Program-made: the position numbers and the translations under genes
Shown here: positions 1 through 64,000 of the stretch, one piece after another
How positions within the stretch are numbered: the stretch's first letter is position 1
How the letters are laid out: the number at the start of each line of letters is the position of its first letter
Notes under the pieces: generated by a model
Databases searched by the model: none
What the model was told of the DNA's origin: nothing
The model's input: the letters and a program-made list of their open reading frames with translations, nothing else
Source: Isoetes taiwanensis
Taxonomy: Eukaryota > Streptophyta > Lycopodiopsida > Isoetales > Isoetaceae
Reading direction: 5' to 3'
Assembly: GCA_021234155.1 (NCBI GenBank)
Contig: JAJEKV010000051.1
Span: 1 to 64,000 of the forward strand
DNA length: 64,000 bases

Positions 1-1115
1 ATGCCATGGTTTTGGCACTCGGCTAGGTAATATCAGAACTTGCATTTAGGGATGCCATGGTTTTAGTTATAATTTTTGCAGTAACATTTCGTTAGGCCTG
101 GCTATGGCTTGCAAACCCTAGACGAGCTTTGCCGTCCAGCATGGCCCTTTTGGTAGAAATGTCTACTGGCAATGTAGCATCTACTTCTGGCCACGAGATA
201 GACGGAAGCATAAACCCAAAAATCGATATGGCAGATGGTGATGCCAGAGATTTGCCTGCAAAACATTCCAAAGATCCAGTATTCAAGGAATTGGTGAGCA
301 AATTTCTATAGAATATGAGACATTTAGCTTTCATCATAGAATGTTAGAATGGCCGTGGGGAGACTATATTTAAGGTTCTACTCTACAGGCACCATTTATG
401 GCAAAGAGATGTTGATATGGAAGGATCTGTTGCAAATTTTGTTAAAACAGAACATCTTCTTGAAGTTAATAGCTTTGTAGCTTCATATGTCCAGGTATGC
501 GAAGAGATGTTATTCGCTGTTCGGGCCATATGCTATAGTATTTTGTTCTCGTTGGAATTTCAAATCTTTGTTGTAGATTCAAGCAGATCAATTCTCGTTA
601 TGTGGGAGCGATTGTTGATCCTGGTCTTCGGTTATACACGGACAAAGGTGGTGGACCTGTGACAAACATGGTCGCGAGAATAGGGAAAGTCGACATGCAT
701 TTTTTTCTCGTGTAAATTGATCTTGCATCTTAATTTGTGTTGACGAAGCTTTAGAGAAGAGTGCTGCAAAATAAAACCCCTTTGGCAATAAACAGAAAAA
801 AGCAGTGGCTTTGAGCGGGCCTTTGGTAATAAACACTGTTACAAGAAGCATCTGGTCTTGGAATTTGTGAATTTATGGATTCTAGCCTCTTAAGTTAAAT
901 GATGAGAACACCTGTTCAGACCTGCATTGAAACAGTGTGCCATTTTGTAGATCTTGGGTACTCGATATTGCAGATTTTTTAGATGCAGAGATGTTAATCT
1001 TAAAAACATATATATACTTCTCGAGACTGTCAGAAAAGTACTTATTGGGATGATATACACCCAGTGTTCTGATAAACCGCATTTGTATGATACATGCGCC
1101 TAGCAACCATTTAGG

Positions 1116-1304
1116 TTGCTTTTTGGTATTCTAAGCTTGCAATTCCAACCGAAACGTGTTTTTCATACATGTTTTCATTCTCGGGGGGAGTTTGCTAAGA
1201 AGGAATTTCTTCCATATGCATTGGAATGGGATGACAAAAAATATTTCTCTATTGACATGAACTTGAAGGCTATTCGGCAAGAATTGTATCCAAAGATAGT
1301 TTAA
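1116..1304 (+). pseudogene. possible acyl-CoA dehydrogenase exon fragment
   Basis: The ORF has a stretch around residues 26-47 (EFAKKEFLPYALEWDDKKYF) like the alpha-helical N-terminal part of acyl-CoA dehydrogenases, where E-F-A-x-x-x-x-x-P-x-x-x-x-W-D is common. No FAD-binding or catalytic-base region follows, so at most one exon is present. It lies in the presumed Helitron H1, which suggests gene capture. Chance similarity is possible. Confidence 0.2.
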
Positions 1305-2218
1305 TCTATGAATATGTGCTTGCAAAGCTGGTTTTAAATTTGTGAATATGTGCTTATAATGAAATAAAAGACTGTTGTTAATGCACTAAAATCCATGGTG
1401 GGTATTTGTGTTTTCAAGGTGGGAATTTTTTATCCCATTGTAAGACCATAAGTTGTCTACCATCAAAGCTACTCAATATACCTGAGATTTTCTTGATATA
1501 GAGCAATATAGAGCAAATCTTTGTTACCACAAATGTATATGAATATTAACAAGACTGTTAATAGAAACAAGTTAGCAACAGTTCTTTCACATATCTTAAC
1601 AATAAATAACTTTGAACATTTACCTTTTAGAATTGAAGCATTTTCCTTTAGCAATTGAAGCAGCCATTTGAAGGCGTTTTGTCCAAGAGTTGAACATTTA
1701 CTTTTAGAAACTGAAAATTTTGCCTTTAGGAAAAAAGCATATATTTGAAGACATTTTGTCCTTAGACAATGGAAGTCTATATTATAGTCAATAGTTAATG
1801 GTGAATTTGCTTAATCAATAATCTATTGTTAGATCTAAAGAAAAAAAATAAATAATTGCTCCTATGCAACATAGGTGTGATTGTAAGTTGCCATAACTCA
1901 AATAGACTAAAGTATTAAGATGGTTAAAATAGTACAATTAGGACTTAAGCAAAGGAGAATATTGCGATTGTCTATGATGCATTTGCGGAACGTTGGTGAC
2001 TAGATAAGGGACTTAAGAAAAGGAGAATATTGCTATTGTCTATGATACATTTGAGAAATGTTGCTGACTAGATTAGAAGGTTTGTTAAGAAATCCTTCAA
2101 TAATGTAATTGGATTCTTATTAGTGATTGAATAAAAGCTCAAATTGAGGCATAGAAGCAGATAGCTAATTGAACCTTGATAATATTGTTGGCTTATTACT
2201 TATAGTTTTTTAGCTTAT

Positions 2219-2246
2219 GCCCAGCAATGCTGGGCACCGTTACTAG
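2219..2246 (+). repeat. Helitron 3' terminal hairpin and CTAG
   Basis: A 7-bp perfect stem (GCCCAGC/GCTGGGC, loop AAT) is followed by ACCGTTA and CTAG, with host T next. This fits the Helitron 3' rule of a short GC-rich hairpin close to CTRR. Confidence 0.85.
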
Positions 2247-3092
2247 TGCATTTAGAGTATTTTTCTAACCTGCTTCACTATAAGTGTTACTATACAGAAT
2301 TGCCTGCAACACTCCAGGCATCCTTTATGTGAATGCCATTATCAATATGTACTGCAATGGTAAATACATATCTGATATTTCACAATGATTAAGCATGTGT
2401 TTATACCTGGACTACAATGATGTCTGGCTATCTTAAATCTGAAGACGCTGATGGAACATGAGCCGCCTGTCATCTGGTAATGGTTGCATGCTTAAGTATA
2501 CATTATTACATCTTGCAGACTACAACAGTGTCTCTGTAAGTATCTGTTTCTTGGTTGATCAATTAGGAAAACTTCTTATCCGATGGTGATATTGGATTGC
2601 TGTGGTTTTAATGTTGAAATGTCTTGCATGTTTTAGCATGTTCTCACTTAGAAATTTTTCCCATTTGATTTTTCATCACCATCACATGCAGAACTATTTG
2701 TTAATTATATTTCCACTGGCTGGTGTATTTTAGATGGAGCAATTAAAACAATTTAGACAATGGGGAAGCACCACGCCAGCACATCCTGGAAACTTTGAGA
2801 CACGCAACAGGTAAGTAACTGATGGTCCTCTTTTTTGTGTTCAAATGTGCAGTATCTCAGGTTCTCTCTTTAATTTTATTGCATGTCTTCTTGCTAAGGT
2901 ATTGTAAATGCTATTGGATTAGCAACTGCAGAGGGACACCTTGCAACACATTATAACAAGCCTGATGCAGCGATGCAGCAATCGATGATCATTGCACGTA
3001 AACCATTGTTGCCTGGCTGTATGCACTACTGATGTTCAGTTAACATTTTTATTTATCTTGAAATAGCTCAAAGTATCTATCTCCCTTGGTGA

Positions 3093-3660
3093 CTAGAAAC
3101 GAAACACATACTTACTGCAAGCAAGAAAGAGCTCCACATATGCTGTCTCATTTAACTTGACTTCTCCTTCCTTCATCCTCCTGCCAAGCACAAGTGCTGA
3201 ATGTGCTTGGTCACCTTCATTAAAGGTTTCAAAACGAGCACAATAGGCCAATGTATCTGATGGAATATCATTTGACTTCATTTCTTCAAATACTGACTTG
3301 GCTTGATCATGTGATCTTGAAGACGGGCATGATTATCTAAAAACGATCACAAATTATATGCACTAAATGACTATATTACCTGCGATCTTGCATGCATGGA
3401 TTAAGGAGGTGTAAGTAAGAACATTTGGCTGGCTTCCACACTTCTTCATCTGGACCGGGACACCTTCAGCTCCATTGTACATCCCATGTTCTAGATAAAA
3501 AAAAGCATTGTCAGTACATGATATATAGAGCGGAGATATATTTCAGAGTTCTAAATGCTTCGCTTATGTGTCAATCATGGCAGCTGCAACTGAGACAGAC
3601 ATCATCTTCATTCCCATGCTTGGCATCACCTTAAATGCGTTTTGTGCATTCTCCATTCTG
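3093..3660 (-). pseudogene. pentatricopeptide repeat (PPR) protein fragment
   Basis: Read on the minus strand, the segment gives broken PPR-like helices. One piece (about 3410-3470) has MKKCGSQPNVLTYTSLIHAC, the classic A/B-helix spacing with P-N-V-x-T-Y-T-S-L-I. A second piece (about 3290-3110) has SVFEEMKSNDIPSD followed by an open 62-codon stretch. They are separated by a short GT..AG-bounded gap near 3340-3385. PPR proteins bind organellar RNA, and plants have hundreds. Only two or three motifs remain, with no start or DYW tail. The fragment lies antisense between two Helitron 3' ends (2246 and 4816), so capture by a Helitron is the likely origin. Confidence 0.5.
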
Positions 3661-4117
3661 GTAACATTTTGGCTCAGTTCTCCAAGCTGGTAGCTGGTCC
3701 TTAAAAAGTAAAAGAACATTTGTACATTGAAAAAAATATTATTTCATAAGGAAAGTTCGCTTCTGTCTTTTCAGAACGTTTTTTAGCTTCTTGATGTAAA
3801 TAACCCATTTGATCATACTTATCATTGGACTAAAGAAAAACATTGCCCAAAGTAATCTAAAATTCCTCAATTAAACAATATGCAATAGAGTTGAATCATA
3901 AAATAGCTCAAAGAGCAACACATTTAAGAATAGAAATGTTGGTTCTAACAAAACGTCAATAATGGTTATTATAAAAAGAGCCTAAAGCGGAACAATTTTT
4001 AGAAATGTTGGTTCTAGATTCCAGCATACGCATATAAATGTTGCTTCCTCTAACTACAACTACAAGGATCATATGAAAGGAGGGTGTAATTACATGGATA
4101 AAGGCCTTTTTTTAAAA

Positions 4118-4119
4118 AA

Positions 4120-4157
<38 letters not shown>

Positions 4158-4330
4158 AATGCAAGATATTTTATATATTAATAGAATCATGGTACAACCA
4201 CCTTATTAAGGCTCCACAATAGGCCAGATAGGAAGTATTTAATCAGATAGAATGATCCCAAGATGGATCGGATAGGAAGAATTCTACCATATAATCTTAA
4301 GGCCATTGCCTTTTTAACCTTTTCACCTAC
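4118..4330 (-). mobile_element. 3' end of a poly(A)-tailed retroposon (LINE/SINE-like), minus orientation
   Basis: A run of about 38 T at 4119-4156 is followed by sequence which, read on the minus strand, has an AT-rich tail (TTGTACCATGATTCTATTAA...) leading into poly(A). A diverged relative of the same 3' region (TATCTGGCCTATTGTGGAGC) occurs in plus orientation at 38172. No reverse transcriptase remains here. Confidence 0.55.
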
Positions 4331-4788
4331 AGTATTTTTTTTAGCTCTTTCGAGCCCTTACTTTTGTCACTTTTATATATACAACCTCCAAGCCTTGCAT
4401 TCGTAGAGCGCCTAGCTGTGTCTTAGGCCAAAAAGATGGAAGACGACAACGAACACAACTTAGGTATTGAAGACATACGAACTTAGTTACTCTAGAATAA
4501 GACATATTTGCTTTTGCATCCAAAAATATATATCAACTAACATCATGCCAGAAAATTATACAGGCGATGTGCTCTAACACATTGCTCAGTTGGAGCAATC
4601 AATCAATGATTTACATGGCTCAATGACGTCATTCGATGTGAAATTGGATGAACATCTAGACATCACCCTCCCACAATTGAATGCATGTGAAATTATACTT
4701 CGTCAACACCTGAACGAATGAATCCTACAACATATTCTTGGCACACTTTTCTCATTGCAGTCAACACATTTACAGACTTCCAACTTAT

Positions 4789-4816
4789 GCCCAGCAACGC
4801 TGGGCACAATTACTAG
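4789..4816 (+). repeat. Helitron 3' terminal hairpin and CTAG (element H2)
   Basis: Hairpin GCCCAGCAACGCTGGGC at 4789-4805 and CTAG at 4813-4816, followed by T. Plus orientation. The matching 5' end was not found between 2247 and 4788, so this copy is truncated or its start has diverged. Confidence 0.8.
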
Positions 4817-7442
4817 TTGAAGGTATAGGATTATTGTTGCCAGGACAAAAGATCTCAAAGGTGCACTAGGTCAAGACTCATGATTTAAAATATTGTAGTT
4901 TTCGGGACAAGCCGCTCCAAATTTGGGACTCTATAGTATTTAATTTACCCTGTTGTAAATGCTATGATGACGCTTTCTTCATGGTTGTTAGAGAGTTGGT
5001 TATATGTGGATATACTGCTGCTACTTGATGGCATTTCTAGAGGAAGTTAATGTGGTAAGTTAATTCTGCACTGGAAGCATATCAGATGATCTAATTCTGG
5101 TGTGTTTTCTGAATCCTTTGTTTTATGCAGATGGTTTTAGATTATGTAAGTGATTTTCATTTTGTAAATCCTTTGCTTTATGCAGATTAACCTTGGGTTC
5201 TAAGGTGTCTATCATAACCACATGTAATTCTGCAATAGGGATTTTTTATTCTACCATTCAGAAGCTATATCCAAAGATCACCTTCATCGCCTCAGGCTCC
5301 ATGGATTCTTCCATGGATCTACAACACTGATGGGGCATTGTGGCTTTGGAGGATGCATGAGATAGGACCCTGTGACAATGGTAAGAGTCTTGCATTTTAT
5401 TTCTTATTGGGATCATCTTTCGCTAAACGTTCTCTAAAGAAAGCCAAGTTGTGTTTTATAGATCTATTATTTTTATCTTGAAGGAACCTCTAGCTCTGTA
5501 AGGCCCAATGCAGGAGCTTATATAGTTAGATCCTAAATATTGTGCTTCCATAGAAAAGGTGAAAATCATTTTTGAAGTAGTTGGATTCGTTGCATGCGTG
5601 TCTCTTTAACATTTAGTGTTCTTCTGGTTGCAATAGCCTCTTTGTTTGACATTGGTTGAGGACGAATTTAAACTTCGTATTTGCTATAATTTGCCCCTAA
5701 TAGATATCCACAACCTGGTACATGCAAGAATATAATTGCATACTTTTTCTGCATGTTTTCTCAAGCTCTTTGCCAATGCTTTTATCATTCTCATCTGTCA
5801 CATGGTTTTCTGCATTTTCCTTAACTTGCAAGCAAGCAGTGGCAAGGAGGTATACAAATGACATCTGTCTTCTAATTTCTTCTATCTTATCATAATTGTA
5901 ATTGATGCTAAATATTGCAGGGATACATGGTTTATTTTGGAGAAACATTTATTAAACAAGTTTATGTGGCATACCCCTTTTTAAAAAGTAAAATCTCAGC
6001 TTTATTTGTATGGGACATATATGATTAGTCTATAGAGTTGAGGAAGGTTTTATCCAAATTGTAGCCTCCCATTTCATATCGGTTTGCTGCAAGTAGGGTT
6101 TATCCAAACGCAAGGAGCTTATTACAGGCATTTCGAAGGAGTGGCACCCATAGACCTAAGTAGTCCGTAATATAATAAGCCCCATTAAAACTCCTTTGGT
6201 CATACATTTTCATAGGAGTAGTTTTTTCCATTTTTCTGCTGACAGATACAGTGCGCAACATAATTGCTCTTTCCTGATAGCAGAACGCTGAGTTTAAAAT
6301 TGTACTTGCCTACTTCAAGGAACATATTTGAAGGTGGTCTTTCTCATAGAGTTGGCTTTGTTGAAAACATTTATCATCAGGCCTGTTACTTCTGGTATGG
6401 AATGTTATTGATGGAGAGCTGTAATAGATACCCATATTTGGTTGTTATACCCAAAATTCTACGAACTTCATTAGCTTATTCCGTAAAACATTGCACTGAA
6501 ATATTATTCACGTCATGGGTACGGTTTGACTGGCATTTGTTGAATTATTCCTTAAAAAGTAAAAAATCTGGATGTCCAGTCTGATAATTTTGTTCTTTTC
6601 TTGCAGCAACATTCAGCTGGCCCTAGCAAAACACCTGCTATTCTGTAGTAGCTTTTGCACAGGTAATATTATATTGCATGTAGTTTCTGTTGGAAATAGT
6701 TGGAAATATCATGCAAAGACAGGTACTTTATTTTAGAGAATACCACAGGCCAATTGTATTGCACTGTGCAACCACAGTATCTATAGGGCGTTCACTAGAA
6801 TTTTTTTTCATTCCTATTGCTCATTGTTTTCTCAATAGCAAGGGCAGCTTCAAGAGACTAGATGTGTACTGTCTTGCACATTATACTGCTTTGATGTCTA
6901 CCATCTGAAATTCATGAATACAGATTGTACAACATGATGAACAGAAAGGGCACCTTCCTAAGCAGTCTGTTCTCATTCTCATGCTGTACTCTGTCAAATC
7001 TGTTAACGATGTTTATTCTTCTCTAAGTGATATTGAAGATCCCTTCAATATGATATCTAAGTGCCGCAATGAGTAGCTCATGCTCGAGGCATTCAGGGTT
7101 ATTTTCACCATGACATGGCTGCTTAGACATTGGAGCCGTTGGGATTTGTGTGATGATGAGTTCAGAAACAAGATATTGACATTATTTTCTTCTTGAGGCA
7201 ATTCTTCTGTACTTGGATACATAAATAAAGCATTTACCTTAGTAAAGGCACAGATTATGGAATTTAAATGCTGGGATTCACCTCTATAGGCTTCATTTAT
7301 AGTAGATTTGAGCAACACAATAATATAAAGCTGACCTACACAATTCCCATCTTGCAATATGGAACATTTTTTGCTATGGATAATTTTCATCAATAAATAT
7401 ATTGGTAATAAGGTTCTTCCCTTTGTGCAACATCACCATTTA
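4817..7442. other. intergenic stretch, no intact gene seen
   Basis: About 2.6 kb of AT-rich DNA. There is an exon-like stretch near 5255-5390 flanked by AG and GT that reads WIYNTDGALWLWRMHEIGPC, which I could not assign to a family. ORFs at 5697-5948, 6264-6584 and 7013-7393 show no recognisable motif and no coding-like composition. Confidence 0.4.
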
Positions 7443-8922
7443 TCTTCTTATATTATAAAGATTTTAATGTAAGTCTGTAGTGCATCGAGCCCTAAATTGA
7501 ACGGCTCAGATTAATCTATGCCACGTGGCATCATCTCAATTATTCCAACTTCTTTTCTTTAGGGTTTTTTCTTTGTGTTCGTAGCATCTCAAGAACTATG
7601 GCGGCTCGACCCACGGTGATGGTGCAAGCAGCAGAAGATATTGGTAGAGAGAAGCAGACTATACGCTTTAAGAAATGGCTATGGCTGAAAATGTTGTGGC
7701 TGTGGAAAAACAGAGGAGTTCTTGGGCTATGGGAATGGGAAGAGGTCGTGGTAATACCAGCAAGGATAAGGGCAAAAAACGAGGCACGAAGGATAAGGCA
7801 AAGAAGAATAAGTCCGGCAATTTTATAATCGGAGCTGGCCATGGGTCTGGAGCAGCAGCAGCGGGTCTGGAGCAGCGGTCTGGAGCGAGTGGGACTGGGG
7901 CAGCAGAACTGAGGCAGTCGAAAATTTTGAAGCTGGGTCCTGCCATAACGCTGGTTTCTTAGGTACGTTATTGATATTTTGTTTGTTTGTCATGTGATTG
8001 TTTGATTTGCAACTGAACGAAAGGAGAGAAATTAGACCAGTTTAATGCCCTGTCACTAATGGAACAACAACTTCGCAATCTACGGCCATGTGCATAGCTT
8101 TTCTTCTGCTTCGTGTGAAGGTAAATATAATCTCTTCTGTAAATATGCAAAAAGTGTGGGCTCAGGGATCTTCTTTAGGAGATGGAAACTGGCCATGGAA
8201 TTGTCATTAGTGTTTGGTTGATTTGCAGGTTTGTCCATCCGAAAGTGCTACAAACCAGTAATATGTTGTTCCAACAGAAATCTGACATCTACATTTTGCT
8301 GAATAATCCATGATTGAACTATGAATAAAGCTATCATAGTTTTACTATTATGCGTTTGCTTTTCAATTGAAATAAGTTTCTGCCTGTTGTGCTACATCAA
8401 TAATGCAGACAGAATAATATGCATATGTTTTAGGATGCACATCGTTAGTGTGGGTTGCTTTGCAGGTATGTCCATCTAAAAGTGGTACAAACTAGTTATG
8501 TTGTTTCAAAAAAAATTAACGTCTACATTTGCTGAATAATCCATGTTTGAACTGGAAAAAAAACTATTATGGATCTAAATCGGAAGCTGCAAATTGGGGT
8601 AAGCTTTGCTTTGCTTTTTAATTTGTTGTTGAACAACTAAGCTAGGGCTTGAATAGGACAATTTTCTCTACTGTTGTGGTACAACATTTAACCTCCAGAA
8701 GTTTCTCTTTTCATGATTATATCATTTGATCTGGCTAAATACCTCATAGAAATTTCACTATGATCTTCGAAAAATAGCAGTTTGTGCGTTTGGCACAAGC
8801 TAGTCTACTGCCACATATCTAAGTTCAATACAAGAGAAATTCCTACTTATATTATCTGGCAAAAGGACATGAAAGTAAAAAATTTGAGATTCCTGTAACA
8901 GCACCATGGATATTATTGTTTA
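7443..8922 (+). mobile_element. Helitron 5' end (element F), 3' end not found
   Basis: At 7446 the sequence TCTTATATTATAA starts a block that also contains GTGCATCGAGCCCTAAATTG. The same block, slightly diverged, opens Helitrons A-D in this window. No plus-orientation 3' hairpin can be assigned to it: the next one, at 20665, belongs to Helitron B. The element is therefore probably truncated. The right boundary given here is simply the start of Helitron A. Confidence 0.6.
7598..7962 (+). CDS. exon-like basic/Gly-rich ORF captured in Helitron F
   Basis: Two overlapping frames are open just inside the 5' end of Helitron F. One, from an ATG at 7598, begins MAARPTVMVQAAEDIGREKQ. The other, from 7675, has an R-G-R-G and lysine-rich stretch (KDKGKKRGTKDKAKKNKSG) and an Ala/Gly tail. 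GC content is higher than in the surroundings, as in a captured exon. I do not recognise a family. It may be an untranslated relic. Confidence 0.25.
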
Positions 8923-9103
8923 CTAGTAACGGTGCCCAGCGTTGCTGGGCATAAGTTCGGCCTGTAAATGTTTTGGCCGCAATAAGAAGGGCTTGCAGTA
9001 ATAAGCCAACTTTTGTAACTTCTTATTATAACAATTTTTTTTTTTCAAAGCTTTAACAACGATTTCCATGGATTATGTAAACAATATCAAAACAATAGGG
9101 AAG

Positions 9104-9121
9104 TGCCCAGCGTTGCTGGGC
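9104..9121 (-). repeat. degraded Helitron 3' hairpin inside Helitron A
   Basis: GCCCAGCGTTGCTGGGC is present in minus orientation, but the expected CTAG is not found beside it (AATAGGGAAG instead). This is a relic of an older copy or of a bypassed terminus. Confidence 0.55.
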
Positions 9122-9952
9122 CTAATTTGGAGTACATATTAATCCGGGATAGTGTAAGTTGAGAACTTGAAAATGTTAATTTGTTTTATAGCTTAGCATC
9201 TTCAATTATAGCAGCTCCTCATAATCTTAAAATTATCTTGCGCCTTGCAGCATTTCTTCTTAAAAAAGCTTTGTAAGACTTTTACATTGATCCTGTAAAG
9301 AATAGAAATGTAGACAACATTTATGTCCATGTTCAACATCGTTCTTATATGGCTAAGGACCTAGATTATCATTGGTACCCATGTGGGACCAAAAGGAACT
9401 TCTACTCATGCAAAAGAAAGAGAAAAGGAAAGAGAAACGATCTACCAAACATGTGTTTAGGCGTTAAGATGTGTGCCTAGGTATAACATAAATTGGGTAT
9501 TTTAGGGTGCCAAGGCAAATTATACTATGTCTACATACCCAATCGAGTGCATGATGTCCATCATACATGTGAAACATAATATTATTATTGAAACCACAGA
9601 GTTCAGGCTTCGTCTGCCTTACATTCTCCTCTGCAAAGCATTAAAAATACTTTGTTTGTCCTGTTCGTGTTTTCTTTTCTTTTTCATGAGCTTAATAATA
9701 GCATACCTTGTGCCTATATAAAGGTTTGTACCTTCTGGGATATCACAAAATGACATCCTACATCTAGAATAATAGGAAGAATCTTTTGCAAATACATCAT
9801 TGCACCTGTACATGATGTTTCTCAATCTGCAGATTTGTTAAAAAGTTCAATAAAAAACTAAAGAGAAGAATTTTATAGCTATACGTGGAGTTTATCAAGG
9901 CACCACTTGGCTCTTTTCCATAGAAACAAAGCATGGGTTTTATGGCCTGTTC

Positions 9953-10121
9953 ACATGCATAAAACGCCGGCTGCAAAGCGGCGTGACATCCTAAGCAAAT
10001 ACGCAGATTTCATAGCAAATGCCGCAATTTTTTTTTGCCATTTCGGCATACACCCATCAATAAACCGCAGCTAGCCTAGAATCGCCTAACCGCCATCTTT
10101 GCCGCTATTCCGTAAGCTCAT
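9953..10121. mobile_element. candidate MITE with CACATG terminal inverted repeats
   Basis: GGCCTGTTCACATGCATAAA on the left and CGTAAGCTCATGTGAA on the right form an imperfect inverted pair about 170 bp apart. The interior is GC-rich (CGCCGGCTGCAAAGCGGCG), unlike its flanks. This looks like a PIF/Harbinger- or hAT-type MITE, but no clear target duplication was established. Confidence 0.35.
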
Positions 10122-11722
10122 GTGAATCTTACATTAGTCACATGAAATTGTTGGAAGTAGACAACTAAGTGGGATTCACCTCTAACATGTATTTCATAAC
10201 AGTCTTGTGTCTCCCAATAATTGCTCCAACCAAACGTGTACAATCAATATTTGCATGCAACGCAGTTTAGCCGAAAGCACAGAGAGCACTTAATGCCATG
10301 AGATGTACCTAATCGACATACCCGGTTTGTTGATGGCGGATATGCACCGACGCCAAGGGGAAGCAAAGGAGGTCTTGTAGGTTTAACCTTAGGCTTCCCG
10401 TGCACTGCCCCGACAATCAGTGCACCCCAATGAAGCACCCAAATGAAGCGATCCTTTAACCTTCGCCTAAAACCGTTAATGATCAAAACCCATGCAATTC
10501 TGAAAAAAATGAAACAACAAAATGCAATAAGCAATCAAGCATTTTTGGAAAGGTAGAGGCCAATTATTGAATGAAATTTCTCAAGTGGTGTATCCCTTTG
10601 CAAAGAAGCTCCGGTTATAATCCCTCAAAGCTACATAATAACTCTTTCAAATGAGAAGTCTAAATAGATAGGATACATCTAGAGTCGATGTTTTTGGAGA
10701 ATTTAAATAGATCACCTAGTAATGCATTTGATAAATGCCACTTATGGTGACAATGCAAATTCTACAATAAGCAAGAGAGAAAGAAGCATCGGCAATAACA
10801 ATAAGAGCAGAGAAATCTTATTCTTTCACTAATACTCTATTATTCGTGGGCCGATTCCCATATAATAAGTTCAAGATTGATGTCCTAATAGATCTCAGAT
10901 TAAAAGTGGGAGCTACCATTTTTGTAATCCTTTTTCAGATTTCTCATTCAAACTTTTGGTTGGAGTATAGATGCCTGAATATAGAGTTGAGAATAAAGGA
11001 TCTCGCAAGATCATTTGAACTATGGAAACGGAATTAAGTTGTGTAAATTTATAAATCCATGAGAAGGGCAAGACTGTATGTATAGGATCGAGTGGAACAT
11101 CATAGTCTCAGACACAAATTGCTCCTTTGGAGTGAATGAAGATGCAATAAATGGAGCCCCGAGGTAATTTTCAAGAAGGAAAATGAAATGAGGATTCCCA
11201 TTTGCTAGGATACCGCCTACCATCTTCATGCCTCAGAACCACTCGTAACATAGATATATCTTAATAGCCAAAGGAGAATACTTTAAAAACGGATCTTCTT
11301 GCCGAATCTACTATAGCCGAACTTACATATTTTTAGAATCTGCGTCTTGCTTCATAAAAAAACCATGATGGGCCTCTTCATATTTAACAATTTCTACCTC
11401 TTTTTCGGCCGATTACATGAGCTCACAGAGTTTGCATTGCCTGAGCTGATCCTTGCAGCCCACAAAAATCATAGATTTTCGCACCATAGCCTACCGGATT
11501 TGTTCATGCTTTCTGCTTTCTGGATTACAAAATGGATGATCTCCATCTGCTTCTTTGGGTAACGAAAGGCTCCAGAAACGGCCTGACATTTCAGAATATG
11601 TGTCCAGAATACTACGGGCAGCAGATGCGTCTCATTGCATGAACCCTAAATCGGTAGAGCGAGAAGGAGGAAAAAAATCATAGACATCTGGTCCGTTTAT
11701 CTTTGAACTCAAAATTTGGACC

Positions 11723-12242
11723 TGTGACGACCATACGGATATTCGTATCATACGATCATTATACTCGTATGTACAAAAGATGGTCGTCACACGGATGCAA
11801 AAGGGTAGTTGCACAAGACAGGGTTTGAACTCGCAACCTTCCAGTTGCGAGTCACACACCCTTGCCAAGTGCGCTACCAATATTTGTTGAAGACATTCCT
11901 TCACGTCTTCCTCATATGTGGGACTATCTCCAGAAGGTTCTAGAATGTTCTAGAACCTAAATGCATGCGCGACACTTGGCACGATCTCATCCATTGGAGT
12001 GGCGCAATCCTGACTGTTGGTCTAGATATATAAGGAGGCACCTCCTTCTTGTCAAACCATTCCGGTTCAACGCCAGTCTTGAGCCTTCTAGGCATCTGTC
12101 TTGTATTCCTGCTTGCCTTCGGGCTATTGTATTATTGATTCCTGTTCATATATCAGATTCTTTGTCGATCTTGGCGTATTTCTTCTGTATTTCTTGCGTA
12201 TTTTCCACGTATTTTCCTTGTTTTTCGAGTAGGTTCATGACA
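11723..12242 (+). mobile_element. solo LTR (about 520 bp) with GGACC target duplication
   Basis: The segment begins TGTGACGACC and ends TTCATGACA, and the 5-bp word GGACC is present on both sides (11718-11722 and 12243-12247). A TATA-like TATATAAGG near 12029 and a T-rich end fit an LTR promoter and terminator layout. There is no internal domain or second LTR, so it is best read as a solo LTR left by recombination between LTRs. It is inserted in the 5' portion of Helitron A and is therefore younger than that element. Orientation is inferred from the TATA-like box. Confidence 0.75.
11803..11885 (-). repeat. tRNA-related (SINE-like) segment
   Basis: On the minus strand a pol III A-box-like TTGGTAGCGCACTTGGCAAG is followed about 35 nt later by a B-box-like GGTTGCGAGTTCAAACCC, the order and spacing of a tRNA-derived SINE head. 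It lies inside the solo LTR. It does not fold as a whole tRNA by eye, so I call it SINE-like rather than a tRNA gene. Confidence 0.5.
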
Positions 12243-12642
12243 GGACCGTCCGATCTAGGGCTGGGTCCAACACTTACACAATAACATTATAATATAAGAT
12301 GCACACCCAATAGTATTTGAATCGTACTCTTCGTTCCTTATAATACATTTCATCTTGCAGTTATTATTAATTCTTACAAGGCAATACAACCATGCCCAGT
12401 GTGACTCAAATGTGGATCTGATTGTTCAGTTGGTTGCATCACTTATTATACATGTACTTATTGGAAGCTTGATATACACTTATTGTACTTTTGGAATTCT
12501 TTATTCGAGTTAATTGTTGGCTGAATTGCCAATGCAAAATTAAATTTAAGAACATGTTATTTGAAATGCCATGGTGAAATAGCAAAAATAGAAAAGCATT
12601 ATCATAGATGATAATAAATAATAACACCTTACAAAATACTTT

Positions 12643-12964
12643 GCATGCATAAGCAACATCTGAAGTCGCCCCAGGGGTTTCACCTACTATAAAGGTGATA
12701 CGCCACGTGCGTTAATGGGGTCAGCAAAAAACCCTCCGTATACGCCTTGTCCAACCTTCTAAACGCCCCTTCCCGTATACATATTACACTGGATTCCCCC
12801 CCAGAAAACCCCCTAGCCAAGCCCCTATCCATATTTATACATACGGTTTAGGGTAAAAAAAAACCCACCCCTTTCACTCACATGGTATATACGCCTTAAA
12901 CTATGTGACATCCCCGGGGAAGTCGCATATTTTTTACTGCATGCATAAGCAACATCTGAAGTCT
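12643..12964. mobile_element. small insertion flanked by a 25-bp direct repeat
   Basis: The phrase GCATGCATAAGCAACATCTG (continuing AAGTC) occurs at about 12643 and again at about 12940. Between them lies a GC-richer block whose ends are roughly inverted: CCCCAGGGGTTTCAC on the left, GTGACATCCCCGGGG on the right. It may be a MITE with an unusually long flanking duplication, or a local tandem duplication. Confidence 0.4.
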
Positions 12965-13196
12965 TATCTGATTATGTACAAAGCTTACACAAACTAAAGT
13001 GGTACAAAAATACTAATGGACTAAATTATTGCCCAAAGCTACGTGAGAGCAAATAACCCTTGAACCATCATCCAATTAAATTGGGATTATGTCAACTCCA
13101 AAATCACGCCAACCTGCTGTTGTCTTCTAGGTGGTTTTTGTTTTTTTTAATCTTTTTTTTTGGACTTCAAAAATAACATAAGGTTGCGATTCACGT

Positions 13197-13699
13197 GTGA
13201 CGTTTCATATGGATCACGGCTACCAAGCTCATATCCTTGACAGATTTCTTTTCTGCTATGAGAGGCTGCTTACTGATGATCAATTCTCCCAATTCAGAGA
13301 CATGTTCTATCACCATAAAGCCTTGCAAGTTGCTCACGGAGAAGCCTTGATCCTTTTCTCTGAAACAGCCCCTCTTTGGTTTTTTGCTTTCCCACCCGAA
13401 TGGAATGACATTGGTTGGCAGGTGGATCCAGTGGCTTCGGATTTGGTGATCATTGATGAGGAGGAGACTGATTCAGACTTTGATTTTATAGTTCCAGATC
13501 CTCCACTCTGAAATCGACCGAATTACTGATGCAGGTGGTTTTCTCTATGTACAAAGGTTTCTGACCCAAATTTTGATGTTATACATATGCGTGCTAAAGG
13601 CACAATTTTGAGAGCCTATATGGTTCCCATATTTTCTGATGTAACTACTTGATGAGTAATATAAATCTTCCTTTTCTCCAAAAAAAAAAAAAAAAAAAA
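13197..13699 (+). mobile_element. poly(A)-tailed retroposon-like unit with a 104-codon ORF
   Basis: An ORF at 13197-13511 ends in a very acidic tail (IIDEEETDSDFDFIVPDPPL). About 170 bp of 3' untranslated-like sequence follows, and a run of about 20 A at 13681-13699. The arrangement fits a processed retrocopy or the end of a LINE-type element. The protein starts MTFHMDHGYQAHILDRFLFC and is not one I can name. A (GAA)n repeat follows at about 13727-13751. Confidence 0.4.
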
Positions 13700-13943
13700 T
13701 ATGCGAATTGAAATATGCCAAAATGAAGAAGAAGAAGAAGAAGAAGAAGATTTTAACGTCCACGGAAACCCAATCGGGTTATGGGACCAGTACATGAAAG
13801 AGGGGTGTAACCCCAAACAAGAGCTCGGGGACAAAGCCCCATCGCAGAAGCCTAAAGTAGAATATATACATGCTGAGGGCAAGTGCCCAAACGAAATGAA
13901 ATGAAAGCTATTTGTTCTGATGATATGGTACTGCTGAGAGACC

Positions 13944-14870
13944 CTAGACATAGCCTGTCCACGGATTAGACGGCCAATGGTCTAGGATAATTGCTGCTCC
14001 TCCTCGGTATACCGCCCATTTCTTGTGTTGACGGGCTTCCCTAACCTTGCACAACTCATTCCGGCGATTGCATAGCTGTATGGGAGAAAGATCTTCCTGT
14101 AATGAAAATGTAGTGCCCCTCAAATGATTTCCGTGCTGAAGAACACTTAGACGACTCAACACATCCCGAAAGCGAATTAGAAGGTGTCGAGGTCGATCAG
14201 GACGCGCAGCCCCCACCCTAGCTGCAGACATAAGTCCAATAGCTGGGACATGCATAACCCCACGGAAAAAGCGCTTAGCGACCTCAAATCTGCCTCGATC
14301 CCCGGTAATACGTCTCCTCTACCCCTATAATACGTAAATTCAAAGCGCGGTCTTGTGCGTCTGGGGCTTGATCTGCAACCAACTGGCATGGCCCCTCCTC
14401 CTGCTGTGTATCCGTCCCCTCATGTACCTCGGTCTGTACCGCAGTGTGAACATGCAGGGGCGCTGCAGTCTGGACACTAGCATCAGCATATGATGGCACA
14501 TGAAATGGATCTTCAGTCTGTATGCTAGCATCAGTGCATAATGGCCCATCAACAAGGAGAGGTGCTGCGAACCCCGATTTGCTTCAAAATAGTGGGCGTA
14601 AAAGCGGATGAAGGTGGTCATACATGTAGGTCCGCTCAACACAGACCTCCCGCCCGTTAAAGTATCCCTTGCCCCAAAACTGTCTGATCATAGCCTGGTC
14701 CGATTCCGACTCGAAGCAAGACACCACACGATGCTGAATATCAAGCAATTCGTCATGCGTGGTATGGTGTTGCATTTGCTGCCGCGCCATTTCTCTGGTC
14801 TTGCGTGTCATGGGAGAAGGCGAGGTTGCTAGACAAAGGCAGTTCAAAGCAGCTGGACCAGGCAAGAAAA
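13944..14870 (-). pseudogene. decayed minus-strand gene, retroelement ORF1-like
   Basis: The frame from 14865 down to 14284 is open except for one in-frame TGA near 14551, and carries repeated D/T-A-S/V-x-Q-T motifs. The frame then shifts, and 14255-13944 continues with FRDVLSRLSVLQHGNHLRGT, then DLSPIQLCNRRNELCKVREA and KWAVYRGGAAIIL. This order (basic strand, charged D-L-(S/T)-P, R-x-x-x-L, then K-W-x-x-x-G-x-x-I-x) resembles the RNA-binding C-terminal part of L1-type ORF1 proteins. That is a by-eye comparison. The stop and the frameshift make it a pseudogene. Confidence 0.4.
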
Positions 14871-15033
14871 AATAGAGCTAGATATGGGAGCCAAGCAAAC
14901 CAAAGGATATGGTGCAGGTGCAGTCTTAAAGATGTGGCAGAAGTTGTATGGGCCTGGAAGTTGTGGCAACCTGCAGAGATTTAGGCGTGGCCTGTGATGC
15001 CTTGGCTGAAGCACCTATCGGAACTCAAATCCG

Positions 15034-15418
15034 ATGCAAGATCTTCACTCCACCACTGCCCAATCCGGCCTCCAAGTCGATTTTGAGCAATTGAAAATTA
15101 ATTCAAAATTCAATCTGGATACCTTGATACTTAGAAGTTGGCGCTGCAGTCGAAACCTGAAGAGCCCATCATGCCGATGCTCCCTGAAGCTGGATGCTAG
15201 CTCGCACAGTTCCAAAATCATGAAGCTGGATGATGCCGATGATCCCTGAAGCTGGATCCTGGTGATGCTAAACCCCTCCCTTCCGCCTGGATGCTGTTCT
15301 CGCTCGGGTCTGTATGGACTCCGGGCTTGCTGCTGCTTGATGCTAGCCCCTGAAGGGGCCTTAGGCTGGGCGGTAAGAGCAAGTTGCTAAGATAGACGAG
15401 CCCAAAATTGAAGAGCAT
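15034..15418. repeat. short local repeats (CTGAAGCTGGATGCT type)
   Basis: The words CCCTGAAGCTGGAT and GATGCCGATG recur two to three times in 15170-15270 in variable spacing. No gene is supported; ORFs here are short and lack motifs. Confidence 0.35.
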
Positions 15419-15540
15419 TTAGATGATAATATTAGGTTTGATAATAACAGATTGCATTATTTGTGAGGCAATTCCAGACTCGAAATTATCGATACATGGC
15501 ACAAATATCATACAAAAATATCATATATTCCAATAAAACA

Positions 15541-16177
15541 TTAAGGGATCAATCCATGGTTTTCCACATATTTAACAAGGTGTGGTTCCATGTCAGCCGT
15601 TCTATCCAGTTCTGGGTATGAATCTAACACTTCACCCACCGTCATCCCCATAGCCAAATTATTCATAATAGACACAAACTTCACCAGAAAATCATCTGTC
15701 GCAAATGTTTTTGGATCGTAAGATGGTGGATTCAGGACCTGCGTTTGATTGTAGAAGCATTTAAGAGCATCATCATCCACTATGATTATATCATCCTTAT
15801 TCTCGATACCAAGTTCGTCCATCATGTTACTCAAGTGTTTGATGAAGATAGGCTTGACTGTTGGATCATTGGGATTAGTGAACTTCATACATTTGTTCTG
15901 ATCCCAAAAGGTCAACCAATGTCTACGCATTTCCCCCAGTGCCTCCAAAGTATCCTTGATGTTCCTTAGTTCCATGGATGACCAAATACCAATTCGAAAT
16001 AACCTGAATGCCTCATCTAGCATCTCCTTCAAGTGCGGCCGCGGATAGATCCACTTGGTGTTTGATTCTACTGGTGTCTGATGAAACTGATCTCTAGCCA
16101 CTTTATTTTTCGGAAAAGTCTTGCAAAGGACTCCATTTAGGTCGAACACCACAATCTTCTTAGAAACGCAATGTAAG
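15541..16177 (-). pseudogene. last exon, FCP1/NIF-type HAD domain
   Basis: The exon starts SLHCVSKKIV, then VVFDLNGVLCKTFP: the HAD motif I with nucleophile Asp kept and D-L-N-G in place of D-x-D-x-T, a form seen in plant NIF-like proteins. RPHLKEMLDEAFRLFRIGIW followed by SSMELRNIKDTLEAL matches the FCP1-homology region in which a Ser/Thr ends motif II. DDIIIVDDDALKCFYN matches motif III/IV acidic residues. The protein ends ...VKYVENHGLIP at a TAA. This exon is itself undamaged (203 codons after the first GTG, more counting the splice). Family members dephosphorylate Ser/Thr of proteins such as the RNA polymerase II tail. Here the substituted second Asp leaves activity uncertain. Confidence 0.65.
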
Positions 16178-16388
16178 CTGAAACATCAAACATGTATCTG
16201 GTCAGCAAGATACGATAACACAAACAATACAAATGCGCCAAGCGTGATTTGAGTTAGTCTTAACCAAATCGTGTTCGGCGTGATTTAGTTTGACAACGAA
16301 AAATAATCAAAGCACGCTTGGCGCGATTTAATTCAAAGGTAATATAAATTAAATCACGCGTGGCGTGATTTCGTGGGCAAGGCCATAC
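16178..16388 (-). other. intron 3 of the three-domain gene, with palindromes
   Basis: A GTATGG donor and a GTTTCAG acceptor enclose 211 bp. It contains CACGCGTGGCGTG at 16355-16367, CACGCTTGGCGCG at 16313-16325, and degraded copies near 16245 and 16275 (GTGTTCGGCGTG). The flanks repeat AAATCA...TGATTT, extending the symmetry beyond 13 bp. Confidence 0.65.
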
Positions 16389-17725
16389 CTTTCATCTTCA
16401 GTTTCGCTGCCGTCGTCGGCGTCATTATCCCCTTCGCCACCCTTAATCTTCGTGCTCTTCTGACTGTTAGAATTGTTATTTTCTATTAGTTCCGTTGCGT
16501 CCTTCACAACTGACATTATTTTAGTATTCATTTGGCAAACCTGTGAATCACTAGAGTCGCCTTGGTTGCCTTCAGTTTCATTTGCCCTGTCAATTAGTTC
16601 ATTGTTAACCTGTGAATCTACTCTATTGTTGCTTGCATCACCCTGAAGGGAGGCAAGGATATTCCCTAAGTTCGCCGCGATCACATTACTTCGAGCAGCC
16701 AGTTTAGCAGCCATTTGTTCATTGCTTTCCTTTCCAGGCTGTGGATTACTAGTTCCCTCACCAGAACCATCGTCCACTTTCGAATTGGACAAGTCTACGA
16801 GACTTTTGATTGCTGATGATTTCAGGTTGTCATAAGGGCCTTTAGAAGATTTGGCAAGCACATGCATGAGGAATGGTTCAAGAAAGTCTTTGGCCTGCTC
16901 ATCACTCACAAAGCAGTGACATCTTCTAACACCCATAAGAGCCTCTCGGGCAATATAACCTCCAACATGAAGCTCCAAGCAGGTTGTATTAATTGGAGCA
17001 AATGCCTCGACGAGGTAAGCAGCCATAGGCGGGGGAAATCCATTTTTCTTTAAGGGGCCCTTCTCCTTAATTTGTAGCTCGTACTTGATTTCCCCACTTA
17101 GGAGGGGGTCACGATCCTCATCCTCTTCTGACTCATCCTGTTCTGACTGATCCTGATCCGTATGATAGAATATAGTTCTTAAGTCTGGATCATCTAGAAG
17201 AAAACATTCCCATGCACTGCTATTGTCACCCTTGGCCTTAGCAATATCATATTCCTCGTCTGACAGCATGGCTATCAAAATAAAGATCACATGTGCCATC
17301 TTCCGTTCTGTTCGCAGCTCATTATCCTTAACATCATATATTAGGCATCCCTCCCTAATAACTTTGAGGCACTCCAGATCATGAGCAGCGGATAGTGCAT
17401 GCAGATGTGACTCACCTGAAGGACAAACGATGACAATAGTGAAGGACCTCTCAGTTATCAATCCTATACATCTGGTAAAGAAGCTGCTGTAGTCCTTCTG
17501 GTTCATGCCCATCTCCTCTCCCACCCCTGTTGTCCAACACAAAGAGTGATATATTTTTAAGGCAAGAAGTTGATTCTGGCAAGACCTTTGTACCCAATGG
17601 AGACTGAATACTGGACAGTGTCTTCTTCTCCAGTAATCTTCTTCACAAGAGCCACTTTTCTTCTCAACTCGGCCAGTACCTTAGGGGGTAGAATCTCCTT
17701 ATGTTTTGTATTTTTAGCCTTCCAA
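16389..17725 (-). pseudogene. exon with DNA-methyltransferase-like domain
   Basis: Starts NWKAKNTKHKEILPPK, then LRRKVALVKKITGEEDTVQY. A 59-bp GT..AG gap (or a frameshift) near 17590-17530 leads to GVGEEMGMNQKDYSSFFTRC. The block ERSFTIVIVCPSGESHLHAL, and later GFPPPMAAYLVEAFAPINTT, CLELHVGGYIAREALMGVRR and the DEQAKDFLEPFL helix, follow the order of alpha/beta strands in N4/N6 DNA methyltransferases (FxGxG-like motif I late, as in circularly permuted types). I do not see a (D/N)PP(Y/W) catalytic motif, so catalysis is doubtful. A Ser/Asn-rich, acidic tail (EGDNDADDGSETEDE) precedes donor GAAAG|GTATGG. Confidence 0.45.
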
Positions 17726-20665
17726 TCCTATATTATAATGTTATAAGGTGTGTCTTGAATTACGCCCTAAATTTGATGGCTAGGATTAGACGAGCAGATC
17801 CGACGGTCCTGAAATAAACAAAGCATAAGGTTCTTAGGTCTTTTTTTGGGTGGCCATCGAAGAAAACGGCACTGGACATGCTATCGTGAGGCTCTCAAAG
17901 GTTTTATTTTGGAAAATTGGCTGTCTGTTTTGTGGAAGGATTTCGGATGCTTCATCACTGGAGCGCAACAGGCTTTATTGGCCGTGGGAGCTCTTCTTCA
18001 AATGGCTTCCGTTACATCAAGAAGATAGCACTGTTTGAGTTAACAGAATGATCTTCGGTTAACCCCGGTACCAGATTTGGACTTCTGAGACCTCCCAGAG
18101 CAGATGGTTTCAAAATTTCTTTGCCCTTCTGAGACTTCCAAAGACAGTTTCAAAATTCCTTTGCTCGCATTGAAGCTTGCACAAAGTATATTATGTTGTG
18201 AATCAACATGGATGAAGCAGACTCTGAGGAAAGGACATGTGCTTGCATCTACAAACAGACATAAAATTTGGAGGTCTTAGTGTTGACGAGACAGGTATTT
18301 TTTGTACTTGCATTTTTGCTTAGGAATTATATGCATTCCGCCCACTCTACATGCATATTTGCTTTGGTGCTTGCTTAGAGAACAGTCGGTTATTAAGTTT
18401 GGTGCAGACGAATGCCTTTCCCATTTTACATCCATTTTTTTTTGTTGCCTTGATGTTTGCATTGCATGTTATTATCCATCATGTTAGGGTCCATAAGCAA
18501 TCACTAGAAGAAACATCTTCATGTACAACTGAAAATATGGTCTCCTTTATGTGCTCTACTTAAAATCTGGAAAGTACAACTCTATATATCTGCCATTTGC
18601 TTAGGAAGCTTGGTCTGGACAGATCAGTTGTGCATCATTGTTCTTCGTGATGAGTATGTATGCACACATGATAATTAATAATTAAACACAAGCTTGAAAT
18701 CTAGAAGATACATTAAACTTAATTTTTGTTTCCTGCCTATCTAGGTCAAAGGAGTCCTGCTGCATGCTACTGAGCAACTGCAAACACTACAAGAAGAAGA
18801 TATGTCTAAGTTACCATTATCTTTCCAAAATGTTGCCGTCCTTGAGATCTCTTATGATTGCATTCGAGATGGAATTCAGGTCAGGTTATCTTCATCTGGA
18901 GCAGTTTCTTATAATATAGGATAGCATTTCAAATATCATTTCATCCGCTTTGGCAGAGTGCATTCCGCAAACATGCAAGATAACTACTCTTAGCTTTCTG
19001 ATCCCTTTTGATCCCACAACATAATTGTTTGCGCGCCTTTTGAAGTGTTTAAGGTTCCCATGGAAGTTTCCTATAGTGCCATCACAGGGTAAGCAAAGTA
19101 ATTACGATATAATGAAAAAGATATGGCTTTTGCTGCAGTCATGCTTCTATGCAGCTCAATTTGTAGCTTGGATAATCTAGAAGATACATTAAACTTAATT
19201 TTTGTTTCCTGCCTATCTAGGTCAAAGGAGTCCTGCTGCATGCTACTGAGCATGTCTAAGTTACCATTATCTTTCCAAAATGTTGATGTCCTTGAGATCT
19301 CTTATGATTGCATTCGAGATGGAATTCAGGTCAGGTTATCTTCATCTAGAGCAGTTTTTTATAATATAGGATAGCATTTCAAATATCATTTTATCCGCTT
19401 TGGCAGAGTGCATTCCGCAAACATGCAAGATAACTACTTTTAGCTTTCTGATCCCTTTTGATCCCACAGCGTAATTGTTTGCGCGGATTTTAAAGTGTTT
19501 AAGGTTCCCATGGAGGTTTTTCCTATAGTGCCATCACAGGGTAAGCAAAGTAATCACGATATAATGAAAAAGATATGGCTTTTGCTGCAGTCATGCTTCT
19601 ATGCAGCTCAATTTGTTGAATTCGTTGAAATTTCTTTCTTGCATTGATAGATCAGCTAAAACATCAGGTAATTTTATATAATATGAATGCCCACATAATA
19701 CAGCATAAGTGAACATTCAAAATGTTGGTTGGTTGTGGGAAAATTTCGTTGCCCTTCAGTTCGATGTTGCAGGCTTTTAGAAATACGAATGTCGGGTTTA
19801 TTACGGGAAGATTTTGTTGCCATTCAACTATTCTGCCCATGTTGCAGACTTTTGGAAATAACAATGTCCCATACTTGAACTAACATGTCCAATGAATCTA
19901 TTTCTGGATACAAAAGGAAATAACAATTGTTTAATGTTTTAATGCTGACCTCTATTCGTTAAACAAAAAATTAATGTTGATGTATGCACTTAATTTTAGC
20001 TGCAAATCATTATCTGCTTCGGCAATTAAAAGCTGGACAACGGGAGATAATTGCAGCTTGAATTTTGTATTGCTTACAGTTTCATCAACTCACAGTTTCA
20101 TTATCTTACGTCCCATGCAGCTGTTAAATATTGATTGGGCCCAAACACCTATCAAATTCAAAGCATTAGAATGCAATATTTAAGACACTAGCACAATGTT
20201 GGCAACATGCCCTTGACAAAGGTCTATCCATATTAGTACGATTGGTACAATGTTGGCAACATGACATTGATCCCTTCGAGAGACATGAAAGATCTTTGTC
20301 GTATTAGAGTGCCCTCAAACACTAGATAGGTAGAAGCACTAAAGATAAGTTCACCCCACACACTCCACAACAATAAAATTGAAAAAGATGTAGACATACA
20401 ATACCATACTTTTGATATATAAGAACATATAGAGATACACCCCACAACAAAAAAATTGAAAAAGATGTAGACATACAATACAATACACTTCTGATAGATA
20501 AGAACATATAGAGATACAACGCAAAATTGGATAAAACGGCCATTAAGATCTTAAAACCTTCAAGAGCATAAGCATAACATAAATGATTTTGTGAAGAAAG
20601 GCTAAACGCCATCATTTACATGTTCTTTTTAACTTATGGCCAGCAGCGCTGGGCACCATTACTAG
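17726..20665 (+). mobile_element. Helitron B with captured, internally duplicated exons
   Basis: The 5' end TCCTATATTATAATG starts at 17726 after host A. The 3' hairpin (one stem mismatch) is at 20639-20655, with CTAG at 20662-20665 and host T at 20666. It is inserted opposite to the three-domain gene. Inside, a segment at about 18700-19100 is repeated at about 19170-19600. Both copies hold a splice-bordered exon (CTATCTAG to CAGGTCAGG). The first copy reads VKGVLLHATEQLQTLQEEDM and then LEISYDCIRDGIQ, which resembles the exon at 45706 of the C2-domain gene in this window. No helicase gene. Confidence 0.85.
18755..18880 (+). pseudogene. captured exon in Helitron B, similar to the C2-gene exon at 45.7 kb
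   Basis: After an acceptor-like TATCTAG, the frame reads VKGVLLHATEQLQTLQEEDM, then SKLPLSFQNVAVLEISYDC, up to a GTCAGG donor. The exon at 45706 has EQDSILSTSFSSKLLVEISYSC in the matching place. The second Helitron-internal copy (about 19218-19330) has lost about 30 bp. Function of the captured piece is unknown. Confidence 0.4.
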
Positions 20666-21332
20666 TTCTTTAGGAAGTCCTTTGGCCAGAATACAAACTT
20701 CTTGATGTCATCATTACTGACCTTGTATTTGTCCAGCAATCCAATTTCAGATAATGCCACATCCCATTGATAGCCTTTGTAACTCAGCTCCTACAACTGA
20801 CTTCATTTTACGTACATCCTTCACATGGCTGCAGCACTCAATGAAGGACATCCTATCCTTAGTGAAAGCACTCTTCTTGTATAAGACTTCCTTCTTTAAG
20901 CACTGGTCTAAAACCCAAATGGTCTCAGCGTCATCTAGCCCCTCAGTCTTTCTCATCTCTGTCACATTCAAGTCAAAGATGCTTACATCAACAGGAGGCA
21001 CCCTACTCATAGTATCTGGCAGCTTCCCTTGTGCATAAGCGTCCCAGAATCCATTCCACTTTTGCCATACTGCCTCCTTACAAAACACAATCTTATACGA
21101 GTCTGTTGGGCCTGACCTGCTAGATGAGCTTTCAGAAGGATCTGCAATGTCATCACCACCTTTTTTCTTTGATTTTCTTGCAGTTTTCTTCTTCTCCTAT
21201 ATAATTGTCTGCGACAGAGTCCGCTCCAGCAGCTTGAAAGCCTCAGACTTTGACCCGCCCTGTCTGGTGGGTAATGGGCAACCATATTCCACCCACTGTT
21301 GACGGGCGTGGCGCAGTTGCTCCACGTATGGA
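20666..21332 (-). pseudogene. exon 3, linker between ParB-like and methyltransferase-like regions
   Basis: The exon starts SPYVEQLRHARQQWVEYGCP across the splice. An in-frame TAG lies at 21199-21197, after which the frame stays open: a lysine-rich patch (EKKKTARKSKKKG), then KEAVWQKWNGFWDAYAQGKL. A one-base shift near 20760 moves the reading to ALSEIGLLDKYKVSNDDIKK. The frame then meets Helitron B at 20666/20665 and continues at 17725 as FLKNWKAKNTK. I do not recognise a domain in this part. Confidence 0.55.
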
Positions 21333-21599
21333 CTGCAATAGTACAGACATTGAATCAGTATAAGAGACAAGAAACACGCCGGTCGCGATTTGAATAGAAA
21401 AGATCAACCTCAAAGCACGCCTGGCGTGAAATGAATTAAATACCAATGCAATTCATGCCAGGCGTGCTTTCGAATCAGTTGAATTCACGCCTGGCGTGAA
21501 TTGGTTTGATTTGAAAGCACGCCTGGCGTGAATTGGTTTCATTTGAAAGCACGCCTGGCGTGAAGATTAAAATGCTAACATCCTAATGCAGTCAGTTAC
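21333..21599 (-). other. intron 2 of the three-domain gene, packed with palindromes
   Basis: A GTAACT donor and an ATTGCAG acceptor enclose 267 bp. It contains CACGCCTGGCGTG at 21416, 21486, 21518 and 21550, an inverted-sense copy CATGCCAGGCGTG at 21454, and a degraded copy near 21375. The 21412-21470 pair can fold into a stem of about 20 bp (AAAGCACGCC... with ...GGCGTGCTTT). Confidence 0.65.
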
Positions 21600-22415
21600 C
21601 TTTTGTATAGAAATGTCTTCCCCATTTCATTCAAAGTTGCACTAATCTCAGCCAAATCTGCAGGTGAAGTATTGGCATCCAAGAGACGACACCTTATATA
21701 CGCATAGTGATTGTAGAACACGCTTTGGCCCGTTTGTTCTGCCTGCCCGATGAGGGCCTTTTGTGCCTCAACAGAATGCTGCCCGTCGATGATGACGAAT
21801 TTAATGTTATCATTTAGCATTAACTCCTCGAAGTTCGTCCACACAGCAGGCTTGTTCGAGATCATATCCCAAGGTAACACATCCGCTGGCATAGGCATTT
21901 GACCTGGATTACTAATCATGCTCTGAACAATCTCCATGGCATGTGCAGGATCATATCTTCTGCTAACATAAATGGAGCTTGGTGAACGGATGGGGGACTT
22001 CAGATGGATCGCAAAAGTTTCCTTAAGACCCAATGGATAATGGTCAGAGTACTTATTCAGCTTGTTCATGGTCTCTAGCTGCGCCACCCTGTCCTGTTCA
22101 TTCTAAAAAACAGATGCCTCCATACCTTCGACAACTGCAGGAAGAACATCCTTCCCTACATTTAGGACCCTCTTAGAAGCTTTCAAGTCAGCTAATTCCC
22201 TAGCTTGCTGCAAATAGTGACTTGGTGTCGGTTTATTGAACATGCCTCTACGCACAGCTGTAACCCCTTGGGAAATAGATACTGGCATAACTGCTACATT
22301 GGTGGGCCAACCATACTTAAAACATGTCTCACCGTTCACATCTGTCCTCATGAACGTATCTTTGTATGCAGTAGCTCTACAGTGAGTAAGTCTGAGCAGA
22401 TCTTTCTTCTGCTTA
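21600..22415 (-). pseudogene. exon with ParB-like (DGQH) domain
   Basis: The open frame reads KQKKDLLRLTHCRATAYKDT, then, after an in-frame TAG at 22105-22103, continues in the same frame. It contains SRRYDPAHAMEIVQSMISNP, PADVLPWDMISNKPAVW and the core KFVIIDGQHSVEAQKALIG, roughly residue 350 of the whole protein. ParB/Srx-fold domains carry a hydrophobic-x-D-G-x-H-R-x-x-A signature. Here it is DGQHSVEA, with Ser in place of the usual Arg, which would matter for CTP/ATP or DNA contacts in true ParB proteins. The exon ends AAAAG with donor GTAACT (phase 2). The TAG could instead be the AG of a cryptic acceptor (TGTTTTTTAG), but no paired donor was found. Confidence 0.6.
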
Positions 22416-24301
22416 CTAGTAATGGTGCCCAGCGTTGCTGGGCAAATGTTGGGAACATTTGTGGATGGAAACCTATTCAGCTCAGACTCATTTTTATACA
22501 TCTAATATAATAGAAACCAAGTCCATCATTGCTAGGCTATAAGAGGTTTTTGTGCATTTGATAACCTTCCCTTTGCTCTATCCTGCATATCCTTTTTTCC
22601 TCATTTTCTTGCACACTTTCTTTTTTCCCTTTTCTGATTTTCCCTGCACATTTACTTTTCTCCTTCTCTCTCTTTTTTTTTACCCTCTTCTCCCTCCTCT
22701 TTTTCTTCCTTTTCTCCTTCTCATTTTTCCCTTTCCCTTTCCCTTTTTTTGACGGCTTTTTTCCTTCCCTTTTCACCTTTCTCCACCCTTCCCATTTTTC
22801 TCATGATCTTTTTTCCCTTTCCTTTTCCCATTCCTTTTGCTTTTCTCTTTTTCCCTTACCTTTTCTCATGCCCCTTTTTTGCATTCCCTTTTCCCCACCC
22901 TTTTTTTTTTATGTTTTCTTCCTCTCCTCACCCTCTTCTTCTTTATCTCATGTCTCTTTTTCCCATTTTCTTCTTTCTTTTTTTCTCGTGCCTTTTTCCT
23001 TTCCTTCCCCCTTCCGCCTCCTTTTTCCTTTTCCCTTTCCTTCTTTTTTCATCATTTCCCCACCCTTTCCATTTTCCCGTGCCCTTTTCCTCTTTCCTTC
23101 CCCCTTTCCTTTTCTCTTTCCCTTTCCCTTTTCCCTTTCCCTTTTTCCCTTTCCCTTTTCCTTTCCTTTTTCCTTTTTCCTTTTTCCCATGTATTTTTCC
23201 ATTCCCTTTTTTCCACTTTTTTACTTGCCTTTTCTTCCGCCTTTCCTTACCCTCTTCCCCTTTTCCGTCCCTATTCCTTTTTTTTTTTTTTCTTTTCCCT
23301 TTCCCCATGCTCTTTTTTCCCTTTATTTTTTACCCTTTCCTCACCCTTTCCCTCTTCCAGTTTTTTCCGTGCCCTTTTTCCTTCCTCTTTTCCATTTTCC
23401 CTCCTTATTCCTCGTGTTCTTTTTTCTTTCCCCTTTCCCTTTTCGCCTCCCATTTCCTTTTTCCTTTTCCTTCTTTTTTTCATCCTTTTCTCCCTCTTTC
23501 CTTTCCACCCTTTTTTTTCCTTCTCTCTTTTCCTTTTCCATTTTCCCACACCTTTTTTCCGTTCCATTTTTTCCACCTTTTTCACATGCCCTTTTTCCTC
23601 ATTTTCCCCACCCTCTTTCCCTTTTCCTTTTCCTCTTTTTCCTATTCCATGTTTTCTACATTTCTTTTTTTTTGCTTTTTCCCTTTTCCCTTTTTCCATC
23701 TCTTTTTCCCTTTCTTTTTTTTTCCTTTCCTCACCCTTTTCCTCTTCTCGTGCCACTTTCTCCTTCCTCTCTCATTTCCCTCTCCCTTTTCCTCATGCCC
23801 TTTTCCTTTTTAGCCTCCTTTTCCTTTTCCTTCCCTTTCTATTTTTAGGGCCCTTTTTTTCTCTCTCCACCATTCTTATCTTCCCCTTTTTCCCTTAGTC
23901 ACCCTTTTTCGTCTTCACATTTTTTCCGTTGCTTTTTTTTTCTTCCTTTTCCTCCTTCCCTTTTTCTTTTCCCTTATTCTGTCCTCCCCTTTTCCCCCCT
24001 TTTCCTTTTCATAGTGTCTTTTTTTCCTTCCTTTTTCTCCCTTTCTTTTTCTTTCCCTTTTTCGTGCTCTTTTCCCTTTCCTTTTTTCTTCTCCGTCTTT
24101 CCCTTTTACCCGTGCCTTTTTATCTCTCACTTTGCCCTTTTTTCTGCCATTTTCCCTTTCCTCTTAAGAGATCAGAGCATGGCCAATCATGGTGGTGCGA
24201 AGTTGTGCGATAAATCTCGGCCTTCAAATGCAATCAGACGATATCAACTATCTAAATTAGGGTTTGATGCAAGACATACGCTAAAACTTTATAATATAAG
24301 A
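22416..24301 (-). mobile_element. Helitron C (non-autonomous, polypurine-tract type)
   Basis: The 5' end TCTTATATTATAAAG begins at 24301, 3' hairpin at 22427-22443, CTAG at 22416-22419, host T at 22415. Length is 1886 bp. About 22560-24165 is a continuous pyrimidine-rich tract on the plus strand, built of irregular TTTTCCC units with scattered CATGCCC. It is related to the two copies in Helitron D and to the purine tract at 36.4-38.0 kb. It interrupts the exon encoding the start of the ParB-like region. Confidence 0.85.
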
Positions 24302-24356
24302 TGTGTAATCTCCAAGAGCAATTTGCAGTTGGTGTCATCCTCTTCCTCATAAGAGA
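24302..24356 (-). pseudogene. 55-bp exon piece between Helitrons D and C
   Basis: Reads ISYEEEDDTNCKLLLEITH in the frame of the flanking exon pieces. At its downstream end ACA CA (host A, 24302) joins T AAG CAG (host T, 22415) across Helitron C. The continuity on both sides shows this is host exon, not Helitron. Confidence 0.65.
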
Positions 24357-27300
24357 CTAGTAATGGTGCCCAGCGTTGCTGGGCATAAGTTGAGAGCCTA
24401 TAAATGCTTTGGGATGCAGTGAGAAAAGCCCTATCCCTTTCCCTTTCCCTTTTGCTCTATCCCGCATTTCATTTTTTCTTATTTTCTCTACTTTTTTTTT
24501 TCTTTTCCTTTTTTTTCTCGTCTTTCTCACATGTTTCCTTGTTTTCCCATCCCTTTCCTTCCCCCTTCCCTGTTCCCGATAACCTTTTTCCCTCCCCTTT
24601 TGCTCCTTTCTCCACCTTTTCCCTCTTCTCTTTTTTCTTTGCCCTTTTCCCTTCCCCTTTCTCTTTTTTTATGCCTTCTCTTTTCCCCACCCCTTTTCCC
24701 TTTTTCTCAACCTTTTACTCTTTCGCCCTTTTCCATGCCTATTTTCCCTTCTCTTTTCCTCCTTTTCCCACTCTTTTCCTCCTTTTTTTGTGTGCCCTTT
24801 TCCTTCCATTTTCTTTTCTCCCTCCCATTTTTTCCATGCCCTTTTTACCTTCCCTTTTCCATCTCCTCACCCTTTCCCTCTTTCCCTTTTCCATGTTCCT
24901 TTTTTCTCTTCCCTTTTCCATTTTCCTCATTTCCTTTTTCCCATGCCTCTCTCTCTCTTTCCCCTTTTCCATTCTTTTTTTTCTTTTCTATTTCCCTTTT
25001 CCCATGCCCTTTTTCCCACCCTTTTCTTCTTTCTATTTTTCCGTGCTTCCTTTTCCTCCTTTTCCCACCCTTTCCCTCTTCCCGTGCAATTTTCCCTTCT
25101 TTCAACCCTTCCTTTTTCTTTTCTCTTTTCCTTTCCTCATGTCCTTTTTCCTTTCCCTCCCCTCCATCACTCCCCGCTTCCCTTTCCCTTTCCCTTTTTT
25201 CCGTTTCCTTTTCTTGATGGACTTTTTTCTTTTCGTTTTCCTCCTTTTCTTAGATCCTTTTCACGTGCACTTTTTCCCTTCTTTTTCCTTTTCCGTTTCC
25301 CTTTTTCTATACCTTTTGCACATTTGTTTTATTCTCTTATTTCCTATACCCATTTTCCTCTTTTCCCCACCCTTTCTCTCTTGCCCTTTTTCTTTTCCTT
25401 TTTCTTTTTCCCTTTCTTCACCATTTTTCTCTTCCCTTTTCTCTCATGCCCTTCCCCCTTCCCTTTTCTCGTTTCCCTCTTTCTTTTTCCTTGTGACCTT
25501 TACCTAGGTTCCCTTTCCCCTTTTCCTTTTCCTTTTCTTTCTTCTCACTTTCCCTTTTTCTATGCCCCTTTTCTTTTCTCCTCTCCTCTCCCCATCCTTT
25601 TCTTGTTCCCCCTTGTCCCTTCCCTTTTCCTCATTTTTCCAACCTTTCCCTATTCCTCTTTTCTTGATGCGTTTTTTCCCTTCCCTTTCCCTCTCTTTTT
25701 TTTCCCTTTTCCTATGCCATTTGTCCCTTCCGTTTTCCTCTTTCCGCAATGCTTTCTTTTTCCCCCTTTTCCCATGCTCCTTCCTTTTCCCATGCTTTTT
25801 TTCTCCTCCCCTTTTCCATGCTTTTTTTCTCCTTCATTTTCTCCTTTTTTCAACCTTTTCCTCTTTCCTTTTTTTTTTTCATGCCCTTTCCATTTACCTT
25901 TTCCACTTTATCTCTTCCTCCTTCCCTCGTGCCGTTTTCCCAGGTTCCCTTTCCCTTTTTTGTTTTCCATGCCTTTTTCTCTTCTCTTATCCCCACCCTT
26001 TCCCTTTTCCTTTTACCCTTTTCCCTTTTCCCCATAAGTTTGAGAGCCTGTAATGCTTTGGGATGCAGTGAGAAAAGCCCTATCCCTTTCGCTTTCCCTT
26101 TTGCTCTATCCCGCATTTCATTTTTTCTTATTTTCTCTACTTTTTTTTTCTTTTCCTTTTTTTTTCTCGTCTTTCTCATATGTTTCCTTGTTTTCCCATC
26201 CCTTTCATTCCCCCTTCCCTATTCCCGATAACCTTTTTCCCTTCCCTTTTGCTCCTTTCTCCACCTTTTCCCTCTCCTCTTTTTTCTTTCATTTTTTGTT
26301 GCTGGGCACCTTTTCCCTCTTCTCTTTTTTCTTTGCCCTTTTCCCTTCCCCTTTCTCTTTTTTTATGCCTTCTCTTTTCCCCACCCTTTTTCCATGTCTT
26401 CCCTTTTTCTCAACCTTTTACTCTTTCGCTCTTTTCCATGCCTATTTTCCCTTCTCTTTTCCTCATTTTCCCATTATTTTCCTCCTTTTTTTGTGTGCCC
26501 TTTTCCCTTCCATTTTTCTTTTCTCCCTCCCGTTTTCCATGCCTTTTTTACCTTCCCTTTTTCCATCTCCTCACCCTTTCCCTCTTTCCCTTTTCCATGT
26601 TCCCTTTTTCGCTTCCCCTTTTCCATTTTCCTCATTTCCTTTTTCCCGTGCCTCTCTCTCTTTCCCCCCTTTTCCATTCTTTTTTCTTTTCTATTTCCCT
26701 TTTCCCATGCCCTTTTTCCCACCCTTTTCTTCTTTCTATTTTTCCCGTGCTTCCTTTTCCTCCTTTTCCCACCCTTTCCCTCTTCCCGTGCAATTTTCCC
26801 TTCTTTCAACCCTTCCTTTTTCTTTTCTCTTTTCCTTTCCTCATGTCCTTTTTCCCTTTCCCTCCCCTCCATCACTCCCTTGCTTCCCTTTCCCTTTCTC
26901 TTTTTTCCCATTTCCTTTTCTTGATGGATTTTTCTCTTTCCGTTTTCCTCCTTTGCCGATCTTTTTCCTGTGCACTTTTTCCCTTCCTTTCCTTTTCCTT
27001 TTCCCTTTTTCCATTTTATTCTCTTATTTCCTATACCCATTTTCCTCTTTTTCCCACGCTTTCTCTCTTGCCCCTTTTCTTTTCCCTTTTTTCTTTTTTC
27101 CCTTTCTTCACCATTTTCCTCTTCCCTTTTCTCTCATGCCCTTCTCCCATTCCCTTTTCTCCTTTCCCTCTTTCTTTTTCGTTGTGACCTTTACCTAGGT
27201 TTCCTTTCCCCCTTTTCCCTTTCTTTTTTCTTTCTTCTCACTTTCCCTTTTTCTATGCCCTTTTCTATTCCCCTCTCCCCATCCTTTTCTTGTTCCCCCT

Positions 27301-27896
27301 TGTCCCTTCCCTTTTCCTCATTTTTCCAACCTTTCAGTCTTCCCCTTTTCTTGATGCATTTTTTCCCTTCCCTTTCCCTCTCTTTTTTTTTCCTTTTTCC
27401 TATGCCATTTGTCCCTTCCTTTTTCCTCTTTCCTCAACACTTCTCTTTTTCCCCCTTTTCCCATGCTTTTTCTCTCCTCCCCTTTTCCATGCTTTTTTTC
27501 TCCTTCATTTTCTCTTTTTTTCAACCTTTTCCTCTTTCCTTTTTTTTTCATGCCCTTTCCATTTACCTTTTCCACTTTATCTCTTCCTCCTTCCCTTTCC
27601 CTTTTTCGTTTTCCATGTCTTTTTCTCTTCTCTTATCCCCACCCTTTTCCCTTTTCCTTTTACCCTTTGCCCTTTTCTCCATGCCTTTTAGCCCTTCACA
27701 TTCTCTCTTTCCACTTCCCTTTTCCTTTTCCCCCTTTTCATTTACCCTTTCCCCTTAAGAGATCGAAGCATGACCAATCACAGTGTTTGTAAGTCGCGCA
27801 ATAAATCTAGGCCTTCGGATGCATCCAGATGATCTCGGCCATTCAAATTAGGGCTCGATGCACTACGCACTTACGGTATAACATTATAATATAAGA
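24357..27896 (-). mobile_element. Helitron D (non-autonomous, polypurine-tract type)
   Basis: The 5' end TCTTATATTATAATG begins at 27896 after host A. The 3' hairpin is at 24368-24384, with CTAG at 24357-24360 and host T at 24356. The interior from about 24420 to 27760 is almost pure pyrimidine on the plus strand (purine on the Helitron sense strand). It is a tandem duplication: the phrase TGCTTTGGGATGCAGTGAGA occurs at about 24402 and again at about 26052, and the two 1.65-1.7-kb copies are closely alike. A half hairpin GTTGCTGGGCACC at 26298-26310 is a relic. There is no coding capacity; long F/P/L/S-rich frames are composition artefacts. Confidence 0.85.
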
Positions 27897-28169
27897 TTAG
27901 GATCCCTTGTTTGGTCATCTTGTCTGCTTCCTTTTTCCTCGAGAAGAGAGTTAAGTCGAGCTTGACATTTATCTTGGCAAGGTCAATGTACCACTCGGCA
28001 CCCTCGTCCATTTCCTCTTCAGGGCACGCAGGGTCAGTGGTTGCTATAAGAATCGGCCCTTCATCATCTAATGTCAGATCATATGGTACTGCATCTGGGT
28101 CGTCTACCCTCAATGGTTTCTTACCAGGAATAGACCTCGAATTATTAGGGGTTTTCTTCCTCTTAGGCA
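27897..28169 (-). pseudogene. exon 2, first part, before Helitron D
   Basis: An open frame of 91 codons starts PKRKKTPNNSRSIPGKKPLR (nuclear-localisation-like) and becomes acidic (CPEEEMDEGAEWYIDL). It runs to host A at 27897, where Helitron D begins. After D the frame resumes at 24356 without a gain or loss of bases: CTA A|TC TCT TAT. No family is recognised for this N-terminal part. Confidence 0.6.
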
Positions 28170-28634
28170 CTGCAAAAGAAGATGAACATTTTTTTATTGT
28201 ATTTTCCAGAACAAGAGATCACGCTTGGCGTGAATTTGAACCTAAATTAGTATCATTCACACTGCATGCGTGAATTTGAAGCTAAATTAGTATGCATCCA
28301 TATTTTAAGCTACGTACCCTTTATGAATCCATATTTCTCACTATTTAACCTCATTGAACACTGCTATCTCTAACTGTCAAACCTCCAGCTCTAAATAGGT
28401 GTGTACCCCTCTATTAAAAACTACTAAGAACTATATTCTATAAAAACAGAGCAAAATTATGTCCTAAAAAACAGACAATCAGAGCATTAGCTGAAGGTAA
28501 TAATTTAAATTCATGCAAAGCATAATAACTCAAATTCATGCAAATCATATTAACTGAAGGCAAGGAAATAACTCAAATACATGCAATGCATAATACTCTC
28601 CACACACTGTGTATTCAGAAGGCAAATTAAATAC
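28170..28634 (-). other. intron 1 of the three-domain gene
   Basis: Bounded by GTATTT at the 5' side and TTTTGCAG at the 3' side. It contains one perfect 13-bp palindrome CACGCTTGGCGTG (28220-28232) and a degraded copy about 28258-28272 (CACACTGCATGCGTG). Otherwise it is AT-rich with short CATGCAAA-type repeats. Confidence 0.6.
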
Positions 28635-28749
28635 CTTGAATAGGGGTTTCAACGTCCTCTGAAACTTGAGAAGAGCCAGGTTTTGAGTTTCCTCTGCCAC
28701 CGCTTCCTCGGCCCCGTCCGCCTCAGCCACCTCTGGTTTTAGTAGACAT
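28635..28749 (-). pseudogene. exon 1 of the three-domain gene, RG-rich N-terminus
   Basis: The ATG is at 28749. The product begins MSTKTRGG, then an in-frame TGA, then GGRGRGSGGRGN, an RGG-type basic stretch common in RNA/DNA-binding proteins. The stop falls where CGA (Arg) would continue the RG repeat, so a single C-to-T change explains it. The exon ends CAAG with donor GTATTT, phase 1. It joins an acceptor TTTTGCAG at 28170, giving a valine codon across the junction. Confidence 0.6.
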
Positions 28750-29582
28750 CTCTGGAATCGCCTAGTAACAGAGTCGCAAGGTCGCTCGGATAAGCGCTCG
28801 AGCTGCTCGAAGAAATAGCTTTTTCTACCTGTACGAGAAATAGCGTTTTCTACCTACACGAGAGAAATTTGAATTTCAAGAAAACACAATATGCAGTTTC
28901 GAAATATTCTTGACACATAAAAATAATAATGACGAAGATTCACTTTTAAAAATCAATCTACCGTGTTCTTTCATTGATTACATTTATCCCGCCAAAATGT
29001 AATTAACCTAAGCTTTCTTCTAACTCGAATTTTTCCCGATTGCCTGCATTTCCATAGCGCCTGTGATTTCGAGAACTCGAATCGGCTTCTCAAGAATGGC
29101 TACAGAATTCTAGTAAGCATCTCATTCCTATAGCTTGTACAATAATTTCCAATAAAGGTGTCTGAATAGGCAATTGTCTGCAGTGTCGAAGATGAATGTT
29201 TCATGTTAACTACAAATCAGAAAAGGAAAGTAGGATTATGCAAGATCGACTCCATCGATCCGACTGCAAACTGTCATGGAATTCCGCTCGGGGATAAGTA
29301 TATCCGAAGTTACAGTTGATTAAGCTTGCCGCTACGGATGAAGCTTTACCTCATGGGACACCCCAGATGGGGATATGGTTGGAGAAAGTGTTGGAACATT
29401 TGTTGCATGGCCAAGAAACCGCTTAAAAAAGGTATGTAACATGTATTACATTGTAGAAATATAGAAGTAGACAAAATTTGTTGTATTAATTGGAAAAAGT
29501 TTACAACTGTATATAATCTGGATAAACCAGACATACAAAATCCCAGACTATTTCAAGCACAGTCTACTGTTTCAAGCCCAGT

Positions 29583-30164
29583 CTACTGAGTAGCTTGGCT
29601 ATCGATACTCCCATTTCCATTCCAGGGCATAGTGAATGGATCAGATAAAACCCCAGCAAAAACCCCAGGCTCTAGCTCCACCTTCCCCGCCTGCTCCATC
29701 TCCACCTCCTGCTCCTCCTCCTGCTCCATTGGTTGAGCCATCTCCATTGCATCGTATACCGCCTGTGGTAGTGGTTCGTGTTGGGGCATCCGGGCATAGA
29801 GGCTAGCCACTAAGAAACGCAGCTCCTCATTTTGAATCTCGAGCTGACGGTTGCGAGATTCACTCTCGATCAATGCATGTACTGCTTGATCGAAGTAATC
29901 AGATAAGAGGGCCAGCCTCCATGCGATTGCAAGGGCCTCAGAGCCCAGATTTAAAATTGCCCTGCACTCTGCTGCCATCATCATTACTTGATCCAAGTAC
30001 TGCAGGGGTTGCAAGACTGGTGCTCCAGCCGGACTGGTGCTCGTCTGCGGTTCAACCGGACTGGAGCTTGGAGCCAAAACTGGAGCTGGGGTGTGTGATT
30101 GCTGCCCCACATGTAATTCCAATGCATCTTCGTCACCAACCGGGTGGTTAATGTAACTTGGCAT
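29583..30164 (-). CDS. last exon of a second minus-strand gene, coiled-coil protein
   Basis: The exon begins at 30164 right after an ATTGATAG acceptor and starts MPSYINHPVGDEDALELHVG. A Pro/Ser/Ala-rich region follows (about residues 25-55), then a long amphipathic helix (about 60-140, with RNRQLEIQNEELRFLVASLY) and a Glu-rich tail (EQEEEQEVEMEQ). It ends at TAG 29585-29583. No known domain recognised. It lies between the three-domain gene and a third minus-strand gene, all in the same direction. The preceding exon is at 32552-32414, whose phase fits. Confidence 0.5.
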   Translation of the reverse strand: MPSYINHPVGDEDALELHVGQQSHTPAPVLAPSSSPVEPQTSTSPAGAPVLQPLQYLDQVMMMAAECRAILNLGSEALAIAWRLALLSDYFDQAVHALIESESRNRQLEIQNEELRFLVASLYARMPQHEPLPQAVYDAMEMAQPMEQEEEQEVEMEQAGKVELEPGVFAGVLSDPFTMPWNGNGSIDSQATQ

Positions 30165-30197
30165 CTATCAATAGGAAGTTACCGGAGTATCAGTATT

Positions 30198-30311
30198 CGC
30201 GCCTGGCGTGTTATATTTATTTATTTATAAACTTAGAAACTAAGAGACACGCCCGGCGTGTTTAAATTAAAAGTTAAAACTAGGGATAAAATTGTTTGCA
30301 CGCTCAGCGTG
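30198..30311. repeat. three 13-bp CACGC-NNN-GCGTG palindromes
   Basis: CGCGCCTGGCGTG at 30198, CACGCCCGGCGTG at 30248 and CACGCTCAGCGTG at 30299, about 50 bp apart, in the intron of the second minus-strand gene. The flanks differ while the palindrome is kept, and the centre varies (CTG, CCG, TCA). Confidence 0.7.
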
Positions 30312-30341
30312 TAAACTGCTATATAGGAAAAACTATACACG

Positions 30342-31690
30342 CCAATGTATGTTTACCTTTGAGAGTTGGTTACTGGGGTTATACGATGATGATCCCCGAC
30401 GTGGTAGAACTTAAAAGCCTATACGTGTCCTCCACTTTGGCTGCCGCAAGGCGGTGGGATAAACTAGCTAGTCTGTACAAGATTAGTCTAGTATGGACCT
30501 TAAACAAAGTCTTAAAAAATCAATGGGACTAGGATGGTGGCATTAGGATGGTGAGGTTAAAAAAGTCATGCCCCTAGAGTTGCCCCTAGGACCTCGACTT
30601 CCTAAGGCGAGATTAAATCCTGCCTACAAAGTGTGCATGTAAGGCAAAAGTTTTGGCCAACGGATGTGTGGTGAGTTGGTATAGGCCTGGTAATGCCAAA
30701 ATAAATATGCATTTGGTCATGGATTCAAACCTTGCCAATGTATGTTTATCTTTGGGAGTTGGTTACTGGGGTTATACGATGATGATCCCCGACGTGGTAG
30801 AACTTAAAAGCCTATACGTGTCCTCCACTTTGGCTGCCGCAAGGCGGTGGGATAAACTAGCTAGTCTGTACAAGATTAGTCTAGTATAGACCTTAAACAA
30901 AGTCTTAAAAAATCAATGGGACTAGGATGGTGCCATTAGGATGGTGAGCCTAAAAAAGTCATGCCCCTAGAGTTGCCCCTAGAACCTCGACTTCCTAAGG
31001 CGGGATTAAATCCTGCCTACAAAGTGTGCATGTAAGGCAAACGTTTTCCCCAACGGATGTGTGGTGAGTTGGTATAGGCCTGGTAATGACAAAATAAATA
31101 TGCATTTGGTCATGGTTCAAACCTTGCCAATGTATGTTTATCTTTGGGAGTTGGTTACTGGGGTTATACGATGATGATCCCTGACGTGGTAGAACTTAAA
31201 AACCTATACGTGTCCTCCACTTTGGCTGCCGCAAGGCGGTGGGATAAACTAGCTAGTCTGTACAAGATTAGTCTAGTATGGACCTTAAACAAAGTCTTAA
31301 AAAATCAATGGGACTAGGATGGTGGCATTAGGATGGTGAGGCTAAAAAAGTCATGCCCCTAGAGTTGCCCCTAGGACCTCGACTTCCTAAGGTGGGATTA
31401 AATCCTGCCTACAAAGTATGTATGTAAGGCAAAAGTTTTGCCCAACGGATGTGTGGTGAGTTGGTATAGGCCTGGTAATGCCAAAATAAATATGCATTTG
31501 GTCATGGGTTCAAACCTTGCCAATGTATGTTTATCTTTGGGAGTTGGTTAGTGGGGTTATACGATGATGATCCCCGACGTGGTAGAACTTAAAAGCCTAT
31601 ACGTGTCCTCCACTTTGGCTGCCGCAAGGCGGTGGGATAAACTAGCTAGTCTGTACAAGATTAGTCTAGTATGGACCTTAAACAAAGTCC
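30342..31690. repeat. 393-bp tandem repeat, about 3.4 copies
   Basis: Copies start at about 30342, 30735, 31127 and 31520 with CCAATGTATGTTTA. Spacing is 392-393 bp and divergence is low. The last copy breaks off at AACAAAGTCCTAGGGGCTTA near 31690. Each copy contains an open frame of about 70-78 codons (VGYWGYTMMIPDVVELKSLY) that is probably incidental. The array sits in the long intron of the second minus-strand gene. Confidence 0.85.
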
Positions 31691-32150
31691 TAGGGGCTTA
31701 GCGTGTAAATAATTGTCTGGCCTTTATCTATTTACTTATCTATCTATACAATTTTTTTTTCTCTCTCTCCTGAATGCACGCCGAGCGTGTATTCATATTC
31801 AAGGCTAAGGTTAGCATGTATTCGGAACACGCTTAGCGTGTATTGGAACACGCTTAGCGTGTAGTGGTTCGTGTTGGGGCATCCGGGCATAGAGGCTAGC
31901 CACTAAGAAAAGCAAGGCGGTGGGATAAACTAGCTAGTCTGAACAAGATTAGTCTAGTATGGACCTTAAACAAAGTCCTAGGGGCTTAGCGTGTAAATAA
32001 TTGTCTGGCCTTTATCTATTTACTTATCTATCTATACAGTTTTTTTTTCTCTCTCTCCTGAATGCACGCCGAGCGTGTATTCATATTCAAGGCTAAGGTT
32101 AGCATGTATTCGGAACACGCTTAGCGTGTATTGGAACACGCTTAGCGTGT
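31627..32150. repeat. 285-bp direct duplication with palindromes and filler DNA
   Basis: The segment 31627-31862 (GCAAGGCGGTGGGATAAACT... to ...CACGCTTAGCGTG) is repeated at about 31913-32150. The joining piece at 31862-31910 (GTAGTGGTTCGTGTTGGGGC...) is a copy of about 49 bp from the exon at 29769-29817. Palindromes are at 31777, 31828, 31849, 32065, 32116 and 32137. Confidence 0.75.
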
Positions 32151-32413
32151 TTCAAATATTATCTTTGAGATTTTTCTAATGCTTTCTACTATACTTATTC
32201 ATAATAGAAACTTGCACGCAATAGCATGATTAATTCAGGAAGAGAAACTCAAGAATTTAGTCGAAACAAAAAGAAGCAGATGAAGTTTATAAAAAAACTA
32301 TTCTGGTTTTCATAAACATCATCTGCTTCCTCTGCCTCGAGCAAATGCATAAGCTTGTCTTCTTGGATTAAACCTGCCATTAAGATGCAGCTTAAAACTA
32401 AATGAAAACTAAC

Positions 32414-32552
32414 CTTGAGTTCTGAGGCTGGAAGGATTCGAAGAACGGAGGACTTTGCTTTTGGTTTTAATTCTGAGGCTTTTGGATTCGCAGACCTTAG
32501 TCCTCTGCTTTTGGTTTTAATTGAGCCTCCGATGTCCTCTGCTTCTGATGCT
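32414..32552 (-). CDS. upstream exon of the second minus-strand gene
   Basis: A TTCTCAG acceptor and a CTCAAG|GTTAGT donor enclose an open frame ASEAEDIGGSIKTKSRGLRS..., basic and serine-rich, ending SELK. It joins in phase with MPSYINHP at 30164. A first coding exon with the right phase was not found: an ATG at about 32660 leads to a GTGAGC donor one base out of phase. The N-terminus is therefore unresolved or damaged. The intron between the exons (32413-30165) holds the 393-bp tandem repeats. Confidence 0.35.
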
Positions 32553-32718
32553 CTGAGAACAAAAGTGAGAGTCTTTTAGTAAGTTAGGAATTGCCGAAAC
32601 CAAACATCTAACATTGCTGAAAAGAAATCTGCTCACCAAGATTTTAGGAGGGCGCATGCAAACACAGCTGAAGCGCAACCAGCAAATCGTATGAAGAAAG
32701 GAAGAAATTGTAGGAACT

Positions 32719-32744
32719 TTGAGAGCGTGAAATGGATTTATATA
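32719..32744 (-). promoter_or_regulatory. TATA-type promoter of the second minus-strand gene
   Basis: On the minus strand CCTATATAAATCC (32732-32744) is followed by CACGCTCTCAAAG. A near-identical module lies at 33728-33740 in front of the third gene. Both are preceded by a half palindrome (CATGCCTGGCGTA or CACGCCAGGCGTA) about 55 bp upstream. Confidence 0.5.
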
Positions 32745-33265
32745 GGCATAATTAGAAATAAATTAGCGTGAATAATTGATTGCTTGAATTAACATGCCTG
32801 GCGTACGGTTTTCTCGCCAGACATGACATGTATATGGTATATGTGGAGAATATTGCATTTTATGCAATAAATTCTCACGGCATTTTATTCCATTTATTGC
32901 ATTCGAAAAAAAAGAATTTCGAAATTTTATATAGGCTAAATTAAAAATGATTTTAAAGGCAAAATTATCAAGGCTAAAAAAATGACTTGTTGAGTTGGGG
33001 AATTGTTTTAGGTCGTATAGGAAAATTTCTTATACTGCTGTGATGAATCAAAGATTTCTCATGTGGTTGATTTATAGTGTTCCCGAGACTTTGTTGAGAC
33101 AAATGCAGAGACAAAATTTTAGAGAAAACACGTTGGAGACAAAATGCTTGGAGAAAATAGTTTGATTTCATTCAAAATACAAAAACCCTGTTTGAAGAAA
33201 AAGTTTGTGAAGAAAACTATTTGATTTCATTCAAAATTGATATGTACAGATGCCAAGAATGGCTT

Positions 33266-33645
33266 CTAAGTAGATGCCCGAAGGCTTTTCAAAATATCAA
33301 AGAAAAAAATGCCCGTAGGCGTGTCCGAAAACAAAAAAGAAGAAGAGGGCCACCCGGGATCTACATCACTGTTCTTCCATGTCTGCAAGAAAGAAGAAAG
33401 AGAGGTTAGAAAAGAAAAGAGAAAGAAAGGTGCATTAAAAAAAGAAAAGAGACAGCCATGCAAACCTGGTTCATCCCGCAACCATTGTAAAAATTGGTCG
33501 AATCCTCCTCCTCCTCCTCCTCCTCCTCCTCCTCCTCCTCCTCCTCCTCCTCGGCTTCAGAGAATTCATTCTCTGTTTCAGGGTCGAGCCAACCCTGAAG
33601 CTTCTTCAACCCGACGTCTCTTTGAGGAGACCTCTGGTTCTTCAT
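33266..33645 (-). CDS. third minus-strand gene, two exons, acidic protein
   Basis: Exon 1 (33645-33466) reads MKNQRSPQRDVGLKKLQGWL, DPETENEFSEA, a run of about 17 Glu encoded by (GAG)n, then DSTNFYNGCGMNQ. A GTTTGC donor and a TCTTGCAG acceptor (33465-33383, 83 bp) lead to exon 2 (33382-33266), TWKNSDVDPGWPSSSFLFSD, ending ...LKSLRAST. An upstream ATG at 33676 opens a different frame (MKRSASASNLHEEPEVSSKR) that stops near 33580. One of the two starts may be the original with a one-base shift. Family unknown. The TATA box lies about 60-95 bp upstream of the two ATGs. Confidence 0.45.
33505..33552. repeat. (CTC)n microsatellite in coding sequence
   Basis: About 16 uninterrupted CTC units on the plus strand, coding for polyglutamate in exon 1 of the third minus-strand gene. 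Length is likely variable. Confidence 0.8.
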
Positions 33646-33712
33646 GAAGGTTTGACGCTGAGGCCGAACGCTTCATGGCGGGCAGAGAAAAAAAAATTGG
33701 AAGGAATGGAGC

Positions 33713-33740
33713 TTGAGAGCGTGAACCGGATTTATATAGG
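33713..33740 (-). promoter_or_regulatory. TATA-type promoter of the third minus-strand gene
   Basis: CCTATATAAATCC on the minus strand at 33728-33740, followed by GGTTCACGCTCTCAAGC. The whole 33713-33815 module is a diverged copy of 32719-32825, which shows that the two genes share a duplicated promoter. Confidence 0.5.
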
Positions 33741-34141
33741 GTTAATTAAAAATTAGCGTGAATAATTGATTGCCTCAAATAACACGCCAGGCGTACGAAA
33801 TTCCCGCCAGCTATATCATCTAGGGTATATTATTATGGATAATAAATTCACGTCTACCTTATCAGTTATATGTCTTTTCGTAATCTGAAGGCTAAATTTT
33901 CGATAATTAAAATTTGGATATATTTATATAAATGTCATTTCCTTGTTGTTGCCACGAAAATTCTTGTTTTAAATGATTTCGTTTACACCCATTGTTATTA
34001 TTATATTAAACCTATTTCCAAGGAATTTCTTGCTTTTAAAAAAATTTGATTTACCTCTTCCATAAATGGACGTACTTTTCTTATCTCATGGTGTAATAAT
34101 TTTTTCCTACTCATTGACTAAAAAGGGTGCAATTTGCCTAG

Positions 34142-35112
34142 GTCAATGGTGCCTCTCCAACTCAAGATGGTGTGCAACATATTGAAAAGAGCAATATCAA
34201 TGAAAAACCAACTCCTAGCAAGAATGTTGAAGAAAAACAATTAAGGGTGCAATGGAGGAACAAGAAGGTGAGAATCATGCACAAGTGCAACAAGGAAATA
34301 GTAGGCCAAGGAATCATTGTGCTAGCAGATCCTGATGAAAGGCTAGGGGAAGACAATATTGGTATTGCAATTTCGATGTTGGAAGACAACTGGAAAGGTA
34401 AAGGTTTGGGTGACAAGGAATGTTTTGGTTGTGTCAAGCAATTGGAGGTTCCTTGCATCATGGCATGGCCTATAAATAGTGTTCAATTTGTGGAGGATTA
34501 TATTTTTCCAGAGCCTGAGGTTGTTGGGGACAATGATTGTCTTGATATTGATCCATTGGCAGTTGGAACTCTAAACCTAGGCAAAAGGGGAGAAGTATCA
34601 GTTGCCAGACATTATCCTAGCAAAAGAGCCAAGTTGATTAGTGACACCAAACGTGAGACAATGGTGAAGGTTAGGGGCTCAGATTGTTGTTGGAGTGGTT
34701 GTATGCAATTCTTTACAATAGAACAATTGGTGGAAGCAAGAGCCACTTTTCAAAAGTACACTGTTGATGAGAGGAGGACCTACATGTACACAATCTTCGA
34801 GCATGCACTTCTGGATGAAAGAAATCCAAACAGAAAAAGATACCCTTTGCTAGGCAAATGGATATGTCCAAAAGCATGGCAGAATATCCATGCAATTCCA
34901 ACTTCTTCATGGCATAATTGGCAAAAAAAACAGGCAGAGGGGAACAGGATTGCTTTACATGGAAATAATGGTTTGTTGAGACCAACAGCTAGGATCTTGG
35001 CTGCCAGGGAGATATTTGAAAAATATATTGATTTCAATGCAGAGTCTATGCCACACAAAAGCAGAAGGGATGAAAAGGGAAGAGCAGTTGTTGGTTTTCC
35101 AATAATCAATGT
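34142..35112 (+). pseudogene. DUF7869-type protein, N-terminal exon
   Basis: An open frame from a TGCCTAG acceptor (about 34141) runs past 35100. It contains RVQWRNKKVRIMHKCNKEIV, a cysteine-containing middle (VRGSDCCWSGCMQFFTIEQL) and YTVDERRTYMYTIFEHALLD. This matches the usual N-terminal arrangement of plant, algal and animal proteins that carry the DUF7869 domain. The frame is cut near 35112 by inserted DNA and resumes near 38243. The role is unproven; the C-terminal D-N and G-H-T-H motifs suggest an RNase H-fold, transposase-like enzyme. Confidence 0.45.
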
Positions 35113-38100
35113 TAGGGTTAGGTCGCGACTAGGGCGGCGGCAGGCGGCCGCCCATCTCGTGCAGCAGACTGATTTCTCCTTGCTTGCTGGAAGAGCGGCC
35201 GATGCTAGGCCACTGGCTCCTACATTCTGTTTGTTCTTTTGCAGAGTGGAGAATAGAGTGCTAAGCATTTCACATCCTGCCACAATCGTTCTTTCTTTGG
35301 AGCTCGCCTTAGCTTCTGAAGGAGATCATAAGTGCAGGATTTACGGTCGGAATAGATGCTCGCTTCTTCTTCTGTGATCTAACCAAAATGGGTAGCCATG
35401 AAGAAACCTCGGCCAAGTGGTATGCCTTTCCCTTGTTTGACGTGCTGCATCTGCTGTAGCGTTGTAGAGGGCTGCACTCACTGTAGCCAAATATGCTGCA
35501 CTCACTGCAGCTCAGGGATTCAAATGTAAGCTGGTTTCATTTTCATCTCAAAGAAGGTGTGGGCACAATCAGTTGGCTAGGTTTTTTCGTACTGAACATG
35601 GAGGACAGTTTCTTTCTTTCAAGGTAATGTGCTACGTTTGGGATTTAGTTGTGGCAAGCATGAGTTTGATTGGTGGAGTCCTATTACCCCTGTTCACTGT
35701 GGCACTAGCTTTGGTTTTGGGTATGTCAAAGTTCTGTCTACTACAGGTTGGGTACATCAAGAAGAGGGCACTGGATTTATTTAGCCGGCATCCATGGCGC
35801 TTTTATTGCAGTGGCTTACCTGATAGCTGAATAGAGGTGAGACATATTTAGTTTTCTTGTGCTTGAGAAGTTGCCTCTGTATGAAAGCTTTCGGAGCTAC
35901 TTAAGGGTGTGCGAAGGAGATTCCTCAAGCATGGTAGCTTTAGCTTGAGCCAAGCTATTGTTTGTTTAGAGAGCTTTGGTTTTTGGTGGCTGTGCTATCT
36001 TGCTTATGCTTTAGCCATGATCGTTCTGATCTGTTACACTTGCTCCATGGAGACAAGTTCTGTTTTTTATGCTTGCCCTCTTCCATCCCAGCTAGAAGAT
36101 GGTGTAGGCTTCAGGAATTTGCACCTCAAAAGCAATTTACAATAGCTACTGACTCCATGAGGCATAGGGACGGGAGGACCACATGTTCTCATAGTTGCCT
36201 ACTAGAGATGGTGGGTAGAGACAGGGAAAGTGAAGCCCAAGTGACAACCATGGACAAGGGAGGTGGATGTGGACCACCCTGTTATAGGGGAGGCCCTAGA
36301 ATCATCTATGTTCCAAGGAAGATGGTGAGTATAGGTACTCCAAGTACGAGACATCGGAAATGGGTTCTTATTCTCCCAGTAGTACTGGAGTATGGATAGA
36401 ATATGGGCCGAGTTAAGGCGAGGGATAAAGGAAAAAGGGAAAAGAGAGGAAAAATGAAGAAAAAAGGAAAAGGGAGGGGAAAAGGACAAAAGGAAAGGGA
36501 GAAAGGTAAAAGGGGAAATACAAAAATAAAAGATAGATAGATAGATAGACGAAAATAGAAAAATAAAAGGGGAAAGTGGGAAAAAGTAAAAAAAAAGATG
36601 GGGAACTGAAAAAGGGAAAGGGAAGGAGAAAATGAAAAAAGGAAAGGCAAAAGGGCCGAAGGAAAAGGAGAAAGTGAAGGCAAAAGGGCCGAAGGAAAAG
36701 GGAAGGGGAAAAAGAAAGGAAAAAAAAGTGGAGAAAAAGGGAAGGGAAAAAGGGCATAGAAAAAAGGGAAAGGGAAAGGGAAAAGGAAAAAGGCGAGGGA
36801 AGGGGGAAAATGAAAGGGAAAAAAAGGGAAGAGAGAAAGTGTTGGGAGAGGAGAAAAATGGAATGGAAAAAGGGCCATCGGGAAAAGGGAAACGGGAAGG
36901 GAAAGGGAAAAGGAAAAGGGTGAAAGCCACGGGAAAAAGGGGAAGAGGAAAAGGGTGAATAAAGGGGAAAAGGGAGGGAAAAAGAGTATGAAAAAATGGA
37001 AGGGAAAAAGGAGAAAAGAGAAAGGATGAGGAAAGAAGAAAAGGGAAGAGAAAATGGCATGGGATAAGGGAGGGAAAAAGTGAAAGGTTTGGAAAATAAG
37101 GAAAAGGGAAGGAAAGGGAAACGAAAAGAAAAAAGCAAAAGAAAGGGGGAAAGCGAAGCTAAAAAAAGGGAAGAAGGAAATGGGAAAAGGGAAGGGGGAA
37201 AGGGCACGAGATAAAAGGAAAGAGGATAAGGAAAGGCAAAAAGACATGGAAAAAGGGAACGCGAAAGAAAAAAGAAAAAGGGAGGGGAAAGGGAACTTGA
37301 AAAAAGTGCACGAAGAAAAGGGAAGAGGTAAATGGGAAAAGGGAAGGGCGAAGGGCATGGGAAAAAGGGGAAGAGGGAAAGAGAAAAAGGAAGGCAAAAA
37401 AGAGCATGCAAAAACGGAAGCAAAAAAGGGCATGGGAAAGGAAAAGAGAAGGGGAAAAAAAGGGAAAAAAGGCATGGAAAAAGGAAAAGTGAAAGGAAAG
37501 AAAATAGAAAAAGAAAGGGGGAAAGGGAACCTGGAATAAGGGCATGAGAAAAAGGGAGGGAAGGGAAAAAGGGGACAAGATAAACGGAAAGAGGAAAAGG
37601 ATGAAGAAAAGGGAAAAAAGAAAGCGGAAAAATGCATAAAGGAAAAAGAAAAGGGGAAAGAGAAAAAGGTGGAGAAAAGAGGAAAATGGGCATAGAAAAA
37701 AAGGGAAGAGAAAAAATGTGGAGGAAAGGGCATGGAAAAGGGGAAATGGAAAAGGAAAGGAAGAGGAAAGGGGCAAGGAAAAGGAAAAAAGGCACAAAGA
37801 AGGGAAGAAGAAAGGGGTCGAGAAAAGAGGAAAACGAAACGGAAAAAAGTCCATCAGGAAAAGGTGGATGGGAAAGGGAATAGGGAAGGAACGCGGAGGG
37901 GGGAAAGGGTGGAGAAAAAAAAGGGGGAAAAAGAAGAAAAGAAAGCATGTAAGGAAAACGAGAAAAAAGGTAAAAAAAATGAAAGTGTGTAGGGAAAAGA
38001 AAAAGGATAAAAGCGAGATAGAGCAAATGGCATAAGGGACGAGGAACAACGTCGAATGCTTTAATAGTGGAGCTCTTTTAGGTTATTCTCTTATTGCTAT

Positions 38101-38157
38101 AATATATCATTTATAGATTCTCAGCTTATGCCCAGCAACGCTGGGCACCGTTCCTAG
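35113..38157 (+). mobile_element. composite insertion ending in a Helitron 3' terminus (element E)
   Basis: The right end has hairpin GCCCAGCAACGCTGGGC at 38130-38146 and CTAG at 38154-38157. From about 36410 to 38030 the plus strand is almost pure purine, the sense-strand equivalent of the tracts in Helitrons C and D. The part 35113-36400 is of mixed composition with exon-like stretches, perhaps captured. The canonical 5' end was not found, so the left boundary is taken from where the DUF7869-type frame breaks, and is approximate. Confidence 0.55.
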
Positions 38158-38242
38158 TTGTATGAGAATGTTTTATCTGGCCTATTGTGGAGCCCATTCC
38201 AATAAGGTCATGTACCCGATTTTTGCTATCAATAGAAAATTA
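38158..38242 (+). mobile_element. retroposon 3' tail fragment
   Basis: TATCTGGCCTATTGTGGAGC and a following AT-rich, A-rich tail match, in the opposite orientation, the poly(A)-linked segment at 4160-4230. About 85 bp sit between the Helitron end and the resumed DUF7869-type frame. Confidence 0.4.
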
Positions 38243-40204
38243 AAAAAGCTTGCCTACAAACAAAAAATTAAAAAGAGCAGTTGTTGAGAAAAGGTTGCCA
38301 TCACATTGTACTCAAAAGAGTATTTTGGAAGAAGTGAATTCCCTACTTCGAGAATTGGGAATTCTTCCAATATCCCAACCTAGCTTTAGTAGGTTATGGA
38401 AGAAGCATTTCAATCATGTCACCATAGCAACTTCAAACAACTTTGCAAAGTGCAATTTATGTGCTAAGTTGAAGGAGACTCTTGATAAGACTGTGCAACC
38501 TAGTCAAAGGGCTAGGATAAGGGAGCATATGAAGGACCATATGACTGACCAACTATCATGTAGATCATGTTATTGGATGTGGAGGACTTTATCTGCATTG
38601 GAACCCAATAACTATTTATGTATTATACATGACAAGATGGACCAACAAAAGACTTGTCTTCCACAATTCAAGTACATACCAAAGTCATGTGAAAGATCAT
38701 ACCCTTTTACGGATCTCAATGGATGGGGCAATCTTGCATGGGGGCGACTCAAACCTACTATGGCCATTTTAGTTTAGAGTTGTGGAGTGATGGTCCAGAT
38801 TTTCATATTGGGAGTATCATGAGGTGTTTGAGAAACTATGAAAATAGATACAATGGTCACCTCCAGGACCCTACAAACTAGCAGGTGCACTACATAGAGC
38901 ATTATTAGATGGAAACCCTATATTGAAAAGTTCAGCAAGGCAAGGTTTAGGAAGCATGGGTCTAATGAACATGTTGGGGCTTCAACTTCACGTGCTAGAC
39001 CTCAAGATCTACCCAAAAGGTTTCTCTTGCAACTTGATAATTGTGCGGGCCAAAATAAGAACAGGTGGATGTTTTCTTTCCTATCCTACTTAATGTTTTG
39101 TGGGGATATTTGAAAGAGTTAATTTAGGGTTTCTTATGCCCGGGCATACCCATGAGGATGTGGATGCATTATTTGGCAAATATAATTGTATACTGAAGCA
39201 GCAGACAGTGACCAACTTTCCTAGGCTAATGGAAATCTTGCATGAATGCACTACTCCAAACCCTATAGCTTCTCTCATAGAAGAAGTGCCCGATTGAAAG
39301 AGCTTTGTGGATGGTTATACATTGGATCTTGAAGGTCATTCCAGGCCTCTGCAGTTCACTTTTTGGGTGAGAGATGGGATTCCAATCTTCCAATGGAAGA
39401 TGAGACCTTCAGAGGATGAGTGGAGAGGAGGGAGGAAATATGGCGTAGAGATGAGAATGGCAAGCCTACGATACCTCTAGGTCAACCAAAATCTCTAAAA
39501 CCTACTGAAGAAGTGAAGCAATTGGGATTGACTAAGGAAGGAATCCAGGATTATATAAAGCATTGGCAAACCAATCCAGATGACACCAATCATGCCTTGG
39601 TGGCTTACTGGAAGAAGGTGATTAACCTGTTGGGGGAGATAGACACATCCTCAGATGAATTGAAAGAAGGGTGGTTGCCTAAAACTAGGTGGAAGACCTT
39701 AGCAGGTTCTGAGGATGTTGATGACACTGTAAGTAGCATTCGCAAGCAATATGCTCCTCCTTCTTCTGACAAACACTATGTTGGTCCTAAGAACAATAGG
39801 CCAAAGTTCTAGGCATGGATGCTTATGAACCTTCCACTGACTTGGAATGCCACCAATTTGTGGTAGTAAAGCCAGCAGATTTAGATACATATCCAGTCTG
39901 GTTGGGGTTCACTATCTCTGATATTTGCAAAGAAGAAGGTAATATTAACTTCAACCATGTGCGGGTGGAATGGTGGTGTCCATTGCATCAGTTGACCAAC
40001 GTATCGGATAAAGAAAGGTACTCAGATTGTTGGACAAAGAGATGGAGGAGAAATCCGAGTGATCCTGATCTTTGGCTAGACTATGAAAGTGTTTTGTACT
40101 CATGGACTCCAAACACTATTCCAGCTAGAAATGCGAGAATTACAATACCTCAGGATGTCAGGAAGAAGGCTATGATATCATTGGGGGTGCTTGAAGAAAG
40201 TTGA
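38243..40204 (+). pseudogene. DUF7869-type protein, C-terminal part, frameshifted
   Basis: The frame resumes as LPTNKKLKRAVVEKRLPSHC with FAKCNLCAKLKETLDKT (CxxC) and NNYLCIIHDKMDQQKT. After a shift near 38750 the text continues in the next frame. Around 39010-39180 come LLQLDNCAGQNKNRWMFSFL, then GFLMPGHTHEDVDALFGKYN: the D-N-x-x-x-x-N-K-N and G-H-T-H-E-D-x-D signature of DUF7869. Further open pieces at 39420-39812 and 39815-40204 give the C-terminal part. At least two frameshifts and a stop near 38880 show decay. It is the same gene as 34142-35112. Confidence 0.55.
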
Positions 40205-40668
40205 ATAACTATGTAAATTTTTTTTATCACGTTTTTATGATATGGTGCTATATATATTGTGAAATATTGACTATTTTGTAAATAATATGAGATTACATTT
40301 TCATACTTTTGAGGTGGTTTGTGTGAATTTGAATATGCTATAAAAAACATACAATATGAAATTTGTCCTAAAATTAAGACATAATCCCAATTTAATTGAA
40401 TGATGGTTCTTGCTATGTGAGAGCAAATAACCCTTGTCATTTTAAATGCTGGGTCAACTCCAATATTATATTTTTTTGCATTTAAAAGGACATTTAAAAT
40501 GCACAAGCTTGAAATCATGTCATATCAGCATAAAATCACCTAGGCCACAAGGTTACATAGGAAATTGTTTCTCCTTATGCCATTACGCTTGGTAAGGGCT
40601 TGAAGAGTTTGTCGTGGTCTGTAATGATTCGCTTTTATCATTGCGACAATTACACACGCCCAACTTAT

Positions 40669-40696
40669 GCCCAGCAACGCTGGGCACCGTTACTAG
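40669..40696 (+). repeat. Helitron 3' terminal hairpin and CTAG (element G)
   Basis: Hairpin 40669-40685, CTAG at 40693-40696, T follows. It stands about 460 bp downstream of the DUF7869-type gene. No matching 5' end was identified, so it is unknown whether that gene lies inside this Helitron. Confidence 0.8.
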
Positions 40697-42107
40697 TAAG
40701 CTATATATTATTATGAACTAGTTGTATAGTTTATCTAACATATGTAATTATTGGCGGGAGGAATCTTTAGTCCCACAAAAGCAAGGGGTCTGCTTCTTCC
40801 TCACAACCACCGAAAAATCGACAAGCAGGCTAAACCGGGGCCTGCTTCTTCATCACGACCACGGAATAACAAGCAGGCTAAACTGGATAAGATTAAATTT
40901 GCAAGGTAGATATCCAAAGATTGACACGTTTTTTTGTCTGCCGATGTAGCCAGGGATGATTTTTGCATTTGGAGACATTTGTGCAATAGTTGGCAGCTTT
41001 GCAATAGTTGGCAGCTTCGGAATGGTTTGTGACATCTGTGCGATAATTTTGTTTTGTCTATGAGAGCAGAGTGTAAGAAGGCGTCGTGAATTGGGCTTCC
41101 ATCCATCATCTCTAAACCGATGGCGAATAATTGTGTAGGTGAAGAACTGCAATTACAGTGATTTAACAGCAAAATCTCTGTGCTCCCACAATTAATTGCA
41201 AGTCTTCGAACGAATCACACCTGAATCAATAGGCCTATCTCCAAGCGGATTTCAGCCATGGAGCTCCATGTGCTAACTAATCTCGCTGCACACAGCAGTT
41301 CTGAAAAGCCACGATTGGTCAAAATTTTTGTCTGTCTCACTCTGCATGTTCGATCTTCCTTTTATATACTGTAAAACCCTTATGAATTCCAAACTTTTCT
41401 AGATATTACATGAATGCTAGATGTCGATTTCCAACAGGACCAGGGCTTTAATTCCGAATCTATTGGCGGAAAGTGGAGCGGCTCTTCCATTGATCAAAAA
41501 TCAGGGCAACGTTGGCTTGTGGATGATCTGCTTTGCGAAGAAGAGATAGCACTTCTGCGCTGTCAAGTGCTCAAAGTATCCATGCTTTTGTAGGAAAACT
41601 TCCTTTCCTAAAAACAATGAACGCCCTCCCATTGCCAAAGCTTCAAAAGGCATGTTTCTGGCGTGAAATAAGTTGTGAGGCTTCTGATTCTCCCATAGCT
41701 ACAGATTGATGTCAGACCTTTGACAGTTGTACCATGTTATATTGCACGTACCCATCTAGCCTTTCCCATCATGCTAAACGTCTGATACAGAACAGAAAAT
41801 GGCCATGTTCTTAAAGTTCTGTTCTGATCTTAGCCCTTCCTTTCTTCTTGATTGCCACTGTTGATTTCCTCCCCCCTTTTTTTCCTTGGACAGAAATGGG
41901 GTCTTTTACGGCCTCAGCTATGGCGGCTCTGGGTTTTGACAATGTGCCTTTTCATAAGTGGTTCGAACTTCCAAGAGCAGAGGGAGTGGCGGTTCCCTAA
42001 GGATTTGTAGGTTGGAAAAAGCATGCAGTGAATTTGACGAATGCTAGCAGTGAAATGAATTTATGCGACTCTAGATTTATGCAATGCTAGAAAATAAGTT
42101 TATTTCC
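40697..42107. other. 1.4 kb without a supported gene
   Basis: ORFs are short and overlapping on both strands. An internal tandem of GCAATAGTTGGCAGCTT occurs at about 40983-41015, and paired blocks CACAACCACCGAAAAATC / CACGACCACGGAATAAC lie at 40802 and 40854. Nothing else recognised. Confidence 0.35.
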
Positions 42108-42660
42108 TCCAAAGGTAAATGTTCTACTTTGGCAGGTGATTCATCGCTCTTTGAGAGTTAATGAGATCGTTCATCGCTTTAAGCCGGGAGTAAGCCCACT
42201 TTGCCCAATGTGTGAGCGGTGCATTGAAACATTGGAGCACTGTTTATATTTGTGTGCAGTGCTGAGTAGTCTTAGGTCCTGGCTGCATTCTCTTTTTGGA
42301 GTATCTTTGGATAGTCAGCACTTTCTTTTGGGTATTTATCCAAATCAGTGGACCGCTTCTAAAAGGATTGCATTTCACATGGCAAAATCTTCGCTAATAT
42401 GGAGTGTATGGAAGCGAAGGCGAAGAAAGGTCTTTTATGATAAGCGTATTTCTTCTCAGGTGGTGCTTCAAGAAATTCGTAAGAAGTTGTATAATTGCTT
42501 TCAGATCTCCAATTGGCCTGATCGTATTAAAATTCCAATATAGAGTGATCATCTAAAAGTGATTGATGCTTCAGGGACATTTCTTACTTCTGGAAGTACT
42601 TTGTAATATTTTGAGTGTATAATATGAAGTAAAACACGTTCTTCAAAAAACAAAAGTTTA
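42108..42660 (+). mobile_element. LINE 3' end with zf-RVT domain
   Basis: The open frame to 42543 reads VNVLLWQVIHRSLRVNEIVH, then PLCPMCERCIETLEHCLYLC, the C-x-x-C...H-x-x-x-x-C zinc-binding region (zf-RVT) at the C-terminal end of plant non-LTR reverse transcriptases, followed by a basic KRRRRKVF stretch. About 110 bp of 3' UTR and an A-rich tail (AAAAAACAAAAG) follow. The polymerase and endonuclease domains are absent, consistent with 5' truncation at insertion. Confidence 0.75.
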
Positions 42661-42849
42661 TAGATGTCTTGTGGGATATATATATTAGAGTTGAAATGTA
42701 AATAATACCTGTTTTTTAGTACGCAATGTTGTTAATTATACGTGTTTGATACAAATAGGATAGTACATTCTATTTCTTGCATGTAGAAGAGATATTTGAT
42801 CTAGAGCCGACTTATCTTACATCATTGTCCATGTTGGTAATGACACAAT

Positions 42850-43195
42850 ATCTTAACAATCACAAAAATCTTGGCATCTATGATTCACAAAAATCTTGAC
42901 ATCTATGATTCATTCATACTACCTTATAATGGCCACTTAGATGTAGATGGCCAAGTTATAGGTGTGTGTGCATATGCAATAAAAAGATTGTCAACCTTTT
43001 GTATTCATGGTCAATGTATTGGTTAGATCCAGACATCAATTTCTTTTGCCACCATTTGCACTTCACAATTAATGTATTGGATAGATCCAAACACCAATTC
43101 CCTTTGCCACCATTCGCACTTCACACAAATCTCCTATGTGGCATCAATTCCCTTTGCCACCATTTGCATTCCACACAAATCTCTTATGTGTATCA
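42850..43195. repeat. short tandem repeats
   Basis: CACAAAAATCTTGGCATCTA is duplicated at 42861 and 42887. Between 43020 and 43195 a unit of about 60 bp (AATTCCCTTTGCCACCATTT...CACTTCACACAAATCTC) recurs about three times with drift. Confidence 0.55.
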
Positions 43196-43553
43196 CTTTA
43201 TTATATTCTAGGAAATTCTTCATATTTGGAATTGATAATGGTGGGTTTCATTTTTGGAAGTTTCTGAGCTGACATGAAGATCGACATTCACATCATTTCG
43301 AACTACCACAAAATCGATAAAGAGAAATGTTCCGCCGCGATAAATTTCTTGTATTTCTAAGTCTAGAGGGCCATGGAAAGAAGACGGTTCTAACATCCAT
43401 GAGGATAAAACTAGTCTATGGGGCCCTATATAGTATGGGTTCCGCAACCGGGGGCTCAAACATGAGAACTCAATAATGTTTACAACAATGAACTGGCCAA
43501 TTTGTGCTAAACTATAATGAGCATGCAAAATTATAGCAACAGGAAATGCTTAC

Positions 43554-44690
43554 CTCGTAACGGTGATACTGATCTGCTGCTGGATCTGGCGAGGTACCAT
43601 CTGCAATTTTTCCTGTGCACAAAATTCACACATTAGAACATCAATGCCTATCAATGAAATTGATCGATTGTCGCACTCGATAGGGACCTGGTTGTTCTGC
43701 TGCCACATCCCACACATTAAGCCCTTTGCCATCGATTCGAGCTGCACCTTCGTGCTGAACCAAAAAATAATCCCATCGATCCGAGACATCGGATCGAAAT
43801 TCTAGAATGGGGCGAGCATGCATGTCTTGCATGCATGCATGCGGCGCATGCCTTTTCTGGTTGGGAGATCGCTATATATATTAGGCGAGGTTCTTCATCA
43901 ACGTCTCATCGGCGCTTCCTCTTCTCTCTCAACAGTACCTTATTCTCTTTTCTTTGAACCCACCCTTCCCCCCTTCTTTGTTTAATGTATTTGTCGCCTG
44001 GCACGCGTGACCAGCCCCTCTATTTGAAGAGGTTTTTGTTTTATTGTCGCGTGGCACGCGTGATCAGCCCCTCCACTTTGGGAGGTTTGTTTTGTCACAT
44101 TTTTTCTTGTATTGGTGATGTGCAGGTATAGGCTGGCGAGCGGCAGCAGCTTCGACTTCTCCATTCGTGGGTTTTGGATGCGAATTCTCTGCCTTACGTT
44201 TTCCAAGCCCCTTGTCGAAGGCTTATCACTAGGGTTTTTCCTCGAAAACCCGAAAGGGCGGGGTTTTTTAATCCCGGTGATAAGTTTTCGGCAGGTACAC
44301 AAGCCAAACATCTATTAGCATTGTATTTTATGGGGTCCGAATTATATAATTGGACATTCCCTTTATTTTTTTGTGGGTAGTTCGCATGTGTGCGGCTCCC
44401 ACTATCCACCATTGTAGAAAATATGTTGAGATGATCGGGAGGTTTTTGTGGTTTTCATGCGAGCCCCATTCTAGAATTAATTGTTATCTATTAGATAGCT
44501 ATGGAAGAGAGAGTAACATTTTTTCACAAAAATAAAGACCTGGACAGCAGAAGAACCGGCTCCAAAAATGAAACCGGGAGGAAAGTCCTTTCTGCTTAAT
44601 CCTGAGACAGTGCTCGAGTTGCTGCTGCTCTGTGCATTGCCATAATCAGCCCAGATGAGCAGACTCACAAGGACCAACGCTGTTATGCTC
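43554..44690 (-). pseudogene. GH1 beta-glucosidase fragment, exons 1-3
   Basis: Exon 1 (about 44690-44540) has a hydrophobic leader (ALVLVSLLIWADYGNAQ) and LSRKDFPPGFIFGAGSSAVQ. Exon 2 (43754-43688) has HEGAARIDGKGLNVWDVAAE. Exon 3 (43612-43554) has GKIADGTSPDPAADQYHRYE. Splice sites (CAG|GTCTTT, TTCAG|CAC, CCAG|GTCCC, CACAG|GA, GAG|GTAAGC) and phases agree, and the text matches the start of plant family 1 glycosidases (SSAYQ-EGA, GR-SIWD, PGKI-D). Position 1 is ATA rather than ATG, with a stop upstream. No later exons with the catalytic TLNEP or ENG motifs are seen, so this is a truncated fragment. A MITE occupies intron 1. Confidence 0.65.
43800..44478. mobile_element. MITE-like element X1 with TCTAGAATGGGGC terminal repeats
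   Basis: The left end TTCTAGAATGGGGCGAGCAT and the right end GCGAGCCCCATTCTAGAA are inverted copies. The interior has GCATGC clusters near 43820-43850, a pyrimidine-rich stretch, and a hairpin-forming block at 44210-44290 (CTTATCACTAGGG... ...CCCGGTGATAAG). A close relative is element X3 at 50022-50700. It lies in intron 1 of the GH1 fragment. Confidence 0.65.
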
Positions 44691-45423
44691 TCTCAGCACC
44701 TTTTTTGGGTTGCCTCTAGGGGGGCAAACCCTTGTTTATGTGGGTTTTTGGCATATCCTAGGTATATGCTAGAATATCCCTAGGATATGCTGGTGACTGC
44801 TAAAAACCTATTCTTCCCTGTAAATTGGCGGTCACCTGCGTTGTGGGTCGGGGATGCTTGAACCGGCTAACTGGGAAGACAGACCGAAGCTGCAAGATTT
44901 GTGGCTATGGCTGTAAAGAGCAATCTATTATGTCGAATAGTTTGTGAGGTGTGGCTATGGCAGTAAGAAGTGCTCTGTTTTCTCTCTTCTTTTCTGGACT
45001 TAATAGATGCAGCCTCACAAACGGGTCTCTATCTCAATTCCTGGAGCTATTTTGCAGAAAAAGGGCATTTAATATTCTGGCTATGGCATTACAGAAAGAT
45101 GATTGATGCCCTTTACAACGACAGAGTACACCAGGATGACGGCCATCATTGTAAAATTCCGACGATACTTTGGCAATGTGGGTAACAAAACTACAAAATT
45201 TTTATAGCGTATTGATTTTGAAATTTTTGTTGCACTCAACCTCATTTTATTTTTCAGTGTACATTTCTTCGCCCACAAATTGATGAAAGACCAGTAAGGT
45301 ATGCTCTGCGTTGTATTCTGTGTCGTCAAAAAAATTTTGTTGTAGATTTTAATACAGAATTCTTTGGTGATTCTCATAAATTCAGATTATCTGGACAGAC
45401 TTTGTGACTTTGGTGAATTACAG

Positions 45424-46817
45424 GCTACATTAGAGATTTTGGAACAGAGGCACAATGTAATTTCTAGAAACAATGTGTGCTGTCTCTTGATAGAATGCTG
45501 CAGAAGAACAGACTTTCAATATGGCAGGAGATTGCAGTCTCTAATGCATATTTTGGTTTTGCATCTTTATCTCAAGCTAGCTTGCTAAGTTTACTTGATG
45601 AGACACACAGGCTTGGGACTCTAGAAATCAGAAGGTTTGTAAGTTAACTTGCCTATACATTCCTTACAATAAATTTCCACTAATGTGGATTGTAGCTTTT
45701 TGCAGGTCAAAAAGCTCCTGTCTTCCAATTATGCTAGAACAAGATTCCATCTTATCAACTTCTTTTTCTTCGAAGTTGCTTGTAGAAATTTCTTATAGCT
45801 GCATGGAATCTTCTACGCAACTTTTAAAGGGAACCATATTTGAGGATGAAAACATACATGCTGAGGATGCATGGGCACCTTTAAAAGCAACACTAGAGGT
45901 GAAAATTCTCAGAGCAGAACTGAAGGTTTTTACCCTCTCCCAATGTGATTGAATCCAGCTATTCCTAAACATGCCAGTCCACTTTGAGTTGCCATTAAGG
46001 GCAGTTATTTTGAGTATTCAACCTGCCTTTTGATTACTCCTACAATTATAATTAGAACGAAGGCAGATTCACTCTTGTATAGTTTTACATGTGAGAAGTG
46101 AACGACAATGCAATAGTTTAATGACGGGCAACTTTGCAGGATATCGTACTTCCCTTACAATCTGACCTAACCGAAAGTGATAGTGGTGGGTTGAATTCAT
46201 ATCCTCCAACTTACTTACCCTCCAATGGCCACTCCTTCCATGGTATGCTATCTCGATTCATAGTTTACAAAATTTACATTTTTTGCAAATCCTTTAACCA
46301 TTAAGAACAGTTTTTCTTTTCGATTTTAATGGACATGGGGAGCGAAACAATTTACGCATCTTGGCTATCCATTCTCTAACTGGGACAAAACTGCATAAAT
46401 GATCTTTTGCTAGCTAGTTATTATAAATAATTTAAAAATTGTGTTGTATCATTTAGGGAAATCCTTCTTACCTCTGGAGCAGTGCGATGGTAATTTCAAT
46501 TGATGCAGAAGTTTTGAACGAACTGAAGGTATCTCAAATGAAATTTGAGGTATGGCATCATGCTCCACAAGAACGTAAGGATGATAGAGTGCCACATTTG
46601 TATCCAATGGATATTTGGCTTGCAACCGCGACTGCCTCTTGCGTAGATTTGATCAGGAAAAAACGAGGTAATTTGTTCTTTCATTTCGTTCTTGTATGGA
46701 ATGTACACTCAGATCCTGTTCTTTGCAGGAATCACTGGTTGCTTGAAATTACTATCAAGGAAGGGAGAACTTGTTGGCTCTTTGGAAGTAGACGTTCATT
46801 TTAGTCATTGGCAACAT
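45424..46817 (+). CDS. C2-domain protein gene (C2CD3-like), at least four exons
   Basis: Exons with good GT..AG borders: 45706-45923 (approx.), 46140-46242, 46457-46667 and 46729 to about 46815. An upstream piece from 45424 (TACAG|GCTAC) is less certain. The last two exons join in phase to read VWHHAPQERKDDRVPHLYPM, then DIWLATATASCVDLIRKKRG | ITGCLKLLSRKGELVGSLEV, VDVHFSHW. This is the end of a C2 beta-sandwich (W-L-x-T-A...L-I-x-x-x-G-I-T-G-x-x-x-L...G-S-L-E-V), as in C2CD3/basal-body C2 proteins. If so, a role at centrioles or flagella of motile sperm is possible, but the assignment is by eye. Neither end of the gene was defined. Confidence 0.4.
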
Positions 46818-48183
46818 TGTGTGAAATAATAATTGTGCACTTGTTTCTCCTATACTTATTTCTCCTGTACAATATAGTTTATGTCTCATTGTAAATGCCA
46901 AAAACTTAAGGAAACAAGATATGGTGGCAACGATGGGTTGCCCTTGAATCGTATGTTGTAACAGAGGCTGGTAGGTTATTTGGTTATTCGAGCTACTTCT
47001 CATTCCTTCTAATCAAATTATGCTTTTGTCCATTTTCATTTCTTCTAATGCATTGCACCGTCATGGGATCAAACTATATTATGTTTTTTGGGTTGTCCAA
47101 AGGACAAACCCTAGAGATGGTGGTGTGGCTATGGGATATGCCACTCATATTCCAGTTCAAAGGTGGAGATGTCGGGAGAGTTATAATTTTTGGGTTGAGA
47201 TTAAAGCTAGAGCTAAGGGAAACTGAAAACAGTGTTCATCACTTTCTTTCTATTCGTAGTGAGTTTGCACCACTTTCTTTCTATTTGTAGTGAGTTTGTA
47301 GTGAAGTCGAGTCGGAGTTGTGTTTTGCATGTAATATTTTTTTTGCATGTTCGATTATGCTAGCTTCGGCTTTGGGGATGTCAAAACAGAGGTCTTCAAG
47401 AAGTTCAAGTTTGCCAATTGATCTGTTGTATAGAGGTCAAAACTTGGCAGTGATTTTCTGAAAGCTAGGTCTATCAATCGATTTGCTATTTGTTTTTTCC
47501 CTTTCTAGAGTCTAGCGCTGCTTTTGGTTTGCTTTCTACGAGATGGGAGTATGCCTTCTATATTTGGTTTTATCCTCTGCAAGTCTGGCATTGTTTTTTG
47601 TGTCGGTGTCAGTACATTAGGGCGGATTTGGGGTCTCAAAATGGCCTCCTATCAGCCATTCCACGTCATATTTCCGCTCCTTTTTTCCCATGCCACCTAG
47701 GATACCAAAATCTCATCATTACAGATTTACTTGGAATATTCTCCCGGAATAAGGGGGATCGCGCATTCATGGCGCCATATGTATTTAATTCTGTTGATTG
47801 TCAGACAGACTGATGCAACACGTGTCTCTTGGTTTGTCAGATACCAAGCGTGCGCGTCACCGATTCTTGCGCTATTTCATTTAGAGGCCATGGCCATACA
47901 AGCTTCCCGCCTTCCACATTTCAAAATTTGAATGTGTAGGTTGAAGCTTTGTATCAGACTTTCATTTCGAGGCGCTGCGGCTGCGCCTTATGGGTGGTTC
48001 ACATGGAGAAGTTTAGGCCCTCCGCTGAGTTCTAGCGGAGTCAGCACTGATTAAAAAATTCAGTGCTGCATCAGCTACGCAAGTTGGATCTTGCGAGGGC
48101 TGATTTTCCAAAACGGGGCTGAATTTTTTTGCCTCAGCCCAAGTTCAACAGGTTTTAAGCCAGCGCTTCGCAGTTCGTCCATG

Positions 48184-48745
48184 CATTAGAGGTAATTTGA
48201 GATCTCCTTTTGTCCCCATAAGAATCCTCCAATAGAATGAGTACTCTACATCAAACTGCAATTAATGCAGCATTAACAACTTCATTGCTGTCGTTTTTTC
48301 CCTATAACTTTTGATCTACTCATGAAAATGCTGCGGCGTTTGTTGCATTAGATGCAGAATGAAAAGATCTTTCAAGTGATATATGGTTATGATGTATTTC
48401 AATACAAGCCATATGTGTTAACCTTAAAAAATATGGTTTCTTGCTGTTTTCTTATATATTTACATCCCAAAAGATATAACAATGGGTTGTCACTAGAAAG
48501 ATCTTGAGGAGACGAATCCATTGCCATAAATAGTGTTCGAATCGGAGTTTTTGATCAAAAGTTATAGTAGAAAAATGACACTGCAAAAGTTAGTTAGAAC
48601 TGCATTAATTACTGCTGCCACATAATACTGGAATAAAATACACTGGAGCTCTTCTCTTATTGGACAATTTAAAAAGCTAATGTGGCTTTTTAAGCATCCC
48701 TTAATGGGACAAAATGAGATCTCAAATTACCTCTAATGTGAACCC
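48184..48745. mobile_element. nested MITE with long terminal inverted repeats
   Basis: CATTAGAGGTAATTTGAGAT at 48184 is repeated inverted at 48745. The inner sequences also pair (AACTGCATTAATT..., CTATAACTTTTGATC.../GATCAAAAGTTATAG), giving arms of well over 100 bp. The outer motif resembles the ends of the 47.6-53.1-kb segment (CATTAG(A/G)G...TTTG(A/G)G(A/G)TCTC), so the two are probably related. Confidence 0.65.
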
Positions 48746-48820
48746 AGCATTAACCAGGATCTTTACTTCATCCCAATACATGCTTCCCACCCCCTACAAT
48801 TCGAAATTTGAATTTGCTTA

Positions 48821-49318
48821 ATGTATAAAAACATGGATTGTAGGAGAGTGGACTTTTCGATTTCCATATGCACGTTGCAAATTTCAAAAAACGAGATTAG
48901 TACGGACGTTCGGCTCACACGAAGCGAATTATGCTGGGGCATACAAATTGTACACCTTCATTTCGCGCCGTGCGATCCACGCAGTATGGAAGCTCCAAAT
49001 GATGTGTGGATAAGGATCCAACTGACTCACGAATATGCTCCAGTCTTCAATCGCAAAAAAGGAGGTCTAAAAAATAAGAACTTAGACCTCGACGTGTTGC
49101 GTCTTGCAGGCTCAAAAAGTATCGACATTTGGGCAGATGGCAGTTTATATCCATTGGATCCGTTGAGTGGCAAGAAACCGTCATTTCAGGACGTTTCAAG
49201 TTTAGTCCGATTTTGTGGTGATGGTAACTCTGGCCTCCTGGGATATTGTGAGAGATTGAGAGAGGATAAAGGCATTCGGAATCGAATACAGTTCCTTGAG
49301 ATGAGCTGCTTCCGATAA
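48821..49318 (+). CDS. 165-codon ORF of unknown family
   Basis: An uninterrupted frame starts MYKNMDCRRVDFSISICTLQ. The second half is more protein-like (APNDVWIRIQLTHEYAPVFN, KNLDLDVLRLAGSKSIDIWA, GKKPSFQDVSSLVRFCGDGN) and ends ...EMSCFR. It has mixed charged and hydrophobic content, no low complexity, no signal peptide and no membrane segment. It lies inside the inverted-repeat segment and could be a captured exon or a real gene. I cannot name it. Confidence 0.4.
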   Translation: MYKNMDCRRVDFSISICTLQISKNEISTDVRLTRSELCWGIQIVHLHFAPCDPRSMEAPNDVWIRIQLTHEYAPVFNRKKGGLKNKNLDLDVLRLAGSKSIDIWADGSLYPLDPLSGKKPSFQDVSSLVRFCGDGNSGLLGYCERLREDKGIRNRIQFLEMSCFR

Positions 49319-49620
49319 GGAAGGGGAAATGTCCGTGAAGATGCTAATAAATGACATTATACTTTGCAATGCGAAGGGTTTATATAATCCTTGAAGTACA
49401 AAGGTTATGGTGTTTGTGTTTAGATACCTCTAATACAAGAAGTCTTTGACTACTTTTCACAATAGATTCCTTTAAAAATCTATTGCTATTTAAATTATAG
49501 CAAAAATGAGTCTTGAAACTCTTTAAGTAGTAGAAGAACTCTTTGACTAGTTATCCATTTGATGACCATTTTTTAAGAAAATATGATATGTGACATTCTT
49601 ATATGCAAACATTCATAAAA

Positions 49621-49997
49621 TGTCGTCGATTCGCGTAGCGAATCGGCATTCTTGCTCAAGACGAGCATGCATGCATTGCATGCGTCGCATGCATGCATCG
49701 CATGCATTTTGGGCCGTTCATCAGGTTGGGCGTTTGCTACTTATTGCAGAGTTCTTCATCGACATTTCATCGGCGCTTCCTCTTCTCTCAGCAGTACCTT
49801 ATTCTCTTTGAATTGTTTCCAGGCAGGGGAGGGGCTTCTTCCTGCCTGGTTTGGCCAATTTGGCGTTGCTTTCCTGCTGTCCTTTTTCGGCCTTTAGCCT
49901 TCATCCTGTGACCTTCGTCCTCGATCCTAGTTTGTTAAGGAAGTTCTTTGGTATTCGGGCGTTTTGTTGGTTTCATGCGAGTCGCAGTGCAAGAATG
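49621..49997. mobile_element. MITE-like element X2 (short form)
   Basis: Begins TGTCGTCGATTCGCGTAGCG, includes the palindrome GATTCGCGTAGCGAATC, then CATTCTTGCTC and dense GCATGC repeats. Ends GCGAGTCGCAGTGCAAGAATG, inverted relative to CATTCTTG... The first 190 bp are nearly identical to X3; the rest differs. Confidence 0.6.
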
Positions 49998-50700
49998 TCG
50001 TCGATTCGCGTAGCGAATCGGCATTCTTGTTCAAGACGAGCATGCATGCATTGCATGCGTCGCATGCATGCATCGCATGCATTTTGGGCCGTTCATCAGG
50101 TTGGGCGTTTGCTACTTATTGCAGAGTTCTTCATCGACATTTCATCGGCGCTTCCTCTTCTCTCAGCAGTACCTTATTCTCTTTGAACCCACCCTCCCCC
50201 CCTTCTTTGTTTATTATATTTTGTATAAGTTCTATTATCATGTTTTTCCACCCCGTGGGTGATGCTTTTTTCCACCCACTGGGTGATGCTATTCTTTGGT
50301 ATGTTTCTCGTTTGTTGTTGGTGATGTGCAGGTACAGGTTGGCGAGCGCCATCCATTTTGACTTTTCCATGCGCGGGTTTTTGGGAGCGATTCTATGCCT
50401 TACGTTTGTCTAAGCCCCTTGCCGAAGGCTTATCACTAGGGTTTTTCCTCGAAAACCCGAAAGGGCGGGGTTTTTTAATCCCGGTGATAAGCTTTCGGCA
50501 GGTACATCAGCCACTCATCTATTAGCATTGTATTTGTTTTGGGGTCCAAATGATATAATTGGATTTTCCCTTTATTTTTTGTGGGTAGTTCGCATGTGTG
50601 CGGCTATCCACTGTCCACCATTGTAGAAAATCTGCTGAGATGAATGAGAAGCCTATCTATGGGCGTTTTGTTGGTTTCATGCGAGTCGCAGTGCAAGAAT
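49998..50700. mobile_element. MITE-like element X3 (long form)
   Basis: Directly abuts X2 and repeats its first 190 bp (GTCGTCGATTCGCGTAGCGA...). It then follows X1 from the pyrimidine-rich part through CTTATCACTAGGGTTTTTCC to the GTGGGTAGTTCGCATGTGTG block, and ends GCGAGTCGCAGTGCAAGAAT. X1, X2 and X3 form one family. X2/X3 is a tandem pair. Confidence 0.65.
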
Positions 50701-50739
50701 TTATGAACATTGAAGGTCAAAGCCATCCTTGTTTAAAGA

Positions 50740-50807
50740 GGATCATATGATGTGAAATCTTCATGCGCAGAAGTAATTGCATATAAGAAATTCGCCTGGT
50801 GTGATCC
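50740..50807. repeat. hairpin unit 1 (68 bp)
   Basis: Arms GGATCATATGATGTGAAAT and ATTCGCCTGGTGTGATCC. The left arm is diverged, but the outer six bases still pair and others can wobble-pair. This is the first of five units of the same size. Confidence 0.5.
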
Positions 50808-50968
50808 TTGCGTAAAAAAGTAAATAGAAACACAAATATTAAACTTACAACTTAGCGTAAACAAATAGTATTTTAAACAAACCAACACTTTACATACTAA
50901 CACTTTACACTTTAAATATGATATTTCTTTCTTTCCTTTTACTTGAAAGCTATTTTTTTTTTCAAGAT

Positions 50969-51035
50969 GGATCACACCAAGCGAATAATACATATGCGAA
51001 AAAAAGGGACACAGTAAATTCGCATGGTGTGATCC
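50969..51035. repeat. hairpin unit 2 (67 bp)
   Basis: Arms GGATCACACCAAGCGAAT and ATTCGCATGGTGTGATCC, one mismatch in 18. The following CTTTCTTATTTGTTGTCAAA is shared with unit 3, so units 2 and 3 are a tandem duplication of about 195 bp. Confidence 0.75.
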
Positions 51036-51163
51036 ACTTTCTTATTTGTTGTCAAATTAAAATTAAACACAAGTATTCATTCCTATTTGTATCTAAAATG
51101 CTTTACCACTCTTAAGTACATAAGTCATTATCCCTTTTCAAAGAGCATATTATTTTCCAAGAA

Positions 51164-51231
51164 GGATCACACCAAGCGAATAGTACATATGCAACAAAAA
51201 TGGAACACACTAAATTCGCATCGTGTGATCC
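51164..51231. repeat. hairpin unit 3 (68 bp)
   Basis: Arms GGATCACACCAAGCGAAT and ATTCGCATCGTGTGATCC. The loop region differs from unit 2 while length is held. Confidence 0.75.
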
Positions 51232-51489
51232 ACTTTCTTATTTGTTGTCAAATTAAAATTAAACACAAGTATCCCTTCTCATTTAATGCTTTACCACCCT
51301 AAGTGCATAAAGTTATTAGTCCTTTTCAAAGAGCATATCTTTTTTTAAGAAGGATCACATAAATGAGCACGTCACATAAATGAGCACGTCACATATCCAC
51401 ACTTAACTTCAAATAAGACACATATATATTTCTTTTATTAAAAGATAATCAAAGTAATTTTACTATAGGAAGTCATCTTTTTCCAAAAA

Positions 51490-51556
51490 GATCACACCAA
51501 GCGAATTTTGTATAAGCTAAAAGGTTGGAATATACTAAATTCGCATGGTGTGATCC
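51490..51556. repeat. hairpin unit 4 (67 bp)
   Basis: Arms AGATCACACCAAGCGAATTT (left) and AATTCGCATGGTGTGATCC (right). A broken half unit, GGATCACATAAATG, lies at 51354. Confidence 0.7.
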
Positions 51557-52252
51557 ACTTTCTTGTCTGTTGTCAATAGATAAATAACACCAAGTCCCTC
51601 ATCAATAGTCTCCCATTTGCATATAAAATATATATCATTCCAAGTTATATTATGTTTTATGAACTAAACTTTTTGAAAGAGGGTCCCAAAGCAAAATACA
51701 AACACTTAATCAATAAGCCAACACTTTACCAACAACCAAAGCTTTATTAAATAAGATTTTTATGTTATTTTATCAAACCTAACAATGTTTCTATATGTGA
51801 CACTTTGAGTTAACTGATCCAAAGGCTCATGAAAGCGACATTTTATACAATATATTTTTGGAGCTTTTGTGTCGTGGCATTAGTAAACACCTCTAATGGA
51901 GCAAATATTTTGTAACTCATTTTTTCAACAACCCTGGATGCACGTCTTATCAAACATTTCTTCATTGCAAGGACACCATTCTCATAAGGCTTGCACAATT
52001 CGCTTAAAAGAGGTCATGGGACGACTTTCAAGCTCGACTCCCACAACTTTACAACGTAAAACTAGATGCCCATTGCCCTGAATGTATATCTTAGAAAAGC
52101 ATGTCTCTTATGTCCATATGTTAGACAACAACAATGCTAGTAATGCTTTTCCCTAGTCTCAAATCCCCGACATCTGATAAATATAGCCCAAAGAAAAATA
52201 TTTGATTCAATGAGTGAATATAAATCAAGAAGAGGGAAGAAAAAAGAAGCAA

Positions 52253-52320
52253 GGATCACATGACGCGAAATCTCACTACACATTTACAAAGTGCATATGC
52301 ATTTTCGCATGGTGTGATCC
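52253..52320. repeat. hairpin unit 5 (68 bp)
   Basis: Arms GGATCACATGACGCGAAAT and TTTTCGCATGGTGTGATCC, about 700 bp from unit 4. The outer stem is kept although both arms have changed. Confidence 0.65.
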
Positions 52321-53128
52321 ATGTATTATTGAGGGTGCAAATTTGCAAATATCCTCCTCTTCAAATCCCTTTCCCCCCTCCCTTCCCTTTTTTTTTGCAA
52401 TATACTATCCATAGCATTTATTTTGAACCCTATAGTTCTACCTATTCATTGCGTATGAATGTCGCTCCGGCGGTGTAACTCCATAGTCACCCTTCGTTAA
52501 GGATAGCATTCTCACCCACGAGCCTAAGGATAGATATCCTTCCACCGTCAGATCGATCGGTCGTTGAATTGTAAGAATGAATGGCAGGGAGCAATACGAT
52601 GAATGGGAAGAGCTGAAAAGTAGGAAAACTTCAGAATGAAAATTTGGGTAGTAAAAACATGGCATGTAACGTACGTTTGCTTGTCCGCACATCGCCTTGC
52701 CGTTGTTGCTTAACTCTATGCTCGCCCCGCAAAAACACAGACACTATTGGAGACTTGGATTCCAAATGAAGAGCGAAGGCAGAGAGGATGCATGAATGTG
52801 AACAATGGAAATCTTGGTGCAAAAATTTGATAAGGTGGTTGGTGCATGTGGGCATGTGCACAGTAGGCGGGAAAAGTAGCCATTATTTTGGTCCGCGATA
52901 CGATTTTCGAAAAATGCGGGCCATTAATGTGGTTGCAATGAATGCACAAACATGTCCTATGAAATTTTGCCATGTGGATGCCAAGTAAGCCTGCTCCTCT
53001 TTCTACTTGCCAACTAATACTGACTTTGGAAAAAAATGCGCAAACATCATTGGTCGCGAGAAACATGACGTGGAATTCTGGCATCCAAGATATGGGCCAT
53101 TTTGAGACCCCAAATCCACCCTAATGTC

Positions 53129-54784
53129 AGTGATACCAAAAACATAGGTTTAATTTATATTTGCCGGCTTGATTTGTTCTATTTTTATGTTATTTTTCTC
53201 ATCAATGTTTTCTCTCTCCATCATCAATATGGAAATTTGCAATTATTTCCGTTCATGGATTTCGACCAACAATGCCTTAGACCTCCATTAAGAATAGACA
53301 ATGTGGAGATGGAAATTAGCAAGGATTATAGGCATGCTTGCAGTATTTGGTCCGTTTCTTTTTTTTCTGGAGATAATGCATGGATATATCTTCTTAAGGT
53401 TATATAAATTATGGTCTCCTATTCGGAGTATTTATCATGGAGCACCTTGCATTTTCTACTTGGCACCAAATAAAGCGTGGTTTAAGATTTTTTTATTTTT
53501 TATTTTTTACACCGTTTTCCCAATCAGAGCTGAGGTTGTTTGTTATTACTTGCAACATAAGCATTTACGATTTCTATCTGTACAGGCAGAAAATGAGTCC
53601 CCGAGTTCTTTATGTACAGACAAAGCAGATATAACCAGAGAAGGCTTCCAAATGTTCAGGATTATGGTTTTGAATTGATTGTTAAAAACTTTGAACTATG
53701 ATTCAACTCATGTTAATCATGATCAACCTCAGACTGCCTTTGAATTATCATGCATGATGGAACTTTCATGTATATGTTGCTATTTTCAAAGCATGTGCAA
53801 TGGCTCCAAATGCGTGTCGGGGTAGGTTAATCCATTCAGAGATCATATTGATACCATTCTTACACCATATCAATGAAATTTCAAATTAGCACTCTTGGTC
53901 TTGGTCATCCACTGGTCCAAACTTAAAACATAGAAATTGCACTGCACCGCACCCCCTGCATCAATGCTCATATATGGCTACGATCTCTAAAGGTGTCATA
54001 TCTAGGTCTTGGAACTGTTGTTGATGCTTTAGAACATAAAAACAACAAATAACGCCTCTTCCTACAAAGTATGCAACGCTGCAGGCAAAAAGAATAATAA
54101 AAGTCTCATGTCAGGAATCTCAAGTCATTAGCACCATGCTAGAAATAGGCTTGGTCCATGCACAATTCATAAACAAAGGAAAATAAAACAACACAAAACA
54201 AAACCCCCCTTTCAAACCATTAATAACCCCAAACACATCAAATGACCCAACAAGAACCATGAAACGAAACGACAGCAAGAAACATGAAAACACACTCTCG
54301 GGCCATCGAAGGGCAACCCTCCGTGCGCAGCACCTTGTTAAATGTGTTTGTTGATTACCTGTCCCATTTATGATAACATTTATAATTTTTTTTAAAAACA
54401 ATTAGATCTTAGACTATATAAATTCTATTATTTAAAGGGGGTCTCCTCTTTAAAGTGCATGTGACTCTTTCACATGCCAGTTGTCACTCCGCCATTAAGA
54501 TGCACATAGTCCCAAAAAACATCTAATCAAGCTTATATGTTAGTCATGAATGGTCTTCACAATTCAAATTTAGAAAGAATCCCCAAAGGAACATTAAGAG
54601 AAGCAATTACTACTAAGCAAATTGCTAAATCATTAAGTAAGGTCCTTTAAAACCATTGCAAAGACTTTTTACGCATATTATGATTTTAAATTATGAAGAC
54701 ACTAACATCTAAGTTAGCCCTTTTAGCTGAGAGTTTGGCAGATCTGCAGGTAGGTAGGTCTAAGTTGAAGAATCGAGGTAACTT
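53129..54784. other. 1.65 kb upstream of the BAHD gene, no gene supported
   Basis: ORFs at 53301-53678 and 54120-54401 have no recognisable motif. The last 300 bp before the BAHD start are AT-rich and should hold its promoter, but no convincing TATA box or transcript start was pinned down. Confidence 0.35.
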
Positions 54785-55396
54785 ATGGAGGGAAAGGTAG
54801 AAATCTTATCATCGAACCTTGTTGGCCCAAAGCAGCCAACAAACTCCCAACCATTTCAACTCACTATCTTCGATAGATGGAATTTCCATTGCCCGTTTCA
54901 GAAAAGGGTGATTTTCTATGGTGCTCCACAGCCTCCAGATCTTGGTGCCCTTCTTCAGCGAAGCTTGGCCCAAATTCTGCTTCACTTTTTTCCTCTTGCA
55001 GGCCGATTGCAGCCCCTTAATGGCCGCCCTTCTCGTCTTCTCTGTAACGACCAAGGTGTCTTCTTCTCAGAGGCTGTCACTGATGCTCGTATCGATGATT
55101 TGGTCCCCTTTATCCCATCTTCTTTCACTCATGCACTAATTCAGACCGCCCATTTTGAGAGTACTTGTCCATGGCCTGCACACAGCCCTTTGTTGTTCAT
55201 TCAGGTCACAAGTCTTTCCAAGCTTCAAATTTTTCTTCTGATCATGACGACTAAGGCCTAACATTTTCCTTCCTTCAAACAGGTGACCCGATTTTCCTGT
55301 GGCGGAACCAGTCTGGGATTTGCTTACAGCCACCAGATGGTAGATGGACCATCAATTTGGCACTTTATTAAATCGTGGTCAGAAACTGCAAGGGGC
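54785..55396 (+). pseudogene. BAHD acyltransferase, 5' part (exon 1 and start of exon 2)
   Basis: The ATG at 54785 opens exon 1 (to 55204, 140 codons): MEGKVEILSSNLVGPKQPTN, then LTIFDRWNFHCPFQKRVIFY and LLHFFPLAGRL, all typical of the BAHD N-terminal lobe. A 78-bp intron (55205-55282, GTCACA..AACAG) precedes exon 2, VTRFSCGGTSLGFAYSHQMV. The catalytic HxxxD is HQMVD at 55331-55345. BAHD enzymes move acyl groups from CoA thioesters to alcohols or amines in the cytosol. The frame is cut after WSETARG by the Ty3 element at 55397. With the part after 60471 it would make a 429-residue protein, the usual family size. Confidence 0.85.
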
Positions 55397-55635
55397 TGCA
55401 ATATGCATTGGACGTGGCCTTTTTGGACATGGCATATTTAGATGGCCTTTTGGCTAAAGAGGGACACATGGCATATTTAGATGGCCTTTTGGCTAAAGAG
55501 GGACACGAGCCTTTAAAGGCCAAAGGACGTGCAGGCTATATAGATGCTCGGGGGAGAGTTCAAGGACAGTTATCTTTTGGCTGTGAGCTCGTGGTTGGGT
55601 GGTGAGTTGGCCTGCAACGTCACGTGTTCATTTCA
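55397..55635 (+). repeat. 5' LTR
   Basis: Starts TGCAATATGC and ends TTCATTTCA. Contains a tandem pair of about 37 bp (ACATGGCATATTTAGATGGC... twice) and a TATA-like CTATATAGATG near 55533. 239 bp, same length as the 3' copy. Confidence 0.95.
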
Positions 55636-55636
55636 G

Positions 55637-55648
55637 TGGTATCAGAGC
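55637..55648 (+). promoter_or_regulatory. primer binding site for initiator tRNA-Met
   Basis: TGGTATCAGAGC, one base after the LTR end. It is complementary to the 3' end of plant initiator tRNA-Met, the standard primer for these elements. Confidence 0.95.
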
Positions 55649-55659
55649 AACAAGTTTCG

Positions 55660-56876
55660 ATGGCCAGTTCCCCTGCCAATGTTAACTTGGAAGATGAAGA
55701 GCTCAAGGAAAAACTTTTTGAGTTAGAGCATGATAATTCGCTCATGAGAGAAAAACTTGCAGCTGCCGAGGCTCGAATTGCGGAGCTGCAAGAACTGGAT
55801 TCTCTGCGAGCGCAGGTGGCGCAGTTGCAGCAAGCTGCAGGGCGTCCACGTAGTGGCATCAAAACGGGTGCCAACGTCAAAATTGAATTCAAAAAGTATT
55901 CCGCTGCCACTAATGATGCGGATGAACTTTTCGCGTGGCTCCGGGATTTGAATTCATATTTTGCTAAGACTAAGGATGATGAAGACACTCAGTTATATTT
56001 TGCTGAGCGTCATCTGGATGGGGTTTGCAAAGGATTTGGTGGCGGATATCGGAAGAAACCGACCCGGTCGATCAACCTATTGTTACCTTTGCGAATTTGA
56101 AAAGCAAATCAAAAATCGTTTTTTGGGTCATAATTGGGAGCGAGATCTTATGTTGAATGGAATAAGTTGACCCAACAAAACACGGAAACCGATTAGAGCC
56201 TTTCTTTATGCACGAAGTTTTAAAGAAAGGACTTCAGCTTAGTAAAAATGATACTGAGAAGTCTGAAAAACTCATGGGTGGGGTTCATCGTTGGGTACGG
56301 GCAAAGCTCGACCTGCAAGTTGCCAATCTTTCTTTTGGTGAGCTCTGTAAGATGGCAGAGAAAGTAGAGGAGGAAGGTTTGGCCCTTACTGAAGCCATTA
56401 ATGCTCAACGTGGCCTCAAAGTTTCTATGAAAGAGGCGAGTGGTTTTTGTGATAAATCAATGGGATCTGCTCCAGGGTCTGGGCCATTCAAACGGCCGCA
56501 CACAGACGTTGCAGATAACGAACCTGTTGGGGCCAAAGAGCCAAAGGAATCGTATCAAGCGCGCAAGAAGCGACTTATGCGGGAAAATAAGTGTTTTGTT
56601 TGTTATTCAACTGATCATAAGTTTTATGAATGCCCTACTTACTTGGAAAAGAAGAAAGGGGAACGAAAGGAAGCTACACCTACTCTTAAGTCTGGGACTA
56701 AGAAAGAGGATAAAAGTAAGAAAGTAGCTTCTGTTCGCGGCGATGGAAAAGGGAAAAAGGTGGCTACGGTCCGGGACAAATCGGATATGGATTCTGTTGA
56801 GAATTTCAAGATAAAAAAGTACATGTCTTATTCGATCCGGGCAGTGAGTTTGATTTTATTTCTGCTCGCTTGGTGA
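55660..56876 (+). pseudogene. gag, with frame breaks
   Basis: A likely start is MASSPANVNLEDEELKEKLF at 55660, with an N-terminal coiled coil (to about residue 70) and then a capsid-like region (IEFKKYSAATNDADELFAWL). The frame breaks near 56030-56100. Short pieces in other frames (QIKNRFLGHNWERDLML) bridge to an open frame from 56208. That frame continues through MHEVLKKGLQLSKND to a CCHC zinc knuckle, CFVCYSTDHKFYEC, near 56592-56633, and a Lys-rich tail. Two or more indels make this copy of gag defective. gag proteins assemble the cytoplasmic virus-like particle and package the element RNA. Confidence 0.75.
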
Positions 56877-59800
56877 AAGAACTAAAATTAACTTCTATTC
56901 CTTTGTCAAGTGATGTAGAATTATCTTCTGCTTTCTTGAATGTTGCCCCTCCGCCTTCTTCATTTATGGTCAAGGATGTTGAATTTCAATTGCAGGGATA
57001 TATCTGTAAACGTTCTTTCATGGTTTCTGACCTTGGAGATATGGATATTATTCTCGGCATGCCATGGCATAAGGCTATTAATCCTCTTATAGATTGGAAA
57101 GCGGGTATTGTTATGTTATCCTTGGAAGGGGGTAAAAAGACCTTCAAGTTTGTGAAGGATGATATTGTTTCCCCTATTCCCACAGTTTCTGTTGTACAGT
57201 TTAAACGTTTGGCAATGAAAACTCATTTTGTGTATTTGGTGGTTTTGCGTTCTAAGATAGATGTATCCCCATTAAATGAGCGTCAAACAAGCTTTTTGCA
57301 TTATTTTGATGATGTCTTTTCAAATGAAATTCCACAAACTTTACCACCCCAACGTTTGGAGGACCACAGGATTGATCTTCTTCCTGGGAAAGAACCTCCT
57401 AATCAAGCTCCTTATCGGAGAATGCATGGCCAACAAGTTGAGATTAGGCGCCAGCTTGATGAGTTGCTTCAAGCTGGATTGATCCGCCATAGTTCTTCAC
57501 CTTTTGGTGCTCCTGTCTTGTTGGTTAAGAAAAAAGATAATTCCTGGCGCATGTGTATAGATTATCGCGCTTTGAATAAGATAACCATTAAGAATCGGTT
57601 TCCTATACCAAGGGCGGATGATTTGTTTGATCAACTCCAAGGTGCCACAGTTTTTAGCCGTCTTGATCTTAAGTCAGGGCATTGGCAACTTAAGGTTGCG
57701 CCTGAAGATGTTCATAAGACTGCGTTTAGGACAACCTTTGGACATTATGAGTTTTTGGTCATGCCATTTGGACTTACAAATGCGCCAGCTTCTTTTGCGA
57801 GGCTAATGGGGCGAATATTTGAAGATGTGCATGGCGTTTATGTTGTCGTGTTCTTTGATGACATATTAGTTTTTAGTAAGTCCGAGGAAGACCATTACTT
57901 GCATTTGCGGGAGGTTTTCCGTCGGTTGAGGGAGGAGTCTATTACTCTTAATCCTAAGAAAAGTATCTTTTTCCAATCGGAAATTGAATATTTGGGTCAT
58001 ATTGTTTGCGCTGAGGGTCTTAAAGTTGATCCCAGTAAGGTACAAGCAATTGTGGATTGGCCAGTACCTACTTCAGTTGCTGCATTGCGTTCCTTTTTAG
58101 GCTTATGCAGTTATTATAGGAAGTTTGTACAGAATTTTGCTCGCTTAGCTTCAGATTTATATTTGTTGCTACGAAAAGATGTTCCTTTCCAATGGAATCA
58201 TGATCATCAGTTTGCTTTCCAAGTTTTAAAGGATGCAATGGTTAATCCTCCTGTTCTGCGTTTGCCAAAGTTTGGTCTACCTTTCTTGTTATGTGTTGAT
58301 GCAAGTGGTGTGGCTTTGGGCGCGGTTTTGATGCAGGATGGTCATCCTATTGCTTATGAAAGTCGGAAGTTTTCTGACACGGAAAGTAGATATAGTGTTT
58401 ATGATAAGGAATTTCTGGCTGTCATTCATGCTTTGAAAGTGTGGCGACACTATCTTATAGGGTCCACAGTTCATATTTTGACTGACCACCAAAGCATTCG
58501 GCACATTGTTTCACAGAAAACCTTATCGGAAAGGCAGTTGAAATGGGTTGCTTTTATGCAGCAATATGATTTTTCAGTGGATTATCGTCCTGGTAAAGAG
58601 AATGTTGTAGCTGATGCTTTAAGTAGACGTTATGCAGTTTGTTCTCTTTCTATAGCACAATCCAACCATTTGGAGGGAATGAAACCATTGTATGCCACTG
58701 ACCCTGATTATAAGAATATTTGGTTGTTAGCTCAAAGTGGCAATGCATATGGATATAAGATCGTTAATGGGTTCTTGTATAAAGGTCCAAAGCTATGCAT
58801 TGTGCGGAACTTTCGGTCACTTATTCTTAAAGAAGTTCATGATGCACCTACTGCGGGTCATCGTGGCGTGGGGGCAACTTTGGCAAAGCTTGAACCATAC
58901 TTTATTTGGCCTGGATTGCGGAGAGATGTTTTGGTTCATATTCGGCATTGTGTTACTTGTCAACGGATAAAGAAAGCGAACAAGAAACCTCATGGTGTTC
59001 CTTTATCCTTGCCTATTCCTGAGGCAAAGTGGGAACAGATCACTATGGATTTTATTGTTGGTCTTCCTCCCAGTTCTCGCAAGAACACTGTCATTTGGAC
59101 AATTGTTGATTGTTTAACTAAGCACGCTCATTTTATTCCTTGTTCGGAAAAGTTGACGGCTTATAGTGCGGCTACGCTCTTTATCAAGGAGATATTTAGG
59201 CTACATGGGTTGCCAAAGATTATTATATCTGATCGTGATACAAAGTTTACTAGTAAATTCTGGAAGGCATTGTTTATGCAATTGGGGACAGAGTTAAGGT
59301 TCTCTACTGCGTTTCACCCAGAAACTGATGGACAATCCGAGGTGGTAAATAAAGTTATTTGTTCCATCTTAAGGGGGTTTGTCAATGAACATCAAGGTCA
59401 TTGGGAACAGTATTTGCCTATTGCTGAATTTGTGTATAATAATACCTATCAGTCTACCATAAAGATGACCCCTTTTCAGGCGGTCTATGGTCAGCCTGTG
59501 CGGGAGCCACTCTTTCGAGTGTGTGAGGATGTTCCAGCTGCTGATGATTTGGTTATTGAGCATAAGGATCTCATAGACTTGCTTCAAGCTCGTATTCGAG
59601 ATGCTCAAGCATCTTTTGGAAATAAATCATCTAAGTTGCGGCAACCAGTGGTTTTTAAGGAAGGAGATTGGGTATGGATGAGGATCCATAAAGGTCACTT
59701 TAAGAAAGATGCGCGCAAGAAGGATCTTAAGTTGGCACCCCGTTTCCATGGACCATTTCAAGTTATTAAAGTGGTCAATGAGAATGCATATCAATTAAGA

Positions 59801-60184
59801 TTGCCTCAAGGTTGGAAAATGCATGATGTAGTGAATGTTTCATTCCTAAAGGCTTATCATGGTAAGGAGTTACCTCAACTTGGGAGGTTAACTGAGCCCG
59901 AATTGATTGATGATTCCGAAGTTCTAGAGCCGGAAACAATTTTGGTGGATAAATCCACTAGTGGTTCAAGACAATACTTGGTTAAGTTTGCTGACAAACC
60001 TTTGGAGGACGCTTCATGGGTACGTGGCAATGTTTTAGATGACTATCCGGATATTTTACAAGAATATAAGGACCGGAAGGCAAAGGAAGCTGAGGGACAA
60101 CAAGATGTCCAAGAACAGGCTACTACTAGCCGGCCTAAGAGAGGGCCAAGGAAAGATTATGCTAAGATGGCTAAAGGAAATTAA
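56819..60184 (+). CDS. pol: protease, reverse transcriptase, RNase H, integrase, chromodomain
   Basis: One open frame; the first ATG is at 56870, but homology starts in the protease just before it (VLFDPGSEFDFISARL, D-P-G where D-S/T-G is usual). Counting from that ATG: RT with FFDDILVFS at about residue 330; RNase H from about 475 (DASGVALGAVL, TDHQSIRHI); integrase HHCC zinc finger at about 655-697; DDE core at about 727 (MDF), 787 (SDRD) and 823 (E of DGQSEVV); a GPF/Y-type module near 960 (HGPFQVIKVV); chromodomain at about 1018-1070 (EPETILVDKS, RQYLVKFADKPLEDASW). Short LTRs and the chromodomain place it among chromoviruses. No stop inside. Confidence 0.95.
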   Translation, partial: VHVLFDPGSEFDFISARLVKELKLTSIPLSSDVELSSAFLNVAPPPSSFMVKDVEFQLQGYICKRSFMVSDLGDMDIILGMPWHKAINPLIDWKAGIVMLSLEGGKKTFKFVKDDIVSPIPTVSVVQFKRLAMKTHFVYLVVLRSKIDVSPLNERQTSFLHYFDDVFSNEIPQTLPPQRLEDHRIDLLPGKEPPNQAPYRRMHGQQVEIRRQLDELLQAGLIRHSSSPFGAPVLLVKKKDNSWRMCIDYRALNKITIKNRFPIPRADDLFDQLQGATVFSRLDLKSGHWQLKVAPEDVHKTAFRTTFGHYEFLVMPFGLTNAPASFARLMGRIFEDVHGVYVVVFFDDILVFSKSEEDHYLHLREVFRRLREESITLNPKKSIFFQSEIEYLGHIVCAEGLKVDPSKVQAIVDWPVPTSVAALRSFLGLCSYYRKFVQNFARLASDLYLLLRKDVPFQWNHDHQFAFQVLKDAMVNPPVLRLPKFGLPFLLCVDASGVALGAVLMQDGHPIAYESRKFSDTESRYSVYDKEFLAVIHALKVWRHYLIGSTVHILTDHQSIRHIVSQKTLSERQLKWVAFMQQYDFSVDYRPGKENVVADALSRRYAVCSLSIAQSNHLEGMKPLYATDPDYKNIWLLAQSGNAYGYKIVNGFLYKGPKLCIVRNFRSLILKEVHDAPTAGHRGVGATLAKLEPYFIWPGLRRDVLVHIRHCVTCQRIKKANKKPHGVPLSLPIPEAKWEQITMDFIVGLPPSSRKNTVIWTIVDCLTKHAHFIPCSEKLTAYSAATLFIKEIFRLHGLPKIIISDRDTKFTSKFWKALFMQLGTELRFSTAFHPETDGQSEVVNKVICSILRGFVNEHQGHWEQYLPIAEFVYNNTYQSTIKMTPFQAVYGQPVREPLFRVCEDVPAADDLVIEHKDLIDLLQARIRDAQASFGNKSSKLRQPVVFKEGDWVWMRIHKGHFKKDARKKDLKLAPRFHGPFQVIKVVNENAYQLRLPQGWKMHDVVNVSFLKAYHGKELPQLGRLTEPELIDDSEVLEPETILVDKSTSGSRQYLVKFADKPLEDASWVRGNVLDDYPDILQEYKDRKAKEAEGQQDVQEQATTSRPKRGPRKDYAKMAKGN

Positions 60185-60216
60185 AGACCCCTTTTGCAGC
60201 AGAGGACTGCTGCAAT

Positions 60217-60232
60217 GTCAAGAGGGAGGGAA
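60217..60232 (+). promoter_or_regulatory. polypurine tract
   Basis: GTCAAGAGGGAGGGAA directly before the 3' LTR, the plus-strand DNA priming site. Confidence 0.85.
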
Positions 60233-60471
60233 TGAAATATGCATTGGACGTGGCCTTTTTGGACATGGCATATTTAGATGGCCTTTTGGCTAAAGAGGGA
60301 CACATGGCATATTTAGATGGCCTTTTGGCTAAAGAGGGACACGGGCCTTTAAAGGCCAAAGGACGTGCAGGCTATATAGATGCTCGGGGGAGAGTTCAAG
60401 GACAGTTATCTTTTGGCTGTGAGCTCGTGGTTGGGTGGTGAGTTGGCCTGCAACGTCACGTGTTCATTTCA
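60233..60471 (+). repeat. 3' LTR
   Basis: Starts TGAAATATGC, ends TTCATTTCA, 239 bp, two differences from the 5' LTR. GGGGC follows. Confidence 0.95.
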
Positions 60472-61232
60472 GGGGCAAGCCTCTGTCTTTGTATCCTCTT
60501 ATTTCTTACAACTACTCTTTGCCAGAGTCTTGCTTCAACACCCCCGAAGTCGAAGATTTAAGCATGGAATCTGCCGAATCTGCACCGCCATTACCATTAC
60601 TAAGCCAGCAGGCATACCCAGCAGTAGGCTGCTTCTATTTTGGCAAAGCAAAAATTGAGAGCTTAAAATCCTCTGTAAACTCCAGTTTCACCTCATTTGA
60701 GATTATAAGCAGCCACATATGGCACAAAATTACGCAAGCAAGGTGCTTATCACCTACGGAGTCCACGGTTATTATTATTCTGATCAACTGTAGGAAGAGG
60801 CTGCCATCTTTACCAGCAGAATACTTCGGAAATGCAATTGGGTTCAACTTCGCAACTGCAGCAGTATCTGAATTGGGCTCAAAAGGATTGGATTTTGCAG
60901 CTGAGACGGTGCATAAAGCTATCAAGGATGCTACTCCTGACAAATTACAACGGGATCTATATGCTATGGACGGGATTATGGAGGGCACAAAACCGCCTCC
61001 GTCTATTATGAGCAAACCCAAGGTTCTGATAGCTGGATCACACAGACACCCTCTTTATGAAGTAGATTTTGGATTTGGAAAGCCTGTGGGAGCTAGCTAT
61101 GGAATGGATGATTGGTCTGATGGAAAGGTGTATCTTCTTCCTGGCAGCAGCATGGGTGAAGGTATTCATGCTACCATCTCTCTTTCTAATGAAGCATTAG
61201 AAAGGCTGAAACAAGATCCAGACTTCTGTTAA
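60472..61232 (+). pseudogene. BAHD acyltransferase, 3' part
   Basis: After the duplicated GGGGC (60472-60476) the frame continues KPLSLYPLISYNYSLPESCF and runs open to TAA at 61232. It includes CFYFGKAKIESLKSSV, SSHIWHKITQAR (the strand and helix region bearing the S-x-H-x-W motif), FGNAIGF, and DFGFG at 61065-61079, the structural DFGWG motif with Phe for Trp. The ending SLSNEALERLKQDPDF is typical. There is no other lesion, so the transposon is the only visible break. Substrate cannot be told; hydroxycinnamoyltransferase-like relatives are the closest general type. Confidence 0.85.
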
Positions 61233-61690
61233 GCACTGACTATTTTGTGCACTGACTTTTTATGTCACATGTTTTTTTGGGTGATAGAATATGTAAGCTA
61301 ATAAATTCAGACTTTTGATGGAATATACAAATGCTAATAATTGAAGGTATAGCTAAAATTCGTAAGAATGATTATGAAATTAAGAAGGAAGAAGTTAAAG
61401 TTACTAGCAAGAGGCAGAAGATGCGATATAACAACCTGAGCATGCATTTTGAAGATAGACAGAATAGACTGAGCATGCATATGGACATTATATAGACCTC
61501 ATCTAGAAGCTCTCTAATGATATATTTGGCTTGCAGCAAGGATAAGTTAGCACACACCTTAACAACATAATGTAGAAGTGAAAGATGGTTTTAGAAGAAG
61601 CCTCTAGTGCCTTCCCTCTTGTATCACAAGGCATCCAAAAATAAAACCAACATGGGTTTTTCCCTTGGTTATGTTATATATACAAGAATT
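61233..61690. other. 3' flank of the BAHD gene
   Basis: AT-rich sequence likely to hold the 3' untranslated region. AATAAATTC near 61300 could act as a polyadenylation signal. No further gene seen. Confidence 0.35.
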
Positions 61691-61691
61691 T

Positions 61692-61857
61692 AGCGCTGGC
61701 AGAGCCAGCGCTTTTGTTGTGGTATGTGTGTGGAACGGATAGAGTAGCAGATGATTTTATGCGCCCCTGGGAATCGAACCCAGGTTACTCCATGGACGCG
61801 TTGCCCACGGTGTAGAGGGAGCATCGGTTCCTGTAGGGGACCGGTGCTCCCTCTACA
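61692..61857. repeat. two hairpins and a tRNA T-arm relic
   Basis: AGCGCTGGC-AGA-GCCAGCGCT (61692-61712) is a perfect 9-bp stem. On the minus strand CCTGGGTTCGATTCCCAGG (61766-61784) plus GGGCGC is the T-arm and acceptor side of a tRNA, but no 5' half follows. GTAGAGGGAGCATCGGTTCC pairs with GGACCGGTGCTCCCTCTAC (about 61813-61857), a stem of about 19 bp. This may be a tRNA-derived SINE relic. Confidence 0.5.
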
Positions 61858-64000
61858 TCGTCGGCATTGAGGTGAATGGAGGTTTTTTTTTTTTTTTTAT
61901 TATTATTATTGATCAACTTTTGCTTCTTGAATGTTAGCCCTCAGATGGCACATTAAGTAATATTTGTTGTATACCACTAGCAACATAAATGGAGGCAAGA
62001 GCAATGGGTGTACCCTGTAAGATTGGAAACTATGAAAGCTTCTCATTTACTTAGAGATCATACATGTGGCATCAAATCTTGCCAGTATCTTGAGTGTAAA
62101 AATTCACATGGGTACATTGTGTAATATTTGGTTTTGTAGCGACAATGGAGGAATCTTGGTCATGGTATGATATCATATGATATTTCCTAAAATGGTGAAC
62201 TCATTTTCTTATAGAAAAGCATGGGTACTTGTTATATACGCTGGAGCATGCAACATGACGCGTAATTTTTGCCCAGGATATACATGAGGATTGAGGTGCA
62301 AAAATTAATTGCATATTCTGCAAGTTAATAACGTATTTCCTTATTCTCAATTTAGGGCTAAAGGAGATATTTTTTTGGGGGCTGAATAATGGTTTGAGAC
62401 AAGGTTATTATGCATCGATATGCCCTTAGGGTTTGCGCTTTAAGAATGCCGTTCACCGATGAAAACTGGGCAGAAATTGTACTAAACGGCTCTTCCAGGT
62501 ATGCCTTTCTTAGGCAAAAATGCTCAGTAGCAGATGGCCAGTTCGTGGCTATAGCCATTTCGTGGCTAACACATGAACCAGGATATTTCCTTTGCCGTTT
62601 GCATGCTCTAAAAACAAGTTCATGAAGTCTTTTTGAAGCTTCGACTGTTTTGAAAGATCCAAATCGGTTATTACGGCAACATGCCCCAAGCTTGGCCAAT
62701 TTTTGCAAGCTCTTCCGCAGATGCTGATATTTTCTCAAGGAAGATCAGAGATGCTATTTCAAAAAATCCTCAATATCCCTGTACATACAGTTGGAAGGCG
62801 AGGTTAAATCCTTCAAGGCAAACTTGATGTAACCGGTCCTGCATTTCCTATATTTTTTCATAGCGAAGGAAGCTTGTAAACTATGATTGTTCTTGTTTAT
62901 AATAAGAGTTTGATCTTTTATTTAAGACACCATTCGCATGATTGTTATACACACCACAGAAAGAAATATTGTAAAAGTAAATTTCTTTTTGGTGATGAAA
63001 TATCTTTGGTTGCATAAGACATTTTTGTCTCCTAAAATTTAAGAAACTTGTACTGAATTTATTCTTCTATATTCTACATTCCATTTTCCATTTGCTTACA
63101 CTAACAAAGGGCAAGCGCTTACATTGGGTGAAAGGCGAAGAGCCGAGAATATCCAATGTACCTTTTGGCCCCTGCATCATTACCACGTCGTGCTAATGTT
63201 TGCTTGTTTGGCTGCAGGTACGGATATTCTCCTCTCAATGTGGTTCTCTTGTCCTAGGTCAAGTTGTTTTTGCATACATGGATGATGGAAGCTGGCTGGC
63301 TATATGTCTTAGGGGTCTAAGCACAATATTGGGGGGCAAAAATGCGCATGGCAAGCACCCCTTCAGCACCCCCCTAAAGAAGTTTTTTCCTCTTTTTTTT
63401 CCCTCCCTTTTTTTTTTTTTTCAATTGTGTTCTTGCTTTACCCTAAAATCCTTTTGGCGCACATTTTTTAGCGTGAAGCCGGACCTATGATTTCATGCTA
63501 TGATTTGAGGCGGAGCTATGATCTTTTGTCGCCAATGAATCATCGGTACTTTATCATAATTGCCATGCACCGCCTCGATGTTGCCCTTTGGGTACAAACC
63601 CCTGTAGAGGTTTTATTTGAAGATCGGCGTCTCGGCAAAGAACCAAGCAAGCCGCCTACCATACAAGAGGTAAAAATCCATGTCTCCGTGTCATCCTTCC
63701 CGATTTTTCCGTTTGTCTTTGAAGTTAAGAAAGATTGAAGATTATTTGTTTTGTTCTTTTTAATTTGAATCGCCTAACTTTTTTCGATGCTTGCTTTGGT
63801 GATGAGGAAAGCTTACACGATCCAAACAATTTGTAGAATATCGTGGCTTGTGCAATGAGGGCAAGGATCCAAGCACTATAACTTGGGGCGATTGCACGTG
63901 GGTGATTTCTTGACAGTTTGGACCACGGAAGTGAAGAAAGACAACAAGATAAAAGTATCAGCAATTAGGCCAGAGTTTGAACATCGTCTCAAGGATTTAA
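61858..64000. other. 2.1 kb with unassigned exon-like pieces
   Basis: Exon-like stretches are seen: MPFTDENWAEIVLNGSSRYA near 62445-62620; GQVVFAYMDDGSWLAICLRG after an acceptor-like CTTGTCCTAG near 63257; and HRLDVALWVQTPVEVLFEDR ending at a GTAAAA donor near 63670. They look protein-like but I cannot assign families or connect them. The remainder is AT-rich. Confidence 0.3.

Follow-up and report, generated by a model that had tools for sequence, protein, structure and literature searches.

An accessory gene with a NIF domain and a probable ParB-like domain in a large TIR DNA transposon of the quillwort Isoetes taiwanensis

The window analyzed here is a 64,000-nucleotide stretch of the Isoetes taiwanensis genome (C1058:1-64000), and all genomic searches were run against the 1,658,258,908 bases in 1,110 contigs of this assembly. 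We found that the feature at 15541..28749 is a minus-strand accessory gene inside a large terminal inverted repeat (TIR) DNA transposon of this quillwort, a lycophyte. Aligned copies show that the transposon spans 13063-40408 and hence extends beyond the coordinates first given for the feature. The left TIR (31 bp, 13063..13093, plus strand) lies where the copies begin and has its inverted match at 40378-40408; the right TIR (40378..40408, minus strand) lies where the copies C1034 and C1076 end. These inverted repeats read AACCATCATCCAATTAAATTGGGATTATGTC and AACCATCATTCAATTAAATTGGGATTATGTC. In the window sequence they are flanked by the target-site duplication (TSD) CTTG, on the left at 13059..13062 and on the right at 40409-40412. 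Indeed, 4-bp direct repeats flank all three copies of which both ends were read (CTTG in the window, TAAT in C1034 and GATT in C170), so that the window element shows the TIRs and the fixed-length TSD by which TIR DNA transposons are recognized. A 4-bp TSD agrees with the definition of the Sola superfamily, but is not specific to Sola. Genome-wide we detected 3,213 TIR matches with up to two mismatches (1,593 + 1,620; none for the reversed control), a number that may include non-autonomous derivatives. Among the matches listed, at least 11 facing TIR pairs are spaced 12.1-12.5 kb apart, and we take this spacing, about 12.3 kb, as the length of the uninterrupted element. Additionally, the DNA of the gene region matches, besides the window itself, at least 39 other genomic places with 80-93% identity, some of them partially (40/801 candidates scored). 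The element family is thus a large and very numerous TIR DNA transposon. An earlier note suggested that the gene could belong to a large mobile element not yet described, and this is supported by the TIRs, the TSDs, the thousands of TIR matches and a transposase-like gene with a DUF7869 domain on the opposite strand.

Three Helitrons interrupt the accessory gene in the window copy: Helitron B (17726..20665, plus strand), Helitron C (22416..24301, minus strand) and Helitron D (24357..27896, minus strand). All three show the features by which Helitrons were called, namely insertion between a host A and a host T, a 5' TC, a 3' CTRR (here CTAG) with a hairpin, and empty sites in other copies. Their 3' end is identical, and the hairpin in this common end was judged by eye. 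The empty sites were read in 30-kb stretches around six other genomic copies. Five of the six are continuous across the Helitron B site, from 17726 to 20666, while C778 differs there by about 16 bp. In all six copies, the match that runs up to 22415 and the one that resumes at 27894 lie only 52 bp apart, a gap corresponding to the host piece 24302-24356. The proposal that B, C and D can be excised exactly between host A and T is consequently confirmed by base-exact ends and by the empty sites. The window copy carries two further inserts, at 13212-15374 and 35094-38272, whose ends are not Helitron-like.

The accessory gene reads on the minus strand. Exon 2 (21600..28218, 5' limit approximate) contains the DndB/ParB-like part with the motif DGQHSVEA and is split by Helitrons C and D. 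The following exon 3/4 (16389..21332), assigned as methyltransferase-like from copy comparison and hhalign, is split by Helitron B, and the last exon (15541..16177) encodes a NIF/FCP1-like HAD domain with the motif DLNG. The intron at 21333..21599 holds five palindromes, four of them exact CACGCCNGGCGTG and one with a mismatch, while the intron at 16178..16388 (GT...AG) holds one with one mismatch. Both are phase 2, and the agreement of splice phases claimed for three main introns accordingly stands for these two; the third, in the 5' part, is not placed. Upstream, a minus-strand open reading frame of 193 amino acids (29583..30164), which is open in the window, C1034 and C1056, is either the first exon or a separate protein. 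As read, and without the 5' exon, the product has about 1,230 amino acids.

The segments were also said to rejoin in one frame, which we could not reproduce: even with the Helitrons removed, TAG codons interrupt the frame at 22103-22105 and at 21197-21199, and the reading frame changes both near 20765 and somewhere within 17500-17600. With three Helitrons, stops and frame changes, the window copy is dead. Each of the ten other copies that we aligned, several of them partial, contains one or more stops or frame changes, yet the overall reading is common to them. C1018 has the entire ParB-like exon open over 389 amino acids. The stop at 22103-22105 is present in four of the eight copies that are readable in that frame (C1034, C778, C907 and C1035), while C1055, C1007, C1018 and C954 have Glu at this position; two of the ten copies were not read in that frame. 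Because this stop is common to half of the readable copies, copies with a broken accessory gene must have multiplied, at least with help from others. Such a pattern would be expected of a passenger gene that the element had captured, as Pack-type elements do, and that plays no part in its biology. For transposon genes, however, broken copies often spread with the help of intact ones, and the comparison of subfamilies given below leaves the passenger explanation very improbable.

A host gene with three domains, domesticated or not, that was struck by three Helitrons could likewise explain exons that code in order. Against this stand the 39 other matches and the TIRs and TSDs that bound the element, and we give this explanation hardly any probability. 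A host or domesticated gene at the window locus was indeed discarded on copy number, TIRs and TSDs, and the domesticated derivative considered in the earlier note fails here on the same multiplicity of matches together with the stops and frame changes in all ten aligned copies.

Concerning the domains, the C-terminal DLNG-type FCP1/NIF assignment was upheld: the NIF profile (PF03031) matches with 54.8 bits against a Pfam cut-off of 21.8 (E 1.2e-14), and a PDB sequence search with the NIF exon gave UBLCP1 (E 0.0083). The catalytic motif of NIF/FCP1-like HAD phosphatases is DxDx(T/V). Motif I reads DLNGVLC in both subfamilies, so that the first Asp is retained while the second is Asn, and the sequence departs from this catalytic motif. 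NCBIfam searches with five pieces furnished matches below cut-off only, of HAD type for the NIF exon, and no ParB or methyltransferase match of note. In viral contigs, nine pattern matches to the NIF exon were found and none was confirmed as a relative.

For the ParB-like part, the DndB profile matches with E 0.0033 in the window and E 0.013 in the C1018 frame. Both matches to the proposed ParB-like domain lie below the curated Pfam cut-off. The aligned stretch takes in the motif IIDGQH, and DndB belongs to the ParB superfamily, although one passage words this as "formerly classified" (PMC10853773). From this profile match we consider a DndB/ParB-like domain in the accessory protein probable. 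The likeness to DndB consists in IIDGQH within the aligned stretch; the differences are the score below the curated cut-off, the eukaryotic element and the lack of other Dnd genes in Pfam scans of the element. A PDB sequence search with the ParB-like exon gave nothing credible (best E 0.27). AlphaFold returned pLDDT values of 30.9 and 36.5 for two parts of the accessory protein, the latter for the ParB-like part, from only three sequences each; models of such low confidence do not inform on the fold. In the protein collection, no relatives of the accessory protein were found at the set limits (7,994 and 3,460 candidates scored), and PHROGs gave no match for seven pieces.

The middle part had been described as a methyltransferase-like fold without an evident (D/N)PP(Y/W) motif. 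The catalytic motif of N6/N4 DNA methyltransferases is (D/N/S)PP(Y/W/F), and its position is taken by LDSRG or LDNRG in both subfamilies, so the absence of the motif is confirmed. For the methyltransferase-like part as a whole, the profile match was not significant. An hhalign comparison, set against YhdJ plus ten DNA methylases of phages, gave a score of 20.4 (P 0.051, probability 1%); the highest score in 30 column shuffles was 18.2, and the reversed query and an unrelated transposase alignment scored 12.5 and 15.8, respectively. The alignment is colinear for motifs IV and I, with DPPY opposite LDSRG and motif I opposite LELHVGG. Taken together, these sequence comparisons are suggestive of a methyltransferase origin. 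One may ask whether the protein is an active self-modifying enzyme that methylates adenine or cytosine of the element after the ParB-like part has found it. The segment HVGGYIAREAL, which resembles motif I and is retained in both subfamilies (HVGGYIGREAL in C170), would fit such an activity, and an activity of this kind has been suggested for the Sola1-1 protein of Ectocarpus, which is laid out similarly (PMC12477816). With LDSRG or LDNRG at the DPPY position in both subfamilies and a nonsignificant N6/N4 methyltransferase profile match, we nevertheless regard an active enzyme as quite unlikely.

The transposase-like gene with DUF7869 (34142..40204, plus strand; PF25273 E 5.6e-15 and 1.1e-8) is broken in the window copy and contains the insert 35094-38272. 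Thirteen relatives of the DUF7869 protein were found among 7,540 candidates scored, the nearest with 75% identity across 48% of the query part. Their alignment largely retains IIHDKMDQxKT, LQLDNCxGENKNR and GHTHEDxDA, which look like a DDE-type triad. The literature that we searched contains no mention of DUF7869.

A second, distant subfamily is represented by C170:85082-97397, a complete element with TIRs as in the window element. Its nucleotide similarity to the window is mainly limited to the 3' part of the transposase gene and the element ends. Here too the accessory gene and the DUF7869 gene lie on opposite strands, and the minus strand carries the accessory gene parts in the same order as in the window. 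The ParB-like exon of C170 has decayed to 26% identity, with IIDGQ still recognizable, while a 332-amino-acid open frame shows 50% identity to the C1055 protein over 328 amino acids; the DLNGVLC segment of C170 matches the NIF exon. Over 318 codons, C170 and C1034 differ with a dN of 0.38, and the synonymous differences are saturated (pS 0.82). The accessory protein is hence conserved between two distant subfamilies, from which we conclude that it served the element, or was under selection, during part of its history. Moreover, the retention of the three-part order in a far-diverged subfamily shows that this is no chance fusion. The same gene, order and strand in both subfamilies, with strong constraint at the protein level, are what speaks against a mere passenger.

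The element additionally carries perfect 13-bp dyads that are repeated in its introns and in the intergenic region. The intergenic region between the divergent genes (30198..33795) has palindromes at 30198, 30248, 31777, 32065 and 33783, one exact and four with a mismatch. Counted with up to one mismatch, CACGCCNGGCGTG occurs 12 times in the window, always within 16355-33795, while 0.02 occurrences are expected. In six 30-kb copy regions, whose element bounds we placed from copy alignments, all 72 palindrome sites found (3 to 17 in each copy) fall within the elements. The C170 element contains no CACGCCNGGCGTG but six CGCGCCNGGCGCG, four exact and two with one mismatch, and none appeared in 200 block shuffles. 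These sites are located in the matching intron, in the intergenic region and near the left end. Two of them extend to perfect palindromes of 33 bp; the outer arms of one site are unlike those of the other, yet within each site they pair perfectly. The palindromes of the two subfamilies differ symmetrically, CACGCC/GGCGTG versus CGCGCC/GGCGCG. Exact matches number 2,137 for CACGCCNGGCGTG and 1,671 for CGCGCCNGGCGCG genome-wide, compared with 1 and 5 for the reversed-pattern controls. Of the first 50 sites per form, 36 (CACGCC) and 44 (CGCGCC) lie within 13 kb of a perfect TIR among the matches listed; this count used perfect TIRs only, and the remaining 14 and 6 sites are not within 13 kb of one listed. 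The mixed palindrome CACGCCNGGCGCG has 890 sites (420 + 470; controls 7 + 11), which by our own arithmetic is lower than independent arms predict. We do not accept this deficit as proof of selection, since subfamily structure alone could account for it.

Alternatively, the transposase could bind the palindromes, or these could be selfish repeats, GC-rich and palindromic, or hairpins, in either case unconnected to the accessory protein. One palindrome at position 384 of C170, close to its left end, points in this direction, and the two perfect 33-bp palindromes with different outer arms would also fit hairpin-driven spread. Transposase binding sites usually adjoin TIRs, however, and in both subfamilies the sites lie mainly in the introns of the accessory gene and in the intergenic region, not beside the TIRs, which makes this explanation rather unlikely. 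As a separate observation, nothing about the palindromes links them to the accessory protein in preference to the transposase.

Our tentative preference, with a chance just short of even, is that the gene encodes an element-borne factor for DNA binding or anti-silencing whose likely sites are the palindromes. The DndB/ParB-like and the methyltransferase-derived parts would together form a DNA-recognizing factor, in which catalysis by the latter has probably been lost or altered. This protein may bind the dyad palindromes, as putative sites, in the introns and the intergenic region, and such binding would keep the element expressible or mobile. It could do so by opposing host silencing, as VANC does for VANDAL elements, or by placing marks on its own DNA, in analogy to the proposal for algal ParB-methyltransferase genes. 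As a guess, the NIF domain might draw in the transcription machinery of the host or remove phosphates from it. A more specific version, a parS-like system of land plants, is in our estimate unlikely: here a ParB/DndB-type protein, fused to a HAD domain and to a methyltransferase that no longer catalyzes, would recognize about a dozen palindromes within introns and between the genes of the element, protein and palindrome would co-evolve between subfamilies, and the complex would shield or license the element.

Several published systems come close to this accessory gene. The earlier note knew of no named plant family with this domain order, but the Ectocarpus element Sola1-1_Ec32 has a ParB-like and N4/N6-methyltransferase gene opposite its transposase (PMC12477816), and the layout of our accessory gene is therefore of a known kind. 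Both are giant DNA transposons in which accessory gene and transposase lie on opposite strands; the accessory gene combines ParB-like and methyltransferase-like domains there and, with a probable ParB-like and a tentative methyltransferase-like part, also here. The Sola1-1_Ec32 protein has 1,104 amino acids, compared with about 1,230 here without the 5' exon, and that element measures 21.5 kb against about 12.3 kb. Unlike Sola1-1_Ec32, as it is described in PMC12477816, our element resides in a plant, encodes a NIF/FCP1 domain at the C-terminus of its accessory protein and a DUF7869 transposase, and lacks DPPY. Green and red algal transposons also carry ParB-methyltransferase proteins (Iyer et al. 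2011 and Petroll et al. 2025, as cited in PMC12477816), accessory proteins of like kind for which the citing passage mentions no NIF domain, whereas one is present here. Our gene departs from the published layout in its host lineage, its NIF domain and its lack of DPPY, and the palindromes are a further difference. The VANC anti-silencing proteins are likewise encoded by their elements, and their noncoding targets are tandem repeats that vary between related VANDAL elements (PMC5735166, PMC10398659). Here too the noncoding repeats differ between related elements, but the passages on VANC targets do not speak of palindromes, and the likeness noted is one of layout. Fungal DNA transposons carry TET/JBP genes that are thought to aid escape from silencing, again a DNA-modification gene aboard a DNA transposon; the enzyme family is a different one, and the text on these elements does not name DUF7869 (PMC12730594).

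In summary, transposon accessory genes of the ParB/methyltransferase type, so far described from brown, green and red algae (PMC12477816), probably have a counterpart in a vascular plant. The vascular-plant version has an extra C-terminal domain and belongs to an element whose TIR has thousands of matches. Its two subfamilies, which differ in their palindromes and in their proteins, provide a ready test system for how such proteins locate the element that encodes them and act on it.

The element is surrounded by a 24-bp tandem repeat, GCTAYGTGAGAGCAAATAACCCTT (window 13000-13062 and 40409-40440), and because it inserted within this repeat, the target duplication seems longer than 4 bp. Inside the element we found a second tandem repeat, of four copies with a spacing of ~393 bp (30341-31818), the fourth of which is 69% alike. 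The ~393-bp unit also occurs in C778, another genomic copy of the element, close to the left end of that copy.

Close to the left end of the window copy lies a 2.2-kb insert (13212-15374). The copy alignment showed that it is missing in two further genomic copies, C1034 and C1055, and that C778 carries ~0.7 kb of different sequence at this site. We looked for Helitron ends at this insert and detected none. Another insert (35094-38272) is located in the transposase-like gene, with the 14-bp direct repeat AAGAGCAGTTGTTG on both sides and an A-rich stretch as its terminus, features that resemble those of a SINE-like element or a non-LTR retrotransposon.

Helitrons C (22416-24301) and D (24357-27896) lie within a strongly polypyrimidine-skewed stretch (GC skew -0.62 to -0.68), an odd cargo, and a comparable polypurine stretch is present at 36-38 kb of the window (GC skew +0.65). 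In C170, the element of the far-diverged subfamily, a single intron contains two perfect 33-bp palindromes (L037, 3847 and 3925), whose outer arms differ from one another, yet pairing is complete in each. Finally, a contig of 2.2 kb that comes from a JGI source encodes P0001, a DUF7869 protein with 75% identity to the transposase of this element.
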